This document shows, piece by piece, positions 1 through 57,211 of a stretch of DNA of 57,211 nucleotides. A program made the translations under genes and the position numbers. This DNA is from a virus. The stretch's first letter is position 1. Each line of letters opens with the position of its first letter. The notes under the pieces are model-generated. The model saw only the letters and a program-made list of their open reading frames with translations, did not search any database and had not been told where the DNA came from. The stretch lies in the IMG/VR virus record IMGVR_UViG_3300040946_000076, positions 1 through 57,211 of that record; one strand, given 5' to 3'.

Positions 1-176
1 TTCCGCGGCCATCCTGACCCGCTGATCTTCGGGCTGCTCCTGCGAGTTTTCGTACTGCTTCGAGAGCAACGCACTCAGTCTGGCGCCAACACTCGGATCT
101 TGGCCTCCGCTCACGCGCAGCGTGTAAGGCTGCGCGGAAAGTCGCGCCACGTTCTTGCGGTAGATCAGGTTCGCCA
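1..176. repeat. Left copy of 176-bp terminal overlap
   Basis: Identical to 57036-57211 except base 49 (T here, G at 57084). The portal reading frame runs from 387 through base 1 and on into 57035 without a frame change, so this is the overlap of a circular or circularly permuted genome assembled as a line. The mismatch changes Glu (left) to Asp (right) in portal, which looks like population variation or an end-of-contig error. Confidence 0.93.
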
Positions 177-387
177 GCCCGCTCTCGACGTTCGTGCGAG
201 ACTTGTCCTCGACGTTCGTTTCTTTCCCCGCCGAGTCCCGCTCGTAGATCGGACGCGTTCTGCACTTGATCGCGCGCCAAGTGTCGACCCACTCGGCCCA
301 GTAGTTCAGGTTCATCCACTTCTTGCACTCGTCCCGGCGCATGATGATGTCCGAAACGGGACCGATCGCTGGATTCGTCGTGGCCAT
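1..387 (-). CDS. Portal protein, N-terminal part (gene crosses the contig ends)
   Basis: The ATG at 387-385 opens one base after the stop of the terminase nuclease gene and the frame runs off base 1. Joined to the part at 55194-57035 it gives a protein of 742 residues with no frame break (2,229 nt). The N-terminus begins MATTNPAIGPVSD and is followed by a charged segment. The terminase-portal order is the usual one for packaging genes. Portal forms the dodecameric ring at the unique capsid vertex through which DNA enters and leaves. Confidence 0.85.
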   Translation of the reverse strand, partial: MATTNPAIGPVSDIIMRRDECKKWMNLNYWAEWVDTWRAIKCRTRPIYERDSAGKETNVEDKSRTNVESGLANLIYRKNVARLSAQPYTLRVSGGQDPSVGARLSALLSKQYENSQEQPEDQRVRMAAE

Positions 388-388
388 G

Positions 389-1441
389 CTAGTAGCTGAA
401 CCCTTCCTGCAGCGGCTCGAAGTGCGAGCGCTGCGGATGCGGGTTGATGTAGATGGGATTCGCCATCTCGACGTAGCGCAGGTTGTCGACCTGATGACAA
501 CGCACGGCAACCTGCTGCCCGCTCGGGTCTTGCGACATCATCTGCGTCGGCGTCAGAATCTTCTTGCGCACGTTCTTCAACTGATAGATCAACTCAGGGC
601 ATTTGTCGCGGAAGATGTGAATCTGCGAGCGCTTCTTCGGCTCCCCGTTCGTATCGCGGACCATGCGCGGTTTCAGTCCCGCGTTCACTCGCTCGTAGCC
701 CACGTCGTGATCCTTCTTCGCGTCGTCGAAGCTCGGACAAGACAGCTTCTCCAGTTGCATATACTGCTCGTAGCGTTGCTGGAAGTTTGGCTGTTCAGGA
801 TCGTCCGTCGTTCCCTTGCCGAACGCACGGGCCGAGTAGTCGATGACGCGGGCAAAGATGTGCTCGTCGAACGGCGTCTTGTTCTCGTCCTGATTCTCCG
901 GGTTGCTGGAAGATTCGAGCCACTTCATCGTCTCGACGTAATGTTTGATCGGGATCAGCGGATCATCGGGCGGACACGGCCCTGCTTTGCCTCTCACTTG
1001 CTTGGTTTCCGGGTCACAAATAAAGCAGACACGCGATGGCCATAGTTCTCGATAAGCCCATCGGTCACCCCATGGATCGGTTGCAACCCAAAGAAACGCG
1101 TCAGGAATGCCAGGATGCGGATCGAGCGCCATCCTGCGCGTCCAAGTCCTCGGAATCGGGAAGGAGTCTTCAAGCGTGGCCTCCTCGTCCAGTTGGTAGA
1201 TCAGCGCACCGAGCGCGGCTTCGGCCTCGATCTCGTACTCTTTCAAGTACAGAGTCGGGTCCGTCATCTGCTTGTATTGTGCATAGGCCCAGGGCGAAAG
1301 CGAGCGCTTGATCTCGGGAACGTAAATCTTCTCCCCGCCGCCCTTCTCCTCGTCAGCGGAGTAGTGCAGACGAAGAACGGTGATGCCGTGGTCGTTCGTG
1401 TGAACGCGGATGCCGGGATGCGGAAAAGCAAGACTAGACAT
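389..1441 (-). CDS. terL: Terminase large subunit, separate C-terminal nuclease half
   Basis: This 350-residue protein matches only the second half of a large terminase. It opens with the linker and beta-rich stretch that normally follows the ATPase (GITVLRLHYSAD, about residues 19-30). An RNase H-like nuclease core follows, with acidic residues at about D107 (MALD) and D122 (VATDPWGD). A later Asp-rich segment (AKKDHDVGYERV) and the closing IHIFRDKCPELIYQL helix are typical of TerL C-termini. No Walker motifs are present; those are in the gene at 4726-5454. The product should cut concatemeric DNA at the portal. Its start overlaps the preceding small gene by 8 nt and portal follows after 1 nt. 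Family identity is by motif reading, so the exact metal ligands are tentative. Confidence 0.8.
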   Translation of the reverse strand: MSSLAFPHPGIRVHTNDHGITVLRLHYSADEEKGGGEKIYVPEIKRSLSPWAYAQYKQMTDPTLYLKEYEIEAEAALGALIYQLDEEATLEDSFPIPRTWTRRMALDPHPGIPDAFLWVATDPWGDRWAYRELWPSRVCFICDPETKQVRGKAGPCPPDDPLIPIKHYVETMKWLESSSNPENQDENKTPFDEHIFARVIDYSARAFGKGTTDDPEQPNFQQRYEQYMQLEKLSCPSFDDAKKDHDVGYERVNAGLKPRMVRDTNGEPKKRSQIHIFRDKCPELIYQLKNVRKKILTPTQMMSQDPSGQQVAVRCHQVDNLRYVEMANPIYINPHPQRSHFEPLQEGFSY

Positions 1442-1637
1442 CGTTGAATACTTCGGAAACTTCGCTGAGCGGCACGCGCCGAGAAACTGTCCCGTCGATG
1501 GATTCGAGGTAACTCACGATGTCGAGCAGCACAGACTTCACATGCTTGCCCTGAATCGTGAACTCTGCACCCTGGTAATCCGTTTCGTGCAGCGCTTCGA
1601 CTTTCGCTTTGATCTCAGACAACTTCGCCATGTTCAT
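1434..1637 (-). CDS. Small hypothetical protein (67 aa)
   Basis: Not recognised. It is Lys/Glu/Val-rich with a probable N-terminal helix (MNMAKLSEIKAKVEAL). The start overlaps the stop of the preceding 58-residue gene as ATGA, and its end overlaps the terminase nuclease start by 8 nt, so it is translated in the same operon. It is one of nine small genes lying between the two terminase halves. Confidence 0.65.
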   Translation of the reverse strand: MNMAKLSEIKAKVEALHETDYQGAEFTIQGKHVKSVLLDIVSYLESIDGTVSRRVPLSEVSEVFNDV

Positions 1638-1810
1638 CCTCCGTAGAATGCTTTGTTTTTCGATGCTCTGTATTCCGGCTTGGAACCAGCGGCGCGCTTT
1701 TCTGAGAGCATGATCGCCACAGCCTGCTTCTGAGACTTCACCGGCTTACCGGAACCTCCAGATTTCAGGCTGCCTGATTTCCACTTCGACATGACTTGGT
1801 TCCAAGGCAT
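1634..1810 (-). CDS. Small basic protein, DUF6496-like (58 aa)
   Basis: Begins MPWNQVMSKWKSGSLKSGG and contains KPVKSQKQAVAIMLSEKRAA. This is the pattern of the DUF6496 family of short phage and bacterial proteins of unknown role (a Gly/Ser/Lys stretch, then a QAxAIMLSE helix). It ends KNKAFYGG, the same tail as its upstream neighbour. The stop TGA overlaps the next ATG. The upstream sequence GGAGTAAGTT supplies a ribosome binding site. Confidence 0.65.
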   Translation of the reverse strand: MPWNQVMSKWKSGSLKSGGSGKPVKSQKQAVAIMLSEKRAAGSKPEYRASKNKAFYGG

Positions 1811-1813
1811 AAC

Positions 1814-2032
1814 TTACTCCCCGCCGTAGAAGGCTTTGTTCTTCCCTATTCCAGGGAACTTCTTGTGGACGGCAGAGCGAACGCGTGACTTCTCCGCAGG
1901 TGTTCCGTGCTGACTCACGCGCGCCAGAGCATTTCTAGCATGCGAAGCGTTGGGAATTGGATAAGACCGATCTGCGCCAGCAAAATCCTTCGCCGGGAGT
2001 CTGTTTCTTGCTTCTGTTGTTAGCTTTGCCAT
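1814..2032 (-). CDS. Small protein, DUF6582-like (72 aa)
   Basis: The sequence has the features of the DUF6582 family seen in phages: RNRLPAKDFAG, then SYPIPNASHARNALARVSQ and GTPAEKSRVRSAVHKKF. Function is unknown. It is strongly basic and ends KNKAFYGGE, sharing this tail with the neighbouring 58-residue gene. Its start is at 2032, divergent from the HNH gene on the other strand; the 32-bp gap between the starts must hold both upstream signals. Confidence 0.7.
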   Translation of the reverse strand: MAKLTTEARNRLPAKDFAGADRSYPIPNASHARNALARVSQHGTPAEKSRVRSAVHKKFPGIGKNKAFYGGE

Positions 2033-2054
2033 AGTTCCCCATTTGTGATACAGT
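2026..2054 (+). promoter_or_regulatory. Candidate promoter of the HNH gene
   Basis: TTGCCA at 2026-2031 and TACAGT at 2049-2054 are separated by 17 bp, fitting a sigma70-type promoter. Transcription would begin only a few bases before the ATG at 2065, so the message would be nearly leaderless; no Shine-Dalgarno is visible. Supported by pattern only. Confidence 0.3.
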
Positions 2055-2064
2055 ATTGCTCGTT

Positions 2065-2472
2065 ATGACTACTACTTGCAAATGGTGTAAGCGGGAATTC
2101 AAAACCTTCCCTTCGATACTGGCTGGAGGCCGGGATGTATTTTGTTCTAGGAAGTGTTCGTCTGAATGGAAAGCTATTGCATACGTCGGTAGGCCGGGAC
2201 TGCATCGGTATGGTCAGGATAACCCTAACTGGAACGGAGGAGAAGCGAGTTGCCGAAAGCACAAAAAATCCGCCTGCGAACAATGCGGAGCTACGACTAA
2301 ATTGCACGTTCACCACAAAGACAAGAATCGAAAGAATAACGATCCTTCCAATCTGCAGACTCTTTGCGTTCTTTGTCATCGGCACGCTCACCCTCGTCCA
2401 GCGTGGAATAAGGGATTGTTCACCGGTATAAGTAGAGCAGCGCTCTGGCGTAAGTCTAAAGCCAGCTTATGA
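2065..2472 (+). CDS. Free-standing HNH endonuclease, opposite strand
   Basis: The 135-residue protein has an N-terminal zinc-binding part (CKWC near residue 5, then FCSRKCSSEW) and a C-terminal HNH core (CEQCG, LHVHHKDKNRKN, NLQTLCVLCHRHAH). The HH pair, the Asn and the terminal His are the expected catalytic and metal residues. It is the only plus-strand gene in the packaging region and points against all its neighbours, as mobile homing-type nucleases often do. An upstream in-frame ATG at 2056 is possible; 2065 was chosen because it gives the usual zinc-finger start. Its place between the two halves of the terminase suggests a link to that split (inference). Confidence 0.82.
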   Translation: MTTTCKWCKREFKTFPSILAGGRDVFCSRKCSSEWKAIAYVGRPGLHRYGQDNPNWNGGEASCRKHKKSACEQCGATTKLHVHHKDKNRKNNDPSNLQTLCVLCHRHAHPRPAWNKGLFTGISRAALWRKSKASL

Positions 2473-2673
2473 CCTCCCGCTGTCAGTTCCGCCATGTTTC
2501 ACCTCCGCTCCTTGCTGTTGATCGTTACCGCTCTGCCAACACTGCCGGCACAGATCGTGCTGCTTCGCCACCTTGCCCGGCATCTTCCTGCGCCAGTTAC
2601 CGTCACCGACCTGAGCAGGACGCTTGCCGCACTCCGAGCACATGCGCCGCGACACATCACAGCCCCCAGTCAC
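2467..2673 (-). CDS. Small zinc-ribbon protein (62-68 aa)
   Basis: Carries CSECG and CRQCW pairs about 28 residues apart, a four-cysteine zinc site, in an otherwise basic and Gln-rich sequence. The start is uncertain: GTG at 2673 overlaps the preceding gene by 17 nt, while GTG at 2655 and ATG at 2643 are alternatives. No convincing ribosome binding site decides between them. Its 3' end overlaps the end of the opposite-strand HNH gene by 6 nt. Confidence 0.5.
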   Translation of the reverse strand: MTGGCDVSRRMCSECGKRPAQVGDGNWRRKMPGKVAKQHDLCRQCWQSGNDQQQGAEVKHGGTDSGRS

Positions 2674-3319
2674 CGTAGAACGCTGGGTTTGCGCTGCCTT
2701 TCCTCTGCCAGCGGTCCGTCTTGCTCGGACTTAGGCCGGCCTTGATGCCTTCGCCACGCTGGCCCGCACGCGCCACGTTCGGCCCGCGAGGAAGCAAGCC
2801 GGGGCCGCGGCGGGAAGTGTCGGGGCGCCTCACGGCTCCAAGGGTCCGGTTCAGCCCCGGAGCGCTGGGCAGCTTGCGCACTGCCGTCTCGTTCGGATGG
2901 ATTCCCGGCCCACGTTCCGTTCGCTGCATCCCGCGAGCCTGCTGGCTGGGAGCATACTGGTTCGGGCTTGCCGAGCCTGCCGCCAGAGCAGCCGCGTTCG
3001 GGTTCACCCTGCCCGGCTCAGGAATCGCCTGGTTATTGCTGTTGTCCGTGAACGACTCCTCGTCGTACGGATTCGCCGTGTTCAGGCGGTCGTTCTGGTC
3101 GACGGCCCGGACGATCGCTTTCGCCGGAGGCAAGCCTCCCATTCCCGTGCTGCCGCGCTGCCCAACCCGTGCTCCCTTTACGTTTCTCATCGTTCCCTCC
3201 AGACGTGCGACTTGCCTTTCGAGATGCGGTTTCAGATGCGCCGGAGTGTCTTTCGACGCCAATGCCCGTTTCATGCCAGCCAGCTTATGATGATGCTGCG
3301 ATGGATCAGCGAAGCTCAT
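2657..3319 (-). CDS. Disordered Gly/Arg/Pro-rich protein (220 aa)
   Basis: The start at 3319 is set by ATGA overlap with the gene upstream and gives MSFADPSQHHHKLAG. After a short helical N-terminus (to about residue 50) the sequence is low-complexity, rich in Arg, Gly, Pro and Asn, and ends NPAFYGDWGL. The FYG ending resembles the tails of two neighbouring small proteins. No family recognised. The strong positive charge would suit DNA or RNA contact, but this is only an inference. Confidence 0.6.
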   Translation of the reverse strand: MSFADPSQHHHKLAGMKRALASKDTPAHLKPHLERQVARLEGTMRNVKGARVGQRGSTGMGGLPPAKAIVRAVDQNDRLNTANPYDEESFTDNSNNQAIPEPGRVNPNAAALAAGSASPNQYAPSQQARGMQRTERGPGIHPNETAVRKLPSAPGLNRTLGAVRRPDTSRRGPGLLPRGPNVARAGQRGEGIKAGLSPSKTDRWQRKGSANPAFYGDWGL

Positions 3320-3582
3320 GAGTGAAGTACTGTAGCGACACGGCGACACATTTGCTTGCGATCTTTACTGTTGATTGCATTATCTATCGCGACCGAGATG
3401 CCCTCCATAATTTGATTTTTGCACTTAGCGACATTCTCCTCCGAAAGCATCTCGAAGATTGAATCGTTAATATCGCAGTCGACGGTCAACTGGCGACCTT
3501 CTAGGTGTAAAACTACCGCGATTTGGGGGCGAGGCGCCATATGAAGACGGCGGGTTATTGTTTCTGATACTTTCTCGCTCAT
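3316..3582 (-). CDS. Hypothetical protein (88 aa)
   Basis: Not recognised. A beta-type segment (PQIAVVLHLEGRQLTVDCDI) is followed by helices. It is coupled at both ends: its ATG overlaps the stop of the methyltransferase-like gene, and its stop overlaps the next ATG. Confidence 0.6.
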   Translation of the reverse strand: MSEKVSETITRRLHMAPRPQIAVVLHLEGRQLTVDCDINDSIFEMLSEENVAKCKNQIMEGISVAIDNAINSKDRKQMCRRVATVLHS

Positions 3583-4094
3583 GCTAGAACTCCTTCCGTG
3601 AACTCTGCGTAACCTACGATCTCCAGCAGATGCAGCACGTCACCTCGACGCTCGTAAACTCTGATCTGCGAGACTTCCCCGTTGACCAGTGGAACCACCA
3701 ACCGCCCGCCGTCTTTCACCTGCTTCGCCCACACGGGTGAGATCGAGCGAGAGCCGAAGGTCACCAGCACGCCGTCGAACTCTCCCTGCGTGTCGAACTC
3801 ATAGCCGTTCGCGTGAATCAGTGCCACGTTCTCCGACAACTTGGCTGCAGTCTCAGGAAGCATGTTCACTTCGATCGACACCAGGCTGCGGCACTGTTCC
3901 GCTAAGATCGCGGCTTCGTATCCGCTTCCCGTGCCAATCTCCAACAGATCAAGCTGGCTGCCTGCTCGTCCTCCGATGACTAGGTCGGCTAGGAGATACG
4001 CCATTTCGGGAGTCGGAACCGTACATAAATCAGTCAGCGGGACCGCGCAAGGCGGATCGTCACCGTTCGGAGTGAACAAGCAGCGGTCGATCAT
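3579..4094 (-). CDS. Class I methyltransferase, protein-L-isoaspartate type
   Basis: The 171-residue protein has the SAM-binding motif LLEIGTGSGYEAAILAEQ and a post-motif acidic residue in VSIEVN. A later FDGVLVTFGSRSISPVWAKQ and DGGRLVVPL follow the layout of protein-L-isoaspartate O-methyltransferases (PCMT), which repair damaged Asp/Asn residues. It is a little shorter than bacterial Pcm. The N-terminus (CAVPLTDLCTVPTPEMAYLLADL) resembles the isoaspartate-binding start of that family. The start at 4094 overlaps the preceding stop as ATGA. The substrate is not certain: many phage proteins of this fold have unknown targets. Confidence 0.65.
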   Translation of the reverse strand: MIDRCLFTPNGDDPPCAVPLTDLCTVPTPEMAYLLADLVIGGRAGSQLDLLEIGTGSGYEAAILAEQCRSLVSIEVNMLPETAAKLSENVALIHANGYEFDTQGEFDGVLVTFGSRSISPVWAKQVKDGGRLVVPLVNGEVSQIRVYERRGDVLHLLEIVGYAEFTEGVLA

Positions 4095-4708
4095 GGGAAG
4101 CTGCACCAAGAGTCCCGCAGAACCGTTGTCGTGCCAGTCGTGTTCACGTCGGAGAATTGCACAGCCAGAGTCCCGGCAGTGGTTCCGTTCTCGATTCCCC
4201 CGGAAAACTGCGCGTACTGGGCGCCGGTCACGCTGCTCGTCGCTGCTCCTACGGCCGTTGCCCACGAAGTTCCCTGACTGACGTACAAGTTCCCCGTCGT
4301 GGCAGCGGATTCGATCTCCGCGCTGATCGTCACCTCGGTCGGAGTACCTGGCCCGTTCACGGCCAGCGTCAGACCTCCACCGTTGTCATTCGTGAAATAG
4401 ATCGTGCAGTTCAGCGTGCCTACTTCGTTCGCGGCGATGGGGAATGAGATGCCTGTGTTGATCAGGCCAGCCGTGCTCGACCCTGCGCTGTTGGCCGTTA
4501 ACTGGCTCTTCGCGCTCAATCCAGGGAAATTAGCAACGGTACCCGTGATCGAGCAGGACGAAGGCGGGCAGTTCAGTTGCCAGCCGCCGCTGCCCATCGA
4601 GTAGTAGGCGCCTTGTGTACCCCATTGGGCCATGACTGAATAGGTCGCTACTGAAGCGATGACGAGCAGTCCCAAGATCGTCGGAAGGAATCTTTTTAGC
4701 GTCTTCAT
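4091..4708 (-). CDS. Secreted protein with signal peptide (205 aa)
   Basis: The start at 4708 has a good ribosome binding site (GGAGG about 9 nt upstream). It gives a classic Sec signal: Lys/Arg N-terminus MKTLKRF, a hydrophobic core of about 15 residues, and a cleavage region YSVMAQ. The mature part is rich in Gly, Ser, Thr and Asn with beta character, and has a Cys pair (CPPSSC) and a Cys near the C-terminus. It resembles a small receptor-binding or envelope-exposed protein, but no family is recognised. It lies directly after the terminase ATPase gene (17-nt gap). Confidence 0.6.
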   Translation of the reverse strand: MKTLKRFLPTILGLLVIASVATYSVMAQWGTQGAYYSMGSGGWQLNCPPSSCSITGTVANFPGLSAKSQLTANSAGSSTAGLINTGISFPIAANEVGTLNCTIYFTNDNGGGLTLAVNGPGTPTEVTISAEIESAATTGNLYVSQGTSWATAVGAATSSVTGAQYAQFSGGIENGTTAGTLAVQFSDVNTTGTTTVLRDSWCSFP

Positions 4709-4725
4709 ATCGTACAGTCCTCCAT

Positions 4726-5454
4726 TTAATCCAGTTTGCACTCGCTGTGGAACCACCCCATCTCATCCGTCGAGACGCACACCATCTGCTTAGCGACGGG
4801 CCTTACAGCATCGTAGGAAGTCTGCGCTTCGGGCAGGAAGCCGCTCTCGTCCTGGAAGTATCCGTAGCAGTGATAGACCCTGATCTGATCTGCGCCCTTC
4901 GGAATGCCTAGGAACCGGCCGCCGTTCTTCCACGCGATCTCTAAGACGCTGTCGACCACAAGCGGGTTCCGAGCCTTCATCCAATCAGGCTGGTTCCGAT
5001 AGAGCGTGCGGGCGTATTCGATCAGCTCCGCGACCTTGTCCTCTTTTCCCGTCTGCGCCACCCAGAAGACGGGATACCACTGGCACATCCACGCGATGTA
5101 CGAGCAGACGAGCCACGACATCATCATCTCTCGCGACTTCGGAATGAAGATCGAGCGGGAGTTGATCAAGTAGTCGAGCACGACGCGGAGGTATTCTTTC
5201 TTGGGGAAGGGCGCCAAGAACGCCGTGTTCTTCGTCAGCCAGTGCGTGTCCTCGGTCTTCGTGTAGTGCGTAAGCCAGAGCAGCGGCCCGGCGTCCCAAG
5301 AAGCCACGCGCTCGCTCATCTTGTTCCAGAGTAACTCTTGCTCCTCTTCGAGTTTGATTCCTTCGACGAGATGCGAGACCGCATCGATCTCCCGCTGGCT
5401 CATGTACGGAACCAGTTGGCGGATACGATCGACTGGGATTACGCTGCAACTCAT
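4726..5454 (-). CDS. terL: Terminase large subunit, separate N-terminal ATPase half
   Basis: The 242-residue protein contains only the packaging ATPase. The Walker A variant is IPKSREMMMSW (about residues 104-114), Walker B with the catalytic Glu is YFQDES (about 199-204), and the coupling motif is MVCVSTDE (about 224-231). It stops at WFHSECKLD, exactly where other large terminases pass through a linker into the nuclease; that nuclease is at 389-1441. It follows the small terminase with ATGA overlap. The two halves together add up to about 590 residues, a normal TerL length. It should power DNA translocation through portal, probably in complex with the separate nuclease. Confidence 0.82.
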   Translation of the reverse strand: MSCSVIPVDRIRQLVPYMSQREIDAVSHLVEGIKLEEEQELLWNKMSERVASWDAGPLLWLTHYTKTEDTHWLTKNTAFLAPFPKKEYLRVVLDYLINSRSIFIPKSREMMMSWLVCSYIAWMCQWYPVFWVAQTGKEDKVAELIEYARTLYRNQPDWMKARNPLVVDSVLEIAWKNGGRFLGIPKGADQIRVYHCYGYFQDESGFLPEAQTSYDAVRPVAKQMVCVSTDEMGWFHSECKLD

Positions 5455-5879
5455 TGCGCAGGAGCCTTTGAAGCTACGCGCTCAAGAATGCTTTCGAGCG
5501 CGTCTTTCTTCGCGGCGAGAGTCAAAGGAATCGGTCCACCGTCCGGGCCGGCGAACTCGCTCTTATCTTTGCCGCCGAGGCGTTGCTTGTCGAGCCAAAT
5601 GAGCATCGTAACGTTGCCGCGCATGGCGACCTGGTACTGCTTTCTGCGCAGACTGGCGTTGCATTCCTGGTGGCCTTTGTTTAAAGCTGTATTTAAGTTA
5701 GCGTCTTTGTAGAGACGATCACGTGTAAGTCCCAGAATCGAAGCTATTTCTTCTCCTGACATGCTCAGCTTCGCCAGTTCGAAGACTTGTCGCTCTTCAG
5801 GAACAACCGTAGGGTCAATCTTGTTCTTTCCCTTGCGCGGACGTCCGCCCTTGCTTCCGTCTCGCGGTTTGCCTCTCAT
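5451..5879 (-). CDS. terS: Terminase small subunit
   Basis: The 142-residue protein starts with a basic low-complexity arm (KGGRPRKGKNK). A helix-turn-helix follows (ELAKLSMSGEEIASILGLTRDRLY), then the segment ASLRRKQYQVAMRGNVTMLIWLDKQRLGGKD. That arrangement, in which new DNA-binding protein precedes a GNxxMLIWLxKQ-type motif, is common in small terminases that recognise the packaging site. The start at 5879 is chosen by overlap with the upstream stop. The ATPase half of TerL follows directly. Confidence 0.75.
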   Translation of the reverse strand: MRGKPRDGSKGGRPRKGKNKIDPTVVPEERQVFELAKLSMSGEEIASILGLTRDRLYKDANLNTALNKGHQECNASLRRKQYQVAMRGNVTMLIWLDKQRLGGKDKSEFAGPDGGPIPLTLAAKKDALESILERVASKAPAQ

Positions 5880-6388
5880 CGCGGATGCCTCGACACGATT
5901 CCTGCGGTGTTGATACCGATCACCGACGCTGCGCCAGCGACGCCGATGAACCTCGCAATCCAACGGTCGCTCGCATAGTGCAAGCCGGTCATGGCGGCCA
6001 GCGGAATGAAGGCATCAGCTTTCGACCACAGCGTAACTCTACGCTCATATGTCGCGATGCCAGTTCCCCAGGCGATGGCCTCAGTTCCGTAGAACCACGG
6101 GCTGGTAAACGTCTGCCGGTTTGTTCGATTCGGCCGCATGGTCCAGAACGTGACGCGGCTCTGTACCAGCTTCAACACGCGCCAGTTTGGAACCTGACTG
6201 CAAGGAATGTCTTGGTAAATCAACTTTCCTTGCTCATCCATCGAGACCGTCTGGCAGCGCGGTTGCGGATTCTCAATTACCTGGCACCTCGCTGCCTGGG
6301 CCAGAGTGAACAGCAAGACGAGCAACACACATAACGCCAGGCACAGCGTCACGATTGTCGCCCGCCTCAGTTGTTCGTCCGCGTTCAT
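5876..6388 (-). CDS. Membrane-anchored or secreted hypothetical protein (170 aa)
   Basis: The start at 6388 overlaps the previous stop (ATGA). Residues about 9-30 form one hydrophobic segment ending LFTLAQAARC, which could be a signal peptide or an anchor. Two Cys (RCQ, PRCQT) and a third (DIPC) follow soon after, suggesting an oxidising compartment. The C-terminal half has weak hydrophobic helices around AFIPLAAMTGL and FIGVAGAASVIG. No family recognised. Confidence 0.6.
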   Translation of the reverse strand: MNADEQLRRATIVTLCLALCVLLVLLFTLAQAARCQVIENPQPRCQTVSMDEQGKLIYQDIPCSQVPNWRVLKLVQSRVTFWTMRPNRTNRQTFTSPWFYGTEAIAWGTGIATYERRVTLWSKADAFIPLAAMTGLHYASDRWIARFIGVAGAASVIGINTAGIVSRHPR

Positions 6389-6702
6389 TGAGGAGTTGAG
6401 AAGTTTATTTTCACCGAGGTCAATACCTGCGGCTGCACATTCGTGATCGTCTCCGTGTCCGTCAGTGGACCGGTCGGGCCTTGAACTGTTGCCGTCAGGT
6501 TCGCAACGCCGGCAGCCAGCGAAGTCACGTCTTCGTCGGCAGGAGCCGCTGCGTCGGCCGAGATCGAATCGAGAGTTGGTTGGTCTAGGCTCCACGACGG
6601 GGCCGGAATCGGCCCGAGGAACGGTTGCCCGTTCTGATCGTATCCGTCCACGCTGGCGACGGTTTTCTGTCCTACTTGTAGAGTGATTGGTCCTTCTGCC
6701 AT
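6385..6702 (-). CDS. Ig-like (BIG2-type) domain protein (105 aa)
   Basis: The start at 6702 has GGAGG 9 nt upstream. The sequence ITLQVGQKTVASVDGYDQNG, then SWSLDQPT, then VTSLAAGVANLTATVQGPTG follows the bacterial Ig-like group 2 pattern. Such single domains are found on virion surfaces and may bind host glycans weakly. The frame is open back to an ATG at 6783; that longer form would begin with a natural run of nine His codons and has its own AAGGG site. The shorter start is preferred but not proven. Confidence 0.65.
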   Translation of the reverse strand: MAEGPITLQVGQKTVASVDGYDQNGQPFLGPIPAPSWSLDQPTLDSISADAAAPADEDVTSLAAGVANLTATVQGPTGPLTDTETITNVQPQVLTSVKINFSTPQ

Positions 6703-6775
6703 ATGGTGATGCCTCCAGAATGCGATTTTGATGCTTGCGAGATGGTGATGGTGGTGGTGGTGATGATGCCTGCGC

Positions 6776-7153
6776 TCATCCATTCATGCCCTTCGCCTGC
6801 AAATTTGCAGCCCGAGCCTTCTGGCAAGCAGCTAGGAACCCGGGATGGGGATTGTGCACCGTCACGCGAAGCGGTTCCGGATATGCGAGATCGAGAGATT
6901 CGTTCGGGCTGCAGAGTTCCGGCTTCGGAACGACCTTAATCGCTATGCAAGCTTGCGAGAACAAGAATCTGCGCTTCGTTTGAATCCAGGGCTCGTCTGT
7001 GTTCAGTTGGAGTTTGTTCGGGCCGAGCGCTACGGCAGCAGCGACGCCGTCTATCTTGAGAGCGAGCAGGAAGGGAATGAACTTGCGGGAGAGATAGTGG
7101 GCTGGTTTGTCTTCAGGAGATTGGTTCCGAGAAAAGAGAGCGGCTCGCGGCAT
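6776..7153 (-). CDS. Hypothetical protein (125 aa)
   Basis: Not recognised. There is a short hydrophobic stretch (FIPFLLALKIDGVAAAVALG) near residues 26-45 but no clear membrane span. No good ribosome binding site precedes the ATG at 7153, so the start is doubtful. The 3' end contains an exact CTGCAAATTTGCAG palindrome, read here as codons A-N-L-Q-A. Confidence 0.5.
   Translation of the reverse strand: MPRAALFSRNQSPEDKPAHYLSRKFIPFLLALKIDGVAAAVALGPNKLQLNTDEPWIQTKRRFLFSQACIAIKVVPKPELCSPNESLDLAYPEPLRVTVHNPHPGFLAACQKARAANLQAKGMNG
6797..6810. promoter_or_regulatory. Palindrome CTGCAAATTTGCAG, exact copy 1
   Basis: Perfect 14-bp palindrome inside the last codons of the 125-residue gene. In the minus-strand message it is followed directly by GCGAAGGG and the ATG at 6783, so it sits against a possible ribosome binding site. 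One of a family of nine dispersed copies. Confidence 0.7.
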
Positions 7154-7188
7154 GTTGTCGCGTCGAGGTTCGATCCTCAGAGAGGACG

Positions 7189-7229
7189 AGCAGGTTAAGC
7201 GCTTCGAGATACTTATAAGCTAACCTGCT
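7189..7229. other. Inverted repeat, 9-bp arms
   Basis: The arms AGCAGGTTA (7189-7197) and TAACCTGCT (7221-7229) are perfect complements around a 23-nt spacer. The element lies in the 121-bp gap between the genes ending at 7275 and starting at 7153. No T-run follows on either strand, so a simple intrinsic terminator is unlikely; a processing site or operator are alternatives. Confidence 0.45.
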
Positions 7230-7274
7230 GTGAAATGTAAAGCAGATTTTGAAACAGCTTGCGGGACAAGCCTT

Positions 7275-7454
7275 TCAGAGTCCGCGCTGGTGCGCCTGCA
7301 CGACAAGATTCTCAACGAGAGCACAGTTATGATTCGGGACCTTACGTTCTCGCCCCGTGTGCTTTTCCCAAATGTGCGCCAGCAGTTTCGCCAGCGAGTC
7401 GAACGTCTCTCCGCAGCCTCGACGGTTCCAGGTGATTCCGCAAACGAATACCAT
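7275..7454 (-). CDS. Small zinc-finger protein (59 aa)
   Basis: Begins MVFVCGITWNRRGCGETF and continues LAKLLAHIWEKHTG. The spacing Cys...Cys...His-x4-His fits a C2H2-type zinc finger. The start overlaps the stop of the membrane gene upstream (TGATG). Small proteins of this kind in phages may bind nucleic acid; the role here is unknown. Confidence 0.6.
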   Translation of the reverse strand: MVFVCGITWNRRGCGETFDSLAKLLAHIWEKHTGRERKVPNHNCALVENLVVQAHQRGL

Positions 7455-7609
7455 CAGTGCCTCCAGTGCCGCGTTCCAGCCCAGATCACAAATGCCCAGA
7501 ATCCGCCGCCGACTGCAAGCCATACGAGCGCCCAGAACATCGAGAGCGCGCAAGCCTTCCAGCTCACGTACATCCCGCACTGCCGCGTGTTGCGCCATTC
7601 GTTGCTCAT
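7454..7609 (-). CDS. Small membrane protein (51 aa)
   Basis: One clear membrane span (ALSMFWALVWLAVGGGFWAFVIW) makes up half the protein; the short N-terminus is polar. The start at 7609 overlaps the HNH stop as ATGA. It could be a holin-like or superinfection protein, but nothing in the context decides. Confidence 0.6.
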   Translation of the reverse strand: MSNEWRNTRQCGMYVSWKACALSMFWALVWLAVGGGFWAFVIWAGTRHWRH

Positions 7610-7911
7610 GGTTTCTTCTCCAAGTCCTTTTTTGAAGTCTCGGGCATCTGCTGGTGATGTTTGATTCGATGGCACTTGCCGCATAGTCCGTGACAAGCCC
7701 GGAAAGTGTCATCTCGCTTTGAACCACCAATGCCCCGGCCATCCGCATGATCCACATGGAAGGAATCATCCCACTCAATCGGATGCAGCAAGAACGTCCA
7801 CCGCCCGCACTGAAAGCACCGAGCCGACTGCAACTTGTAAAGCGCGAGACGGAACTCGGTGTAATCCTTGCCGGTTCTCTTGGTGCGCCCGTCTTTGGTA
7901 ACTTCAATCAT
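7606..7911 (-). CDS. HNH endonuclease (101 aa)
   Basis: Contains CFQCG, then DDSFHVDHADGRGIGGSKRDDTFRACHGLCGKCHRIKHH. That is an HNH core with HVDHADGR as the first strand and CHRIKHH as the metal-binding end. The start MIEVTKDGRTKRTG at 7911 overlaps the upstream methyltransferase gene by 8 nt. It lies right after two DNA methyltransferase genes, which would fit a modification/cleavage pair, though a homing nuclease is equally possible. Confidence 0.75.
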   Translation of the reverse strand: MIEVTKDGRTKRTGKDYTEFRLALYKLQSARCFQCGRWTFLLHPIEWDDSFHVDHADGRGIGGSKRDDTFRACHGLCGKCHRIKHHQQMPETSKKDLEKKP

Positions 7912-8539
7912 TGAAACTAAACTCTCGTTCGATTGGCGAGGCTGTGCTCGATGCTTCGGCACATTCTTCGTCAATATCAATGCCGATTACCTCGGCACCT
8001 TGATTCTCCGCAACAAATGGAATTGTGCCTCTGCCGCAAAATGGGTCGATAATCTTGTTCGTATATTGCAGGCAAAACTTGACAGCCACTTCGGCAGCGG
8101 CGATGCCGCAGCCCATTTCATAGAATGCGTGGCTTACGTCAATTACGTCTGGTGTGGATGTTCCGCTTGTTACCGTTCCCGATCCGAAGCAGAGCAGGTG
8201 ACGATAAGCGGGACGAAACAGATCGCACTTCCCAACTCCACGTCGCAATTCGATTTTATGCCACACAAGAAACCAGCCCATCTCTTCGGCAAGATTGCAA
8301 ATAAGCACCACCTTACTCAGCCACTTGCCGCTGCATTTCCGATCAGATTGCAAAAATATAACAGGACAATTCTCGCTGGCGGATAATAGACATTCGCGGG
8401 CCGCCCGCTGAATCCATGCTTTGTAATCTTGCAAGTTCAGCTTCAGTTCTGCCGCATCGGGAAGGCTTGTGATGATCGCACCCTGATTCCGATGAGCAGG
8501 CAGCCATTCCAGTGAGTTGGCGCAGATAATTGTTCTCAT
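7904..8539 (-). CDS. DNA methyltransferase-like protein with unusual TSLPD motif
   Basis: The SAM site near the C-terminus is IIDPFCGRGTIPFVAENQ followed by EVIGIDIDEECAE, as in DNA N4/N6 methyltransferases. The position of the catalytic (S/D/N)PP(Y/W) motif, early in the protein, instead reads IITSLPD (about residues 23-29). The order (catalytic first, SAM site last) is the beta-type permutation. Pro is kept but the aromatic is lost, so the target or activity may differ from classic enzymes. The start at 8539 overlaps the stop of the second methyltransferase (ATGA). Confidence 0.6.
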   Translation of the reverse strand: MRTIICANSLEWLPAHRNQGAIITSLPDAAELKLNLQDYKAWIQRAARECLLSASENCPVIFLQSDRKCSGKWLSKVVLICNLAEEMGWFLVWHKIELRRGVGKCDLFRPAYRHLLCFGSGTVTSGTSTPDVIDVSHAFYEMGCGIAAAEVAVKFCLQYTNKIIDPFCGRGTIPFVAENQGAEVIGIDIDEECAEASSTASPIEREFSFND

Positions 8540-9450
8540 GGCTGAAACTCCGTGAAATCGCACCGAATTGAATCAGGATTGCCACGAAAGAAGCACATCA
8601 CATACTGGTGCGCCGAGCCTGCCTTGCGCCCTCGTGCAAATTGACCATTTACGCGCAGCGGAAGCGATCCGATTGGCGTGAGCAGCACAAACTCGTTATA
8701 CAACCGAAAGCCTGCCCCGAGCAGAGCTGATGCGGTTGGCCCGCCCATGTCCCGAATGAAACCTTCATCATCGCGGATATTGCCCACCACTACCACGGCG
8801 AAGCGTTGGCTTTTCAGCCTGCGGGCTGCAAGGAGCATAATGCGTTGGTACTTGACAAGGAACTCATTCCAGTTGTCGAGCGTGCTCAGATCGCGCGGGT
8901 CGTCAGAATAGCGTTCAAGATTCCAATAGGGCGGGCAGGTGAAAAGCAGATCGTACTCATCGCCCACCATCTCATCAATTTTGCAGGAATCGCCGCAAAT
9001 CCACCGAGGCTGACGCTTGCCGGGAATCTCGCGGGCCTGTTTCAGATTTGCATCAATCTGCTCTTGGCGAAGGTCTATGCCTGTGTAGTCGTAGCCAAGA
9101 CGTGAGGCTACTATGCCACGCACGCTGCCACCTGCAAAGGGGTCGAGGATGCCGAGCAAAGACTTTTCGGGCATGAACCATGAGTAGACAAGTTCACATA
9201 AAGTTTGGTCAAAAATGCTCGATTGCTTAGCGCCCGACATGAACTCCTCACAGGTATCGCTTATGCTGAGCAAATTTTCAGCGCGACCAATTTCGCTCTC
9301 AATTCCCAATGCAATCCAATCCCTTTTTCTCTCTTGCCAGCGCCCCGACTTTGTATCGAGAGCCGTGAACGGTGGCTCAATAAACCTCTGGCACATCGCC
9401 CCGCCGGGGAGTTTATCAACCGCAGTGTGCCCGAACAGATCAGTTTCCAT
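8536..9450 (-). CDS. DNA N6-adenine/N4-cytosine methyltransferase
   Basis: The 304-residue protein has motif I ILDPFAGGSVRGIVASRLG with the acidic GIDLRQEQ next strand. The catalytic motif IV is LLFTCPPYWNLERYS: a C-PPY variant known from many phage modification enzymes. SAM site before catalytic motif is the alpha/gamma-type order. It would methylate phage DNA and protect it from host nucleases. The start at 9450 overlaps the upstream stop (TGATGG) with GAGGGAG as ribosome binding site, directly after an exact CTGCAAATTTGCAG palindrome. Confidence 0.8.
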   Translation of the reverse strand: METDLFGHTAVDKLPGGAMCQRFIEPPFTALDTKSGRWQERKRDWIALGIESEIGRAENLLSISDTCEEFMSGAKQSSIFDQTLCELVYSWFMPEKSLLGILDPFAGGSVRGIVASRLGYDYTGIDLRQEQIDANLKQAREIPGKRQPRWICGDSCKIDEMVGDEYDLLFTCPPYWNLERYSDDPRDLSTLDNWNEFLVKYQRIMLLAARRLKSQRFAVVVVGNIRDDEGFIRDMGGPTASALLGAGFRLYNEFVLLTPIGSLPLRVNGQFARGRKAGSAHQYVMCFFRGNPDSIRCDFTEFQP

Positions 9451-10142
9451 CACTCCCTCGCTTCCGCCTGCAAATTTGCAGTTACAAAACTCGTTGGCTC
9501 CCGTTCTTCCTTGTGCGCTTCCCAGTTCTCCCGGATCGTGCGGTTGTTCTCCGCCACGCTGTCCATCCACTCCGAGATCAGGAACTCGACGAAATTCTCC
9601 TTCGACGCGCCCTCGTCGTTCTTCATGAACCGATAGGCTTCGAGTGCGTCGTTGAACGCGTCGTGCTGGCTCTCGGCCTGATTAAGAATCGTCTTTTCGA
9701 TTGATTCGAGATGCTGCTCAGGCATCGCTGCCTTCAGCAGTTTGATCGCTTTGCGCGGTGGCAACGGAAGCGCTTCGAGAATCACAGGACTTTTAAGAGC
9801 AGCCGGCGGCACGCAGCGAGAAATATATTCGGCGGTTTCCGGCTTCGCATCTACGAGAGCCTTAATGGGAATGTCGTGATATAGCTTCAGGAACCTGCGC
9901 TTCGCTCCCATGCATTTCCTGTACGACGTTGGGGCAAACTTGTGAACCCACTCATCCCAGCAGTCGCAGTTTGTTTCGCGCCACAACTCATCTTGGTCGC
10001 ATTCTATCAACACGCGAGCGAGAGCGACCCAATTTGACCGGGCTTCTACCTCTTGCAGGTATTGAGTGCAGTACAGAGCACGCTCTTTGCGGGACTGAGT
10101 TTTCTTCGGCGGGATGATTTCTGGTTTCTTTTTCTTAGTCAT
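9450..10142 (-). CDS. Hypothetical charged helical protein (230 aa)
   Basis: Begins MTKKKKPEIIPPKKTQSRKE and is largely helical and charged. A Trp/Cys-rich segment (ELWRETNCDCWDEWVHKF) lies near residue 60. No family is recognised. The last codons carry an exact palindrome, and the methyltransferase gene follows with stop-start overlap, so it may be part of the DNA-modification group. Confidence 0.65.
   Translation of the reverse strand: MTKKKKPEIIPPKKTQSRKERALYCTQYLQEVEARSNWVALARVLIECDQDELWRETNCDCWDEWVHKFAPTSYRKCMGAKRRFLKLYHDIPIKALVDAKPETAEYISRCVPPAALKSPVILEALPLPPRKAIKLLKAAMPEQHLESIEKTILNQAESQHDAFNDALEAYRFMKNDEGASKENFVEFLISEWMDSVAENNRTIRENWEAHKEEREPTSFVTANLQAEARE
9468..9481. promoter_or_regulatory. 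Palindrome CTGCAAATTTGCAG, exact copy 2
   Basis: Lies in the last codons of the 230-residue gene (A-N-L-Q-A on the minus strand). It is 17 nt upstream of the methyltransferase ATG at 9450, and immediately followed by its GAGGGAG ribosome binding site. Confidence 0.7.
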
Positions 10143-10224
10143 TGCCTACCTCGTATAAAAGTCTGTGAAGTTCCGCGAGCCAATCCAGTTCACCAACAGA
10201 GACCCCGAAGCGATCGCCAGACAT
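10135..10224 (-). CDS. Possible short ORF after the helicase fragment
   Basis: A protein-like frame (LEMSGDRFGVSVGELDWL, ending LLYEVGND) runs to a stop at 10135 and overlaps the next gene start. The only ATG gives 29 residues, but good-looking coding sequence continues upstream to about 10263 without a start codon. It may be a degraded remnant or use a start I cannot identify. Confidence 0.3.
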   Translation of the reverse strand: MSGDRFGVSVGELDWLAELHRLLYEVGND

Positions 10225-10258
10225 CTCAAGCCCATATGCCGCCCGCAACCTTGCGAGT

Positions 10259-10420
10259 TCATCCGTTGCGAACGGACCAATCGACGAGCACCGACTGGAA
10301 CGGGAACAGAAACTCCGGCAACCAGAGAGGATCGAAGCCGTCCATGCAGTTCGCTTGCGACTTCTGCTGGATGAACTCGGAGTAGAGCATCTGCTCTTTC
10401 ATCTTCTGAAGTTCAGTCAT
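10259..10420 (-). pseudogene. Truncated SF2 helicase N-terminus (53 aa)
   Basis: The ORF begins MTELQKMKEQMLYSEF and ends FDPLWLPEFLFPFQ, then SVLVDWSVRNG. This matches the segment just before motif I in phage SNF2/DEAD-type DNA helicases, where it continues into a Walker A such as ADCGLGKT. Here a TGA stops the frame exactly before the ATPase. No helicase body follows in any frame down to 10142. The ATG overlaps the preceding stop (ATGA), so the start of the gene is intact and only the rest has been lost. Confidence 0.55.
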
Positions 10421-10617
10421 TCTTTCTCCAGACATTCGATCCTCACGTCGCGCGTGGCCTTCCGCCTCAACTGTCCGTTTCTGTAGATGTCATGAACGCG
10501 CTGAAATTCATTGCTCAAGACTTTGGCCGCTAGTTCCGTTTTACATCTCCGCATAGCCTTGTCGCAGTACATGCGCCGTTGCTCTAAACTTAAATGGTCC
10601 ATGGATGGATAGATCAT
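10417..10617 (-). CDS. Small basic helical protein (66 aa)
   Basis: The start at 10617 is set by ATGA overlap with the end of the replicative helicase gene; ATG at 10602 is an alternative. Sequence is Arg/Lys-rich and helical (EQRRMYCDKAMRRCKTEL). Not recognised. Context suggests a replication accessory protein. Confidence 0.55.
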   Translation of the reverse strand: MIYPSMDHLSLEQRRMYCDKAMRRCKTELAAKVLSNEFQRVHDIYRNGQLRRKATRDVRIECLEKE

Positions 10618-11891
10618 ACGTGCGTCTCCCTCTCGTAAAACTGGCACTTCGTCCCGAGAAAAGCTATTGGCACCTTCCCGGTTGGTCCTTCCCGTTGCTT
10701 GCCTACGATCAACTCATCTTCCCCCGTGAACGCTCCGTCTTGTCCGACCGGCATGTACAGCAGCAAGATCACGTGAGCGTGAGCCTCGATGTCCCCGGAC
10801 TCCTTCAGGTCGATCATCGTCGGACGGTCGTTCACGTTCTGAGATCGCCGGAGTTGGGACAGAGCCATCACGGGAACTCCCGTGTCCTTCGCCAGCCTGC
10901 GGAGTCTGTCCGTACACTCACTCACTCGCTCCCGGCGATCTTTCCCCTCGAAGCGGATCAGTTGGATGTAGTCCACGATGACCAGACGGATTCCCGAACG
11001 AGCGATGCGCATCCTAGCCCTAGAGATCAGTTCCTCGATCTCCAGCGACGATGAATCGTTCAGGTAAAACGGAAGCTGACGCAGTTCCTTCTCGTACTCG
11101 AACAGGGCGGAGAGTTGCTTTGAGTTGGGATACTCGACGGCCGCCGTGCCGAACTTCATCTTCAGCAAGCGCCGCATCACGGCGTAGCGGCTCATTTCGA
11201 GAGAGATGAAATAAACAGGGAATCCGTCTCCCGCTAGGTTCATCGCCGATTGCAGGGCCAGCGCAGTTTTGCCGCGCCCAGGCATTCCGCCGACAACCCA
11301 CAACTCCTCGCGATTGATGCCAGTGGTTAGTTGGTCAAGCGCAGGCAGACCGAGACGCAATCCACTGCTCGACGTGTCTCCGTTGATTCGGTCCCGAATC
11401 GCTCCGACGACTTTCGCGTGAGCGTCAGCCACAACAGAATCTTCCGAGGTTTTCTGCTCGGCTTCAATCTGCCCGAGTTCGGCCATCAACTCGGACTTCA
11501 GCCAAGAGATGGATTCGCCTTCAGCAAGACGGGCGCCAGCCACCTGAATGGTCCGCGAGATCCGTTTCGCCTCGATCTTCTCCCGAATCACCTTCGCGTA
11601 TCTTTGAACTTGTCCCGGAAGTGGAACGGAATCCAATGCTTGCGAGAAAAGCAGAGAGGCATCTTCGGTCTTGATCTTCAGGTTTTCTAGCTCCGCGATG
11701 CATCCGGGAGCATCCGGCAACAGGTTTTTCGTCCTCAGCGCAAGGATGGCGCGGTAAAGGTTCGCGGCGCGGGAGTCCTGAAACTCGTCAGGAGAAACGA
11801 GCAAAGCGGCTTGATCGACGGCTTCGAGAGAAACATCTGTGGTCAACAGGGCGCCGACCAGTGTCATCTCGGCGGAGAGTTCGTAACTCAT
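10614..11891 (-). CDS. dnaB: Replicative DNA helicase, DnaB family
   Basis: The 425-residue protein has a DnaB layout. The N-terminal helical domain is residues 1-100, and the RecA-like domain has Walker A GGMPGRGKT at 201-209. Downstream FISLEMSRYAVMRRLL contains the conserved catalytic-Glu helix, and Walker B is RLVIVDYIQLI at about 302-312. ALSQLRRSQNVNDRPTMIDL, ESGDIEAHAHVILLLY and GEDELIVGKQREGPTGKV complete motifs H3-H4 and the Arg finger region. It unwinds the replication fork as a hexamer. It is slightly shorter than bacterial DnaB (about 450-470). The start overlaps the upstream gene by one base. Confidence 0.93.
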   Translation of the reverse strand: MSYELSAEMTLVGALLTTDVSLEAVDQAALLVSPDEFQDSRAANLYRAILALRTKNLLPDAPGCIAELENLKIKTEDASLLFSQALDSVPLPGQVQRYAKVIREKIEAKRISRTIQVAGARLAEGESISWLKSELMAELGQIEAEQKTSEDSVVADAHAKVVGAIRDRINGDTSSSGLRLGLPALDQLTTGINREELWVVGGMPGRGKTALALQSAMNLAGDGFPVYFISLEMSRYAVMRRLLKMKFGTAAVEYPNSKQLSALFEYEKELRQLPFYLNDSSSLEIEELISRARMRIARSGIRLVIVDYIQLIRFEGKDRRERVSECTDRLRRLAKDTGVPVMALSQLRRSQNVNDRPTMIDLKESGDIEAHAHVILLLYMPVGQDGAFTGEDELIVGKQREGPTGKVPIAFLGTKCQFYERETHV

Positions 11892-12295
11892 CAGTCAATC
11901 TCCCCGCGCGATCGCGCTTCTGCGAGTTGCTTTTTCTTGATGTCGAGAGCATTCACCATGTCCGGAGGTCTCTTTCCGTTCCCGTTATGCGCTGGACGCG
12001 AAAAACGATCTACTGCATCGACTGAGTAGTTATAAATACGGGGCAGAAATCTAGAGGGTCGTTCTCCGGGCGGGTAGTCTTCCGAAACAAAATAGTTCTT
12101 GAGCCAACGTGCGAACTCACGAACATCTAAAGTCGGGCTGCATTTCAGCAAGCGTGAAAGTTGATTGGCTTCTGCTCCAGACCACGGGCAAGGCCGCTTC
12201 CAGCGCCATCGGTAGGCTCGTTCTACCAAGTCTCGGAAGTCCGCGAAGCGGCTACCGTTTCCATCTGGAGGCGTAAGTCTAAGATCATCACCCAT
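11891..12295 (-). CDS. Probable replication accessory protein, helicase-loader position
   Basis: The 134-residue protein starts at MGDDLRLTPPDG with GGAGAG as ribosome binding site. The region RAYRWRWKRPCPWSGAEANQLSRLL followed by FARWLKNYFVSEDYPPGERPSRFL resembles the DnaD/DnaT-like or loader-like proteins found before phage DnaB genes. It ends one base into the dnaB start. The family assignment is not secure; the loader role is inferred from position. Confidence 0.5.
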   Translation of the reverse strand: MGDDLRLTPPDGNGSRFADFRDLVERAYRWRWKRPCPWSGAEANQLSRLLKCSPTLDVREFARWLKNYFVSEDYPPGERPSRFLPRIYNYSVDAVDRFSRPAHNGNGKRPPDMVNALDIKKKQLAEARSRGEID

Positions 12296-12868
12296 TACTC
12301 TCTCCTGGAAAACACGCATTCCCTTACGGACTTAGAAGCTCATTCAGGTCTGCTCGGATCGTTCTTGAGAAGTAGGTACGTCTTAGTATGTGAATCTTGT
12401 CCGTGAAAGACCAGGGCGTATGCGTGTTTGCGGGATCGACCACCCGCCCGTTGCCTGGATTTCGACAGCCTTGCTTCTCTTCTCCGACCTTGGCGGAGTT
12501 AACGTAAGACAGCGGCCCGTTTTTTCTCGGATGCAAGCTGTGCCGCGAAGCAACCGTCCTAGAGCATGAATCGGGAGCGAAGGCGCTGCGAGTGAACCTT
12601 CCGGAAAGGCACGTGGCGACTGGCTCATCGCCCCCGAACTTGATAGGAGAGCAGACATAGGTTTCCCGGCGCAAGCAATACAAACCGAATTGTTTTGGGA
12701 GTCTTGCATTCGCCGATACCTGGGAAGGATTAGGATGGGCGGTGTTGGCGGTACCGGCGAAGGTTGCCCTACCAACGGGACCGCCCGCTCCACATTCCCT
12801 CACGGGAAAGATAAGTATAAGCAAAAGAAAAGCTCCGTGTAAAGCCCCAAGTTGTGAAAATCTTGTTA
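12296..12868. other. 573-bp region without a convincing gene, upstream of replication genes
   Basis: Minus-strand frames are open here in two registers (12324-12890 and 12383-12793), but their translations have biased, non-protein-like composition and no domain. The region sits directly upstream of the replication accessory protein and helicase, so it may hold a promoter, an origin or degraded genes. I see no iterons or strong hairpin. Confidence 0.4.
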
Positions 12869-12882
12869 CTGCAAATTTGCAG
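12869..12882. promoter_or_regulatory. Palindrome CTGCAAATTTGCAG, exact copy 3
   Basis: Begins immediately after the TAG stop (12885-12883) of the 54-residue minus-strand gene, at the edge of the 573-bp gene-free stretch. The junction TAG-CTGCAAATTTGCAG is identical to that of copy 4 at 19995 on the other strand. Confidence 0.7.
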
Positions 12883-13047
12883 CTACTCATCCCATGCGAA
12901 CAAACTCAGTCCCTCGGCATGAGCTACAATCGCTGCTTTCCAGCACAGTTGTGCGGCTTCTAGTTGATTCTGCCAGTTCGGACCGCCTAGACTGCACAGG
13001 TAATCATGTGCATGGATCAGAAACAAACAGATGTTGATTTTCTTCAC
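12883..13047 (-). CDS. Small hypothetical protein (54 aa)
   Basis: A GTG at 13047 overlaps the preceding TGA and has GGAG 9 nt upstream, giving a start reading MKKINICLFLIHAHDYL. In-frame ATGs at 13056 and 13080 are alternatives. It contains Cys and Trp residues (CSLGGPNWQNQLEAAQLCWKAA) but no known motif. Confidence 0.5.
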   Translation of the reverse strand: MKKINICLFLIHAHDYLCSLGGPNWQNQLEAAQLCWKAAIVAHAEGLSLFAWDE

Positions 13048-13280
13048 GCCAAGCATCTCCACGGGTAAAACTTCCTGCACCAGCGCAGAGCTTCGAACGC
13101 AGCAAGACTTTTCATCTGCCGAACTTGCCGAGCTTCTCGCGTTTCGGGCGGAGGAAGCAAGGGTGCTGGTGCTGGAGTTTCTTCCGGTTCCGGTTGCTCG
13201 ACGTACTTGTCGAGGTCGTCCTGCTTCAACTTGCCTTGCTTGACGAGACGTTCTCCGAGTTCGCGGATTGTTTCTGTCAT
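13044..13280 (-). CDS. Hypothetical protein with Pro-rich linker (78 aa)
   Basis: The start at 13280 has GGAGG 7 nt upstream. A short helical N-terminus (MTETIRELGERLVKQGKL) is followed by a Pro/Glu/Ala linker (PEPEETPAPAPLLPPPE) and a basic aromatic tail (ALRWCRKFYPWRC). Function unknown. A near-copy of the palindrome (CTGCAAATTTTCAG, 13293-13306) lies just upstream of its ribosome binding site. Confidence 0.55.
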   Translation of the reverse strand: MTETIRELGERLVKQGKLKQDDLDKYVEQPEPEETPAPAPLLPPPETREARQVRQMKSLAAFEALRWCRKFYPWRCLA

Positions 13281-13292
13281 TTCAGCCTCCGT

Positions 13293-13306
13293 CTGCAAAT
13301 TTTCAG
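13293..13306. promoter_or_regulatory. Palindrome variant CTGCAAATTTTCAG
   Basis: Differs from the consensus by one base. It is placed 12 nt upstream of the 78-residue gene start and just 5' of its GGAGG ribosome binding site, the same arrangement as copies 1, 2 and 4. Confidence 0.6.
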
Positions 13307-13326
13307 TTACGCCTGTTTTCTGCCCT

Positions 13327-13506
13327 CTAAGCCTGATTCTTGCGCAGCACCGCCGCCAGGATGCGGTTTGCCAGCGTTTCCTTGCCCCTAGAGCGTTGTT
13401 TAGCCCTTGGCTGTGCTTTCCCTAGGGTAAGCCGTTTCAACGCCTCTAAACGCGAATCTAGCACGATCTGGCCGTCGACTAGACGGGTTGAGAGTCTTAG
13501 AGTCAT
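13327..13506 (-). CDS. Small basic protein (59 aa)
   Basis: The start at 13506 overlaps the preceding stop (ATGA). The sequence MTLRLSTRLVDGQIVLDSRLEALKRL is followed by a Lys/Arg-rich stretch. Not recognised; the charge suggests nucleic-acid contact. Confidence 0.55.
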   Translation of the reverse strand: MTLRLSTRLVDGQIVLDSRLEALKRLTLGKAQPRAKQRSRGKETLANRILAAVLRKNQA

Positions 13507-13865
13507 TTTGGCTCCTTTACGGTGTGGCACTCACACGAGCATTTACTGGCGAGACATTCCATATGTTTCCCTTGAGCGCATTTAACACGCACTCCGCTTC
13601 GTTGGTTGTTGCCTTGACCGACTTCTTTCTTCTGCTTTTTCGGCGGCCTCATCTGTCCGCTTCGTTTCTGCACGATTGCCCTAACTTTGGCCTGGTACTC
13701 AAGAGATGAATACGCTAGTCGTAGGCGTTTTGCGTGGAAGATTGCATACCCATATGGAGCGCGTTCTCTTTGGCGTTCTAGTCTAGAGAAGCAACACATT
13801 TGTCCCACTGCGGCCTTACAGGTAGGACAAGGAACCGAACGACCTATAATCGCGTAATGATTCAT
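13503..13865 (-). CDS. Zinc-binding protein with two Cys clusters (120 aa)
   Basis: The N-terminus IGRSVPCPTCKAAVGQMCC followed by FHAKRLRLAY fits the small phage zinc-binding family with C-x2-C...C...HA-x-R. A second Cys cluster, CAQGKHMECLASKCSCECH, closes the protein. The start at 13865 is the first ATG; a GTG at 13901 is in frame and the open frame reaches further upstream. Likely a nucleic-acid-binding accessory protein. Confidence 0.55.
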   Translation of the reverse strand: MNHYAIIGRSVPCPTCKAAVGQMCCFSRLERQRERAPYGYAIFHAKRLRLAYSSLEYQAKVRAIVQKRSGQMRPPKKQKKEVGQGNNQRSGVRVKCAQGKHMECLASKCSCECHTVKEPK

Positions 13866-13930
13866 ATCCCTACCAATGAACCGGATGCAGTTGGTCCCCA
13901 CTCGCGGGCAGCAGGGACCGTAGAATGTTC

Positions 13931-14221
13931 TTACCGTCCGACCGCATAGCCTGCTTGCGAAGTCGGAGCCGCTTGATTTGACCCGACCGAATTTTCCATC
14001 CTTGTCATCTCATCTTCGAGCGACGCCAAAAGTCGATGCGTGCTGTCGAGTTTGTCGTGCAAGTGCTCGTCAATCGGCTTTGGAGTCTCGCCCTGAGTTT
14101 CAGGAACCGGGCCGCCGCAAATGTTCGTTGTGACCCGTCCCAATCGTGTATCGAGCTTGCGAAGTCGCTGGTTGATTTCAGTGATCCTCGCGTGTAAATG
14201 CTGGTCTGCTTTTACGTCCAT
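13931..14221 (-). CDS. Coiled-coil hypothetical protein (96 aa)
   Basis: Two helical segments (HARITEINQRLRKLDTRLG and HDKLDSTHRLLASLEDEM) with heptad-like spacing flank a Gly/Pro-rich loop. No family recognised. Confidence 0.55.
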   Translation of the reverse strand: MDVKADQHLHARITEINQRLRKLDTRLGRVTTNICGGPVPETQGETPKPIDEHLHDKLDSTHRLLASLEDEMTRMENSVGSNQAAPTSQAGYAVGR

Positions 14222-14307
14222 ATTTACCTTTCTGCCTGATTGGAGGACAGGCTCCTCAATTTACCAACTCGCCGGATGAAGAGTGTACAGAAACGTTCTC
14301 CCGCTCT

Positions 14308-14329
14308 GCCGGATCACAACCGATCCGGC
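14308..14329. other. Perfect 8-bp stem-loop
   Basis: GCCGGATC at 14308-14315 pairs with GATCCGGC at 14322-14329 around a 6-nt loop. It overlaps the stop codon of the 28-residue ORF on the minus strand. No U-run follows, so it may mark a processing or attenuation point rather than a terminator. Confidence 0.5.
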
Positions 14330-14400
14330 AATCCTAACTGTCGCTTGATCGTCGCTCCTGCAGTCGCAAGGAAACCGTGTTGGATTTCTTCTAATGTCAT
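14314..14400 (-). CDS. Possible 28-residue protein
   Basis: ATG at 14400 follows the stop of the RecT-like gene by one base and has GGAG about 9 nt upstream. It reads MTLEEIQHGFLATAGATIKR and ends GLPDRL. It could be a real small gene or chance; the stop falls within the stem-loop. Confidence 0.35.
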   Translation of the reverse strand: MTLEEIQHGFLATAGATIKRQLGLPDRL

Positions 14401-14401
14401 A

Positions 14402-15631
14402 TCACGACTCCTGTCCAAACAAGCCGTCAGCGATCTCGGCTTCCTCATCCTCCGCCGTCGGCATCTGAGCCTGAGCGGCAGGAGCATCGTTCACGAACGG
14501 CACGCCATCTAGCTCGACGATATGCTCTAGCCGAATGAACTTCTTGTTCGAGTCCGTCTTGTCGGTCGAAACTTCCCCGACCAGCGCCCGCCCGCCTTCC
14601 GGTATCGTCCCGCCGAGCAGGTATTCATGCAGCGGCTTGCGCCAACAGTAGAGTTGGCCAGACTTATCGCCCTCGTTCGTGACAAGATCAACCACCATCT
14701 CTAGGTAATCCGCTTTCTTCTTGTCTACCTTAGCTGCAACGGATTTGATCTTGTAGAGCGCCTTCTGGAACTGGGCCGTCTTCTTGTCCTGCTCCGCCTT
14801 GACTGCAAACTTGCAGTCCGATCCGTGACCGGTCCCGCCGGGATTGATCACCTTCCGGCATTCGGAGCAGATGAACGGCTCCGGCTTGCGCTCCTGGTTC
14901 TGCTCGTCTTTTTTCGGAGCACCGTTCTTCGGTCCCAAGCCCGTGTCCTCATGACCGCGATTCTGTTCCTGAGATGGCGTGAGCATGGACAAGTCCGAAG
15001 TCATCGAGTCCCTCTGGACCTTGGCCTGCGAAGTGTCCACTGGTGTGTCGATGGACTCCTCGGCAATCGAGATGCCTTTCAACACGTCGGCGAAAGAATC
15101 TCGCAAAGCAAAGCCTCTCGCGCGAAGTTGGCGCATCCTGGCTCGGTACTGAACCCACACGCCACCTTTGGCGATCAGTCCTGCCTTGATTGCATCTTCG
15201 TCGCTGAACGTTCTAACGACCGGAGAACGCCCGCGCCGCTTGACAATACACTTCGCGACGGTTCCTTCAGTCGTCTCCGAGATGTCCTCGAAGTCGGCAT
15301 GGCCCTGCACGAGAGCGAGAGCAGCATCGCCCCAGATCGACGGCCTGCCGTTGATGACCGAGATCGACTGCAAGCTCTGCATCGGGGCCAGCCCGATCTC
15401 GGAGCCGAACTGAATCGCCACGAGGATGTTCGCTGGCTTGCCGCGGTAGTCTTTCGGGACCAGTTCCGAGTTCGCCATCATCTTCGACAGCGCGATGGCC
15501 TCCGTGAGGTTCCCAGGCGTAAACGCGGCGAGCCTCGTGGCCTTGGCGCTGCTCCTGACGATCTCGGCTTTCTCTTGGGTTTGGGCTGGCGAGGGAAGGG
15601 TTAAAGCGGTGGACTCTTGCTTGGTTTCCAT
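14402..15631 (-). CDS. recT: RecT-family single-strand annealing protein
   Basis: The 409-residue protein has the RecT/Redbeta-type core. ALSKMMANSELVPKDYRGKPANILVAIQFG is followed by SEIGLAPMQSLQSISVINGRP, then WVQYRARMRQLRARGFALRD. A four-Cys site (CSECRKVINPGGTGHGSDC) lies in the C-terminal third, which is an addition to the usual domain. It anneals complementary strands during recombination and repair, and probably works with the Fe-S exonuclease at 16303. A one-mismatch palindrome (14803-14816) lies inside the gene. AAAGGAG precedes the ATG. Confidence 0.85.
   Translation of the reverse strand: METKQESTALTLPSPAQTQEKAEIVRSSAKATRLAAFTPGNLTEAIALSKMMANSELVPKDYRGKPANILVAIQFGSEIGLAPMQSLQSISVINGRPSIWGDAALALVQGHADFEDISETTEGTVAKCIVKRRGRSPVVRTFSDEDAIKAGLIAKGGVWVQYRARMRQLRARGFALRDSFADVLKGISIAEESIDTPVDTSQAKVQRDSMTSDLSMLTPSQEQNRGHEDTGLGPKNGAPKKDEQNQERKPEPFICSECRKVINPGGTGHGSDCKFAVKAEQDKKTAQFQKALYKIKSVAAKVDKKKADYLEMVVDLVTNEGDKSGQLYCWRKPLHEYLLGGTIPEGGRALVGEVSTDKTDSNKKFIRLEHIVELDGVPFVNDAPAAQAQMPTAEDEEAEIADGLFGQES
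14803..14816. promoter_or_regulatory. Palindrome variant CTGCAAACTTGCAG
   Basis: One mismatch to the consensus. Inside the recT-like gene, where the minus strand reads D-C-K-F-A. Its place inside a gene argues against a purely start-site role. Confidence 0.5.
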
Positions 15632-15687
15632 TTCGTTCTCCTTTGTTTTTTACGTGGCTTTACTCCCACGAGAGTTTTGTATGCGAT

Positions 15688-16071
15688 TCAAGCAGTAACG
15701 CGATATTTTACTGATCTGCCTTCAATCGCAGAATGGCACCAATGACACAGCCACACTACATCTAACAGTCGGTTGTAGTCGGGATGATGAGATTCAATAC
15801 GCCCTGTCCCGAGGCATAACTGGCAATATTGAGAACGGTCTAATTTTCCAGTCCAAAGTGCATAGGCAACCGCATTGTGCGCCCGATACTTCTCTGGATT
15901 GGCTTTACGCCAAAGCCGATTCGTCGCAGTTTTATTTAGCCTGGAACTCAATCCCTTACCCCGCTGAGGTACATATCTCGGCCTAGAAGTAGGCCAACAG
16001 CGTCGCGAGCAATATTTAGCATTCCAACGGCGACCTGGCATGTCTACTCCGCAGGTTAAGCACGTTTTCAT
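15688..16071 (-). CDS. HNH endonuclease (127 aa)
   Basis: The N-terminal zinc part is CLTCGVDMPGRRWNAKYCSRRC. The C-terminal HNH core is CQLCLGTGRIESHHPDYNR, then VWLCHWCHSAIEG. The start MKTCLTCG at 16071 overlaps the stop of the HTH regulator (ATGA). The Cys-Cys/HH/His pattern is complete, so the enzyme looks functional. Between recombination genes, it could be a homing nuclease or serve replication. Confidence 0.78.
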   Translation of the reverse strand: MKTCLTCGVDMPGRRWNAKYCSRRCWPTSRPRYVPQRGKGLSSRLNKTATNRLWRKANPEKYRAHNAVAYALWTGKLDRSQYCQLCLGTGRIESHHPDYNRLLDVVWLCHWCHSAIEGRSVKYRVTA

Positions 16072-16259
16072 CGCTGCCTCGCATACACTGTTTCCAATTT
16101 CAAATACTTCAAGATCGTCGGACCAGGGGATCGGCGTTTGCGAAGAATGTCGCACAGGTGTTGCTGGCTAATACCGAGGCGAGCGGCGAAATCTTTCTGA
16201 GTCTGCTTACCTTTTTCCCTACGCAACAATCTGAGTACGTCATCATTGGTTAAGTTCAT
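16068..16259 (-). CDS. XRE/Cro-type HTH regulator (63 aa)
   Basis: The sequence MNLTNDDVLRLLRREKGKQ followed by TQKDFAARLGISQQHLCDIL is a compact helix-turn-helix of the Cro/CI type with no second domain. It probably represses or activates the early genes. An in-frame ATG at 16286 is an alternative start. It is the only clear transcription regulator in the genome and is a candidate to bind the dispersed palindrome (inference). Confidence 0.75.
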   Translation of the reverse strand: MNLTNDDVLRLLRREKGKQTQKDFAARLGISQQHLCDILRKRRSPGPTILKYLKLETVYARQR

Positions 16260-16302
16260 AGCAGTCTCATTATTGCAGATACGCATAACGGCTGTAAAGC
16301 TA

Positions 16303-17313
16303 CTATTCTGGAACCTTCCCGATTTGTACGAGCTTCGGCCGTTTCGCCGCCGGACATTGGTGCCAGAAACCGCAGAACTTTTCGGAACACCACCAGTCGG
16401 TTGATCTCGCCGGCAGGAAACTACCTGTCTTGCACGCAACAGCCCAGGCATGAATTGAGCGCGCGAAGCGGAACAACAGAACATTGATGTCGTCCATCGT
16501 GCGCTGGCTCGTTAGGGGCACGTATTTCAGGCCGTGCTTCGCAGGAGTCTGCACGAGATAGTCGAGGGCTACGGCCTTCGGCAGTCTTTTGTTGAACACG
16601 AGAGAAGCCAGGCTGTAAGTGCTCAACTGGTCTGAGTTCTCAGCGGCTTCCTTGTTCGGAGACTTGCCGGAGGTTTTCGTGTCGCGGATGATCTCGTCTC
16701 CATCTCCGGCATCTTCAACTACATCCCGCTTGCCGACAAGGTCCGTGCCCTTGCGGGCCGCCGAGTTCATCGCGGCAGCTTCGTTGTGGAGAATCTTCGC
16801 CGCGTCCCGATCTGTTTCCTTTTCTCCTGCCTCGTGCAACTCTTTTGCCCGCTTGCGAAGCCAGTCATCCATGTCGATAGCGAATGGATGCTCAACTAGT
16901 TTCGGCTTCAGAATCGGCGCTGCTTTATCGTAGTGCAAGCCGGCAAGGGCGACGGTCTTGTCCTTCGATTCCCCGAGCACCTGCGAGACGCTCTTGCCCT
17001 CCTTCTTTTCGTCTGGCTCAAGCTCGATGGGGTCTGAAGCCGCCTTGCTCTCAAACGTCGCGCCGGCGATCTCGATGGCGTCGGAACGCTTGAGCAATTC
17101 GCCCGTCACGATCTTGTTCTGGAGGTCCAACTCGACGGACTTGTGAACCCCGGTTCCGATGTGCAGGTATGCGGACGGCGGCCGTCGGATACCGAGGAGG
17201 TAGCGATACATGGCCTGCAGTTCGCAGCGCCAGAGAACATCCATAAAACTTGTGTGAATCTGTTGCCTCTTGCGAGGCGTGATCGATTTTAGTGCTTCAG
17301 TGACTTCGCTCAT
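16303..17313 (-). CDS. PD-(D/E)XK exonuclease with Fe-S cluster, RecB/Cas4-like
   Basis: The 336-residue protein has GKRDVVEDAGDGDEIIRDTK, the Asp...Asp-x-Lys core of PD-(D/E)XK nucleases, followed by SDQLSTYSLA (the QxxxY motif). One Cys near residue 30 (WRCELQAMYRYLLG) and three at the C-terminus (CSEKFCGFWHQC) form the four-Cys pattern of Fe-S exonucleases such as AddB and Cas4. It would resect DNA ends for the RecT-like protein. The start at 17313 overlaps the preceding stop (ATGA). Confidence 0.85.
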   Translation of the reverse strand: MSEVTEALKSITPRKRQQIHTSFMDVLWRCELQAMYRYLLGIRRPPSAYLHIGTGVHKSVELDLQNKIVTGELLKRSDAIEIAGATFESKAASDPIELEPDEKKEGKSVSQVLGESKDKTVALAGLHYDKAAPILKPKLVEHPFAIDMDDWLRKRAKELHEAGEKETDRDAAKILHNEAAAMNSAARKGTDLVGKRDVVEDAGDGDEIIRDTKTSGKSPNKEAAENSDQLSTYSLASLVFNKRLPKAVALDYLVQTPAKHGLKYVPLTSQRTMDDINVLLFRFARSIHAWAVACKTGSFLPARSTDWWCSEKFCGFWHQCPAAKRPKLVQIGKVPE

Positions 17314-17528
17314 GATTGCTCCTTCGCCGTTTCCCACTTGCCTTCCGCGTTCCGCGCGACTTCGTGACGCAACCGAGCCGCTGAGCGAATCCGCACGTCT
17401 CGCTTCGTGTGGATGTTCACCGCGTTCCAGCCGCCGTACGGAGATTCTGATTGAACTTGCACGATGGCGATGTGACCTGAGACTTTCGCGGTGTAGTGAC
17501 TGCCGAGCTTGATGTCTGATTTGTGCAT
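17310..17528 (-). CDS. Small hypothetical protein (72 aa)
   Basis: Begins MHKSDIKLGSHYTAKVSGHIAIV and continues GGWNAVNIHTKRDVRIRSAARLR. This short beta-rich protein type occurs in many phage genomes as a conserved hypothetical. GGAG precedes the ATG at 17528. It is coupled to the exonuclease. Confidence 0.65.
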   Translation of the reverse strand: MHKSDIKLGSHYTAKVSGHIAIVQVQSESPYGGWNAVNIHTKRDVRIRSAARLRHEVARNAEGKWETAKEQS

Positions 17529-17538
17529 CACTGCTCCT

Positions 17539-17838
17539 TTATAGTTCCGCTGCCTTCGCGCACAACGGAGAACACCACTTCTGATTCTTTTTCTTGAGCA
17601 CTTGTCCGCATTGCTGACAACGGTAATCGTTCTCGATGTCGTATTGCAGGCTACGAATTAGGCCAACGGGTTCCTGCACGTCCCAGTCGGGATAATCGTC
17701 GCGCTGCAAATATGCAGCCGCAGATTCTAGAATCCCGTAGCCTTCATCTTCGATCAGGGGGTCATCGCCCAAGTCTTGATCTGCTCCGTAGTGGCCGGTG
17801 ATGTAGTTGTCGAGATCGCGTGCTTGCCTGAAATCCAT
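17539..17838 (-). CDS. Zinc-ribbon protein (99 aa)
   Basis: The start at 17838 has GGGAGG 5 nt upstream. An acidic N-terminal region (GADQDLGDDPLIEDEGYG) precedes a C-terminal ribbon, CQQCGQVLKKKNQKWCSPLC. It carries a palindrome variant (CTGCAAATATGCAG, 17704-17717) read as A-A-Y-L-Q. Function unknown. Confidence 0.6.
   Translation of the reverse strand: MDFRQARDLDNYITGHYGADQDLGDDPLIEDEGYGILESAAAYLQRDDYPDWDVQEPVGLIRSLQYDIENDYRCQQCGQVLKKKNQKWCSPLCAKAAEL
17704..17717. promoter_or_regulatory. Palindrome variant CTGCAAATATGCAG
   Basis: One base from the consensus and inside the 99-residue zinc-ribbon gene, not at a gene boundary. The same variant occurs at 35356. Confidence 0.5.
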
Positions 17839-17896
17839 AAAACCTCCCTGGCTGCTCACGCCAAGCCGCTCCGAAGAGTGGCCCAGCGTCGGCAGT

Positions 17897-18472
17897 CTAG
17901 GCAGATTCCGAGGTCTGAGGAACTGCCGAAACTTCGACGTTGTCATAGGCAGTCCAGTGGATTTTGCCTTGATCGTCTTTAATACCTACTCGCTTGCCGT
18001 AAGCCGAGGAGCCTAACCACACACAAACGCCGACAGTACCTACGGGAACCTTGCGACCACGCACTACACGAAGGACTTTCCCTTTAGCGGGAGTAGCAGC
18101 GAGAATGCGCTGGCGCTGTTCCTCTGCAAGCCGCTTCTGCTCGATTAGGTATGCCTCATACTTCGCTAGAATTTCAGGCATAGCGTCAACGTGAGAAGCG
18201 AAGCAAGGATAGGACCAACCGCGCGTGCTAGCGAACTCATGGTGCTCAAACTTGTCGCCTATAGGATTGTAAACAACCATGAAGAAATCGGAATCATCAT
18301 AACCGTTTCGCTCGTACTCACGCACACATAAACCAACGTGCGTATCGTAGAGCCATAAGGAAAACGTCTCCGGAGATGCTGAGTGATTCTTCCACTGCTC
18401 GCTTGCATCGCGCACGTTTACGGCATCGAGCGGAACATCTTCTCTTCGAGAAGCAATGTGAACGATTGGCAT
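17897..18472 (-). CDS. Early protein with KOW-like C-terminus (191 aa)
   Basis: First gene of the leftward early transcript. The N-terminal part is alpha/beta (PETFSLWLYDTHVGLCVREYE). A charged helix (EAYLIEQKRLAEEQRQRIL) separates it from a beta segment, KGKVLRVVRGRKVPVGTVG and GKRVGIKDDQGKIHWT, reminiscent of KOW/SH3-like domains. Found as a conserved hypothetical in phages. GAGG precedes the ATG. Confidence 0.6.
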   Translation of the reverse strand: MPIVHIASRREDVPLDAVNVRDASEQWKNHSASPETFSLWLYDTHVGLCVREYERNGYDDSDFFMVVYNPIGDKFEHHEFASTRGWSYPCFASHVDAMPEILAKYEAYLIEQKRLAEEQRQRILAATPAKGKVLRVVRGRKVPVGTVGVCVWLGSSAYGKRVGIKDDQGKIHWTAYDNVEVSAVPQTSESA

Positions 18473-18507
18473 TTCAAGACCTCGGAATTAAATTTGCTTG
18501 CAAGTAC

Positions 18508-18535
18508 AGAATACACACATTTTTGCTAAATGCAA
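18508..18535 (-). promoter_or_regulatory. Leftward early promoter candidate
   Basis: On the minus strand, TTGCAT (18535-18530) and TATTCT (18513-18508) are spaced by 16 bp, with an AT-rich spacer. It would start transcription about 30 nt before the ATG at 18472. Confidence 0.5.
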
Positions 18536-18553
18536 GAACTTTTTATTTAATGC

Positions 18554-18581
18554 TTGCTTTTTTGTACCGCTCGTGTAATAT
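18554..18581 (+). promoter_or_regulatory. Rightward early promoter candidate
   Basis: TTGCTT (18554-18559) and TAATAT (18576-18581) are 16 bp apart. The expected start point falls on the ATG at 18588, so the first gene of the plus-strand operon would have a leaderless message. No Shine-Dalgarno precedes that ATG, which agrees with this reading. Confidence 0.5.
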
Positions 18582-18587
18582 GTACCC

Positions 18588-19292
18588 ATGAAGGCCGACC
18601 AAACTGAGTGGTTCGCGGCCCAACAAGCCGCTAGGCATTGGCTCAGCAGCCACGGGATTAAAGTGGCAATTGCTAGTTATTACAGCCCTTTTGACCTCTA
18701 TACGCCGAATGGCACGCGCCTGGAAGTTAAGCATTCCTTATTCTCGCGCAGGCACAACGGCCAGCATTCTTGGCAGTTCAATATCCACCGACACAATAAA
18801 GTGGATGGTTCGCATGTCGATTTCTATATTTTGCGAGCCGACGTCAGCCCGGTATTACAGGCATTAGGCTTTGATACTCCTGTCTACTTGGTTATCCCAT
18901 CTCCGATTGAGGTGCCGACTGTATCGATCAGCCTTCGTACGATGCTGTCAAAATGGGGCTGGAGTGCTAACGCTTATGAGCAAATTCGGGAGTTTGATTC
19001 TGCCTTAGACGCATCACGCAGAGAAGAGACTTATGCTTTGGCTGCGACTCAAAACCCAGCGACAGGAACAGCCCAACCGAAACCGGCAAAGCCTCCGCGG
19101 CCTCGTCCATTCACAGACCGAGCGATCACATTGTATGCCGAAGGTTATACTCCGCTCCAGATGTGGGAAAAATTGAACTCAGAGGGGGCGTTTGAGAACT
19201 ACAGTTCATCTATGGCGTCGCGGGGAGAAATTTATCGATTCTTTCGAAAGATGAAAGACGGCAAAATCAAGATGAACGGGAAGGCCAAATGA
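18588..19292 (+). CDS. PD-(D/E)XK nuclease-like protein with C-terminal helical domain
   Basis: The 234-residue protein has YYSPFDLYTPNGTRLEVKHS at about residues 31-50, so D36, E46 and K48 form the D...E-x-K nuclease core. The C-terminal part after a Pro-rich linker (about 160-175) reads FTDRAITLYAEGYTPLQMWEKL, a helix-turn-helix-like segment. It is the first gene of the rightward operon, likely expressed early. It could attack host DNA or act in recombination. The nuclease call rests on motif spacing only. Confidence 0.55.
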   Translation: MKADQTEWFAAQQAARHWLSSHGIKVAIASYYSPFDLYTPNGTRLEVKHSLFSRRHNGQHSWQFNIHRHNKVDGSHVDFYILRADVSPVLQALGFDTPVYLVIPSPIEVPTVSISLRTMLSKWGWSANAYEQIREFDSALDASRREETYALAATQNPATGTAQPKPAKPPRPRPFTDRAITLYAEGYTPLQMWEKLNSEGAFENYSSSMASRGEIYRFFRKMKDGKIKMNGKAK

Positions 19293-19783
19293 AGCAGCCC
19301 CCTCTCTTCTCCGACGACAAGCCGAAGCGCAAGAAGCCTGTCTTACTAACCCGGCGCTCGCGCAAGTTCCTAGAACGCCAAGGTTTTATCGTGGCTCTCG
19401 TGGAGCGCTCTCTCGACGTGCCAAAGTTCAAGGAGAATCCGGCCGGCGAGAGATTCAGGAATAAATTCGACTGCTTCGGGATCGCGGACCTCTGCTGTTG
19501 CCATTCGGATCAGGTTGGATGCCTATTTGTGCAGGTGACGGACTTCGCGCACGCGGCAGAGCATAGAGACAAGATTCTCGCGGCAAAGGCCCTCCCCATT
19601 CTTTTGACAGCGCAGAACCGTGTCGAGCTTCATTGCTGGAAGTCCTGCAAGCGCAAAGGGCGGAAACTATGGCAACTCAGGATTCAGCAGGTTCTAATAG
19701 ATGCTGAGGGGGCCATGAAGTTCTCTGAGCCCGCTGACTTCTGGTTCCTCGACAACATGCAGGAGATCGAAGCGGATTTCTAA
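19289..19783 (+). CDS. PD-(D/E)XK-type nuclease-like protein (164 aa)
   Basis: Contains NKFDCFGIADLCCCHSDQVG then LFVQVTDFAHAAEH. This is the pattern DxFGFxDL...xxxQVT known from a family of small bacterial and phage PD-(D/E)XK-like proteins. D61, D67 and Q82 are the likely site residues. Basic N-terminus KPKRKKPVLLTRRSRKF. The start overlaps the preceding stop by 4 nt (ATGA). Confidence 0.55.
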   Translation: MKQPPLFSDDKPKRKKPVLLTRRSRKFLERQGFIVALVERSLDVPKFKENPAGERFRNKFDCFGIADLCCCHSDQVGCLFVQVTDFAHAAEHRDKILAAKALPILLTAQNRVELHCWKSCKRKGRKLWQLRIQQVLIDAEGAMKFSEPADFWFLDNMQEIEADF

Positions 19784-19793
19784 GGAGAACACC

Positions 19794-19994
19794 ATGCTGA
19801 ACGACACCCAACTCGGAGAAGCAGTGGAAAGAGTCCTGCGCAAGCACGCTCCGCGCTGCGACGGATTCGTGAGTACCTGGAATTACGAAGGCCAGTGCTC
19901 GAACAAAGCTGAGATCGGAGACCGCTTCTGCGCGTCTTGCCGCAAGGCCGTGGATGAGCAGAATAGGCGGCTCGGAATCGAAGCTGGAGCGTAG
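19794..19994 (+). CDS. Small Cys-containing protein (66 aa)
   Basis: Cys residues in APRCDGF, GQCSNKA and RFCASCRK could form a zinc site. AAGGAGAACACC upstream supplies the ribosome binding site. Not otherwise recognised. The stop TAG is followed at once by palindrome copy 4. Confidence 0.6.
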   Translation: MLNDTQLGEAVERVLRKHAPRCDGFVSTWNYEGQCSNKAEIGDRFCASCRKAVDEQNRRLGIEAGA

Positions 19995-20008
19995 CTGCAA
20001 ATTTGCAG
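19995..20008. promoter_or_regulatory. Palindrome CTGCAAATTTGCAG, exact copy 4
   Basis: Fills the gap between the TAG at 19992-19994 and the GGGAGG ribosome binding site of the gene at 20019. It is the clearest example of the element acting as an intergenic boundary, and the only one in the rightward operon. Confidence 0.75.
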
Positions 20009-20018
20009 GGAGGAACTC

Positions 20019-20603
20019 ATGAAGCCAGTCAGGAACATCTTTGAACTCGCAAAGGAAGTAGATGAGTTGCGCGACTCAGTTTTCAAGCTGGCCAACACGA
20101 CTGAAGCCGAGGACAAGCGCCTCGCATCGTCCGTGAACACGGTGGAGGATCAGATTCTCGCGCTGCCAACTCCGCATCGACCGTTGTATCTGCTCACCGT
20201 GCTCTGCGGCGGATTGCTCGGAGCGTTTCTTTCGCTCGCGCTGCTCTGGTTCATCAATCCTGCTTCGTTCGAGAAGCCGAAGCCTGAAGTCAAGCCTGTG
20301 GCAGCAACGATTCCGGCCGATCCAGTACCTAACCCCGCTCCCTCGATAGTTACACCCGTGCTCTTCGTAACTTTAGACTCCGAGTGCTGGGTGGAGATTC
20401 GGCAGGGGGACGAGATCGCGGTTAAGGGGGACCACTACCCCTTGGACTCGCAGTTCGAGGTCGCTCCGCCCGCCACCGTCCGCTCCGGATGCCCCGGTCA
20501 GATTCATTACTGGCTCGGCGGCAGGGAGATCCACCCGAGGAACGAGTCGAAGGCGCCGAGCAAAAGCGAGATTGTCACCGTGACAAGCCCTGAAAAAAGT
20601 TAA
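20019..20603 (+). CDS. Membrane-anchored protein with exported C-terminal domain (194 aa)
   Basis: A helical N-terminus ([20 protein letters not shown]) is followed by one membrane span at about 58-82 ([21 protein letters not shown]). A Pro-rich linker leads to a beta domain, [23 protein letters not shown]. This resembles the DUF4115 C-terminal domain of the cell-shape protein RodZ (SWVEVxD...). The topology also resembles RodZ: cytoplasmic N-terminus, one span, Pro-rich periplasmic linker, beta domain. RodZ similarity is a suggestion, not a firm call. Confidence 0.5.
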
Positions 20604-20617
20604 GTGACAGGGGATAC

Positions 20618-20630
20618 GGAGGAGCGCTAG
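20618..20630 (+). promoter_or_regulatory. Repeated leader GGAGGAGCGCTAG, copy 1
   Basis: A 13-bp sequence containing the Shine-Dalgarno, 2 nt before the ATG at 20633. The same sequence precedes the gene at 21284, and 12 of 13 bases precede the ATG at 22125. Confidence 0.6.
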
Positions 20631-20632
20631 AT

Positions 20633-21268
20633 ATGACACAAGAAGAAATCAAGCAAGTTCTAGAATTGCACGCCGCTTGGCTGGGCGGCAAAGAAGGCGG
20701 TAAAAGGGCGGACCTCAGCGGGGCGTACCTCAGCGGGGCGAACCTCAGCGGGGCGGACCTCGGCGGGGCGAACCTCAGCGGGGCGAACCTCGGCGGGGCG
20801 AACCTCGGCGGGGCGAACCTCAGCGGGGCGAACCTCGGCGGGGCGAACCTCAGCGGGGCGAACCTCGGCGGGGCGAACCTCGGCGGGGCGAACCTCAGCG
20901 GGGCGAACCTCGGCGGGGCGAACCTCAAAGACGTAAAAGACGCAGTGCTCGTGCTACTGCGAACTTCTATCGTTCCGCAAGTTGGGCAGTTCGTCGGCTG
21001 GAAGAAATGCCACGACGGTGTGATCGTGAAGTTGATGATCGGCAAAAATGCCCGACGAAGTTGCGCCACAGGACGGAAGTGCCGCGCCGAATATGTGAAA
21101 GTGCTGGAAGTCATTGGAGCAGAAGTCGGCCTAAGCCTTTATGACAAAAAGACTGAGTATCGCCTAGGCAAGATCGTTCGCTGCGACAAGTGGAATGAAG
21201 ATCGCTGGCAGGAATGCGGCGGAGGGATTCATTTCTACCTAAGCCGAGAAGAAGCCGCGGCACACTAG
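20633..21268 (+). CDS. Pentapeptide-repeat protein with DUF5758-like C-terminus
   Basis: After a short helix ([20 protein letters not shown]), residues 27-101 are fifteen tandem A(N/D/Y)L(S/G)G pentapeptides. Such repeats build a square right-handed beta helix. The C-terminal 110 residues ([49 protein letters not shown]) match the DUF5758 type that often follows pentapeptide repeats in phage proteins. Pentapeptide proteins can mimic DNA, as in gyrase inhibitors, but the role here is unknown. The repeat DNA has a 15-bp period and is nearly identical between units, pointing to recent expansion. Confidence 0.8.
20708..20936 (+). repeat. 15-bp tandem repeat coding for pentapeptides
   Basis: About fifteen copies of a GGGGCGAACCTCAGC-type unit, alternating AGC and GGC (Ser/Gly). 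Very low divergence between units. It keeps reading frames open on both strands, producing spurious ORFs. Confidence 0.85.
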
Positions 21269-21270
21269 GC

Positions 21271-21283
21271 GGAGGAGCGCTAG
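21271..21283 (+). promoter_or_regulatory. Repeated leader GGAGGAGCGCTAG, copy 2
   Basis: Directly abuts the ATG at 21284. Identical to the 13 bp at 20618-20630. Confidence 0.6.
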
Positions 21284-22111
21284 ATGAAAGGCTACAAAGG
21301 TTTCAACGAAAAGTTCCAATGCACGCCTGAAGGCAAAGTCTTTCAGTACGAGGTTGGCAAAGAGTATTCAGAATCTTCCGCCGATCTGTGTAGGTCGGGA
21401 TTTCACTTTTGCGAGAATCCGATAGATGTGCTGCGCTACTACCAGCCAGCAATGGGACGCTATGCCGAAGTAGAGGCCGAGGATGTTTCGGCGCAGACCG
21501 AGCAGGATTCGAAGCGAGTCGCCAAGAAACTGAAGATCATCGCGGAGATCAAACTGAAATCACTGATTGAGCTTGGCGTTAAGTTCTTGCTCTCCAAGAC
21601 CGAGAAACCCACGTCGGGGTACTCCTCGCACGCTGCCACGTCGGGGAACTCCTCGCCCGCTGCCACGTCGGGGTACTACTCGCCCGCTGCCACGTCGGGG
21701 TACTCCTCGCCCGCTGCCACGTCGGGGTACTACTCGCCCGCTGCCACGTCGGGGTACTCCTCGCCCGCTGCCACGTCGGGGTACTACTCGCCCGCTGCCA
21801 CGTCGGGGTACTACTCGCCCGCTGCCACGTCGGGGTACTACTCGCCCGCTGCCACGTCGGGGTACTCCTCGCACGCTGCCACGTCGGGGAACTCCTCGCA
21901 CGCTGCCACGTCGGGGGCAGAGAGTATCGCGGCTGCGATTGGCAGACAAGCAAAAGCGAAAGCGGCTCTCGGAAACTGGCTTGTCCTCGCGGAATACGAG
22001 AAAGACTCGCCCAAAGTCCTCTCGGTAAAAACGGCCAAAGTAGACGGGAAGAAGATCAAGGCCGATACATTTTACGAGCTGAAGAAGGGAAAGTTTGTTG
22101 CAGTGAAGTAG
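21284..22111 (+). CDS. DUF7666-like protein with nonapeptide tandem repeats (275 aa)
   Basis: The N-terminal part, MKGYKGFNEKFQCTPEGKVF then YEVGKEYSE and GFHFCENPIDVLRYY, matches the DUF7666-type domain common in phage proteins. Residues 110-211 are eleven TSG-x-x-S-(P/H)-AA nonapeptides plus a partial twelfth. The C-terminus (ALGNWLVLAEYE, KVDGKKIKADTFYELKKG) closes the same family pattern. Function unknown. It shares repeat architecture and leader sequence with the pentapeptide gene before it, suggesting the two are a pair. Confidence 0.7.
   Translation: MKGYKGFNEKFQCTPEGKVFQYEVGKEYSESSADLCRSGFHFCENPIDVLRYYQPAMGRYAEVEAEDVSAQTEQDSKRVAKKLKIIAEIKLKSLIELGVKFLLSKTEKPTSGYSSHAATSGNSSPAATSGYYSPAATSGYSSPAATSGYYSPAATSGYSSPAATSGYYSPAATSGYYSPAATSGYYSPAATSGYSSHAATSGNSSHAATSGAESIAAAIGRQAKAKAALGNWLVLAEYEKDSPKVLSVKTAKVDGKKIKADTFYELKKGKFVAVK
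21611..21916 (+). repeat. 27-bp tandem repeat in the DUF7666-like gene
   Basis: Eleven full units and a 9-bp partial unit. Variation is restricted to two codons (Tyr/Asn then Tyr/Ser) and Pro/His. Units are otherwise almost identical, so copy number is likely to vary between isolates. Confidence 0.88.
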
Positions 22112-22112
22112 T

Positions 22113-22181
22113 GAGGAGCGCTAGATGGCTACTGCGATTCCCCAGGTGAGCAGTCAGAGCAAGCCAGTGAGCAAGCCATGA
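22113..22181 (+). CDS. Third leader copy (12 bp) and possible 18-residue ORF
   Basis: GAGGAGCGCTAG at 22113-22124 directly precedes an ATG at 22125 that reads only MATAIPQVSSQSKPVSKP. The same leader starts two full genes upstream, so this may be the remnant of a third member of the set, cut short. The stretch to 22203 holds nothing else except an AAAGGAG site for the next gene. Confidence 0.35.
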
Positions 22182-22203
22182 GCCACGAAAGGAGTGTATT
22201 GAC

Positions 22204-22398
22204 GTGAAATCTCGACAAGTTACAGAGTATGAGGGCGAGTCGTTAGGAGCGATTGATTGGTCCTACGATTTCTCCTCCCATGGATGGAGCGAGCATCACG
22301 GTGGCGTGAACCCTGCAATGATCTCAGAACAAATCGAGATGCTTCGCCAAATTGAGCACGGAGACTGGCTCGCTACTACCGATGGTGGGTCACTTTAA
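22204..22398 (+). CDS. Small acidic protein (64 aa)
   Basis: Starts with GTG (no nearby ATG); AAAGGAG is about 11 nt upstream. Rich in Asp, Glu, Trp and His (DWSYDFSSHGWSEHHGG). Not recognised. Its last codons belong to the first copy of the 52-bp direct repeat. Confidence 0.55.
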   Translation: MKSRQVTEYEGESLGAIDWSYDFSSHGWSEHHGGVNPAMISEQIEMLRQIEHGDWLATTDGGSL

Positions 22399-22440
22399 CC
22401 GAGCAAGTATGGATCAAAGAAAGGAGCAAGTAGACATGCC
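22389..22440 (+). repeat. 52-bp direct repeat, copy 1
   Basis: Identical to 22640-22691. It spans the end of the 64-residue gene, an AAAGGAG ribosome binding site and the first two codons of the next gene. The two copies bracket the zinc-ribbon gene. Confidence 0.9.
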
Positions 22441-22684
22441 CCGATTGCACCGAGTCGTTATCAGGATTGAACGGGCGACTTCGCAGATTAGCGGCAATCC
22501 TGCCTATGAAGTCCAACTCCTTCCGAACTCGCGGCCAACGAAATGTGGACGTTGCGGACGTGGAGTTATTATCATTCGCTGGCTCTCGGGAGAAGAACCC
22601 TTCATCTCGAACTGCCGCGTTTGCGGAGCGAAAACAACCGTCACTTTAACCGAGCAAGTATGGATCAAAGAAAGGAGCAAGTAG
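22436..22684 (+). CDS. Zinc-ribbon protein inside a 52-bp repeat cassette (82 aa)
   Basis: Four Cys in CGRCG and CRVCG pairs, about 20 residues apart, form a zinc ribbon. The start MPRLHRVVIRIERATSQ lies at the end of repeat copy 1, and its last codons (VTLTEQVWIKERSK) lie in repeat copy 2. Gene and repeats together behave like a removable module. Function unknown. Confidence 0.65.
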   Translation: MPRLHRVVIRIERATSQISGNPAYEVQLLPNSRPTKCGRCGRGVIIIRWLSGEEPFISNCRVCGAKTTVTLTEQVWIKERSK

Positions 22685-22691
22685 ACATGCC
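22640..22691 (+). repeat. 52-bp direct repeat, copy 2
   Basis: Encodes the C-terminus of the zinc-ribbon gene in one half, and supplies the ribosome binding site and start of the next gene in the other. Perfect identity over 52 bp with copy 1 indicates recent origin or ongoing recombination. Confidence 0.9.
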
Positions 22692-22824
22692 GAACACTCC
22701 AATGAGACAAGACGAAGTTAACGCGGAGATTATCCGATTGCTCAAGATCATCGGCTTCGCGTGCTGCATGATCTTCTTTGAACTCACGATGTTTCTGGCA
22801 ATCGTTCCGTGGACGAGGAGGTAG
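22687..22824 (+). CDS. Small membrane protein (45 aa)
   Basis: Reads MPNTPMRQDEVNAEIIRLLK, followed by one membrane span (IIGFACCMIFFELTMFLAIVPW) and a basic end. Too short for many searches but has a strong AAAGGAG site. Probably inner-membrane; role unknown. Confidence 0.6.
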   Translation: MPNTPMRQDEVNAEIIRLLKIIGFACCMIFFELTMFLAIVPWTRR

Positions 22825-22827
22825 GAC

Positions 22828-23397
22828 ATGCCGAATGAATTAGAACGTCTTGTCCGTGCTGCCTTAACTATGATCGAGCATACGCATGAGGTATGCCCGG
22901 AGGCTCCATGTTGGGCTTGCGAGGCGGAACGAGCGCTGAAGGATTGGGCGCACGCTCCGGCGGCAGTCCCGGCTCCGCTCGAATGCCCAAACTGCGAGAA
23001 GTTGCGGAAACAGATCATGGACGAACGGGCATTGCAGGCCATGATCGACAGTAAGCGGCAGCAAGTTGAGGAGTGTGAAGGCTGCAAGAAGCCTTCTCGG
23101 GAACACTATTGTTATCGGCCATCCTCAGACGCCAATGCTTTCGCGGCGGACAGATTTCGCCCGTCCAAAGGGGCGGCAGTCCCGGCTCCAGCAGGCACGC
23201 TTGACGAGCAGGAATCCATCTCTTATTGGAAAGTGCGGGCGGAAACCGCCGAACTGAAAGTGCTTACCTTTTACGAAGAGATCGAAGGCATTAGAGTTGG
23301 GCTGCTGAAAGAATTCGATGAGGGCGGGTGCGGGCGGAGAAAAATATGCCAGCACGGGAGCGCGGCTTGGCGTCCCCGAAGGAGAAATAATAAATGA
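22828..23397 (+). CDS. Cys-rich accessory protein with AVPAP linkers (189 aa)
   Basis: Three Cys pairs (CPEAPCWAC, CPNCEKL, CEGCKKP) suggest zinc binding. Two linkers contain AAVPAP, one at about residue 46 and one at about residue 117, encoded by the same 15-bp DNA word that recurs in the gene at 23548. The middle and C-terminal parts are helical. Not a known family. Confidence 0.55.
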   Translation: MPNELERLVRAALTMIEHTHEVCPEAPCWACEAERALKDWAHAPAAVPAPLECPNCEKLRKQIMDERALQAMIDSKRQQVEECEGCKKPSREHYCYRPSSDANAFAADRFRPSKGAAVPAPAGTLDEQESISYWKVRAETAELKVLTFYEEIEGIRVGLLKEFDEGGCGRRKICQHGSAAWRPRRRNNK

Positions 23398-23588
23398 CCA
23401 GCGAACGAAGAGGTATCGCGGAGAACTACGTGTGCGACATGATCTTCGCAATCGAAAAGGACAAGCATCATGTCGAGGGAACGCCAACTAGGGATCAATT
23501 TAAGCAATTGGTTGATCTCGTGGAGACTTTCTTTAAGGAGGAAAGCAATGCAGACCAGTGTATTTGCCGACCAGCAGTTTCCGAATGA
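23394..23588 (+). CDS. Small hypothetical protein (64 aa)
   Basis: Overlaps the previous stop by 4 nt. Helical and acidic (RDQFKQLVDLVETFFKEES). It overlaps the next gene start by about 40 nt. Not recognised. Confidence 0.5.
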   Translation: MTSERRGIAENYVCDMIFAIEKDKHHVEGTPTRDQFKQLVDLVETFFKEESNADQCICRPAVSE

Positions 23589-24078
23589 CTGGCATGTTGA
23601 AACTATCGACGGCGCAACAGGAGATATCTATCAAGCCGTGTTCTCCGGTCCCGACGCCGAATCCAAAGCGAGAGAATATGCAGAGCGAAGTGAGCGCGAA
23701 GAGGCAGTCCCGGCTCCAGCAGACATGCCAACTCAGACAGTTGGAGGTGGCCTTTGGAAATCGCCCGAGGGGAAGTTCTATACGCAAAGTGCGGCATTGA
23801 ACATTCTGCGTTCCAGATGCACACAGGCGAACAGAGCAGCCCGCGAGCTTGCGCCGCACCGCAAGGACATGAAGGTTTTGGATGTATCCCGTTCTGATTT
23901 TGAGGGAACACTCTTCAATCTCATTACCTTGCGTAACTTCCCCGGCAAAAAGCGCGTTGTGTTCTCAGGCCGGATGGCTATTGCGAAGGCTATGACCGAT
24001 ACGCTGCTGAAGGAGCAGGAAAAGCATGCCGAATTAGGCTCGGCGTCCCCAGCGCCAATTCAAGAAAAGGAGAAGTAA
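23548..24078 (+). CDS. Accessory protein with AVPAP and ASPAP tags (176 aa)
   Basis: The start at 23548 has AAGGAGG 8 nt upstream. It reads MQTSVFADQQFPNDWHVETI, then a linker EEAVPAPADMP, and ends SASPAPIQEKEK. No family recognised. It shares both peptide tags with neighbours. Confidence 0.55.
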   Translation: MQTSVFADQQFPNDWHVETIDGATGDIYQAVFSGPDAESKAREYAERSEREEAVPAPADMPTQTVGGGLWKSPEGKFYTQSAALNILRSRCTQANRAARELAPHRKDMKVLDVSRSDFEGTLFNLITLRNFPGKKRVVFSGRMAIAKAMTDTLLKEQEKHAELGSASPAPIQEKEK

Positions 24079-24080
24079 CC

Positions 24081-24311
24081 ATGACTATCGAAGAAGCACT
24101 GCAAGAACTAACTACTGCAACCGGCCAACTTCGTGATCTGCTGTGCGATCCCTTGAAAGACTGCACGCGGCACGACCTGGACAGGGCCTGCGAACGCTAC
24201 CACACCGCATTCAGTATTTTGTGCTTCCTCAAGGCACGGTCGGAACAATGGACAGGATCGGGACCGTTCCAGGGGAATTGGCGGGCGTCCCCAGCGCCGG
24301 AGAAGGAGTGA
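24081..24311 (+). CDS. Small helical protein ending ASPAPEKE (76 aa)
   Basis: Helical (MTIEEALQELTTATGQLRDL) with three Cys. The C-terminal tag RASPAPEKE is encoded by the same DNA word as in two other genes. Not recognised. Confidence 0.55.
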   Translation: MTIEEALQELTTATGQLRDLLCDPLKDCTRHDLDRACERYHTAFSILCFLKARSEQWTGSGPFQGNWRASPAPEKE

Positions 24312-24315
24312 ACAG

Positions 24316-24813
24316 ATGCTAACTCAATTGAAAGGTGAAGGAGAACGAAAGGTGATTGTGAAGTATCGGGCCAGAATCGAATGCGAGAACTGTGGCGAGC
24401 CTGCCGTTTATCGCTATACGTTTCTGCTCACGAACTACAGGAACAATCCGAAGTCTCATGCCTATGGTCGAGATGATTGCTCTTGGTCGTCCGACACCGA
24501 TGTGTTCACTTGTGGCGAATGCAAACCGCAGGTGCCGGAAGGCCACTGTCCCGCACCGGGGAAACATACATTAGGCGAAGGCAACCACCATATGTTTTTG
24601 GAGTGGCGAGAACTCGATATCACCGGCCAGTTGCATTTGCAAGGAAAATGCACGGACCACATTTGGCTCATGGAAGACGGCGAGGAGCCTCATGTAATCG
24701 GAATCCGCATGGACTGCGGGGATTCGGGAACGGTTTACGTTACGCAGGAACAAGCCAGTGATCTTGCTAAGCAATTATCTAGTTGGGCGTCCCCAGCGCC
24801 GGAGGGAAAGTAG
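24316..24813 (+). CDS. Zinc-binding accessory protein ending ASPAPEGK (165 aa)
   Basis: CENCGEPAVYRY and later CGECKP form a plausible zinc site. The middle part is beta-rich (HHMFLEWRELDITG) and the tail carries the ASPAPE tag. Not recognised. Confidence 0.55.
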   Translation: MLTQLKGEGERKVIVKYRARIECENCGEPAVYRYTFLLTNYRNNPKSHAYGRDDCSWSSDTDVFTCGECKPQVPEGHCPAPGKHTLGEGNHHMFLEWRELDITGQLHLQGKCTDHIWLMEDGEEPHVIGIRMDCGDSGTVYVTQEQASDLAKQLSSWASPAPEGK

Positions 24814-24816
24814 CCT

Positions 24817-25080
24817 ATGACAAATGAAAAAGATGAAGCGCAGAATCGTCGGGGCGAGTTTGCTAAGGAACTAGAATCGCTCATAAACCGCTACTCGCAG
24901 GAAAACGGTTCGGACACACCCGATTTCGTGCTCGCCGGATATTTACGGGATTGTTTGTCTGCTTGGAACACGGCGGTCAAAGCCCGTGAACGATGGTACG
25001 GGCGGAAATGTGGTGATGGAGCGTCACTAATTGAGCAAGACAAAGAGTGGGCGAGACATCAACCCCATACTGCCGGATAG
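24817..25080 (+). CDS. Small helical protein (87 aa)
   Basis: Charged N-terminal helix (MTNEKDEAQNRRGEFAKELE) and a Trp-containing second half. Overlap-free with short gaps to both neighbours. Not recognised. Confidence 0.5.
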   Translation: MTNEKDEAQNRRGEFAKELESLINRYSQENGSDTPDFVLAGYLRDCLSAWNTAVKARERWYGRKCGDGASLIEQDKEWARHQPHTAG

Positions 25081-25112
25081 TATCGTCAGTTGAGAGCGCC
25101 GAAGGGAAAGCG

Positions 25113-25736
25113 ATGACTAGCACCGACCGATGCCCGCATACAACAGTTCCCGTTCAAGTTTGGATTGACGCTGATGAGAAAATCGCCGCTCCTCTGCGTT
25201 GGCTTAATTCTCTTTCAGGCGTGCGAACCTTTTCCAGTTGTGAAGGCACGATTGGCAAAGGTGGTCCGGCTCCGTATGGCGCATATATTAAAGCGTGGTG
25301 GCCACCCGAACATGATGTAGAAATCAAACAGCGGTTCAAAATCATAGCAGAGGGAAATGGCTGGTCTGATTTGGAACCGCTGCATCCTTGGCACGACGCG
25401 GGCAAGCCGAAGGTAGAGATGACAGCGAGAGACGAAGTTGCGATGCCTCCAGAGACATTCGGCAAATTGCTGAGCGAAAATGCCCGTCTCAAGGCCGAGC
25501 GGGACGCCGCCAACGAAAGGGCTAATCGCTGGTCAATACTAGCACAGGAATACGGGTGCGACGAGTGTTCATCAACTCTGGACGAATTGAAGGCTCAGGT
25601 CGAATCACTCAAGCAGGCGCTTGAACGATTGCTACCCTATTTTCGTGGAGAGCACAGTCCTGACCATCCTGACGTGCTATTTGCAGAGAAGGCTCTTGCT
25701 TCCCCAGCCGCGCCCGCCACGGAGAAGCCTAGCTAG
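25113..25736 (+). CDS. Accessory protein with coiled coil, tail ASPAAPATEKPS (207 aa)
   Basis: The start at 25113 follows GAAGGGAAAG. An alpha/beta N-terminal domain (VPVQVWIDADEKIAAPLRWL, TFSSCEGTIGKGG) precedes a coiled coil (ENARLKAERDAANERANRW). The tail is a variant of the ASPAPE tag. It is the last gene of the rightward operon and its stop overlaps, head to head, the stop of the papain-like gene. Confidence 0.55.
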   Translation: MTSTDRCPHTTVPVQVWIDADEKIAAPLRWLNSLSGVRTFSSCEGTIGKGGPAPYGAYIKAWWPPEHDVEIKQRFKIIAEGNGWSDLEPLHPWHDAGKPKVEMTARDEVAMPPETFGKLLSENARLKAERDAANERANRWSILAQEYGCDECSSTLDELKAQVESLKQALERLLPYFRGEHSPDHPDVLFAEKALASPAAPATEKPS

Positions 25737-26517
25737 AAATCGCGGCTAGGTCGGCCTCGAGCGTTGCCAGATCCAATCCGCCAGGCGTCTTCTGCGTAGC
25801 CGCAGAGAACCACTCTGGCGTGATGATCACGTACTCCTCTTCGATATACGCTGCGCTCCAGGCCGCTGATGCCTTTACCCACCAGTTGGCCCAAGTGACG
25901 TAAGCATCACCCTCCGATCCATATCCCGGCCGGAAGATGCAGTGGCCGCCGACGATCGTGTCGTTCGGAACCACTTCCCAATCGCACTGCTGGCCCTCGA
26001 TGAACTGGCTCTGCGCAGCGGACGGCAGGTTCACGCCCGTGTAAGTCCCGTTGAACAGCTGACACCCAATGCGCCGATGAGCCAGGTTCGTGATGTCGAT
26101 CTCCGCCCAGCCGAGAATCTTGTAGACAACGCCGCCGATCGTGATGCCCGTGCTCTGCATGTAGGCGAGGACGTCGGTCATGGCCGCGCCGTTATCGGTC
26201 GGATTGCTTCCCGGAGGACCAGCGTTCGGATCGAAGCCGGTGACGGCTGAGTACAGGGCCAGCACCTCAGCCTCTGTCGGAATGATCACCGTTCCAGTAT
26301 GGCAGCTGTCGCTGACCAACTTGTTGGCTATGCCAGCACAGGTACAGTCGCCCCATTGGTCGTTGCCGAACATCTGCATCGCGGCGGCCGGGGTTTTGTA
26401 TTCCCGATAGACCTTCTCCACCGGATCCGGCAGAGGCGCGGGATTGAGGTACTTGCTTAGGCGGAGCGTCTTAGGGTGGAACTTGACCGGGTTGCGGCCC
26501 AGTTTGAAGTTTGGCAT
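25729..26517 (-). CDS. Papain-like C1 peptidase fold protein (262 aa)
   Basis: The pattern QWGDCTCAGIAN at about residues 54-65 gives a Cys in the position of the papain nucleophile (C58 or C60). VGGHCIF gives the catalytic His (H192), and TWANWW resembles the Asn/Trp motif. No signal peptide is visible. Proteins of this type are found in phages and bacteria and may act in lysis or attack a host factor. It lies at the 3' end of the late operon, after membrane proteins. AGGAGG precedes the ATG. Confidence 0.55.
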   Translation of the reverse strand: MPNFKLGRNPVKFHPKTLRLSKYLNPAPLPDPVEKVYREYKTPAAAMQMFGNDQWGDCTCAGIANKLVSDSCHTGTVIIPTEAEVLALYSAVTGFDPNAGPPGSNPTDNGAAMTDVLAYMQSTGITIGGVVYKILGWAEIDITNLAHRRIGCQLFNGTYTGVNLPSAAQSQFIEGQQCDWEVVPNDTIVGGHCIFRPGYGSEGDAYVTWANWWVKASAAWSAAYIEEEYVIITPEWFSAATQKTPGGLDLATLEADLAAISS

Positions 26518-26638
26518 TGTTCCTCCTATTTCGGGTTTTAAGGGAGGTTCTCCGGCCCCTAGCGGTTACCTATACCCGGAGCCGGATCAGAGCCTATAGA
26601 CGACCCTGGACGCGGGACGGAGTGTTCTAAAGAGTTGT

Positions 26639-27166
26639 CTAGAACCTGAAGTTCGGCCCCACGGCGATGCTCGCCACCCAGTGCGGGCTAGTTGTTCCAC
26701 CGTACTCAGGCAAGTAATTTGCCTGAGCCTCGAACGCGATGTTGAAGCTCTGGCTGCCTGCGGGAGCATACTTCAGGAAGAACCCGGCCCGTCCTCCCCA
26801 ATAGTCCCTGGCTGGAACCTTTACCACGCCGACGCTGGAAGTGATCCCGAACTCGTAGTTTCCTCCCGTCAACGCTGTGTGGTTCTGGAGATAGTTGGCG
26901 ACCTGGGGAATCACGCGCTCGTAGCGCCCTCCAAGAAACGTAGAATTACCGACGAGAGTCGTCATTCCCAAGTTGTTGTTCGTGCTGAGACTGAAGAGCG
27001 CGTCCGTCTCGGCTCCGGCCAACGTGGTTCCCAAACCGGGCAGGCTGATCGGGGAGAGATTGAAACTGAACGAGGTGGGATCGAAGGCGTTCGGGGGAGC
27101 CTGCGCGAAGAGCGGGCAAGCGAGAACCAAAGCTACAGCAAGAACCAGAATGCTGATTTGCTTCAT
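26639..27166 (-). CDS. Secreted protein with signal peptide (175 aa)
   Basis: N-terminus MKQISILVLAVALVLACPLF followed by AQA is a typical Sec signal; the Cys at about 17 could allow a lipoprotein alternative, but the usual lipobox is not clear. The mature part is beta-rich and ends VASIAVGPNFRF. A terminal aromatic is common in outer-membrane beta-barrel proteins, and alternating strands (WGGRAGFFLKYAP, FNIAFEAQANYL) support that idea. It may be inserted in the host outer membrane (inference). The start overlaps the DUF5675 stop (ATGA). Confidence 0.6.
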   Translation of the reverse strand: MKQISILVLAVALVLACPLFAQAPPNAFDPTSFSFNLSPISLPGLGTTLAGAETDALFSLSTNNNLGMTTLVGNSTFLGGRYERVIPQVANYLQNHTALTGGNYEFGITSSVGVVKVPARDYWGGRAGFFLKYAPAGSQSFNIAFEAQANYLPEYGGTTSPHWVASIAVGPNFRF

Positions 27167-27624
27167 TGTGTTCCTCCACTTGAAATTAGTGTACTACCAC
27201 CACCAGCACCAGAGGGAGCGCTCGGCAAGTTTGGGTCGTAATCCTTGTATGTGATCGTAACCGGACCCTGCTCTAGTGCTTTTTGCAGTTTCACGAACAA
27301 AAGATTGAACTCATCGACTGAGTGCCCAACAAAGTCTGCGCTCTCGGTCTCGCCTACCAGCGTGCAATCGAGCGTGTCTTTGCGCCAATTTCCCCAGTGA
27401 ATACGTATCCCGCGATCTGGCGGACACGGAGGAACTCCAACAACGTGCGGCATCAAACGCCCGAATCTAGCTGATTGGTCGATGATCAAATCGTAAGTGC
27501 CTGCGAGAATCGGCGGATCAGGTTCAAGCGTGAAGCACTCGCGCCGAGCGAGCAATCCATTTAGGAACAGTTCCCCGAGCACCGCCGTGCCGTCTCCCTT
27601 GCCGCGCTGCACAAGCCAGTTCAT
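27163..27624 (-). CDS. DUF5675-family protein (153 aa)
   Basis: The sequence contains LGELFLNG, ECFTLEPDPP, FGRLMPHVVGVP and RGIRIHWGNWRKDTLDCTLVG. These match the DUF5675 family found in phages and prophages, often near lysis or tail genes. The IHxGN...C-x-VG segment resembles the active-site region of L,D-transpeptidase-like folds, though the family function is unproven. A Gly-rich tail closes the protein. Candidate cell-wall-active protein. Confidence 0.65.
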   Translation of the reverse strand: MNWLVQRGKGDGTAVLGELFLNGLLARRECFTLEPDPPILAGTYDLIIDQSARFGRLMPHVVGVPPCPPDRGIRIHWGNWRKDTLDCTLVGETESADFVGHSVDEFNLLFVKLQKALEQGPVTITYKDYDPNLPSAPSGAGGGSTLISSGGTQ

Positions 27625-27866
27625 CGGTCGTCTCCGTTCTCGATGAGTGGTTTCAAGATGCGCGTGACGTTCTGAGTGTCGGGATGGGTTGCGTCGTTCA
27701 ATTCCATCAAGGCAGTCAAGATTCGCTTGTGTTGCCGCTCGAGCCTATCAGTACGCTCGGAAAGCTTACCGATATCTCCAGTGACACTGTTTACAATAAA
27801 CGTAGCCATCGCCAGCAGAGCAACTCCGGATCCGCTTAATACTGCTATCCATATGGCTTCGCTCAC
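27621..27866 (-). CDS. Small membrane protein with coiled coil, holin or spanin candidate
   Basis: One N-terminal span (AIWIAVLSGSGVALLAMATFIV) is followed by a coiled coil (DIGKLSERTDRLERQHKRIL) and a polar end. This layout is seen in some class II/III holins and in inner-membrane spanins. ATGA overlap with the DUF5675 gene. Confidence 0.55.
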   Translation of the reverse strand: MSEAIWIAVLSGSGVALLAMATFIVNSVTGDIGKLSERTDRLERQHKRILTALMELNDATHPDTQNVTRILKPLIENGDDR

Positions 27867-27908
27867 CGGAGTCCCTCCGTAAACGTGAAATTCATCGAAG
27901 GTCTCTCC

Positions 27909-28184
27909 TCACGGTTTGGGATTTACAGGGGTTGGCGGAGCATCAGTTTTCCCGTTGCCGTTTTGCTGGCGGTCCTTGCCCGTCAGTGCCACGAGCAAAG
28001 CGCCCGTAAAGCCTGAAAAAGTGGAGACGATCACAGATGCTCCTTGCCCATTGTCCCCGTGGTGCATGACGTGGATCACACCGAAGAACAAGCCGACGCA
28101 AGACACGAACAGCAAAGCGATCGTCCCGCCTCGCGTGTTGAGCGAGTCGGTGAATTCGTTCCACGCTGAGATGATCCAATTCAT
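27909..28184 (-). CDS. Small membrane protein, holin candidate (91 aa)
   Basis: Two predicted spans (TIALLFVSCVGLFFGVIHVM and SVIVSTFSGFTGALLVALTG) separated by a short charged loop, with a polar Pro-rich tail. This fits a class II holin, which permeabilises the inner membrane to end infection. Confidence 0.55.
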   Translation of the reverse strand: MNWIISAWNEFTDSLNTRGGTIALLFVSCVGLFFGVIHVMHHGDNGQGASVIVSTFSGFTGALLVALTGKDRQQNGNGKTDAPPTPVNPKP

Positions 28185-28193
28185 AGCGAACCT

Positions 28194-28370
28194 CTACTTA
28201 GTGTTGCTCGTAAACACCGATGGTAGCGCTGCGTGCAAACACATAGCGATCCCATTGAGAACTGCAAACACAACCGGATGCGCAGAGATGAACGCTGGCG
28301 TGAATACCGCCGCGCCCACCGTGGCGCACAAGGTCACAAGGATTGGAAGCCACTTCGTGAAGTTGTTCAT
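28194..28370 (-). CDS. Small membrane protein (58 aa)
   Basis: Two hydrophobic stretches (WLPILVTLCATVGAAVFTPA and VVFAVLNGIAMCLHAALP) make up most of the protein. GGAGAG precedes the ATG at 28370. With its two neighbours it forms three consecutive small membrane genes, typical of a holin/antiholin/spanin group. Confidence 0.6.
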   Translation of the reverse strand: MNNFTKWLPILVTLCATVGAAVFTPAFISAHPVVFAVLNGIAMCLHAALPSVFTSNTK

Positions 28371-28418
28371 TGTGATCTCTCCTTTTCTTACAACAGCGTG
28401 ATGTCCTGCTGGCTCAAA

Positions 28419-30983
28419 CTAGAATGGCCCGACGGTGCAATATGCTCCGCGATAGATCGTGAGCAAGTCGCCAACCGTAGGGTCGATGACCTGCAGACTT
28501 ACTACCGTGCCGGACGCTGAAGCCCCTTCAATCCAGGCGTCTATGTCATAAGGCATCTTGGTTGCGGTTGCGCCCTGGGTCCAAGTTCCACCGATGGTGA
28601 TTGAAGCTGTCGTGCTGGCAGTGTCTGTGGTAGCACCACCAGCCGGGACGGCGGCGGCCGTATAACCGCTGTAAGATGCCGTGACGTTGGTCGCCCCGTT
28701 CGTGGCTGTTATCATGGCCCAGTTGTTTGCCGGTGCGGCTGTCGTGTCGGTGACGACGACGTGACAATGCCAGTGCCATGACTGCGCACTGTTGGGCAGG
28801 GTGATCGTGAGCGGAGTGCCAGTCGATCCGACTATCGTAGCTGCTACGCAAGAGGAAACAGTTCCACCAGTTCCACAAGTCCAATCAGCGGTCATAAACA
28901 CGCGGGCCGCCGTGTCTTGTACCAATCCTCCAAAACTGGAGATTTGCGTTTGGTCGATCGTGAGAGCAGTAGTCTCCGTCTGAGCAGTTGAACCGCTACC
29001 TTGTATGTTCGCCGTATTGAAAATCAGGTTTGATCCAGTTGCATTACCGGTGCCTAGACCTGATTGGATCGTGACAGCTCCCCCGGCTCCGTTAGTGGCC
29101 GCGCCGGACTGAGTTCCGCCCGTGATGGTGACTGTGCCGAGCGTGCTCGCGCCTGTCGAGGAGTTGTTGCCTCCACGGATAGTGACCGACCCCGTGGTCT
29201 GAACGGCTGCGCTCGCGTTCGTCGTGTCACCGCCGCGAAGCGTGAGCGCTCCACCTGTCTCCGTCGCTCCGCTGCTTGCGTTGTCGCCGCCGTTTATTGT
29301 AACCGCAGCACCGGCGATGCTGCCCGTCGATCCACCACTTACCCCTTGGCCGCGAACGGTAAGCGTGGCGGCGGCGGCAGTGGCGTTGCCGTCAAGTCCC
29401 GATTGAATGCTGAACGTTGAGGCGGCAATACCGCCGATGCTGCCTTGAACGGTTAATCCTCCGCCTGCGCCCAGCTTAAATATGGCGCCGCCGCCGTTAG
29501 CATGTAGCTCGATAGCGTCTCCGGCAAAACCAGATGGCATGTTGATGCCGAGCATCGTGCCGTTGGCAGCCCACGTCGTAGGAGCAACCGCTCCCGACGG
29601 CCAAATTTGCACCAATGGTAAGTTGGTGGTACTAGTTCCCGCCGTGATCGGAGAGCCATTGAAGAGGTAATAGCCGGGGAATCCAACAGTACCGGAACCA
29701 CTGTTTGCTCCGCCAGCACCAGTTGTGAGGGTGATGTTACCGCCAGCACCACCCGTGCCTGCCGTAGCTCCTGTACCTGCACCACCTGTTCCAGCAGCAA
29801 TCGTCACGTTCGAGCCAACACCTCCCGTGCCTGTGGCAGCCGAACTTGCACCCCCGGCGATTCCAGCCACGCTGAAATTGGTTCCTGCCGATTCTCCCGT
29901 TGGATTAGCGGTCGATGAAGGAGCGTTGCCAGTCACAGAGAACACGCCGACGGTTCCGCCTGTTCCAGTCGCGCTTACGGTTCCGGGCGCACCAAGCGTG
30001 AACGTTACACCTCCACCGTTGCCAGCAGTGCTCGCTCCCGAACCACTGTTACCTCCAGCTCCAGTGGTGAAGGCCCATGCACCGCCGTTTCCAGCTGTGC
30101 CGGTTGCAGCAGCAACTCCGCCTGCTCCAAGAGTCCATGACACTCCGCCGCCCGTTCCTCCACCGTTGGCCGTCGCCCCACCTGCAGCCCCACCCGCGCC
30201 TTCAGTAACCGCGAAGGTTCCCCCTACCCCACCGTTACCCGTAGTTGAAGAACCTGCACCGCCAGCCCCCATTGTGAGGCTGAGACCACCTCCAGCTCCG
30301 CCTGTGCCTGACGTTGCGCCAGCAGCAGAACCCGCCCCTGTGTTCAACGTAATTGGAGCACCCACAAAACCGCCGCCAGTCGCTGCCGCAGCGCCTCCCG
30401 TTCCGGCTGATGAAATGTTGAACACCGCAGGCGCGTTTGCACCTGACGGGCCGGCCGCTCCTTGAGTGATCTGAAGCGGGATCGCCGTCGAGGTCGTCAG
30501 AGTCGTGATCTGATCTTCCACATCACCCGATCCGGTCGCAGCCGTAGCTTCGACAGTGGAGAACGCGGCTTGAGATCCAGTCGTGGTCGCAGCTGTAAAA
30601 CTGACAGGCCAGTTAGCGTCAACGAAAGTGGCTGCAGCGCCCGGAGCAGTCACGTTCGACAGCGCGACGGAACCGGAAGTTCCTCCCGTCGTCTGCAAGT
30701 TTCCGTTCGCGTCAACCTGGAAATAGTGGAACAAACTGTCGGCACCGACGGCATATGGGCAAGCTCCCGGAGTTGGGCACGTAGCGGTCGGCGTAGTAAG
30801 CGAAAGCGAAGCGGAAGCAGCCAACTCGATGTTCCCGTTCGAGTCCAGGTTCATGAAGTGCCAAGTGCCCGTCGGTGTGACTCCATAAAGGCACTGCGCC
30901 GTCCCTGGACATGACACGGATTGAGCAGAAGCAAGCGCCTGCATAGCTAGAGCAACCAACAGAATCAAAAGTGTTCGTTTCAT
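28419..30983 (-). CDS. Secreted Gly/Thr/Ala-rich fibre-like protein (854 aa)
   Basis: The start at 30983 has GGGAG 7 nt upstream and gives MKRTLLILLVALAMQALASAQ, whose last residues form a classic signal-peptide site. After it come short Cys pairs (CPGTAQC, CPTPGAC). Residues about 150-440 are dominated by Gly-rich repeats (TGGAGGG-like), which would form extended or beta-helical rods. The part that follows has ladder-like repeats (LTVRGQG, VTINGGDN, LTLRGGDT, VTIRGGNN, VTITGGTQ), typical of a right-handed beta helix. A C-terminal domain (about 120 residues) holds more Cys. It looks like an adhesin or tail fibre but is predicted to be exported. Confidence 0.65.
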   Translation of the reverse strand: MKRTLLILLVALAMQALASAQSVSCPGTAQCLYGVTPTGTWHFMNLDSNGNIELAASASLSLTTPTATCPTPGACPYAVGADSLFHYFQVDANGNLQTTGGTSGSVALSNVTAPGAAATFVDANWPVSFTAATTTGSQAAFSTVEATAATGSGDVEDQITTLTTSTAIPLQITQGAAGPSGANAPAVFNISSAGTGGAAAATGGGFVGAPITLNTGAGSAAGATSGTGGAGGGLSLTMGAGGAGSSTTGNGGVGGTFAVTEGAGGAAGGATANGGGTGGGVSWTLGAGGVAAATGTAGNGGAWAFTTGAGGNSGSGASTAGNGGGVTFTLGAPGTVSATGTGGTVGVFSVTGNAPSSTANPTGESAGTNFSVAGIAGGASSAATGTGGVGSNVTIAAGTGGAGTGATAGTGGAGGNITLTTGAGGANSGSGTVGFPGYYLFNGSPITAGTSTTNLPLVQIWPSGAVAPTTWAANGTMLGINMPSGFAGDAIELHANGGGAIFKLGAGGGLTVQGSIGGIAASTFSIQSGLDGNATAAAATLTVRGQGVSGGSTGSIAGAAVTINGGDNASSGATETGGALTLRGGDTTNASAAVQTTGSVTIRGGNNSSTGASTLGTVTITGGTQSGAATNGAGGAVTIQSGLGTGNATGSNLIFNTANIQGSGSTAQTETTALTIDQTQISSFGGLVQDTAARVFMTADWTCGTGGTVSSCVAATIVGSTGTPLTITLPNSAQSWHWHCHVVVTDTTAAPANNWAMITATNGATNVTASYSGYTAAAVPAGGATTDTASTTASITIGGTWTQGATATKMPYDIDAWIEGASASGTVVSLQVIDPTVGDLLTIYRGAYCTVGPF

Positions 30984-31021
30984 ACTTTTCTCCCGTTTCC
31001 TAGAAGCCAATCACGGAGCTT

Positions 31022-34000
31022 TCAAAACGCAGTGGCCCAAAATAGTATGGTGTCGCCAGAAGTTATGCTGGTGGTTGCCGAAGACAACTGGCAACTTGTG
31101 GAACTTGTGTTCGTTTGAACAAAGGCGAACGACGTGGTGTAACTCCCGCTTACATCTGTGGCCCCGCACACCAAGCTGTTGTTTGCCGTGAATCCCGGCG
31201 TGATGGTCACAGATCCAGTCCCGGTGCTTCCCGTACATTTGAACGATCCAGCCCAGGCCCCGCCAGTCTGAGTGCTCTGCGTAGCACATGCCCCGGTTCC
31301 GCTGATGGTTGCCGGCGTTCCCACGGCCTGCAACTCGCTGGCATTGATAACCGAACTGGCATTCGCCACTAGGGGGCCGACCGTTGTACCGTTTACCCGC
31401 ACGTAGATTCCGGCGCTGGTGCACCAGATATCTCCGTTGACTGGGCTGCTCGGCGCGGAGCCAGGGGCACAATTCAGCCCTGCGCTCGATGTCGTGCTCG
31501 CGGCGGTGTTAGTCTTTCCCGTGACGCTGAGTGTGCCGCCGATGGTCACGCTAGTGAAAATCGTTAAAGGGTTCACGGGGTCATGGGTGAATCCCGGCAT
31601 TGGTTTGGTTGGGTTTGGGTTGACCAGCGTCTCACCACCGTTGGTGTTAGGATCACTCCAGACATTAGTCCAGCCAGTAGGAATGTTATGTACCTGTAAC
31701 GACCCGATTTCAAAACCCGATCCAGTGTTGGGCACGCTATACATATAGCGTCCATAGGCGGAAGGAGCAACCGTATATCCCGATGGCCCTTTGCTACATC
31801 CAGCTATTGAAAGGTTACTGATATCTATGCCGCCGCCTAACCAGCCACCAGCATTAGCATAAGGCAACGGCCCTATGCCTGTCGCAAACTGAAGGGGATC
31901 AACGCAGCCCATCCACCAACTCTGACCGGACTGCGTACCGGGAGGCGTCGTCAATGTGAGCAAGGTTGCAGACTGAACTGAAGCCACTGTGTAGGGAGTG
32001 GGAGCACCGCCAGAACTAGGACCGATAAGGATTGTGGGTTTCTCAACAGTATAAGTCGTGGAAAAGCCGTAGGCATTCAACGTGTACGTAGTGCTTCCCC
32101 AAAAGATGTTGAAGTTAGTTCCCGTGCCCCCGTGGGCGAGAACGCAGTTTCCAGCGCAAGCCCCGGACGAAGCATTTTGTGTATCAACCGTACCCGTACC
32201 AGTGAAATCACCCGGCTCGCCGTAGTTAGCACCAGTGACCGATACGCTGCCCAAGCCGCTTATAAAATTAACGCTGGAGAACTCTGGCCCCGCAACGGGA
32301 ACTGTGATGTTGTTAATGTCGAAATTGACCGTCGAATTTGGCCCCAATCCTCCAAACAACGCAGACGGCCCATTCAATGCATCGAACGATCCGTTAAACT
32401 CAAAGCCCGCACCCGTTCCGGTAGTGGAGTAATACCACACAGCAGCAATTGGAGGATATGTCGCGCTTGAACCTCCTGCGCTGCCCAAGCAGGAAGCATT
32501 TGTAAACTTACCTGTATCGGAAGCATTGCGCGGTATGCAAGCAGCCGTCGCAATAGTAGTAGAGGAACCAATTGAAGCGGACATTCCTACAATATTAAAG
32601 TATGCGTTTCCTTGTTTCGTATTAGGATCAATGCACCACGGAGCCTCAACCAGTGTACTACCCATTGTCGTAATTTTGAAGCCCTGACCAAGACCCGAAC
32701 TGGGGCCAAACCAAGATGACTGATCAAAAGACTTAATACCGCAATCCCTAACTCCGTTGGTGTCTGTTACAACCCACAATCCCGTCTTGGGCGGGATGAC
32801 ATGGACGCTAGAAGTATTGTTACCTAGAGGGAGCGCACTACCCCCGCAATCCGCAGTGATGCTTACTGGGCTGGGAACGCCGCTGACGATGGTCGTGCGC
32901 TCAGCTGGTACACACTCCTTCTCCTGCCAGCTCTGGATCGCATAACCAGTGCCTGATGACAGCGTGCCTGTATTGACGCTGGACGGGACGACGATCTTGA
33001 ATGTATTTCCTGACACGCTGAAGGCCAGCATCTCCATTCCGAGGGTATTCAGCGCTCCATTCGGCGAGGCGGCAAAACCCCCTAGTGCCACGTAATTGCT
33101 GCTAGTAAGTCCATTCAATCCACCCGAAGCAGTGAATGTGATCACCTGCCCAGATACTGTAAAGCTAGTGACAGCAATCTCCTTAGCTACTGGAGGAAGG
33201 TATGGATTGTAGGAATTCGCATAACCAGGATACGGAGGACCAGTAATGTTGATAGAACAGCCAGTCCCACAGGCGGTTCCAGCCGGAATCTGTACAATAG
33301 CTTCACTTGAAGCACTGGTTTCTTGTGACGCGCCTGTTCCAATTATATAAGGGCCGCTTGCAGTGTAGGAGACAAGATAAACACCTCCCGTAGTGCCTGC
33401 AGCATACGGCCCATTGTTCGCTGTATATGTGTAAGTCGAGCCGGAGCCTAATCCTCCAGTTGGAATCGTTGGAGGAGGGAGCTGCCCGTGATAAGCCTGA
33501 CTGGCAATGTTGCAGATGTTAGGTAGACTGGAGTAGTTAGACGGACACTTGTTGGCGTTGATCGCACTGGCGTCAATCGTATCATATGGTCCCGTGATGG
33601 CGCGGGCGTTCGCGTCGTTGAACATCTGATCCAACGTAACATCAGTTGCTGGCATTTGATCTAGATAGATCCGAGAAGTCTCCGAAGCTTGAGAGCCTGT
33701 TGCGTTAGTAACAGTAATCGTACCGGGGAGCGTGCCGGGTAAAGTCACGCTCGTAACGAACGTAGGACTGGTCAACGGGGCATAGTTCGCTATGGTCGCG
33801 AAGGCTCCGGTTCCGAACGGGACGGTGTTACTCTTCGTGCAGGTGATCGCCCCTGTAGACGCGCGCGTGCAGTCTCCGCTCATCGTCACGGGAGCGTAAG
33901 CAGTACCACCGGCATTACCAACCAAGTCCTGGCCAGCGGCAGGAGCCGTGTTCGGCACGACCGCAGCTTGCGTCTGCGCGTTATTCGTGACGTTCGACAA

Positions 34001-35398
34001 TCCGACCTGAGAGGCAGTCAAGCCCGTCAAGTTCACGCCCGAGACGGCAGGAAGTTGAGCGGATGAGTTCAACTGGACGAGATTGTTCGCTGACGTTCCG
34101 ACTCCGTAGCTCGACCCCCAAGCCGATCCCGAAGATGACGGGATTCCGGTCGGAGGGTAGACCATGTCCCCGCCAGCGCTCACGGAATTCTGAACGAAGG
34201 CCGTCGTCGCTATTTGAGTCGTGTTCGTCCCTCCCGTAGCCGTGGGAGCCGTTGGAACTCCGGTGAGCGTGGGAGAAGCCAGCGGCGCGAAAGAGTTGGA
34301 GACGAACTGATCCGTCGCGATTTCCGTTGAAGTGTCGCCGGCAGTTTGCGTCACTCCGGTCGTGGCAGAGGGTAGCACGACTGACACAGTGAACGTCGGG
34401 CTGGCCAGCGTAGCATATGCCTGATTTTTGACCCACTGGTCTGTCGCCAGCAAAGTGGAGTTGTCCGCAGTAGCTTGCGTCACTCCCGCCACTCCACCTG
34501 GAAGATAAGCGGCGCCGGCTAGGTTCGAGGCCGTAGACGCGTTCCCGGAGAGATTACCGATGAACCCTAGCCCTGTACTGAAAGACCCAGTGATCGATCC
34601 GTTGCCGGTGAAAGACGGGCTGGAAAGAGGAGCCGCACCGGTGACTTGCGCGACGTTCAAGCCTGTGATGTTAGCTCCGCTGACCGCAGGGATGGCGCCG
34701 CTGGAGTTGAGTTGCAGAAGCGCATTCGCACCTGTGCCGTAGGAGAGAGAACTCCCCCAAGCAAAAGGTCCGCTGTAGACTACGACTCCCGTAGACGAAG
34801 GCCAGGTCATCGAACCACCACCACCGCCTCCGCTAAGAGGATTCCCGTTCAGGAAGAAACTCCCGTAGAAGTTCATCGACGTTCCGGCAGGCTGCGTAAT
34901 GGTTTGCGAGGCAGAAGGATTGCCGAAAATCATCGACCATCCCGGAGAAGGAGCTATGGCAGTATCTGACTGGGCCGTCGAGGGATCGAACGTTCCCCCG
35001 GCTCCAGTAGGTTGAGAGCATGACTGGCGAAGAGCCGAAGCGGAGCAGATGTTGTAGCGCTGCGCATTCGTGATCGGCTGGCCTTGCGGAGACATCGGCG
35101 TGACGAGCCAGCGCGTCGAGGCTATGCCTCCGCAGAGAATCTGATCGTTCGCCAGTATGACTCCGGTGATCGTTCCTCCGCCCGAGGGCTGCTTCATATC
35201 GAAGGCAGATTGCACGATGGAGCCAGTTCCGGAAACTGACGGGACATTGACACCGCAGTTCCAAAGCGCGAAGTGCAAATAAGCTCCCGGAACGATCGCC
35301 CCCGAACCGTTCGTCAGGTTCGCAGAAACGGGGACGGTCTGGGCGAAAGCGTGGCCTGCAAATATGCAGAAGAGCAGCAGAAGTTTTTTGATCATCAT
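31022..35398 (-). CDS. Large tail-fibre-like protein with signal peptide (1458 aa)
   Basis: Begins with a signal-like sequence, MMIKKLLLLFCIFAGHAFAQ. Residues about 310-400 contain several LASPTFT...TTQIATTAFVQ repeats, the hallmark of phage tail-fibre repeats. Later parts are Ser/Thr/Gly-rich beta structure with paired Cys, likely the receptor-binding region. The C-terminus ends SITSGDTILFWATAF. Together this is a tail fibre or tailspike-like protein; the export signal is unusual. Bases about 31.6-33.6 kb look less GC-rich than the flanks, suggesting replacement of the tip-side segment. A palindrome variant (35356-35369) lies in the signal-peptide codons. The start overlaps the preceding stop. 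Confidence 0.7.
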   Translation of the reverse strand: MMIKKLLLLFCIFAGHAFAQTVPVSANLTNGSGAIVPGAYLHFALWNCGVNVPSVSGTGSIVQSAFDMKQPSGGGTITGVILANDQILCGGIASTRWLVTPMSPQGQPITNAQRYNICSASALRQSCSQPTGAGGTFDPSTAQSDTAIAPSPGWSMIFGNPSASQTITQPAGTSMNFYGSFFLNGNPLSGGGGGGSMTWPSSTGVVVYSGPFAWGSSLSYGTGANALLQLNSSGAIPAVSGANITGLNVAQVTGAAPLSSPSFTGNGSITGSFSTGLGFIGNLSGNASTASNLAGAAYLPGGVAGVTQATADNSTLLATDQWVKNQAYATLASPTFTVSVVLPSATTGVTQTAGDTSTEIATDQFVSNSFAPLASPTLTGVPTAPTATGGTNTTQIATTAFVQNSVSAGGDMVYPPTGIPSSSGSAWGSSYGVGTSANNLVQLNSSAQLPAVSGVNLTGLTASQVGLSNVTNNAQTQAAVVPNTAPAAGQDLVGNAGGTAYAPVTMSGDCTRASTGAITCTKSNTVPFGTGAFATIANYAPLTSPTFVTSVTLPGTLPGTITVTNATGSQASETSRIYLDQMPATDVTLDQMFNDANARAITGPYDTIDASAINANKCPSNYSSLPNICNIASQAYHGQLPPPTIPTGGLGSGSTYTYTANNGPYAAGTTGGVYLVSYTASGPYIIGTGASQETSASSEAIVQIPAGTACGTGCSINITGPPYPGYANSYNPYLPPVAKEIAVTSFTVSGQVITFTASGGLNGLTSSNYVALGGFAASPNGALNTLGMEMLAFSVSGNTFKIVVPSSVNTGTLSSGTGYAIQSWQEKECVPAERTTIVSGVPSPVSITADCGGSALPLGNNTSSVHVIPPKTGLWVVTDTNGVRDCGIKSFDQSSWFGPSSGLGQGFKITTMGSTLVEAPWCIDPNTKQGNAYFNIVGMSASIGSSTTIATAACIPRNASDTGKFTNASCLGSAGGSSATYPPIAAVWYYSTTGTGAGFEFNGSFDALNGPSALFGGLGPNSTVNFDINNITVPVAGPEFSSVNFISGLGSVSVTGANYGEPGDFTGTGTVDTQNASSGACAGNCVLAHGGTGTNFNIFWGSTTYTLNAYGFSTTYTVEKPTILIGPSSGGAPTPYTVASVQSATLLTLTTPPGTQSGQSWWMGCVDPLQFATGIGPLPYANAGGWLGGGIDISNLSIAGCSKGPSGYTVAPSAYGRYMYSVPNTGSGFEIGSLQVHNIPTGWTNVWSDPNTNGGETLVNPNPTKPMPGFTHDPVNPLTIFTSVTIGGTLSVTGKTNTAASTTSSAGLNCAPGSAPSSPVNGDIWCTSAGIYVRVNGTTVGPLVANASSVINASELQAVGTPATISGTGACATQSTQTGGAWAGSFKCTGSTGTGSVTITPGFTANNSLVCGATDVSGSYTTSFAFVQTNTSSTSCQLSSATTSITSGDTILFWATAF
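35356..35369. promoter_or_regulatory. Palindrome variant CTGCAAATATGCAG
   Basis: One mismatch, identical to the variant at 17704. It lies in codons 11-15 of the fibre gene (minus strand C-I-F-A), just downstream of the start rather than upstream. Confidence 0.5.
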
Positions 35399-35625
35399 TG
35401 TGCTCCGTACATGAAAGGGTTCATGCGAGCGATGGGAGCGCTCAAGGGAGAAAGCGGCGGTGCGGCAGGCTGAACCGACTGGAATTGACCGGGAGCGACG
35501 CTTCCTGGCTGCGTCTGCTGCGTGTTCATCGTCACTGGCTGCGCTTGGTTCAACGGCTGCGCCAGCGGAGAGCCACCGATCGCCGATGGCCAGGGGAATG
35601 TTTTCGCGCCAAGAGTTCCACCCAT
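35395..35625 (-). CDS. Pro/Gln-rich small protein (76 aa)
   Basis: The start at 35625 overlaps the preceding stop (TAATG). Low-complexity, Pro/Gln/Ala-rich (SPLAQPLNQAQPVTMNTQQ) ending ARMNPFMYGAQ. Possibly a short virion component; no family. Confidence 0.5.
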   Translation of the reverse strand: MGGTLGAKTFPWPSAIGGSPLAQPLNQAQPVTMNTQQTQPGSVAPGQFQSVQPAAPPLSPLSAPIARMNPFMYGAQ

Positions 35626-35852
35626 TATCGTGCCCTCAACCGTGCAATCGTTGGCTTCAGTACCGACCATTTCAAGAACTGATGAATGATCCAAAGCAAC
35701 AGACCGGGAAGGAAAACAAGCAACGCCATCGGATAGCACGACGGCATGAACACATAGACGTAAAAGAAAAGCGATACTCCACCACTGAACGGAGCGGCGA
35801 GAATCGGAGTGAAGATCAAAGAAAACAAGAGATACTTCAACAACAGTTTCAT
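35625..35852 (-). CDS. Small membrane protein (75 aa)
   Basis: Two hydrophobic segments (LLLKYLLFSLIFTPILAA and ALLVFLPGLLLWIIHQFL) and a basic C-terminus (KPTIARLRAR). It sits between two virion-like genes, with ATGA overlap to the upstream one. It may be an envelope-interaction protein or a holin of its own. Confidence 0.55.
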   Translation of the reverse strand: MKLLLKYLLFSLIFTPILAAPFSGGVSLFFYVYVFMPSCYPMALLVFLPGLLLWIIHQFLKWSVLKPTIARLRAR

Positions 35853-37702
35853 CGCACTTCTCCTTCCGCTCGCGTGTATCTGCTAACAGGCCCGCGCTTG
35901 AAAGTTTCCGGCAGCGGAATCCCGCGGTAAGGCGGAAGTGCCGGCTGGTTGATGGAAGTTCCGGGTTGCTCGTAGACTCCGCGAGGCAACAGGCCACGGA
36001 TGGCGAACGGAGGAAGTTGATTCGCTTGTGGAGTCTCGAACCCGCTCGGCTGCTGGTACACTCCCGGAGGAAGCGCTTGGTTCGGTCCAGAAGGCAACGC
36101 TGGCGGTTGACCGGGAGGAATGTACTGCGGAGAGACGCGCGGAACCATCGCTGGACGAGGGGACGTCTTGTCAAATGCCTGCTGCAACAGGAACTCGGAA
36201 CTGTTCATCATCTTGCCAGCTTGCGCAGCTTTGCGCGCCATGTAGCCGGCACCGATATCAGCAAGTCCGCCGATGTCATGCGAGAACAAAATCCTACCAG
36301 CCCCACGGGCCATTTGCCCTACGCCATAGATGTTGCCACCCTGCTCGGCTAGACTCTCTGGATTCTGCCGCTCCCAAACGTTCTTCCTTCGGTCGAGCAC
36401 GTCGCTGAACTGTTTTAATGCTCCATAGCGCTGCTTTAATGCTGTCGCGCCTGGCCCTGCTGCTTCATCGAGAGTACTGGTCAGAAGATTGTTCAGAGAT
36501 TGCTTCTCGGCGAAGACGTAGGCATTTTCTGGATCTTGCATCGCCGCCATCCTGTCGTTCGGATAGCGAGCTTGAATAGCTCTCGTCTGATTATTTATCG
36601 CTTGCAATCGATCCTCTAGCTGAGCAACGGAAAGTTGACGATTCTCATAGGTGTCAGCGACTTGGTTGATGCGCTCTGCCAATGCGGGATTCTGTTCTAC
36701 GGTCCTGTCGTCAATTACGCTGCGAATTGTGCGCGCGACGGGGCCGGTATCAACGGTAATATCCGCGTTGGGGTCCAGATAGTTCTGCTTGAGTTCTTGC
36801 CAAACATCTTTCTTCGCCTGCAGGGTCCCGGCTTGCGCATTTGCAAATTTACCCTGCTCCATAGGATCAATACCAAGAGCATTTGCCGCACGCTTCACAT
36901 CTGGGAGGGCAGAAGCTGCGTTATCTTTCCAAGTAGTAAGTGCATTGCGTGGCTTCAATGCCCTCGTCACGGATTCCACCGCAGTCATAACTGTCGGATC
37001 TGCGATGCCATAAGCGCGCCTAGCAAGACTCATCGCCGGTTTAACGACTGGAGAAACAGCTTCCGAGACGGCTGGATATGCTTCTTTGATTCCTAGTGGA
37101 GCGGCAGTCAGGGCGGCCACCGTGCCAGCGGTTCCGTACACACCACCGACATCGCCTTCGCGGGCCGACTGTTCCATCTGAGCCGATCCCGGCACGAGGG
37201 GAGCTACTCCGCGATACAACTGTCGAGGGCTTACTCCTCCAGGAAGCACCGGGACATCGCCGCCGGGCAGCGGCATATTCTGCGCATATTGTTGCTGCGC
37301 TCCCAAACCTTTGAGGTTCTGCTGCGCACTTTCCATGCCGGGAATTGTTACGCCGCCGCCTTTTGTTCCGACAGGAGTTGACGAAAGAATAGATGGCGCG
37401 ATGAGTTGAGGAAGAGAAAGCCCCAACCCTTTCAAAGTGGAGTAGATTCCTCCCCACACTCCCGGATGCTGAATGGGCTGCTCCTCGATGGGTAGAAGTT
37501 TTGCTCCCTGCTTTACTGCATCTGCAGTTCGATCAGCCGGAATCACTCCCGGAGATCCATCTGGCGCGGTGATGTGCACTCCGGGTTTCGCTCCAGCCTT
37601 TACCGCTGCCGCAAGCTGTTCCTGCGGAATATCACCAAGGTTACCGCTGGGATCAAAGATCGGAACCGTAGTTGTTGGCTGATTCTGTTGTGGGTCCGCC
37701 AT
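35849..37702 (-). CDS. Large virion protein candidate (617 aa)
   Basis: Pro/Gln/Ala-rich N-terminus with two short repeated units (IPQEQLAAAVKAGAKPGVHI and IPADRTADAVKQGAKLLPIE). A long helical middle follows (RINQVADTYENRQLSVAQLE) and a Pro-rich tail with repeated QLPP/LPPG words. Position after the fibre and nozzle genes, and composition, suggest an internal or ejection protein of a podovirus-like virion. Not identified by family. Confidence 0.5.
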   Translation of the reverse strand: MADPQQNQPTTTVPIFDPSGNLGDIPQEQLAAAVKAGAKPGVHITAPDGSPGVIPADRTADAVKQGAKLLPIEEQPIQHPGVWGGIYSTLKGLGLSLPQLIAPSILSSTPVGTKGGGVTIPGMESAQQNLKGLGAQQQYAQNMPLPGGDVPVLPGGVSPRQLYRGVAPLVPGSAQMEQSAREGDVGGVYGTAGTVAALTAAPLGIKEAYPAVSEAVSPVVKPAMSLARRAYGIADPTVMTAVESVTRALKPRNALTTWKDNAASALPDVKRAANALGIDPMEQGKFANAQAGTLQAKKDVWQELKQNYLDPNADITVDTGPVARTIRSVIDDRTVEQNPALAERINQVADTYENRQLSVAQLEDRLQAINNQTRAIQARYPNDRMAAMQDPENAYVFAEKQSLNNLLTSTLDEAAGPGATALKQRYGALKQFSDVLDRRKNVWERQNPESLAEQGGNIYGVGQMARGAGRILFSHDIGGLADIGAGYMARKAAQAGKMMNSSEFLLQQAFDKTSPRPAMVPRVSPQYIPPGQPPALPSGPNQALPPGVYQQPSGFETPQANQLPPFAIRGLLPRGVYEQPGTSINQPALPPYRGIPLPETFKRGPVSRYTRAEGEVR

Positions 37703-37703
37703 T

Positions 37704-39278
37704 TTATTTTGGAGGCGCTGCTACTTGTGTTCCAGGTTGTCTTGCCTGTCCGCCAAACTGAGAGAAGAAATCTCCTTGTTGTTGAACGTTCGCCTGCCCC
37801 GGCTGCGATTTTCTGATCGCATCCTGCTCTTGCTTGCTGAGCATGTTCATTTTCGACTGTGCGAGTGCTTGATAGGCGCCGAGAACGCTGTCAATGGTCG
37901 CATAATTCTGTTTTGTTGGGTCGAGAGTATGAGCGATCTTTTCGTTCCCAGTGTCGGTGATATGCCCCTTGTTGATGACGTTGCTAACTTCCCCTTTGTA
38001 AGCATCGGCGATCGCTGCAGCCGTGATGGGGCCGGGTGTTCCAAACTCATTCCTGAAAGCGTTCTGCAACCGGGCCAGTGTTTGCACATCGCCATTATGC
38101 AGCGCCCTAGCGGCAGTGCGCAGCAGTTCGGCATGTTGCGCCATCGTGGTGAAAGCAAGTTTCAAGTCACCGATCTTTGTTGGAACTTCTGCCTCGGCTG
38201 CCCTTCTCGGAACCGTGACGGAGGCCGATTGAGGACCAGGCGCACCCTGAGTGATAGCTTGGCCTCCACTAACAGTCTTCGTCTGACCCGGATTTGCCAA
38301 GTCTGCGACTTGATACGGAGAAGCCAAAGCAGGTGGCGAATATGTCGTTCCACCGGGACCAACAACAGGCGTTGCTTGACTTGTTCTCCGGTTGACTACG
38401 ATCGGACCTTGCGCCGTCATCTGCGGAACGTTTTGGAACACGCTGGAACGTTGAATGCCCGCAAGCTCCGTCAGTTTCATCGGCTTGCCGACGAACTCAT
38501 CCGGCAACTGGTATTCCTTCGCCAACTCTGGAGTGATCGTGATCGACTGCGAAGTTCCCGGAAGCAACGCAGGAGCTTGTTTCTCGTTCGTAAGAGCGGT
38601 GTCGTAAACACCTACGCCCGGCACGACGATGAATCGTTTCCCGATCTGTTCTGCTTGAACTTTCGCGCCCGCTCCGATCTCAGCCTTTGCGACGCCGGCC
38701 CCGGCAGCCGTTTTAGCCGACTCGGTTTTCCCTGCGTACTGCAAATAGGGCGACAGCAGTTTAGGAGCTAACGCGGCAGGAAGAGTTCCGTATGGCGTCT
38801 GAATCGGCTGCATCTCGGCCTGCTGCAACTGAATCTGCCCGCGCTGTTGCGCTTGCTGAAACGGAACTTGCCGAGCCATCTCTGCGCCCGCTCCTGGATT
38901 CCCCGTTCCCCAACCAGCCAGCGCTCCCTGGGCCGCTCCCGCTAGGATGTGAACGAGTTTCCCGAGTTTCGTCTCTGCCGGGTTTATCTGACCCATCATG
39001 CCGGTAGTCGGATCGGTCGCAGCCTGGCGGAAAGATGGATGGATGAACTGCGGAACGTTCGGAGCAGGCGGAAGTATTGACCCGGTCGCTGGAGTTCCGT
39101 CGATCGAGCCTTCGACAGATGAAGTGGTGGGCTGCACCTGAGCCGACTGCTGCTTGGCGAAGTCGAGCGCCCGCGCTCCGGGTGACTTGTAGTATTGCAG
39201 TTCCGGAGCGATCGGCTGCCCCGTCTGAGGGTCGATCCCCGGAGGAGTGTAAAGTCCCGGTCTAGTCAGTCCGCCCAT
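37704..39278 (-). CDS. Virion-associated protein candidate (524 aa)
   Basis: Ala/Gln/Pro-rich with helical segments and a Gly/Ala stretch (LVHILAGAAQGALAGWGTGN) near residue 115. The C-terminal third is helical (MAQHAELLRTAARALHNGDV) before a Gln-rich end. GAGGTG precedes the ATG. It resembles internal virion proteins in layout, but no domain is recognised. Confidence 0.5.
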   Translation of the reverse strand: MGGLTRPGLYTPPGIDPQTGQPIAPELQYYKSPGARALDFAKQQSAQVQPTTSSVEGSIDGTPATGSILPPAPNVPQFIHPSFRQAATDPTTGMMGQINPAETKLGKLVHILAGAAQGALAGWGTGNPGAGAEMARQVPFQQAQQRGQIQLQQAEMQPIQTPYGTLPAALAPKLLSPYLQYAGKTESAKTAAGAGVAKAEIGAGAKVQAEQIGKRFIVVPGVGVYDTALTNEKQAPALLPGTSQSITITPELAKEYQLPDEFVGKPMKLTELAGIQRSSVFQNVPQMTAQGPIVVNRRTSQATPVVGPGGTTYSPPALASPYQVADLANPGQTKTVSGGQAITQGAPGPQSASVTVPRRAAEAEVPTKIGDLKLAFTTMAQHAELLRTAARALHNGDVQTLARLQNAFRNEFGTPGPITAAAIADAYKGEVSNVINKGHITDTGNEKIAHTLDPTKQNYATIDSVLGAYQALAQSKMNMLSKQEQDAIRKSQPGQANVQQQGDFFSQFGGQARQPGTQVAAPPK

Positions 39279-39382
39279 GTCAACACCTCATTTCCTTAGC
39301 CTTCGGGCCTTTTCTAGTAGTTTTTACTCATCCCTAGCCTTTTCAGCGTTCCTAGGGCTTCCTATGCGCGGCAAATGGCATC

Positions 39383-39619
39383 CTAGCGTGCCCCTCCGGG
39401 CGGAAACACCATCGGAGCGAAGAAACTCGGGTCAACGGGAGTTGCCGTGGGCGGCTGGATTGGCCCTCCGCCCATCTGCTGAGGCTGTTGCTGCATTCCT
39501 CTGCCGAACGACGTGCCCGCACTTTTGGCCGTCCCTTGCACGAGTTTCTGCAAGGCCGAAGGTTGATCGTTCGGCCCTGCCGGTTGTCCGCTGAAAATTC
39601 CGCCGAGGCTTCCGCCCAT
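39383..39619 (-). CDS. Gly/Gln/Pro-rich small protein (78 aa)
   Basis: The start at 39619 reads MGGSLGGIFSGQPAGPNDQP; the rest is Gln/Pro/Gly-rich (MQQQPQQMGGGPIQPPTATP). Low complexity, no family. The 104 bp after it, to 39279, contain no ORF, only a CCCTAG/CTAGGG inverted repeat. Confidence 0.5.
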   Translation of the reverse strand: MGGSLGGIFSGQPAGPNDQPSALQKLVQGTAKSAGTSFGRGMQQQPQQMGGGPIQPPTATPVDPSFFAPMVFPPGGAR

Positions 39620-39629
39620 AGATGACTCC

Positions 39630-40175
39630 TCAGAACGGTATAGCTGAAGCCGCTCCTTGCGCCCCGCCGCCAAGAACTCCCATCCACGGATTGTAAGCAG
39701 GCTGCAGGGGTTGCATGACGCTCTGTCCCGCAGAGGTTGACCCGCCGTAGAACGCCGCAGGATTTTGAATCTGCGCCACGCCCGCAAGTCCTGCAGCGCC
39801 TTGCTGCTTCGCTTGTTGCTGCGCCATCAAAGTCTGGAAGATGTTCTGATCGAACGTTCCCGCCTGCTGACCTTGAATATCGTTCATCCCCGCAGCTTTG
39901 AAGCCTGACGGGAGCGCCCCCATCGAGCTTGCGCTTCGAAGGAAATTCCCCTTCGCACTTGCGAAAGCCTGAGGAGTGTTCCCGGAGAGATAATCCATGG
40001 CCGAGCCGAAGAAGGGCAACCCTTGGTTCGCTTCGTTGCCGTAGAACTTCGCCGCCGACGCTGCGTTGGCCTGATACTGCGGAGCCATCGCATTCGCCAG
40101 CGCTCCTTCCTGTTGAGTGTTGGAAAGGTTCTGCGCTGCTCCGGCTTTCTGAACCTGCGATGGTCCTCCCCCTAT
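39630..40175 (-). CDS. Ala/Gln-rich virion protein with non-standard start (152-181 aa)
   Basis: The first ATG (40088) would give 152 residues, but coding-like sequence (GGGPSQVQKAGAAQNLSN, ending LANAM) extends in frame to 40175. There an ATA codon is preceded by a good GGAGG at 9 nt. Either ATA is used, or the real 5' end was displaced by the HNH gene inserted just upstream. The body is Ala/Gln/Gly-rich helical, with QNPAAFYGGST, like small ejection or head-tail proteins. Product unknown. Confidence 0.5.
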   Translation of the reverse strand: MGGGPSQVQKAGAAQNLSNTQQEGALANAMAPQYQANAASAAKFYGNEANQGLPFFGSAMDYLSGNTPQAFASAKGNFLRSASSMGALPSGFKAAGMNDIQGQQAGTFDQNIFQTLMAQQQAKQQGAAGLAGVAQIQNPAAFYGGSTSAGQSVMQPLQPAYNPWMGVLGGGAQGAASAIPF

Positions 40176-40179
40176 TGTC

Positions 40180-40593
40180 TTACCCTCCTGACTTTAGCCG
40201 CCGATAGTACGCAGTCAATACTTCTGCCCTGTGACATGTTCGGCAACTACGCCCACCCCGTTTAGTAATGTAGGTGTTCTCGGGACTGTAAGCATGCCCG
40301 CGCTTGCAATGCGTTTTTCGAACGTTGTAGTGACGTTTCTTTCTGACTGAATCAACTTGGTTGTCCTTCTGCGTTCCGATAAACAAATGGTCGGGGTTGA
40401 AGCATTTCCGATTGTCGCAATGGTGACAGACTATACGCACATCTGTAACCGTGAAGCCGAGCCAGAGCATCGCTGCAACCCTGTGTACTCGAAGATCGCC
40501 GACTGGATGCCATTTGTCCGCCCCCCATAATTGCCTCCCCGTTAAACCGCGATGATGACGTTCGATTCGATTTGTCGGACGCCGCCGTGACAC
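40180..40593 (-). CDS. HNH endonuclease, HNH_3 type (137 aa)
   Basis: The core DLRVHRVAAMLWLGFTVTDVR is followed by IVCHHCDNRKCFNPDHLFIG and TQKDN, the HNH_3 pattern of homing nucleases. A zinc knuckle (HCKRGHAYSPENTY, then CRTCH) follows. The first ATG overlaps the upstream gene by 52 nt; no better start is seen. The gene fills the space between two structural genes and abuts the downstream one without its normal start codon, consistent with a recent insertion. Confidence 0.78.
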   Translation of the reverse strand: MSRRRPTNRIERHHRGLTGRQLWGADKWHPVGDLRVHRVAAMLWLGFTVTDVRIVCHHCDNRKCFNPDHLFIGTQKDNQVDSVRKKRHYNVRKTHCKRGHAYSPENTYITKRGGRSCRTCHRAEVLTAYYRRLKSGG

Positions 40594-40775
40594 ATGACGT
40601 TGACCGTCACTCCGTCGTGCCCCATGTATCCTTGCACGATGCCTACGGCAGTCGGAGCGTCAGTAGCGACGACCGAGTGATCGCCCTGCACTGGATCTTC
40701 CTTCCACACGTTCCCGACCTTCCGCGCGATCCGGAAATGCACGCGGTAGATGTTGTTCACCGTTGTGAATGCCAT
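40542..40775 (-). CDS. Small hypothetical protein (77 aa)
   Basis: Beta-rich (NNIYRVHFRIARKVGNVWKE) and not recognised. Ends within the 5' part of the HNH gene. One of a run of small genes between the FN3 protein and the virion proteins. Confidence 0.55.
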   Translation of the reverse strand: MAFTTVNNIYRVHFRIARKVGNVWKEDPVQGDHSVVATDAPTAVGIVQGYMGHDGVTVNVMCHGGVRQIESNVIIAV

Positions 40776-40776
40776 G

Positions 40777-41211
40777 CTATTTCACCTCGATCAGCCATCT
40801 GTCGGCTGGTTTCGCTCTGAGAGCTTTCAATGTTTCTAAGTATTCCGGACAGCGTTGCTCCGGTCCTTCCGTGGAACTGACGTAGACGAGGGCTTCACGC
40901 CCGCGCGCACCATTGTCCGCGAGGTAGCTGTTCGCCCTCGCGTACAGAGCGGCGACTTCCGCGCGCCCTAAGAACCTGGCGAGAGTGAAATCCGGCCTGA
41001 GCGTGAAGCCGAGCGCCCCTCTGACTTCCTTCATCACGTCGTTCTCGACGCAGGCCGCGACCCAGACCTTTGCGTACTCGGAGAAGTTCGGAACGACCGC
41101 GAGTTCCTTCTCCCCGAACTCGACGGCCAGCTTGTGAAGCTCGCGGCAGTTCGCCGTGGGCATCGCGTATCCGTTCGAACGGTCGAAATCGAGCGCGAAG
41201 GTTCTGATCAT
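40777..41211 (-). CDS. Hypothetical alpha/beta protein (144 aa)
   Basis: Begins MIRTFALDFDRSNGYAMPTA, with later helices (FLGRAEVAALYARANSYLA) and a final strand (DRWLIEVK). Reminiscent of acetyltransferase-like folds, but I cannot place it. ATGA overlap with the FN3 gene. Confidence 0.55.
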   Translation of the reverse strand: MIRTFALDFDRSNGYAMPTANCRELHKLAVEFGEKELAVVPNFSEYAKVWVAACVENDVMKEVRGALGFTLRPDFTLARFLGRAEVAALYARANSYLADNGARGREALVYVSSTEGPEQRCPEYLETLKALRAKPADRWLIEVK

Positions 41212-41702
41212 CTCAGGTATTGAGAACTCCCGTTGAACTCGATCAGATTCCGGTTTGCTCCGCCCGCCGACTCAACGTCGTATCCCGGCGGAACCGATGG
41301 AACGATCGTCGTCGCCGAAGAAGGCGCCGGGGAACCTTGCTGGACGACCTTCGCGCTTTCCCGGCCAAGAGTGGTGAAGGAAGAAATCATCACGTTGACG
41401 ACCGGGACCGTGGTCGACGATCCGAGGGGGACGAAAGCCTGCCGGGTTCCCTTGTCCCTGATCTGCAGCGCGAGGTTCGATTCCGTGTTGACGTAGACGC
41501 GCCAGCCGGCGATGTTCTCGTGCAACGCCGGGAGCTTCCAGGTGACGAGAACGCCTCCGGCCGCGCTCTGCACGAAAACGTCGCGCGGAGATTGCGGGAG
41601 CGAAGGCGTTCCGCGCGTCCTGAAATGGCTCGCCACCCTGATCTTGTCGATCAAGTGTTCCGTCGGGTTGCCGATCGACAACGTCCTCAGCATCGACTTC
41701 AT
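41208..41702 (-). CDS. Fibronectin type III domain protein (164 aa)
   Basis: The start at 41702 overlaps the nozzle stop. Residues about 40-125 form an FN3 domain: SPRDVFVQSAAGGVLVTWKL, then NIAGWRVYVNTESN and VNVMISSFTTLGRES. Such domains decorate phage virions and may aid binding to cells. The tail is Pro/Ser-rich. Confidence 0.7.
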   Translation of the reverse strand: MKSMLRTLSIGNPTEHLIDKIRVASHFRTRGTPSLPQSPRDVFVQSAAGGVLVTWKLPALHENIAGWRVYVNTESNLALQIRDKGTRQAFVPLGSSTTVPVVNVMISSFTTLGRESAKVVQQGSPAPSSATTIVPSVPPGYDVESAGGANRNLIEFNGSSQYLR

Positions 41703-44700
41703 TTCTCTCTCTGATCCCCGATCAGCGGGCTCGCCAGCCAGATTCTCCCATAGGTTTCGAGGGGCATGTGGGGCGGAACGTTCAAGTTCGTGTTCCCATC
41801 CGCGGAATGGGACTCCAACTGCGTCAACAAGTAGCAGTGAACCATCTCGGGCTCGGGAATCGGAACTTGCCAGTGATTGTCGTCCGCCTCGCCTTGAACG
41901 AGCATCGGTTCTTCGCTGCACAGCGGAACCATCTGTCCGGTTCCGAACGGCGTGTCGAGTTTCTTCGCGACGTAGAACTGAACCGTGCCGTCGCCCCACC
42001 ACTCAAGCCAGTTCGCACCGTAACGTTCCGGGCCGAGGTAAACGAGCTTCAGGCTCTGCGCGAGGAACTCCGTTCCATCGTCGTTTCCGCCGCTATACAG
42101 TTCATAAATGTTTCCATCGTATCCGCCGCAGAAGATTTGTCCCTTGTTGTTCCCGTCCCTGACGAACTGCTGCGTGTAAACAGCCGAAAGCGGGCCGAGG
42201 AAAATCTCCTGATAGGCTTTCCCGTAAGGAGCGTCTCCGCCCCTCAGGTTGAAGTCGTGGATGACGGTGAACGGATTCCCGTTCGCGTCGAGGCAGCTGA
42301 TCCGCAACACTTCGACCCGCTTCTGGGGGATGCGAATGTAAGCGAGTTCGACCTGCGACAAGTAAGCGTCACCGATCTGCGAGAGGAGTGCGGCTTCGTA
42401 CTCGTCGGAAATCGCCACTGGCCCTGCCTGATCCGCCGTGTACGTGCCGCCGACCTGAGTCGTCCCTCCGAGCGAGACGGTGACGAGCTGCTTCTCCTGG
42501 CTGATCCAGAACGGAAGGTTCTTCCAGCCTCGCGTCCAAGCGTACTGCCCGCACGCCCCGATGTTCCACGGACCTTCCCAGCTCAGTTCGCCGGCCAACT
42601 CGACGAGCACCGCGCAGTCTTCCGCCGTGTAGACCCACGATTCCTGCTGGTAACCTTGCCCGCAAGTGATCGGCTCGCCCGTCGGAAAAGTCTCGATGTC
42701 GGCTGGATCCCAACTCTGTTCAGGTAGACCGACGAACTGCCCTTCTCTCATATCAAGTGCTGATCCGCTGCGGTAGATCGTCGGCCCTCCGGCTATCACC
42801 CCGCAGCAGTGATCGCTCTCGACCCAAGCAATCGAGAACGTGCTAGGCAGAGGAGGATTCTGCGCGGCGCCTCCTGCCAGGTTCGCGAGTTGCTGGTTGT
42901 AATCCAGCGTCCCCGGAGGAGGAAAGTTCCGGTAAGGCAACTCGGAATTCCCGTCGATCTGCGCGGACGTGATCAGCCAGTCCCCGAACGTCCCGACTTC
43001 CGTGATCCAGTTCCCGTTGTCGTCGATCAAAGCGTAAGGGACTTCCGCTCCATCTCCCGTCCTTCCGACGAGAAGATATTGTTCGTTCTCCGTGACGGGA
43101 ATCGCCCCGAGGATTCTGACGTTCGTTCTGACCGCGGGCGCGATCCTCGGGCCGATCGCCACGCGGTTCCCGACGTGCCCTCCCGCGTTCATCATGTAGA
43201 GCGAGAGATAGAACTGGTATCCGGGCTGCGGACCTCCCACGCTCGACGCCGCGATTCCTCTCGGAAGATTCACTTCGTAAGGAGTGAAGAAGTTCGGAGC
43301 CGCGATCGTTCCGCTCGTCGCGCTGTCGGCTATGGCCAGAAGTTTCTGGGCTGTGCCTTGCTGTATCGCGTTCAGAGCGTTTGGAACGAAGATCGTGAAC
43401 GTGTTCGTCGTCACCGCCACGATCGTGAAAATCTGCCCTTCGTACGCAGCGTTACCAGTGTTCGACAATCCGATGACGTCGCCGACGGAGAATCCATGGG
43501 CCGCTGCGGTTAAGATCGTGTAGACGCCTGTAGTCGCGGAACTGATCGTCACGACCGCCCCGGAGGATGACGCGGTGGCCACGGGGTTGGGCAGGGAATT
43601 GATCGCCGCCGCGAGCTTCACTGCGACCGTCGAAGGCGTGTCTCCGGCTCCGTAATCGGCGACCGCGGCGACTCCCGCCACCTTCACCGTCACGGTCCCG
43701 GTGTCGTACACCGTCAAGTCGCCGAAGTTCAGGTTGTTGAAAGACAGATTGAAAGAAGAAACTCCGGCGAAGTACGGAGAGGTCGAAATCATGGAGACGG
43801 AGATCGTGTATGTGGCCTCTCCCGCTCCAGCCCCCAAGGTGATCAGAACCGTCGAACCCGAGGCCGTGGCCTTCAGTACGTTCCCGCCTCCGCCGAGACC
43901 GGGCGCGTTGATCACGGAAGCGAGCGCAGTGGCTATCGTTGCGTCTGTCGACGGCGCTGCGTAGCCAGTTTGGAACGATTTGTTGTAACCCTGGTTGCTG
44001 GTGATTTTGATCGTCAGCGTTCCGCCGTCATACACCAGCTTGTAACTTCCGCCGGTGATCGGAACTTCCATCGACCGCTCAACCCCGGTGACCGTGACCG
44101 TCGTGTTCTGATAGACGGCGCCAGACCCGGGAATTGTTTGCTCCGCTCCGCTCACCGTAGCCGTGGCTGGACCAGAATTGAGATTTGCGGCGGAAAGCGC
44201 GACGTTGAACGAAGGACTGGAGAACACCCCGCCGCTGGTGGAAGCGGAAGATTCCGTCAGCGTCACAGTTCCAGCAGACCCGAGCGTTCCTGCGGTGATC
44301 ACCTTCGTAGATGTGACGACAAAGTTCGCTATGTCTCCTCCGTCCGGCGTCAATGCGGGCAGCTTCACCCATGAAGGATTCGTCGAGGCGGTCGAGGGCA
44401 ACCCGGCGATCTGGAGTTCGTTGTTCAGCGCGAACTGCACGAATCCGTCGTTCGGCCCGAGCGCTATCGTCGCCGGTCCTATCTCATGCGCGTTCTTGTC
44501 GTAGAAAGCTGCATAGAAGTACCGACCTATCGCGTCTGCCGGGAACGACCCTCCCCCAGCGAGCGTCAACGTCACCGCTGCAGCCTGCGTCGCGCTGAAC
44601 TCGTTCACCGACTCGACGATTGTAATGTTCGCCGCGGAGTCAAGGTCCGGCTGGGGAAGTCCGATGTCCCGCCAGACGTAGCCGTCGTACCACTTCGCGT

Positions 44701-45079
44701 CCGTTCCGTTGAAGGCGTGCAGATGTCCGTCGGTATAGAAATAGCAGAACCTTGCGGAAGACTGGATCGGAGTTCCTAGAACTGATGGGCTCGTCATTTC
44801 TCCCGTCGAGGGATCAACGACGTAGGGCACCATGTTCTGCCAGAACATGACGAGCGGAGCGTACGCAGGACCGGGGCCGGTGAACGGCTGGATCGAGTAT
44901 ACGGAAACGTCCGGAACTCCTTCGGCGAACAGAACGTAGCCGTCGCGCAACCGGAGGCTTCCGTCCTGCTGCGGCCAGAAGTTTTCGAGCAGCAGGTACG
45001 AATCCGGAGGCATGTTGATCGGGTTCGAGCGCGAATCCACGCCTCCGCTGACGTAACTGTCTACAGGCTTCAACGGCAT
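41699..45079 (-). CDS. Large tail protein, nozzle/hub-like (1126 aa)
   Basis: The N-terminus VSGGVDSRSNPINMPPDSYL followed by LLENFWPQQDGSLRLRDGY is typical of large podovirus-type tail proteins that begin with a beta-propeller-like part. Residues about 250-600 hold several Ig-like or Thr/Gly-rich inserts (VKVAGVAAVADYGAGDTP-like), and the end returns to propeller-like strands (QIFCGGYDGNIYELYSGG). It follows the adaptor-like gene by one base. Assignment as nozzle or hub is by position and layout. Confidence 0.6.
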   Translation of the reverse strand: MPLKPVDSYVSGGVDSRSNPINMPPDSYLLLENFWPQQDGSLRLRDGYVLFAEGVPDVSVYSIQPFTGPGPAYAPLVMFWQNMVPYVVDPSTGEMTSPSVLGTPIQSSARFCYFYTDGHLHAFNGTDAKWYDGYVWRDIGLPQPDLDSAANITIVESVNEFSATQAAAVTLTLAGGGSFPADAIGRYFYAAFYDKNAHEIGPATIALGPNDGFVQFALNNELQIAGLPSTASTNPSWVKLPALTPDGGDIANFVVTSTKVITAGTLGSAGTVTLTESSASTSGGVFSSPSFNVALSAANLNSGPATATVSGAEQTIPGSGAVYQNTTVTVTGVERSMEVPITGGSYKLVYDGGTLTIKITSNQGYNKSFQTGYAAPSTDATIATALASVINAPGLGGGGNVLKATASGSTVLITLGAGAGEATYTISVSMISTSPYFAGVSSFNLSFNNLNFGDLTVYDTGTVTVKVAGVAAVADYGAGDTPSTVAVKLAAAINSLPNPVATASSSGAVVTISSATTGVYTILTAAAHGFSVGDVIGLSNTGNAAYEGQIFTIVAVTTNTFTIFVPNALNAIQQGTAQKLLAIADSATSGTIAAPNFFTPYEVNLPRGIAASSVGGPQPGYQFYLSLYMMNAGGHVGNRVAIGPRIAPAVRTNVRILGAIPVTENEQYLLVGRTGDGAEVPYALIDDNGNWITEVGTFGDWLITSAQIDGNSELPYRNFPPPGTLDYNQQLANLAGGAAQNPPLPSTFSIAWVESDHCCGVIAGGPTIYRSGSALDMREGQFVGLPEQSWDPADIETFPTGEPITCGQGYQQESWVYTAEDCAVLVELAGELSWEGPWNIGACGQYAWTRGWKNLPFWISQEKQLVTVSLGGTTQVGGTYTADQAGPVAISDEYEAALLSQIGDAYLSQVELAYIRIPQKRVEVLRISCLDANGNPFTVIHDFNLRGGDAPYGKAYQEIFLGPLSAVYTQQFVRDGNNKGQIFCGGYDGNIYELYSGGNDDGTEFLAQSLKLVYLGPERYGANWLEWWGDGTVQFYVAKKLDTPFGTGQMVPLCSEEPMLVQGEADDNHWQVPIPEPEMVHCYLLTQLESHSADGNTNLNVPPHMPLETYGRIWLASPLIGDQREK

Positions 45080-45889
45080 TTACAGATACCCTCCGCCGCC
45101 GAACCCTCCGCCGCCTGTGCTGCGGATGGAGTCGTTCCAGTCCTTGTTCTTGAACTCCTCGACGAAGCCGTCGGCGAACTGCGTGTACAAGGAAGCCTTC
45201 TCGATCAGTTTCTCGTATTCCGCCTCAGCAATCTCATATTTCGACGTGTCGCCCTGGTTGACCTTGAACGCCCAGAAGTGCATCTCCAGCTTCTTGATCA
45301 GCGCAGGCTGCATCCAGTTCGGTAGCAGCGGCACGGTCTCGTCGGAATCATCCGAAGTGTAGTTCGGGACGGCCCAATAAGCGAGCGAGCAGGGATAGCT
45401 CTGGTCCGGGATCGGATCGACGATCAGCAGCATCGTCTCGCCGGGAATCAGGAAGAACCTCACTGGCGTTGCCGGAGGGTATTGATTTTGCAGCGCGAGG
45501 ATCTCGTCCTGAACGTCGGGATCGAAGACCGGCTCCGGCTTCGCGTACGGCACGTTGTTCCACGGCGAGGGAATCTGCGATGCTCCCGAGACGACGTTTC
45601 CGGGATAATAAATCTTGAAGCCGTTCTTCGCGATCTGCTGCACGTCCGTGAGGGCCTGCCCGGCCTGGTCCTGAATGCTGCTCAAGTTGTACTTCGACGT
45701 TCCGGCAGTCATCTGGAACGTTCCGATCCTGCGACGCCACCACCATCTCCGTTCTAGGCAAAGCTCTTGCAGCGCGGTGTAGAACTCGCTGTCCTGATCG
45801 AGAGTCTTCGCGCGCTGTTCCGTGCGCAGGTTCGCGACCTGGATCATCTGCTGCTTCGAGAATCCGCCGAAACCTTGGCCGCTAGCCAT
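45080..45889 (-). CDS. Head-tail adaptor / tail tubular A-like protein (269 aa)
   Basis: The helical start (GFSKQQMIQVANLRTEQRAK), a Trp-rich segment (LERRWWWRRRIGTFQMTAGT) and a beta region (VRFFLIPGETMLLIVDPIPD) resemble gp11/TTPA-type adaptors, which join portal and nozzle. A Gly-rich tail closes the protein. It overlaps the dehydrogenase stop by 8 nt and precedes the nozzle-like gene, matching T7-like order. Confidence 0.6.
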   Translation of the reverse strand: MASGQGFGGFSKQQMIQVANLRTEQRAKTLDQDSEFYTALQELCLERRWWWRRRIGTFQMTAGTSKYNLSSIQDQAGQALTDVQQIAKNGFKIYYPGNVVSGASQIPSPWNNVPYAKPEPVFDPDVQDEILALQNQYPPATPVRFFLIPGETMLLIVDPIPDQSYPCSLAYWAVPNYTSDDSDETVPLLPNWMQPALIKKLEMHFWAFKVNQGDTSKYEIAEAEYEKLIEKASLYTQFADGFVEEFKNKDWNDSIRSTGGGGFGGGGYL

Positions 45890-47156
45890 TCACCACCGCC
45901 TCTTCCCGAACGGTTTCCCGAGCCGATCCTATGCTTCTGAGAATGACTCCGACCTGCGGCTCGATGTAACGAAACGGATCGATCACGACGGAACCGGGAG
46001 GGAAATTTATGTGCTTGTAGCGCTCGTGCTGCGTTCCGATGAAGTAGATTCCCGGATGCCGAGGGATGTAATTATCGAAGCATCCGTGCGCGATGCCGCG
46101 GCGCTTCAGGATCGACGAGAGCAGCAGAGCTGGGCTTCCGGTCTCGATGTTCGTCTCCGGCTTGAACGCGCGCCCGAGGATCACGACCGGGAGATGACGG
46201 CCTTCGCGGTCGAGTTGATCTTCGACTTCCGCCGAGATCAGATCGGCGAGCCACTCACAGTGTTTCTCCCGTGCCGTCATCAGAGCAGTGAAGAAGTCAA
46301 ACGAAAGATTATGCTGGCGGGCGACCCATGAGAGCGCGATATTGTCGCGAGGATGACAACCTCCACCGTCACCCATGCCCGCCTTCAGGTACAGCGGTGA
46401 GATCAGCCGTCCCGTCGCCGAAGTCAATGCCTTGTAGATGTGCTCGACGTTCATGCCGAGCCGCTCCGCCATCTCGCCGTAGAGGTTCGCCAGCACGGTC
46501 TTCGTCGTGATGAACGTGTTGTAGAGAACCTTGATGCCTTCCGCCGTCTTCAGGTCGGTGACGAACAGCTTGTTCGTCACGCCCATCGACTCGTAAAACT
46601 TCGTGATGACTTCCAATGCGTAAGCATCGTGAACTCCGACGAGCACGAGGTCGGGATTGAGGAAATCGTGATACACCGTTCCCATCGCGATGAACTGCGG
46701 CGTGTAGACGAGCCGGAACCGCGACTTCAGCAACGGCAGGACTTCCCGCTCCAGCGTCCCCGGAAGCACGGTGCTGATGATGGCGCACGTCTTCGCCGTC
46801 GTTCCGTTCAGAGCCAGGTCGACGGCCTTGACGCAATCGACGAGGTATTTGTAGTCGAAATCGGCGCGGTCTTCGGGTAGCGGCGTGGCGCCCTCGAACT
46901 TCGGCTGGTGCGGAGTTTGCGGGGCGAGGAACAGAAGGTCAGCCCAGCGGCAAAGCACGTTCAGCGGAACCATCTCCATCTGCGTCTTCGCCAGAAGCTC
47001 CGACGAATGTTCTTCCTCGAACGGAATCTCACGGTTCTTGAGGTACCCCGCGATCTTCGGATCGATGTCGTAACCCTTGACTTCGTGGCCTTTGCTCTCC
47101 GTGGCAAGAGCGACCATAAGTCCCAACTTTCCACATCCCACGAAACCTACGCGCAT
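45882..47156 (-). CDS. Nucleotide-sugar 6-dehydrogenase (UDP-glucose/GDP-mannose type)
   Basis: The 424-residue protein has the NAD-binding start VGFVGCGKLGLMVALATESK and the strand VKGYDID. The central domain includes AEGIKVLYNTFITTKTVLAN. The catalytic Cys lies at C267 in AGMGDGGGCHPRDN, the GxGxGGxCxPKD site with His and Arg replacing the usual Phe and Lys. A C-terminal NDP-binding domain follows (VVILGRAFKPETNIETGSPA). It oxidises a nucleotide sugar to a uronic acid, or a related product given the changed active site. It lies in a cassette with a glycosyltransferase, a methyltransferase and a radical SAM enzyme. GGAGGG precedes the ATG. Confidence 0.85.
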   Translation of the reverse strand: MRVGFVGCGKLGLMVALATESKGHEVKGYDIDPKIAGYLKNREIPFEEEHSSELLAKTQMEMVPLNVLCRWADLLFLAPQTPHQPKFEGATPLPEDRADFDYKYLVDCVKAVDLALNGTTAKTCAIISTVLPGTLEREVLPLLKSRFRLVYTPQFIAMGTVYHDFLNPDLVLVGVHDAYALEVITKFYESMGVTNKLFVTDLKTAEGIKVLYNTFITTKTVLANLYGEMAERLGMNVEHIYKALTSATGRLISPLYLKAGMGDGGGCHPRDNIALSWVARQHNLSFDFFTALMTAREKHCEWLADLISAEVEDQLDREGRHLPVVILGRAFKPETNIETGSPALLLSSILKRRGIAHGCFDNYIPRHPGIYFIGTQHERYKHINFPPGSVVIDPFRYIEPQVGVILRSIGSARETVREEAVVNG

Positions 47157-47166
47157 TCGCCCTCCT

Positions 47167-48531
47167 TCACGCCATCACCATCGAACGATCTCTGTGCTGA
47201 ATTTCCGTGTCGATCACGCGAGCGATCTCTCCGAAGCGCCGCACTAAATCCGCTTTTCCTATCGTCGGCAGATCAAGATAGACAGACTCTTCCGTCACTT
47301 CGTCTCCGGTCTGCCAGAACTTCTCGAAAGCGTTCGGCGGCAGAGTCACTCCATAGCGCTCAGGATGAATCCAAACGTCCGATCCTGGATACGGCTGGAA
47401 CAAGTTCCAACTAACCGCGTCCGGACGCGCATTAAGCATCCATGCCTCCAGTTCGTCGAGCGACTCCAGCGTCTCACCCGGAAATCCAGCCATGAGATAA
47501 GCCTTCGCGATCATGCCCGCGTCCTGGCACATCTTGACGCCTTCCGTGTTCTTCTCCGGCGTCGTGCCCTTGTCCATCGCCTTCAGCATCCGGGCCGAAC
47601 CATGCTCGACGCCGAACCCCATCTCGACGCATCCCTTGCTGGCGAGATATTCGAACAAGCTGCGGTCAGTCAAGTTCACGCGAGTGTTGCCCCGGAACCA
47701 GATGCCGTAGTCCGCTAGGATGTCGGCGATCCTGCGGCAGCGGTCCGCTTTGATCGTGAACACGTCGTCGTAGATGCGAAGGCAAGAAACTCCGAGAGAT
47801 GCCAGTTGTTTTGCCTGCTTCTCGATCTGCTCGAAACTTTCTTCCCTGATCTTCGTCCGCGCGTCGGCGCAGAACCTGCATCCGTAAGGACACCCGCGGG
47901 CCGAGAACAACTGCGCCGTCATCCCCTGTCCGCCTTGCCCGTCGTAATCCTTCGTCGTGAACCTTCCGCGATAGAATGGCGTCGGCCACAGATCGAACGC
48001 AGGACCGGGCAGAGCATTCACGTCAGGAAGCGGCGAGCAAGGGTTTTGCTGAAGCATCCCGAGCGCGTTGAACCAGCACAGGTTCGGAGTCCCGGAAACG
48101 TCGCCTCGGTCCCAGCGGCCGCAGAACTCCGCGAAGGAATGCTCCGACTCGTTCACCATCAGGAAGTCGAATCCGTCGAAGTAGCTTGCCCGCTTGAACT
48201 GCTGATGTGGTCCGTTGACGATGTAGGACGCGTGAGATCCGCCGAGAACTTTCACTTTCGCGGGCCACGCCTTCGCCAACTGCTTTCCCCAATGCACGTT
48301 TGCCGTCGTCGCGGAGACGCCGAGAACGTCGCACGGCTCCAGCATCTCGTGGTGGATGATGAGTTCTTTCTTCTCTCGGTTCCAGCTCGTGATCTGGTGG
48401 CAGTCGAGCACGCGAACGTCGTGGCCTGCTTCGCGCAACGAACCGGCCAAATAGAGCGCCCCGAGGTGGAGGAAGCTGAGCGGGTTGAAAAGCAGCCAGC
48501 TGGGGGAGTCGAGCAGGCAGACCTTAGCCAC
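47167..48531 (-). CDS. B12-binding-type radical SAM enzyme (454 aa)
   Basis: Residues 1-150 form a B12-binding-like Rossmann domain (LSFLHLGALYLAGSLREAGH, VRVLDC, DVLGVSATT, VKVLGGSHAS), but the DxHxxG cobalamin motif is not obvious. The radical SAM core has the 4Fe-4S motif C214-x3-C218-x2-C221 in ARGCPYGCRFC, with the strand features LRIYDDVFTIKADRC and KAYLMAGFPGET. Such enzymes methylate or rearrange unreactive carbon centres in sugars, lipids or peptides. It starts with GTG overlapping the methyltransferase stop (TAGTG). Its partners suggest glycan chemistry. Confidence 0.85.
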   Translation of the reverse strand: MAKVCLLDSPSWLLFNPLSFLHLGALYLAGSLREAGHDVRVLDCHQITSWNREKKELIIHHEMLEPCDVLGVSATTANVHWGKQLAKAWPAKVKVLGGSHASYIVNGPHQQFKRASYFDGFDFLMVNESEHSFAEFCGRWDRGDVSGTPNLCWFNALGMLQQNPCSPLPDVNALPGPAFDLWPTPFYRGRFTTKDYDGQGGQGMTAQLFSARGCPYGCRFCADARTKIREESFEQIEKQAKQLASLGVSCLRIYDDVFTIKADRCRRIADILADYGIWFRGNTRVNLTDRSLFEYLASKGCVEMGFGVEHGSARMLKAMDKGTTPEKNTEGVKMCQDAGMIAKAYLMAGFPGETLESLDELEAWMLNARPDAVSWNLFQPYPGSDVWIHPERYGVTLPPNAFEKFWQTGDEVTEESVYLDLPTIGKADLVRRFGEIARVIDTEIQHRDRSMVMA

Positions 48532-48704
48532 TAGACAGGCTCCAGAATAGCCGTGGCATAGCGTCCGTCCAGCGTGATGTAATTGAACTCTTTCACTGTC
48601 AGTAAATCTTTAACTCGGTATTCCAGTTTCTCGCGGCTGTACCAGTCCGCGTACTCTCCGACATCATCCATCTGCGCGACGAATTGCCTGAAGGCAGGAT
48701 GTGT
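48531..48704 (-). other. C-terminal continuation of the methyltransferase after an in-frame TAA
   Basis: The frame of the methyltransferase at 48705-49241 continues past its TAA (48707-48705) for 57 more codons to TAG at 48531. It reads PAFRQFVAQMDDVGEYADWY, then SREKLEYRVKDLLTVKEFNY and ATAILEPV. This is the kind of C-terminus that follows the SAM domain in related methyltransferases. An internal ATG at 48671 could start a 46-residue fragment. See the findings for alternatives. Confidence 0.6.
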
Positions 48705-49241
48705 TTAGACATCGTCCTCGATAGGCGGAACTCTGGTTGCTGTCGTAAGAATCCATGCCCGGTCAGAATAGAGCAACAATCTGACTTCTCCTCCTGGATT
48801 TAAGTTGGCGACTTCTTTCTCTAGAAGTTCTCGCATCTGCGGCGAGTGATGAAGTACCCCATTGGAATAGAACACATCCACCGGACCATCAGGGGCAGGT
48901 GTGTAACCAGAGAGCCTAAGCACTCGTTCTGCCGCCTGCACGTTAGAAGGGAAAATATCGGACAAGAGGACTTCGTTCCCGCTCTTGGCAAATTGCAGAG
49001 CTTCGATCCCGAATCCACATCCGAAGTCTTTCACGCGCTTACCATGTGTGCTGTCTAGCCCCAGAGTTGAGCGCCAGAGATTATTGAAGTTTCGCCAACT
49101 CTGATATCTATGCGTCTCAAATGTTCGGATAAAGTGCAGCACGACACCGTCCGGCCAAGTCAGGAAGTCTTCGCTATTCACATACCCGATGCCATCGGCG
49201 GGGATGAAATTCCAAGGGAGCCGTTGTTCTAGGACTGACAT
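48705..49241 (-). CDS. SAM-dependent methyltransferase, interrupted by in-frame stop
   Basis: The 178-residue product has motif I KDFGCGFGIEALQFAKSGN (residues 71-89), the acidic strand VLLSDIF, and VFYSNGVLHHSPQM as motif IV. It belongs to the broad class I family that methylates small molecules or sugars. It ends TRVPPIEDDV at a TAA, and the same frame continues with convincing C-terminal sequence to 48531. It starts next to the glycosyltransferase stop and is probably part of the same modification pathway. Confidence 0.72.
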   Translation of the reverse strand: MSVLEQRLPWNFIPADGIGYVNSEDFLTWPDGVVLHFIRTFETHRYQSWRNFNNLWRSTLGLDSTHGKRVKDFGCGFGIEALQFAKSGNEVLLSDIFPSNVQAAERVLRLSGYTPAPDGPVDVFYSNGVLHHSPQMRELLEKEVANLNPGGEVRLLLYSDRAWILTTATRVPPIEDDV

Positions 49242-50954
49242 TTATCCAACCAGTGCGATTCTCTTCGCCTCAATCGCCTGCCGTAATTTCTGAACGTCCT
49301 CGGCACGGCGCGGGGCGAGAGACTTGTACAGCTCCTCGACTTTGTCCCGGTCGTGCCGAGCAAGGCGTTCTTTGTGCGTCTCGTCCCAATCGGCTTTGCC
49401 CCATAGCGGGTGCATGTGTTCCGTGAGGAACGGCAGGTAGACTCGACGCCCAAGCTCGTTCGCGACCTCGTTCAGCCATGTGTCGTTGAAGTCGGAAGAG
49501 AAATACGGCGGGAAGAAATAGCCCACCGCTTCCACCCACTGGCGGTGAAGGAATGGATGCGTGCCGAACTTCTCTTTCCAATAGCCATCGTTGCCATGAA
49601 CGAGAATCAGCTTATCAGCGTGGTTCTCGAAGCACTTCGCGACGATCTCGTCCCACCCGTTCGTCCTGAAGATCAGGTCATCTCCTCCAGCCATCAGAAT
49701 CTCGCCCGACGCCACCTTCACGCAATCATTCCAGCATTCAGAGAGCGTCTTCCTTGGACCGCGAACGAACTTCACGTTCTCCGGACTGTCGGCGTACAGC
49801 GCCTGATAGGAGTTGTCATCCTCGTCTATGTACAGCACGACTTCCGGCAGGCGGAAAGACGTTGCCTTCAGGGATTCAAGCAGGCGGGCGACGTTTCCGA
49901 GACGGTTGCGCGTGGGGAACAGGATGCTGATCTTCGCCGTGTATTTTGCTTCCCGCATCGCTGCCTGATGAGTGCCTTCCGCGCTGCGCTTGTCCCGCTC
50001 CAGCAGAACGTCGCGGTAGTCATAGAAGTCCGCGAGAGAGTATGCGTAGTCACCGACGTGGCCGGGTGTGACCGTCGTGTCGACGAACACCGGAATGCCC
50101 AGCTCGATGCATTTGAAGCAGAAGGAAATATCCTCTCCGAACTCTCCTCGGCCTTGTGGTTGCTTCAGGAACTCGAACCACCAGAAGTCGTTCGTCTTCC
50201 GCGCTTCACCCTGCCTGCGGGTCTGGAGTTTGTCGAGAGCTTCACCTGAAAAGCCGTAATACTTCTGCTCGTACTTGCAGTTGATGTAATACTCGCCAAC
50301 GCGGGTCATCGCTTCCCGCGAAAGCAGGATCACGCCAGTGCCGCCGCCAAACTCTTTCCCGCCAACCAAACCTTCCCGGTCCCATTCCATGCAAGTGAAG
50401 AAAACCTGCTCGTCCGGATCATAGACGCGGAAATTCGGTACCGGAGGGTCGACGCGAACAGTACAGGCGGCCGCCACCACGTCTTTCTTGTGGGCCAGCA
50501 ACTTGATCAGCGTGTCGGGTTGTGGAACCATGTCGTCGTCCATGAACAGAATGTAATCCCACGGCTTCCCTGTCTTGATCAGACTGCTGACGGCATAGTT
50601 CCTTGTCCAGTGAACGATGGACTGCTGAATCGTAGGCTCCATGTACAACTGGCAATGCCCTTGACTGGCCGCGATCATCTGCTGCAGAGCAGCCCAGCAT
50701 TGCGGAGCCGGACGCTTGTAGGAAGGCATCAGCAGAGCAACGATGGGAAGTTTCTGCTGCGGCGAAAGATCGTGGTTTACGAACGTCGCATCGCGCAAGC
50801 CGGTGACCCTGCGGAAAGCCTCTTGGCCTTCGGCAGTGTTGAACATCTTCTCCAGTTTCTTCTGGTGATGAAGCACGTCGAGAGGGTTCAAGTCCTTGAC
50901 GCGCTTCAACTCAGCGCTGACGAGGTCGGCGAAATGGTCGGACTTCTGAGTCAT
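49242..50954 (-). CDS. Two-domain GT-A glycosyltransferase (570 aa)
   Basis: The first GT-A domain starts LPIVALLMPSYKRPAPQCWA (about residue 69) and has the metal motif ILFMDDDMVPQPDT (D139-D141). A second GT-2-like domain starts KISILFPTRNRLGNVARLLE (about 341), has EVVLYIDEDDNSY and EILMAGGDDLIFR as its acidic motifs, and ends in an acceptor-side region with LTEHMHPLWGKADWD. The product could add two sugars in turn. The start MTQKSDHFADLVSAELK at 50954 overlaps the upstream stop (ATGA). Confidence 0.8.
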   Translation of the reverse strand: MTQKSDHFADLVSAELKRVKDLNPLDVLHHQKKLEKMFNTAEGQEAFRRVTGLRDATFVNHDLSPQQKLPIVALLMPSYKRPAPQCWAALQQMIAASQGHCQLYMEPTIQQSIVHWTRNYAVSSLIKTGKPWDYILFMDDDMVPQPDTLIKLLAHKKDVVAAACTVRVDPPVPNFRVYDPDEQVFFTCMEWDREGLVGGKEFGGGTGVILLSREAMTRVGEYYINCKYEQKYYGFSGEALDKLQTRRQGEARKTNDFWWFEFLKQPQGRGEFGEDISFCFKCIELGIPVFVDTTVTPGHVGDYAYSLADFYDYRDVLLERDKRSAEGTHQAAMREAKYTAKISILFPTRNRLGNVARLLESLKATSFRLPEVVLYIDEDDNSYQALYADSPENVKFVRGPRKTLSECWNDCVKVASGEILMAGGDDLIFRTNGWDEIVAKCFENHADKLILVHGNDGYWKEKFGTHPFLHRQWVEAVGYFFPPYFSSDFNDTWLNEVANELGRRVYLPFLTEHMHPLWGKADWDETHKERLARHDRDKVEELYKSLAPRRAEDVQKLRQAIEAKRIALVG

Positions 50955-51361
50955 TCCTGGTGCTGGTACTGCTCGTTCAGTTTCGCCCGCTCGATCTGCG
51001 GGATCAAATGCTCGCGCACGAAGTTTTCTGTCGCCCTGATCTCCTCGGGCGAGAGCGGTTCGGTCCTGCGGTTCTTGCGTTTCGCGATCATCCACTCGTC
51101 GTCGGACTTCCCGTTGTTGTTCAGCCCGTCGAGCGTGTCCTGCACGAGTTCGTCCTTCGCCCGGGCGACTCCGTTCGAGTCTTTGGGATAGTAGCGGTCA
51201 GGCTCGACCTCGTAGCTGTCCCAAAGACGCCGGTCGGAAGGATCGCGGAAACGCTCGTGCTGCGGGTCGCAATGCTCGCAGGATTCCTTCAGCACGTCGG
51301 CGCGGGCGTCGAGCACAGTCACCGTGCGCCGAGCTTCCGCGCCGCATCCCCGGCAGATCAT
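50951..51361 (-). CDS. Small zinc-binding protein (136 aa)
   Basis: The N-terminal site CRGCGAEARRTV then CEHCDPQH forms a four-Cys/His zinc ribbon. The rest is charged and helical (EWMIAKRKNRRTEPLSPEEI). It lies between capsid and glycosyltransferase genes; role unknown. Confidence 0.6.
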   Translation of the reverse strand: MICRGCGAEARRTVTVLDARADVLKESCEHCDPQHERFRDPSDRRLWDSYEVEPDRYYPKDSNGVARAKDELVQDTLDGLNNNGKSDDEWMIAKRKNRRTEPLSPEEIRATENFVREHLIPQIERAKLNEQYQHQE

Positions 51362-51880
51362 CTACGTCCTCGCCGCCTGCTTCTGCGTCCTCTGTTGCGT
51401 TTCGGCCAGCAGAGCGTTCTGCTCCGTGATCTTGCGGTCGAGCGCTTCGAGTTCCGCGCGCTTCCTCGCGGCCTGCTGGTCGGGCGTGAAGTAGGTTTTC
51501 ATCCACTGCTCCTCGCCTTCTTTCCCCCAGACGATGTCGCGGTCGCCCTTCATCTCCAGAAGCAGTTGAATCTCCGGATCGCTCGTCGTCACCTTCTGCA
51601 TCATGAAGATGACCTTCAGCGTCGGAGAGATCGCCTTCTCGCCCGTCCCCCGGTTGATGACGATGTCCGTTCCGGCGCGCAGGATGACCATCGGAGACCA
51701 TCCGCGTCGGTCGATCAGGTTCGCCAGGTGAGATCCGCCGAGATGGTAATAGGTTTTCTCCTCGACGCGGTGATGGCCTGGAAGGCGCGTGCATTTCGCC
51801 CAGTCCTTCGACTCGTCGTACGCGACGGCTTCCTTGCATACTTCACATTTCGCTTTGTACTCTTCCGGTGCCGTGTGCAT
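51362..51880 (-). CDS. Hypothetical protein with N-terminal Cys motif (172 aa)
   Basis: The start at 51880 (MHTAPEEYKAKCEVCKEAVA) has AAGGAG upstream. One CxxC pair plus a Cys at WAKCTRLPGHH suggest zinc binding. A beta-rich middle is followed by a coiled coil (RKRAELEALDRKITEQNALL). It follows the major capsid gene, a usual place for head-completion or decoration proteins. Confidence 0.55.
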   Translation of the reverse strand: MHTAPEEYKAKCEVCKEAVAYDESKDWAKCTRLPGHHRVEEKTYYHLGGSHLANLIDRRGWSPMVILRAGTDIVINRGTGEKAISPTLKVIFMMQKVTTSDPEIQLLLEMKGDRDIVWGKEGEEQWMKTYFTPDQQAARKRAELEALDRKITEQNALLAETQQRTQKQAART

Positions 51881-51942
51881 GTTCTCTCCTTGAAAACTCC
51901 GTGGGCACCCTTCCCCCCGAAAAGCGCCCACGGTCTCAGGTT

Positions 51943-53193
51943 TTACGAGAACGCCTGCAAATTTGTAAAACGGGCGTGTCTCGCAGGGTGCCTACAACGC
52001 CAACCCGCGATCGTCAGCACGAGATCGTAGATGATCTTCGGGTTCGTCGTGTTGTAGTTCGTGATCAGGTGCGTGTCGTTGTTGAACCCGTTCTCGGACA
52101 GCGGGCAGAACTCGATCGACGGAAGATCGATGCCCAGAGCCTCGAACGAGTAGTTCGTCGACGCGCCGAAATCTCCGAAGTTGAAGTTGTTCGCCAGGAG
52201 CCACGTGCCGTTCGACGTGATGAACTTCTTCAGCGAGACGCCGAAGAGGTCGATGTCCGGTTTCACCAACTGCTTGTTCGCGGCCCAGTAGTCAAGAGCG
52301 GTCTTGAACAGCGGAGACGCGATCAGCAGCTTCTGCGGCGAGCCGTAACGGAACGTGAACTCGTTCGCGGTCAGGAACGAGAGATAGGTCGCCGTCGTGC
52401 CCATGTCGGTGACGAACGGCGAGATGATCGAGCGGATGCCCATCGAGGTCAGCCTCGTCGACGTGCCGCTGACGCTCGAAGAGGCAACGCCGAAGATTCC
52501 GGCATCCTCCAGTTCCAGCTTCGCGCGGCGCATGGCGAGCATTTGCAGTCTTGCCCGCTCGTTCCTGTCGTAGTACTGACGGGTCGAGGCCGCTTGCAGC
52601 GTGATCTGGATCGGCGTTTCAAACGTCTGCGCGTAGCTCGTCTTCAGGTTGAGGTACGGAGAGCGAGGCGTCTGGATGGCCGATCCTTCCTGCGCCGCCG
52701 TGGCCACGATGCGGATCGCTTGCGTTGCTCCCACGGATCCTGGAGTCGTGCCGGCGAAGCCGCGCGTGACGGTGATCGTTCCGGCGACCGCGCCCAACTG
52801 GTACGAAACCGTCGAAGGCGTTCCACCGCCGATCGTGACCGTGGTGATCAGAGCGAGTTCCTCGATGCCGGTCCCTACCGTCGTCAAGCCGAAGGTGGGA
52901 ATCTGCACCACGTCGTTCACTCCGAAGATCGTCACGTCCTGCACCGGGATGTTCGTCGCGGCGGAAGAGAGGTTCGTCGTGCCGTTCGATACGGTCCCGA
53001 GCATTGGCAAATCCTGATCCTCGGGCCATTCAATCGTCGGGTTGTAGACGGACTTCTTCCGCTTCATGTTGTTCGTCAAGACGTAGAGCGGCGTTCGGTC
53101 AGGCTCCAGCAGGAGCATGTCGACGCTCACGTCGCGGACCGAAGAACCTTCGGTCGCGTAGTCGGCGAATGTTCTTATGTTTTGTTCAGCCAA
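51943..53193 (-). CDS. Major capsid protein, SU10-type (DUF5309)
   Basis: The 416-residue protein has the layout of SU10-like major head proteins: RTFADYATEGSSVRDVSVDM, a helix-linked KRKKSVYNPTIEWPED, then QTFETPIQITLQAASTRQYY and ELEDAGIFGVASS. Beta-rich segments with Gly/Thr follow, then AALDYWAANKQLVKPDI-like helices and a conserved late region. It follows the scaffold-like gene, as in other phages of this kind. HK97-fold assembly is expected (family knowledge). Confidence 0.8.
   Translation of the reverse strand: MAEQNIRTFADYATEGSSVRDVSVDMLLLEPDRTPLYVLTNNMKRKKSVYNPTIEWPEDQDLPMLGTVSNGTTNLSSAATNIPVQDVTIFGVNDVVQIPTFGLTTVGTGIEELALITTVTIGGGTPSTVSYQLGAVAGTITVTRGFAGTTPGSVGATQAIRIVATAAQEGSAIQTPRSPYLNLKTSYAQTFETPIQITLQAASTRQYYDRNERARLQMLAMRRAKLELEDAGIFGVASSSVSGTSTRLTSMGIRSIISPFVTDMGTTATYLSFLTANEFTFRYGSPQKLLIASPLFKTALDYWAANKQLVKPDIDLFGVSLKKFITSNGTWLLANNFNFGDFGASTNYSFEALGIDLPSIEFCPLSENGFNNDTHLITNYNTTNPKIIYDLVLTIAGWRCRHPARHARFTNLQAFS
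51955..51968. promoter_or_regulatory. Palindrome variant CTGCAAATTTGTAA (two mismatches)
   Basis: In the last codons of the major capsid gene (minus strand T-N-L-Q-A). The Q-L-N-A codon reading is the same as in copies 1 and 2, so the position near a stop codon repeats. Confidence 0.4.
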
Positions 53194-53222
53194 GGTTTGT
53201 GCCCTCCGCCGCCTTCAGTCCT

Positions 53223-54587
53223 TCACATCCCCTTCGGCAAGATGCGGCCTGACTCGTTCTGGTCCAGGATCGCTTGTCGCAATGCCGATCCCACCGCGTC
53301 TTCCTGAGCGGGCTGTTCGAACTGGCGGCTCGTTGCACCGGCCCCCAACGCGCGCCCCGCGGCGCGCCTCTGCTGCTGCGTTTGTTCCTGACGGCGCCCT
53401 GCCTGCACGGCCTGCGTCACCGCTCGCGGAGTCACTTTCTGTCCGCTCGCCACCCGCGCGACCAAGGCGTATCCGCGCAAAGCGTTCTGATCCGCAGGGA
53501 GAGGGTTCCCGTAGGCGTCGCGGAAAGTCATCGACCCGAGTTCGTCTTTCCCGAGCCCAAGCTGCCGCTCCGCCTTGTAGACCAGCGCCCTGAACTCGGG
53601 CGTCCCGTAGGCTGGAAGGTTCTCGTACACCTGCCTTCCCTGCTGGTCTTGCCTTCCCCGGACTTGCGCCCACGCTTGCGCGCAGGTCCGCATCGACTGA
53701 GCTTCCTGAAACGCTCCGAGCATTCCGGGAGCGACCGTTTCGATCGCCTGCTGAATGATCTCGGGCGAGCGAAGCAGCGTCAACGTCAGATCAGTTCCAT
53801 AGCGCGCCAGCGTCTGACCGATCTTCTCCGAGCTTCGCGCCAAGGCCACGTGCTGCTGAATCTCCGCCCGCGTTTGCGGAGGAAGATTCGGGTCTTCGAG
53901 CCTTCGCGTCAAGTCTCCGATGAACTTGTCGTCCGTTTTCACGCCCATAGCGTTCAGCAATCCGTTGCCCATTTCCTTCAACGTACTCTGGTCGTACTGC
54001 TGAACGAGTCTGTCGACTCCCGCGTAATACTCCTGCCGGGGATCGACTTGTGGAGCAGGCTCGGCTTCCGCTGCGGCTTCTTCTTCCGGAAGTTGCTGTT
54101 CTTCTCCCGTTCCGAAGAAGCCCTCGTCCGCCTCGGCCTGCCGCTGTTGCGCGATCAGGATGTCGCTGTTGAGCTTGTCTTGGAGCAGCCGCTTCAGGCT
54201 CTTGTCGCCTTGAATCTGCTCCCAGTTGTAGCCTCGGCGCCTCGCGTACTCCGCCAACTGATCGTCGGGAAACTCCTTCTTCTGTTCTGTGGTCAGCAGC
54301 CAGTCGTCGTCCGTTTCCTCCAACGCAGGTAGCTCTTCCGCCTGTGCTCCGGCTTCCGCTTCTGCGGGTTGTTCTTCGACCTCAGCCTCGGCTCCTGCTT
54401 CCGCCTGTGGTTCGGCTTCCGCGCCCGTGGGTTCCGGTTTCTGTTCGGGCTGGAGAGAAGGCAAGGTCTCGGGTTCAACGCCGAGAAACGATGAGAATTC
54501 TTGCGGGACAGAGGGTGTGGTTCCGCTCTGCGCTGCGCCGTCAGACGGTGTGGTTCCGCTCGGCGCGGCTTGTGATTCCGTGATCAT
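53223..54587 (-). CDS. Scaffold-like protein (454 aa)
   Basis: Long acidic, Glu/Ala/Pro-rich N-terminal part (residues 1-120: AEAEVEEQPAEAEAGAQAEE). A helical middle follows (EYARRRGYNWEQIQGDKSLK) and a Gln/Arg-rich end (QAGRRQEQTQQQRRAAGRAL). Position before the major capsid protein and composition fit a scaffolding protein, which guides capsid assembly and then leaves. Confidence 0.65.
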   Translation of the reverse strand: MITESQAAPSGTTPSDGAAQSGTTPSVPQEFSSFLGVEPETLPSLQPEQKPEPTGAEAEPQAEAGAEAEVEEQPAEAEAGAQAEELPALEETDDDWLLTTEQKKEFPDDQLAEYARRRGYNWEQIQGDKSLKRLLQDKLNSDILIAQQRQAEADEGFFGTGEEQQLPEEEAAAEAEPAPQVDPRQEYYAGVDRLVQQYDQSTLKEMGNGLLNAMGVKTDDKFIGDLTRRLEDPNLPPQTRAEIQQHVALARSSEKIGQTLARYGTDLTLTLLRSPEIIQQAIETVAPGMLGAFQEAQSMRTCAQAWAQVRGRQDQQGRQVYENLPAYGTPEFRALVYKAERQLGLGKDELGSMTFRDAYGNPLPADQNALRGYALVARVASGQKVTPRAVTQAVQAGRRQEQTQQQRRAAGRALGAGATSRQFEQPAQEDAVGSALRQAILDQNESGRILPKGM

Positions 54588-54632
54588 AAAGGCTCCTCAA
54601 TCGGCCGGTGTGGTTCCGGCAGAAACTCTGGT

Positions 54633-54953
54633 TTACTGCTCGGCTGCGCCGTACTCAGCGCTTTCGCCCTGCTCGGCGTTCTCCTTCTTACCCGCCTTCG
54701 GGCCAGGAGACTCAAATTTCGCCCCCTGCTCGCTGTTCTTCGAGGCTCCGTGGTGAGCCTTCAGGACGGCGGTGACGTGGCGCCCCGCTTCCTCGTGGGT
54801 CTTGTGCGAATAATGTTCGATGCGGTCGTCCTGCAGCCACGGTCCTGCGTTTTTCCCCCGTCCGCTCGACATCTTTTTGTGAACGTGCGTGACCGCGCCG
54901 CCGTTCTCCGTCGGCTCGACCCTGATGTGTTCCAATTCACCCTTTTTGATCAT
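54633..54953 (-). CDS. Small charged protein (106 aa)
   Basis: Lys/Glu/His-rich (HIRVEPTENGGAVTHVHKKM, ETHEEAGRHVTAVLKAHH-like) with a Glu/Ala/Gly tail (ENAEQGESAEYGAAEQ). Not recognised. Between portal and scaffold, where small head proteins or structural adaptors are often found. Confidence 0.55.
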   Translation of the reverse strand: MIKKGELEHIRVEPTENGGAVTHVHKKMSSGRGKNAGPWLQDDRIEHYSHKTHEEAGRHVTAVLKAHHGASKNSEQGAKFESPGPKAGKKENAEQGESAEYGAAEQ

Positions 54954-54966
54954 CGAGAAGCCTCCT

Positions 54967-55197
54967 TCAATTTGTTGCTGCCCATCTTTCCAACTCTTTC
55001 CAGAACTCGCGGTACACTTCCGCCTTCGAGGCGTAGTCCGAAGCGATTTCCAGGCTGCGCGGGACCGTGCGCATGTAGTCGGCCGTCTGCTTCTCGCAGT
55101 ACGCTGCCTTCGCGTTCAAGAATTCCTCGACCGATTCCCTCAGGTCGTTATCCCGAGCGAGCCAGTTCGACAGCACGAGCCTCTGGTTGTCCGTCAT
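54967..55197 (-). CDS. Small helical protein (76 aa)
   Basis: Helical (TDNQRLVLSNWLARDNDLRE, SKAEVYREFWKELERWAATN). The start overlaps the portal stop (ATGA), implying coupled translation with portal. Not recognised. Confidence 0.6.
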   Translation of the reverse strand: MTDNQRLVLSNWLARDNDLRESVEEFLNAKAAYCEKQTADYMRTVPRSLEIASDYASKAEVYREFWKELERWAATN

Positions 55198-57211
55198 CCG
55201 GCCGTGCTCTCCGCTATTCCTACGGGCGTCTTGTTCCCGTTCTGCGGCTGTGATGCCGCTGAAGGCGAAAGCAGGTTGTCCGCATGATTAGCCGCTTCGC
55301 TAACCCTACCCACGAGGTTCAACTGGCTTTGATCTTCCAGCCCAGGCATCTCGGGAGCGCCGAGGTACTTCGTCAGCATGTACTGCTGAATCTCGGGCTC
55401 CATCTTGTCGAGCGGGATCGAGATCGAAGCCGTCACGTTGTACTTCTGCGGCTGAGGCGGAGCCGAAGGATCAGGAGGTGGCAGGAAGTACGACTCCGGC
55501 TCGCCGTCGAGGTTCGGAATCGTCTTCAGCAAGTTCATCATCACTTTCTGAGGATCGAGAATCCCCGGCGCCTGCATCGCGATCTGACCGAGCTGCGCGG
55601 CCGCCTGACGCTTCAGGTCGTCGTTCACCGCCATGTACGAACCGGCGTCCGGCTCAACGTCGAAGTCCTGCTGTATCTCGTTCGGGTCGAGCTTCACGCT
55701 GCTGATCTTCCCGGTCTGATCTGTCATGATCCAGGGAACCTGCTGGGCTTTGTCCTGAGTCTTCAGCAGCGATTGCAGCGGAGAAGTGAAATACTTGGAC
55801 TCCACGCTCCACGGCTGGTCGAGGTCAGCCATCTGCTGATTCATCCAGATTTTCTTCATGCCAAGCTGACGAAGATACAGGTTCCGACCGTCCATCTTCA
55901 TCGCCAGCAGCACGTCCGCAGCCTTCGCTGCCAGAACCGCAGTTGTCGCCGTTTTACCGGCCTGCGGGTTCGCTTCCGTTCCTTCCGTCGTCAGGTTCAA
56001 CGACGGCTCGAACATCCCGATCAACTGCATCAGCAGCGCACCGCGCTCCATCGCTCCGGGCGGCAGAGGCGGACGCTCCACGAACTTGCAGCCGTTCAAG
56101 TCCGACGTTCTGAGCACGTTGAAGAACCCGCTCAACAGGCGGTCGGTGTCGAACTCGACTCCAGTCTTTGCGAGGAACGTTACGCGGATCAGGTTCGTGA
56201 TGTAGTCGAAGTTCTGCGCCATCTGCAGGTTGAACATCGAGAACATGTAGCGCAGCAGGCGGGGAGTGGAATCCCCGATCGCGTCGATCAGGTCAGGCAG
56301 CGGAACTTCGTCGGTGAACGACGTGTGCCCGTAGAAGTTTACCGGGTACGGCATCTTCCCCAGCACCTTATCGCGGTAGTTCTCGTTCACCCAGGTGATC
56401 CACATCCGTCCGTCATCGTCCTGCTTGTGCTCTTCGAGGATGTCGTACAGCTTCCGCACGCGTAGGTTCCGCGGGAACTGATACATCACCTGATCCTGCT
56501 TCCCGACGGCGGTACGGAACAAATCTTTCAACTCCTGGAACTCGCCCTTGACGACGACCGGCTCAGGATCAAGACGCATCAGATTCGCAACCGCTTCGGG
56601 ATCGAACGCCGGCGTATCTTCGCCCGTCTCCGGGTCTTTGTACTTTAGCCCGAGCATCTTCTTCAGCCAGAGGTCGGACTCGCGGTAGCTGTGAATCGCG
56701 AACGAAGATTGAAACAGGGTCTTGGCGAACGGCTCCCAGAACACGTCTCCGGGGAAGCAGCACATCACGCGCGGGCCTTCGTACTTCTTGATCTCTTCGG
56801 GGACCGTCAACTCCGTCCCGCTCTTGCCCATGAACTCCTGCACTTCCTCGTCCGTCATGTTCGCGCTGTGCTCTTCGACGGCCTGCTGAATCTCGGCGTC
56901 GGGAGCTTTCCGGGCGCGCATCATCGAGGCTCGGTCGCGGTAGACGACTTTGCCTTCTTTCAGGATCGCCTTCCTGAACACCATCGTGCGCGAGATGAAG
57001 TCCCAGTAGATTTTCGAGATGCCGATGCCGAGCGCTTCCGCGGCCATCCTGACCCGCTGATCTTCGGGCTGCTCCTGCGAGTTGTCGTACTGCTTCGAGA
57101 GCAACGCACTCAGTCTGGCGCCAACACTCGGATCTTGGCCTCCGCTCACGCGCAGCGTGTAAGGCTGCGCGGAAAGTCGCGCCACGTTCTTGCGGTAGAT
57201 CAGGTTCGCCA
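55194..57211 (-). CDS. Portal protein, main part (continues at 1-387)
   Basis: Residues downstream of the contig junction, completing a portal of 742 residues. Features include an early basic-helical segment (QEQPEDQRVRMAAEALGIGI), a stem/wing-like middle, and an acidic, Gln/Asn-rich C-terminus (ANHADNLLSPSAASQPQNG). The large size matches portal proteins of SU10-like and N4-like podovirus relatives. It follows the terminase nuclease gene and precedes head genes. The single-base difference in the terminal overlap changes residue Asp to Glu. Confidence 0.82.
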   Translation of the reverse strand, partial: ANLIYRKNVARLSAQPYTLRVSGGQDPSVGARLSALLSKQYDNSQEQPEDQRVRMAAEALGIGISKIYWDFISRTMVFRKAILKEGKVVYRDRASMMRARKAPDAEIQQAVEEHSANMTDEEVQEFMGKSGTELTVPEEIKKYEGPRVMCCFPGDVFWEPFAKTLFQSSFAIHSYRESDLWLKKMLGLKYKDPETGEDTPAFDPEAVANLMRLDPEPVVVKGEFQELKDLFRTAVGKQDQVMYQFPRNLRVRKLYDILEEHKQDDDGRMWITWVNENYRDKVLGKMPYPVNFYGHTSFTDEVPLPDLIDAIGDSTPRLLRYMFSMFNLQMAQNFDYITNLIRVTFLAKTGVEFDTDRLLSGFFNVLRTSDLNGCKFVERPPLPPGAMERGALLMQLIGMFEPSLNLTTEGTEANPQAGKTATTAVLAAKAADVLLAMKMDGRNLYLRQLGMKKIWMNQQMADLDQPWSVESKYFTSPLQSLLKTQDKAQQVPWIMTDQTGKISSVKLDPNEIQQDFDVEPDAGSYMAVNDDLKRQAAAQLGQIAMQAPGILDPQKVMMNLLKTIPNLDGEPESYFLPPPDPSAPPQPQKYNVTASISIPLDKMEPEIQQYMLTKYLGAPEMPGLEDQSQLNLVGRVSEAANHADNLLSPSAASQPQNGNKTPVGIAESTAG
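57036..57211. repeat. Right copy of 176-bp terminal overlap
   Basis: Second copy of the contig-end overlap; see 1-176. It lies inside the portal gene. Because the repeat interrupts a single gene that is intact after joining, a closed circle (circularly permuted packaging or assembly through a concatemer) is more likely than a real short terminal repeat at this place. Confidence 0.93.

Follow-up and report, generated by a model that had tools for sequence, protein, structure and literature searches.

Sugar-modification genes as likely accessory cargo behind a core capsid-linked glycosyltransferase in SU10-like phages

Phage cassettes with radical SAM, glycosyltransferase and UDP-sugar dehydrogenase genes, as well as the glycosylation of virions, are already known (PMC7029224; PMC11600133 in excerpt). 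According to the excerpt of PMC11600133 that cites Freeman 2023, glycosyltransferases together with an O-methyltransferase modify the capsid and tail tube of mycobacteriophages. Pelagimyophages carry host-recognition clusters whose variable cassettes hold radical SAM enzymes, glycosyltransferases and UDP-glucose 6-dehydrogenase (PMC7029224). The locus described here resembles the mycobacteriophage systems in its phage-encoded glycosyltransferases and methyltransferase (PMC11600133, same excerpt), a likeness of gene kinds rather than of compared sequences, but it adds a dehydrogenase and a radical SAM enzyme. It has the same gene kinds as the pelagimyophage clusters, and HTVC008M encodes relatives of its dehydrogenase (34%) and of its C-terminal glycosyltransferase domain (34%), whereas those clusters lie in the tail-fibre context of large myophages. 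What sets this locus apart is a lineage-wide glycosyltransferase beside the capsid gene, a slot for cargo genes and a distinct radical SAM subfamily.

The window, by which we mean the whole stretch analysed, is a viral record 57,211 bases long in which genes were called from an open reading frame listing and Pfam. On the minus strand, in order of transcription, lie an SU10-type portal gene (55194-57185), a gene for a 454-aa protein, an SU10-type major capsid protein (MCP) gene (51943-53193), two small genes that are kept in relatives (50951-51931; 51362-51931 on the MCP side and 50951-51361, encoding CxxC pairs, on the other), and then a two-domain GT-A glycosyltransferase (GT, 49242-50954), a methyltransferase (MT, 48705-49241), a radical SAM enzyme (rSAM, 47167-48531), a UDP-sugar C6 dehydrogenase (UGD, 45882-47156) and an SU10-type adaptor gene (45080-45889). 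The Pfam profile matches of this block are far above chance level. The four gene kinds, their coordinates and their place between capsid and adaptor genes are thus as given in a preliminary description of this DNA. Its view that overlapping starts and stops make the cassette one translational unit holds in part: the GT start overlaps the stop of the preceding gene (ATGA), the GT stop directly abuts the MT start (TAAATG), the TAG closing the full MT frame overlaps the rSAM start (TAGTG), and UGD overlaps the adaptor gene by 8 nt. However, MT as sequenced terminates about 174 nt upstream of the rSAM start, and rSAM and UGD are separated by 10 nt, which contain AGGAGG.

Searches of the cassette block returned neither RNA families nor minus-strand terminator-like sites, and the PADLOC matches on the window were generic domain matches. 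L130, another contig from this phage, is 99.4-99.95% identical to window positions 1-6158 and 51551-57211 and spans the ends of the window, which have about 176 bp in common; judged from these sequences, the window appears to be a whole genome that was assembled as a circle and has a short repeat at its ends.

A scan of viral sequences for the two-domain GT yielded 19 loci, which have in common, as far as their contigs reach, the portal, MCP, small genes, the N-terminal GT domain (GT_N), the adaptor and downstream genes. To avoid the bias of a GT-based scan, we also scanned with the capsid protein. GT_N is present in 30 of the 31 MCP loci that extend at least 1.5 kb beyond MCP, the exception, L166, being a weak 31% match. 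In the 24 MCP loci with both borders visible, the distance from GT_N to the adaptor is either 70-132 nt (empty, eight loci) or 746-7291 nt (filled, 16 loci). Most filled slots hold sugar genes, called by Pfam in L135, L147, L154, L156, L158 and L161 and by like sequence in L151, L152 and L162; besides genes of the kinds seen in the window, the cargo includes a GT-B-like glycosyltransferase, NAD-dependent epimerase/GDP-mannose dehydratase-like enzymes and methyltransferases, while L139 and L141 encode a very large protein at this position. Hence, GT_N is a core gene, and a cargo slot lies between it and the adaptor gene; in the window this slot is occupied by the C-terminal GT domain (GT_C), the broken MT, rSAM and UGD. 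The nearest relatives by MCP (L115, L116, L118 and L119; 80-83%) are without GT_C, rSAM and UGD as far as they were read. Since GT_C continues the core GT_N in one reading frame and is missing, along with rSAM and UGD, from these closest relatives, the four-gene set is best described as a core domain plus accessory cargo.

Some of these loci have peculiarities of their own. The slot gene of L139 (11546-15094) encodes a 1183-aa protein with collagen repeats, likely a fibre. The GT_N gene of L138 (12197-14236) and the adaptor gene of L143 (12332-14146) each seem to be split by an insert of about 1.1-1.2 kb, possibly an intron or intein.

The two GT domains differ in kind. GT_N (50016-50954) gives a weak Anp1-like match, and its DDD 139-141, ED 274-275 and H299 are kept across 24 sequences; the best hit of a profile search against the PDB, a procollagen galactosyltransferase, reached only E 0.17 and was disregarded. 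GT_C (49242-50015), fused in frame to GT_N in the window, belongs to the GT2 type, scoring 51 bits against PF00535 (Glycos_transf_2; cut-off 23.3) and carrying a DxD-type motif. The Asp pair of its GDD and the E-H-x-H of its EHMH are kept across 21 sequences. A structure model of GT had low confidence (pLDDT 57) and yielded no fold evidence. In L003 the GT (6275-8008) keeps GT_N (43-44%) and has a far more divergent C-terminal GT2 domain (25%), a pattern of sequence identities that suggests domain swapping behind the core GT_N.

UGD, preceded by AGGAGG, matches PF03721 and PF00984 above their cut-offs and keeps the catalytic Cys, Lys, Asn and Asp when aligned with 3vtf, as expected of the UDP-glucose/GDP-mannose dehydrogenase family; its 174 bits on TIGR03026 fall just below the curated cut-off of 189.8. 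Its GGGCHPRD active site had been called altered, but viral UGDs normally have GG[G/A/S]CHPRD at this point: over 80 UGD-bearing viral loci the counts were 38 for GGGCHPRD, 28 for GGACHPRD and 13 for GGSCHPRD. We therefore rejected the idea that the motif marks a defect.

MT has class I SAM methyltransferase character (PF08241/08242; motif I, DFGCGFG) but is not full length, as an in-frame TAA at 48705-48707 ends it after 178 of about 236 codons and removes the last 57-58 residues. The remnant frame past the stop (48534-48704) runs for 57 codons and keeps its homology to an intact MT in L004 (P0001), which aligns ungapped through the stop with 67% identity before it and 61% over the 57 codons after it; the differences are in third-position excess on both sides. 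Because the frame is conserved about equally before and after the stop, the break appears to be either recent or a sequence error. L130 ends before the cassette, and an exact 24-mer search found no second copy of the MT region. Stop codon reassignment was rejected, since TAA, TAG and TGA all terminate other genes in the window. By the usual layout of the family, the truncated product would lack the C-terminal part of the fold and is probably inactive. L002, L003 and L032 are without MT, and in L002 and L003 no such gene lies between GT and UGD, which indicates that MT is dispensable. The cassette as sequenced is consequently not the complete set for making a modified sugar that it had been taken for. 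A check for missing catalytic residues leaves the motifs of rSAM, UGD and GT in place and only MT truncated.

The rSAM protein combines a B12-binding-fold domain (PF02310, 1e-8) with a radical SAM domain (PF04055, 4e-21) whose CPYGCRFC motif supplies C214, C218 and C221, invariant in the rSAM alignment. An AF2 model built from 19 sequences (pLDDT 82) also matches the radical SAM superfamily. Its best fold match is AprD4 (6fd2; Z 28.1, rmsd 3.2, 398 aligned, 21% identity), tied with the B12-dependent protein glutamine methylase MgmA (Z 27.2, rmsd 3.2, 363 aligned), both at about 20% identity, and AprD4 likewise tops the profile search at 1.2e-19. No curated NCBIfam cut-off is reached, with 55 bits against the 500 required for AprD4 (NF033070) and 96 against the 600 required for PhpK (TIGR04479). 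The nearest curated families by score are PhpK, ApyD and BchE, none of which acts on sugars to our knowledge. As for the earlier label of a B12-type enzyme, it fits the fold (PF02310, five strands) but not a claim about the cofactor, since AprD4, the nearest structure, is a dehydratase of the radical SAM kind and is not known to use B12.

The N-terminal domain of rSAM has five strands and a hairpin, a fold that AprD4 also matches along its entire length. Class 1 cobalamin enzymes have five strands and a hairpin in this domain (PMC13331322). The class B radical SAM enzymes MgmA, CysS, TsrM and TokK share with rSAM the succession of five-stranded B12-type domain, hairpin and radical SAM domain, but rSAM falls short of every curated family cut-off, and B12-type refers here to fold only. 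Within class B, GenK and GenD1 act on aminosugars. AprD4, the best profile match and joint best fold match, also acts on such a substrate, dehydrating an aminosugar (PMC5461906). It differs in the spacing of its cluster cysteines in the alignment and in its need for a partner reductase, AprD3, which is not seen here.

The rSAM family occurs in about 22 phage loci, 20 of them found by direct viral scan at 50-81% identity and L147 via the capsid scan; because the viral scans rely on short peptide patterns, some members are missed. Every one of these loci adjoins glycan genes, in several gene orders, a plain locus count with no background rate. The neighbours include GT, UGD, MT, RGP-like (PF03214), nucleotidyltransferase, GDP-mannose dehydratase/epimerase and C-methyltransferase genes. 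A search for the same four-gene set in other phages thus gave rSAM with glycan genes in varying order rather than a constant quartet, with MT absent in L002 and L003. In other phage groups rSAM lies away from SU10-type capsid genes, still beside sugar genes, and the groups of the rSAM tree largely match these different contexts. Most members of one phage group (L006, L011-L016 and L018-L021) have the RGP-like protein next to rSAM.

Two genome-contig scans returned no cellular member, which is weak evidence of absence given their short peptide patterns. Matches in the plasmid and phage collections are at about 27% identity or below; the best plasmid match is 26%, and the phage collection held no match to the subfamily above 26%. 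We provisionally regard the subfamily as phage-only from these sequence comparisons. A fragment of a host O-antigen cluster, named earlier as a result that would count against the cassette, was rejected, as the rSAM relatives lie in phage contigs among phage genes and the genome-contig scans were empty.

In four slot phages dN of rSAM is 0.13-0.17, with synonymous sites saturated (4-fold identity 0.30-0.40), and dN of MCP reaches 0.74 in the same phages. These values point to strong purifying selection on rSAM. Recent transfer as the source of the high rSAM identity was rejected because the synonymous sites are saturated. The rSAM tree joins the window with L002 (96/91), whereas MCP joins L002 with L004 at 90%; by this disagreement, cargo has been exchanged between phages.

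In two rSAM homologues, in L009 (8648-9688) and L020 (6948-8000), an intein (PF14890) sits directly in front of the first CxxxCxxC cysteine; inteins favour insertion in active sites. A second long open reading frame in another frame inside the intein (8889-9638 in L009, 7123-7908 in L020) weakly matches a Vsr-like endonuclease, an arrangement that resembles a homing endonuclease gene overlapping the intein in a different frame.

With moderate confidence, we read the cassette as accessory glycan-tailoring cargo that feeds the core capsid-linked glycosyltransferase of an SU10-like phage lineage. The sugar-modification role proposed in the preliminary description gains support from the gene content, the association of rSAM with glycan genes in all of the about 22 loci, and purifying selection. 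GT_N would probably place a first sugar onto the acceptor, and the cargo behind it would elaborate that glycan. UGD would oxidise an NDP-hexose to an NDP-uronic acid, rSAM would make a radical change to the sugar, such as C-methylation, or deoxygenation as in AprD4, GT_C would transfer the modified sugar, and MT, broken in this sequence, would cap it; both the sugar as substrate and the order of steps we infer. If the cassette is such cargo, the acceptor is somewhat more probably a virion protein than the host surface. Modification of a virion protein is plausible because 30 of 31 relatives have the core GT next to the capsid gene and because mycobacteriophages provide a precedent. A more specific proposal, which we offer only tentatively, is that the core GT attaches the radical-modified sugar of a phage-only rSAM subfamily to the phage's own capsid or tail, with the slot serving as a site at which glycans are switched between phages.

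It is possible, if rather doubtful, that the cassette instead remodels host surface polysaccharide late in the infection, for superinfection exclusion or for release from receptor-bearing debris. GT, UGD and rSAM genes in the host-recognition clusters of pelagimyophages are usually interpreted in this way (PMC7029224), and relatives of GT_C and UGD occur in many phages outside a capsid-gene context; throughout the lineage, however, the core GT_N keeps its place next to the capsid gene, in a structural operon, and no membrane GT, flippase or polymerase is seen in the cassette. We consider it very improbable that the targets of the GTs are phage DNA bases instead of proteins or surface glycans. 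DNA-hypermodifying phage GTs exist (Pyle 2024, as cited in an excerpt of PMC12619734) and GT_C weakly matches phrog_2675, labelled DNA methyltransferase, but the early genes scanned show a DNA methyltransferase only and no base-hypermodification genes.

The tie between MgmA and AprD4 in structure, together with ApyD and other peptide-modifying families among the better rSAM profile matches, would suit an enzyme that introduces a C-methyl group or a comparable change into a protein of the capsid, adaptor or tail, the sugar genes being separate cargo. We give this little credence, because rSAM accompanies sugar genes in other phage groups and gene orders away from SU10-type capsid genes, and because most phages sharing the window's capsid gene type lack it. 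Equally improbable is that the cassette is decaying cargo, with the MT break as a sign that the entire set no longer functions in this phage. The premature TAA, the lost stop/start coupling to rSAM, the GC content of MT (50.8% versus 58-59% in its neighbours, as for a late arrival) and the lack of MT in L002, L003 and L032 would all fit, but the frames of GT, rSAM and UGD are open and retain every motif, L002 and L003 do without MT, and the similar conservation of the frame past the stop argues for a recent break or a sequence error.

Glycan genes are common in phages, and their targets are rarely known. As the rSAM subfamily reaches no curated cut-off and no cellular member was found here, it may catalyse a new kind of reaction on phage sugars. 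Moreover, a fixed glycosyltransferase beside the capsid gene, followed by a slot that is empty in some phages and holds differing sets of sugar genes in others, amounts to a set of natural variants, similar virions with and without cargo, in which the target of the glycan genes is testable.
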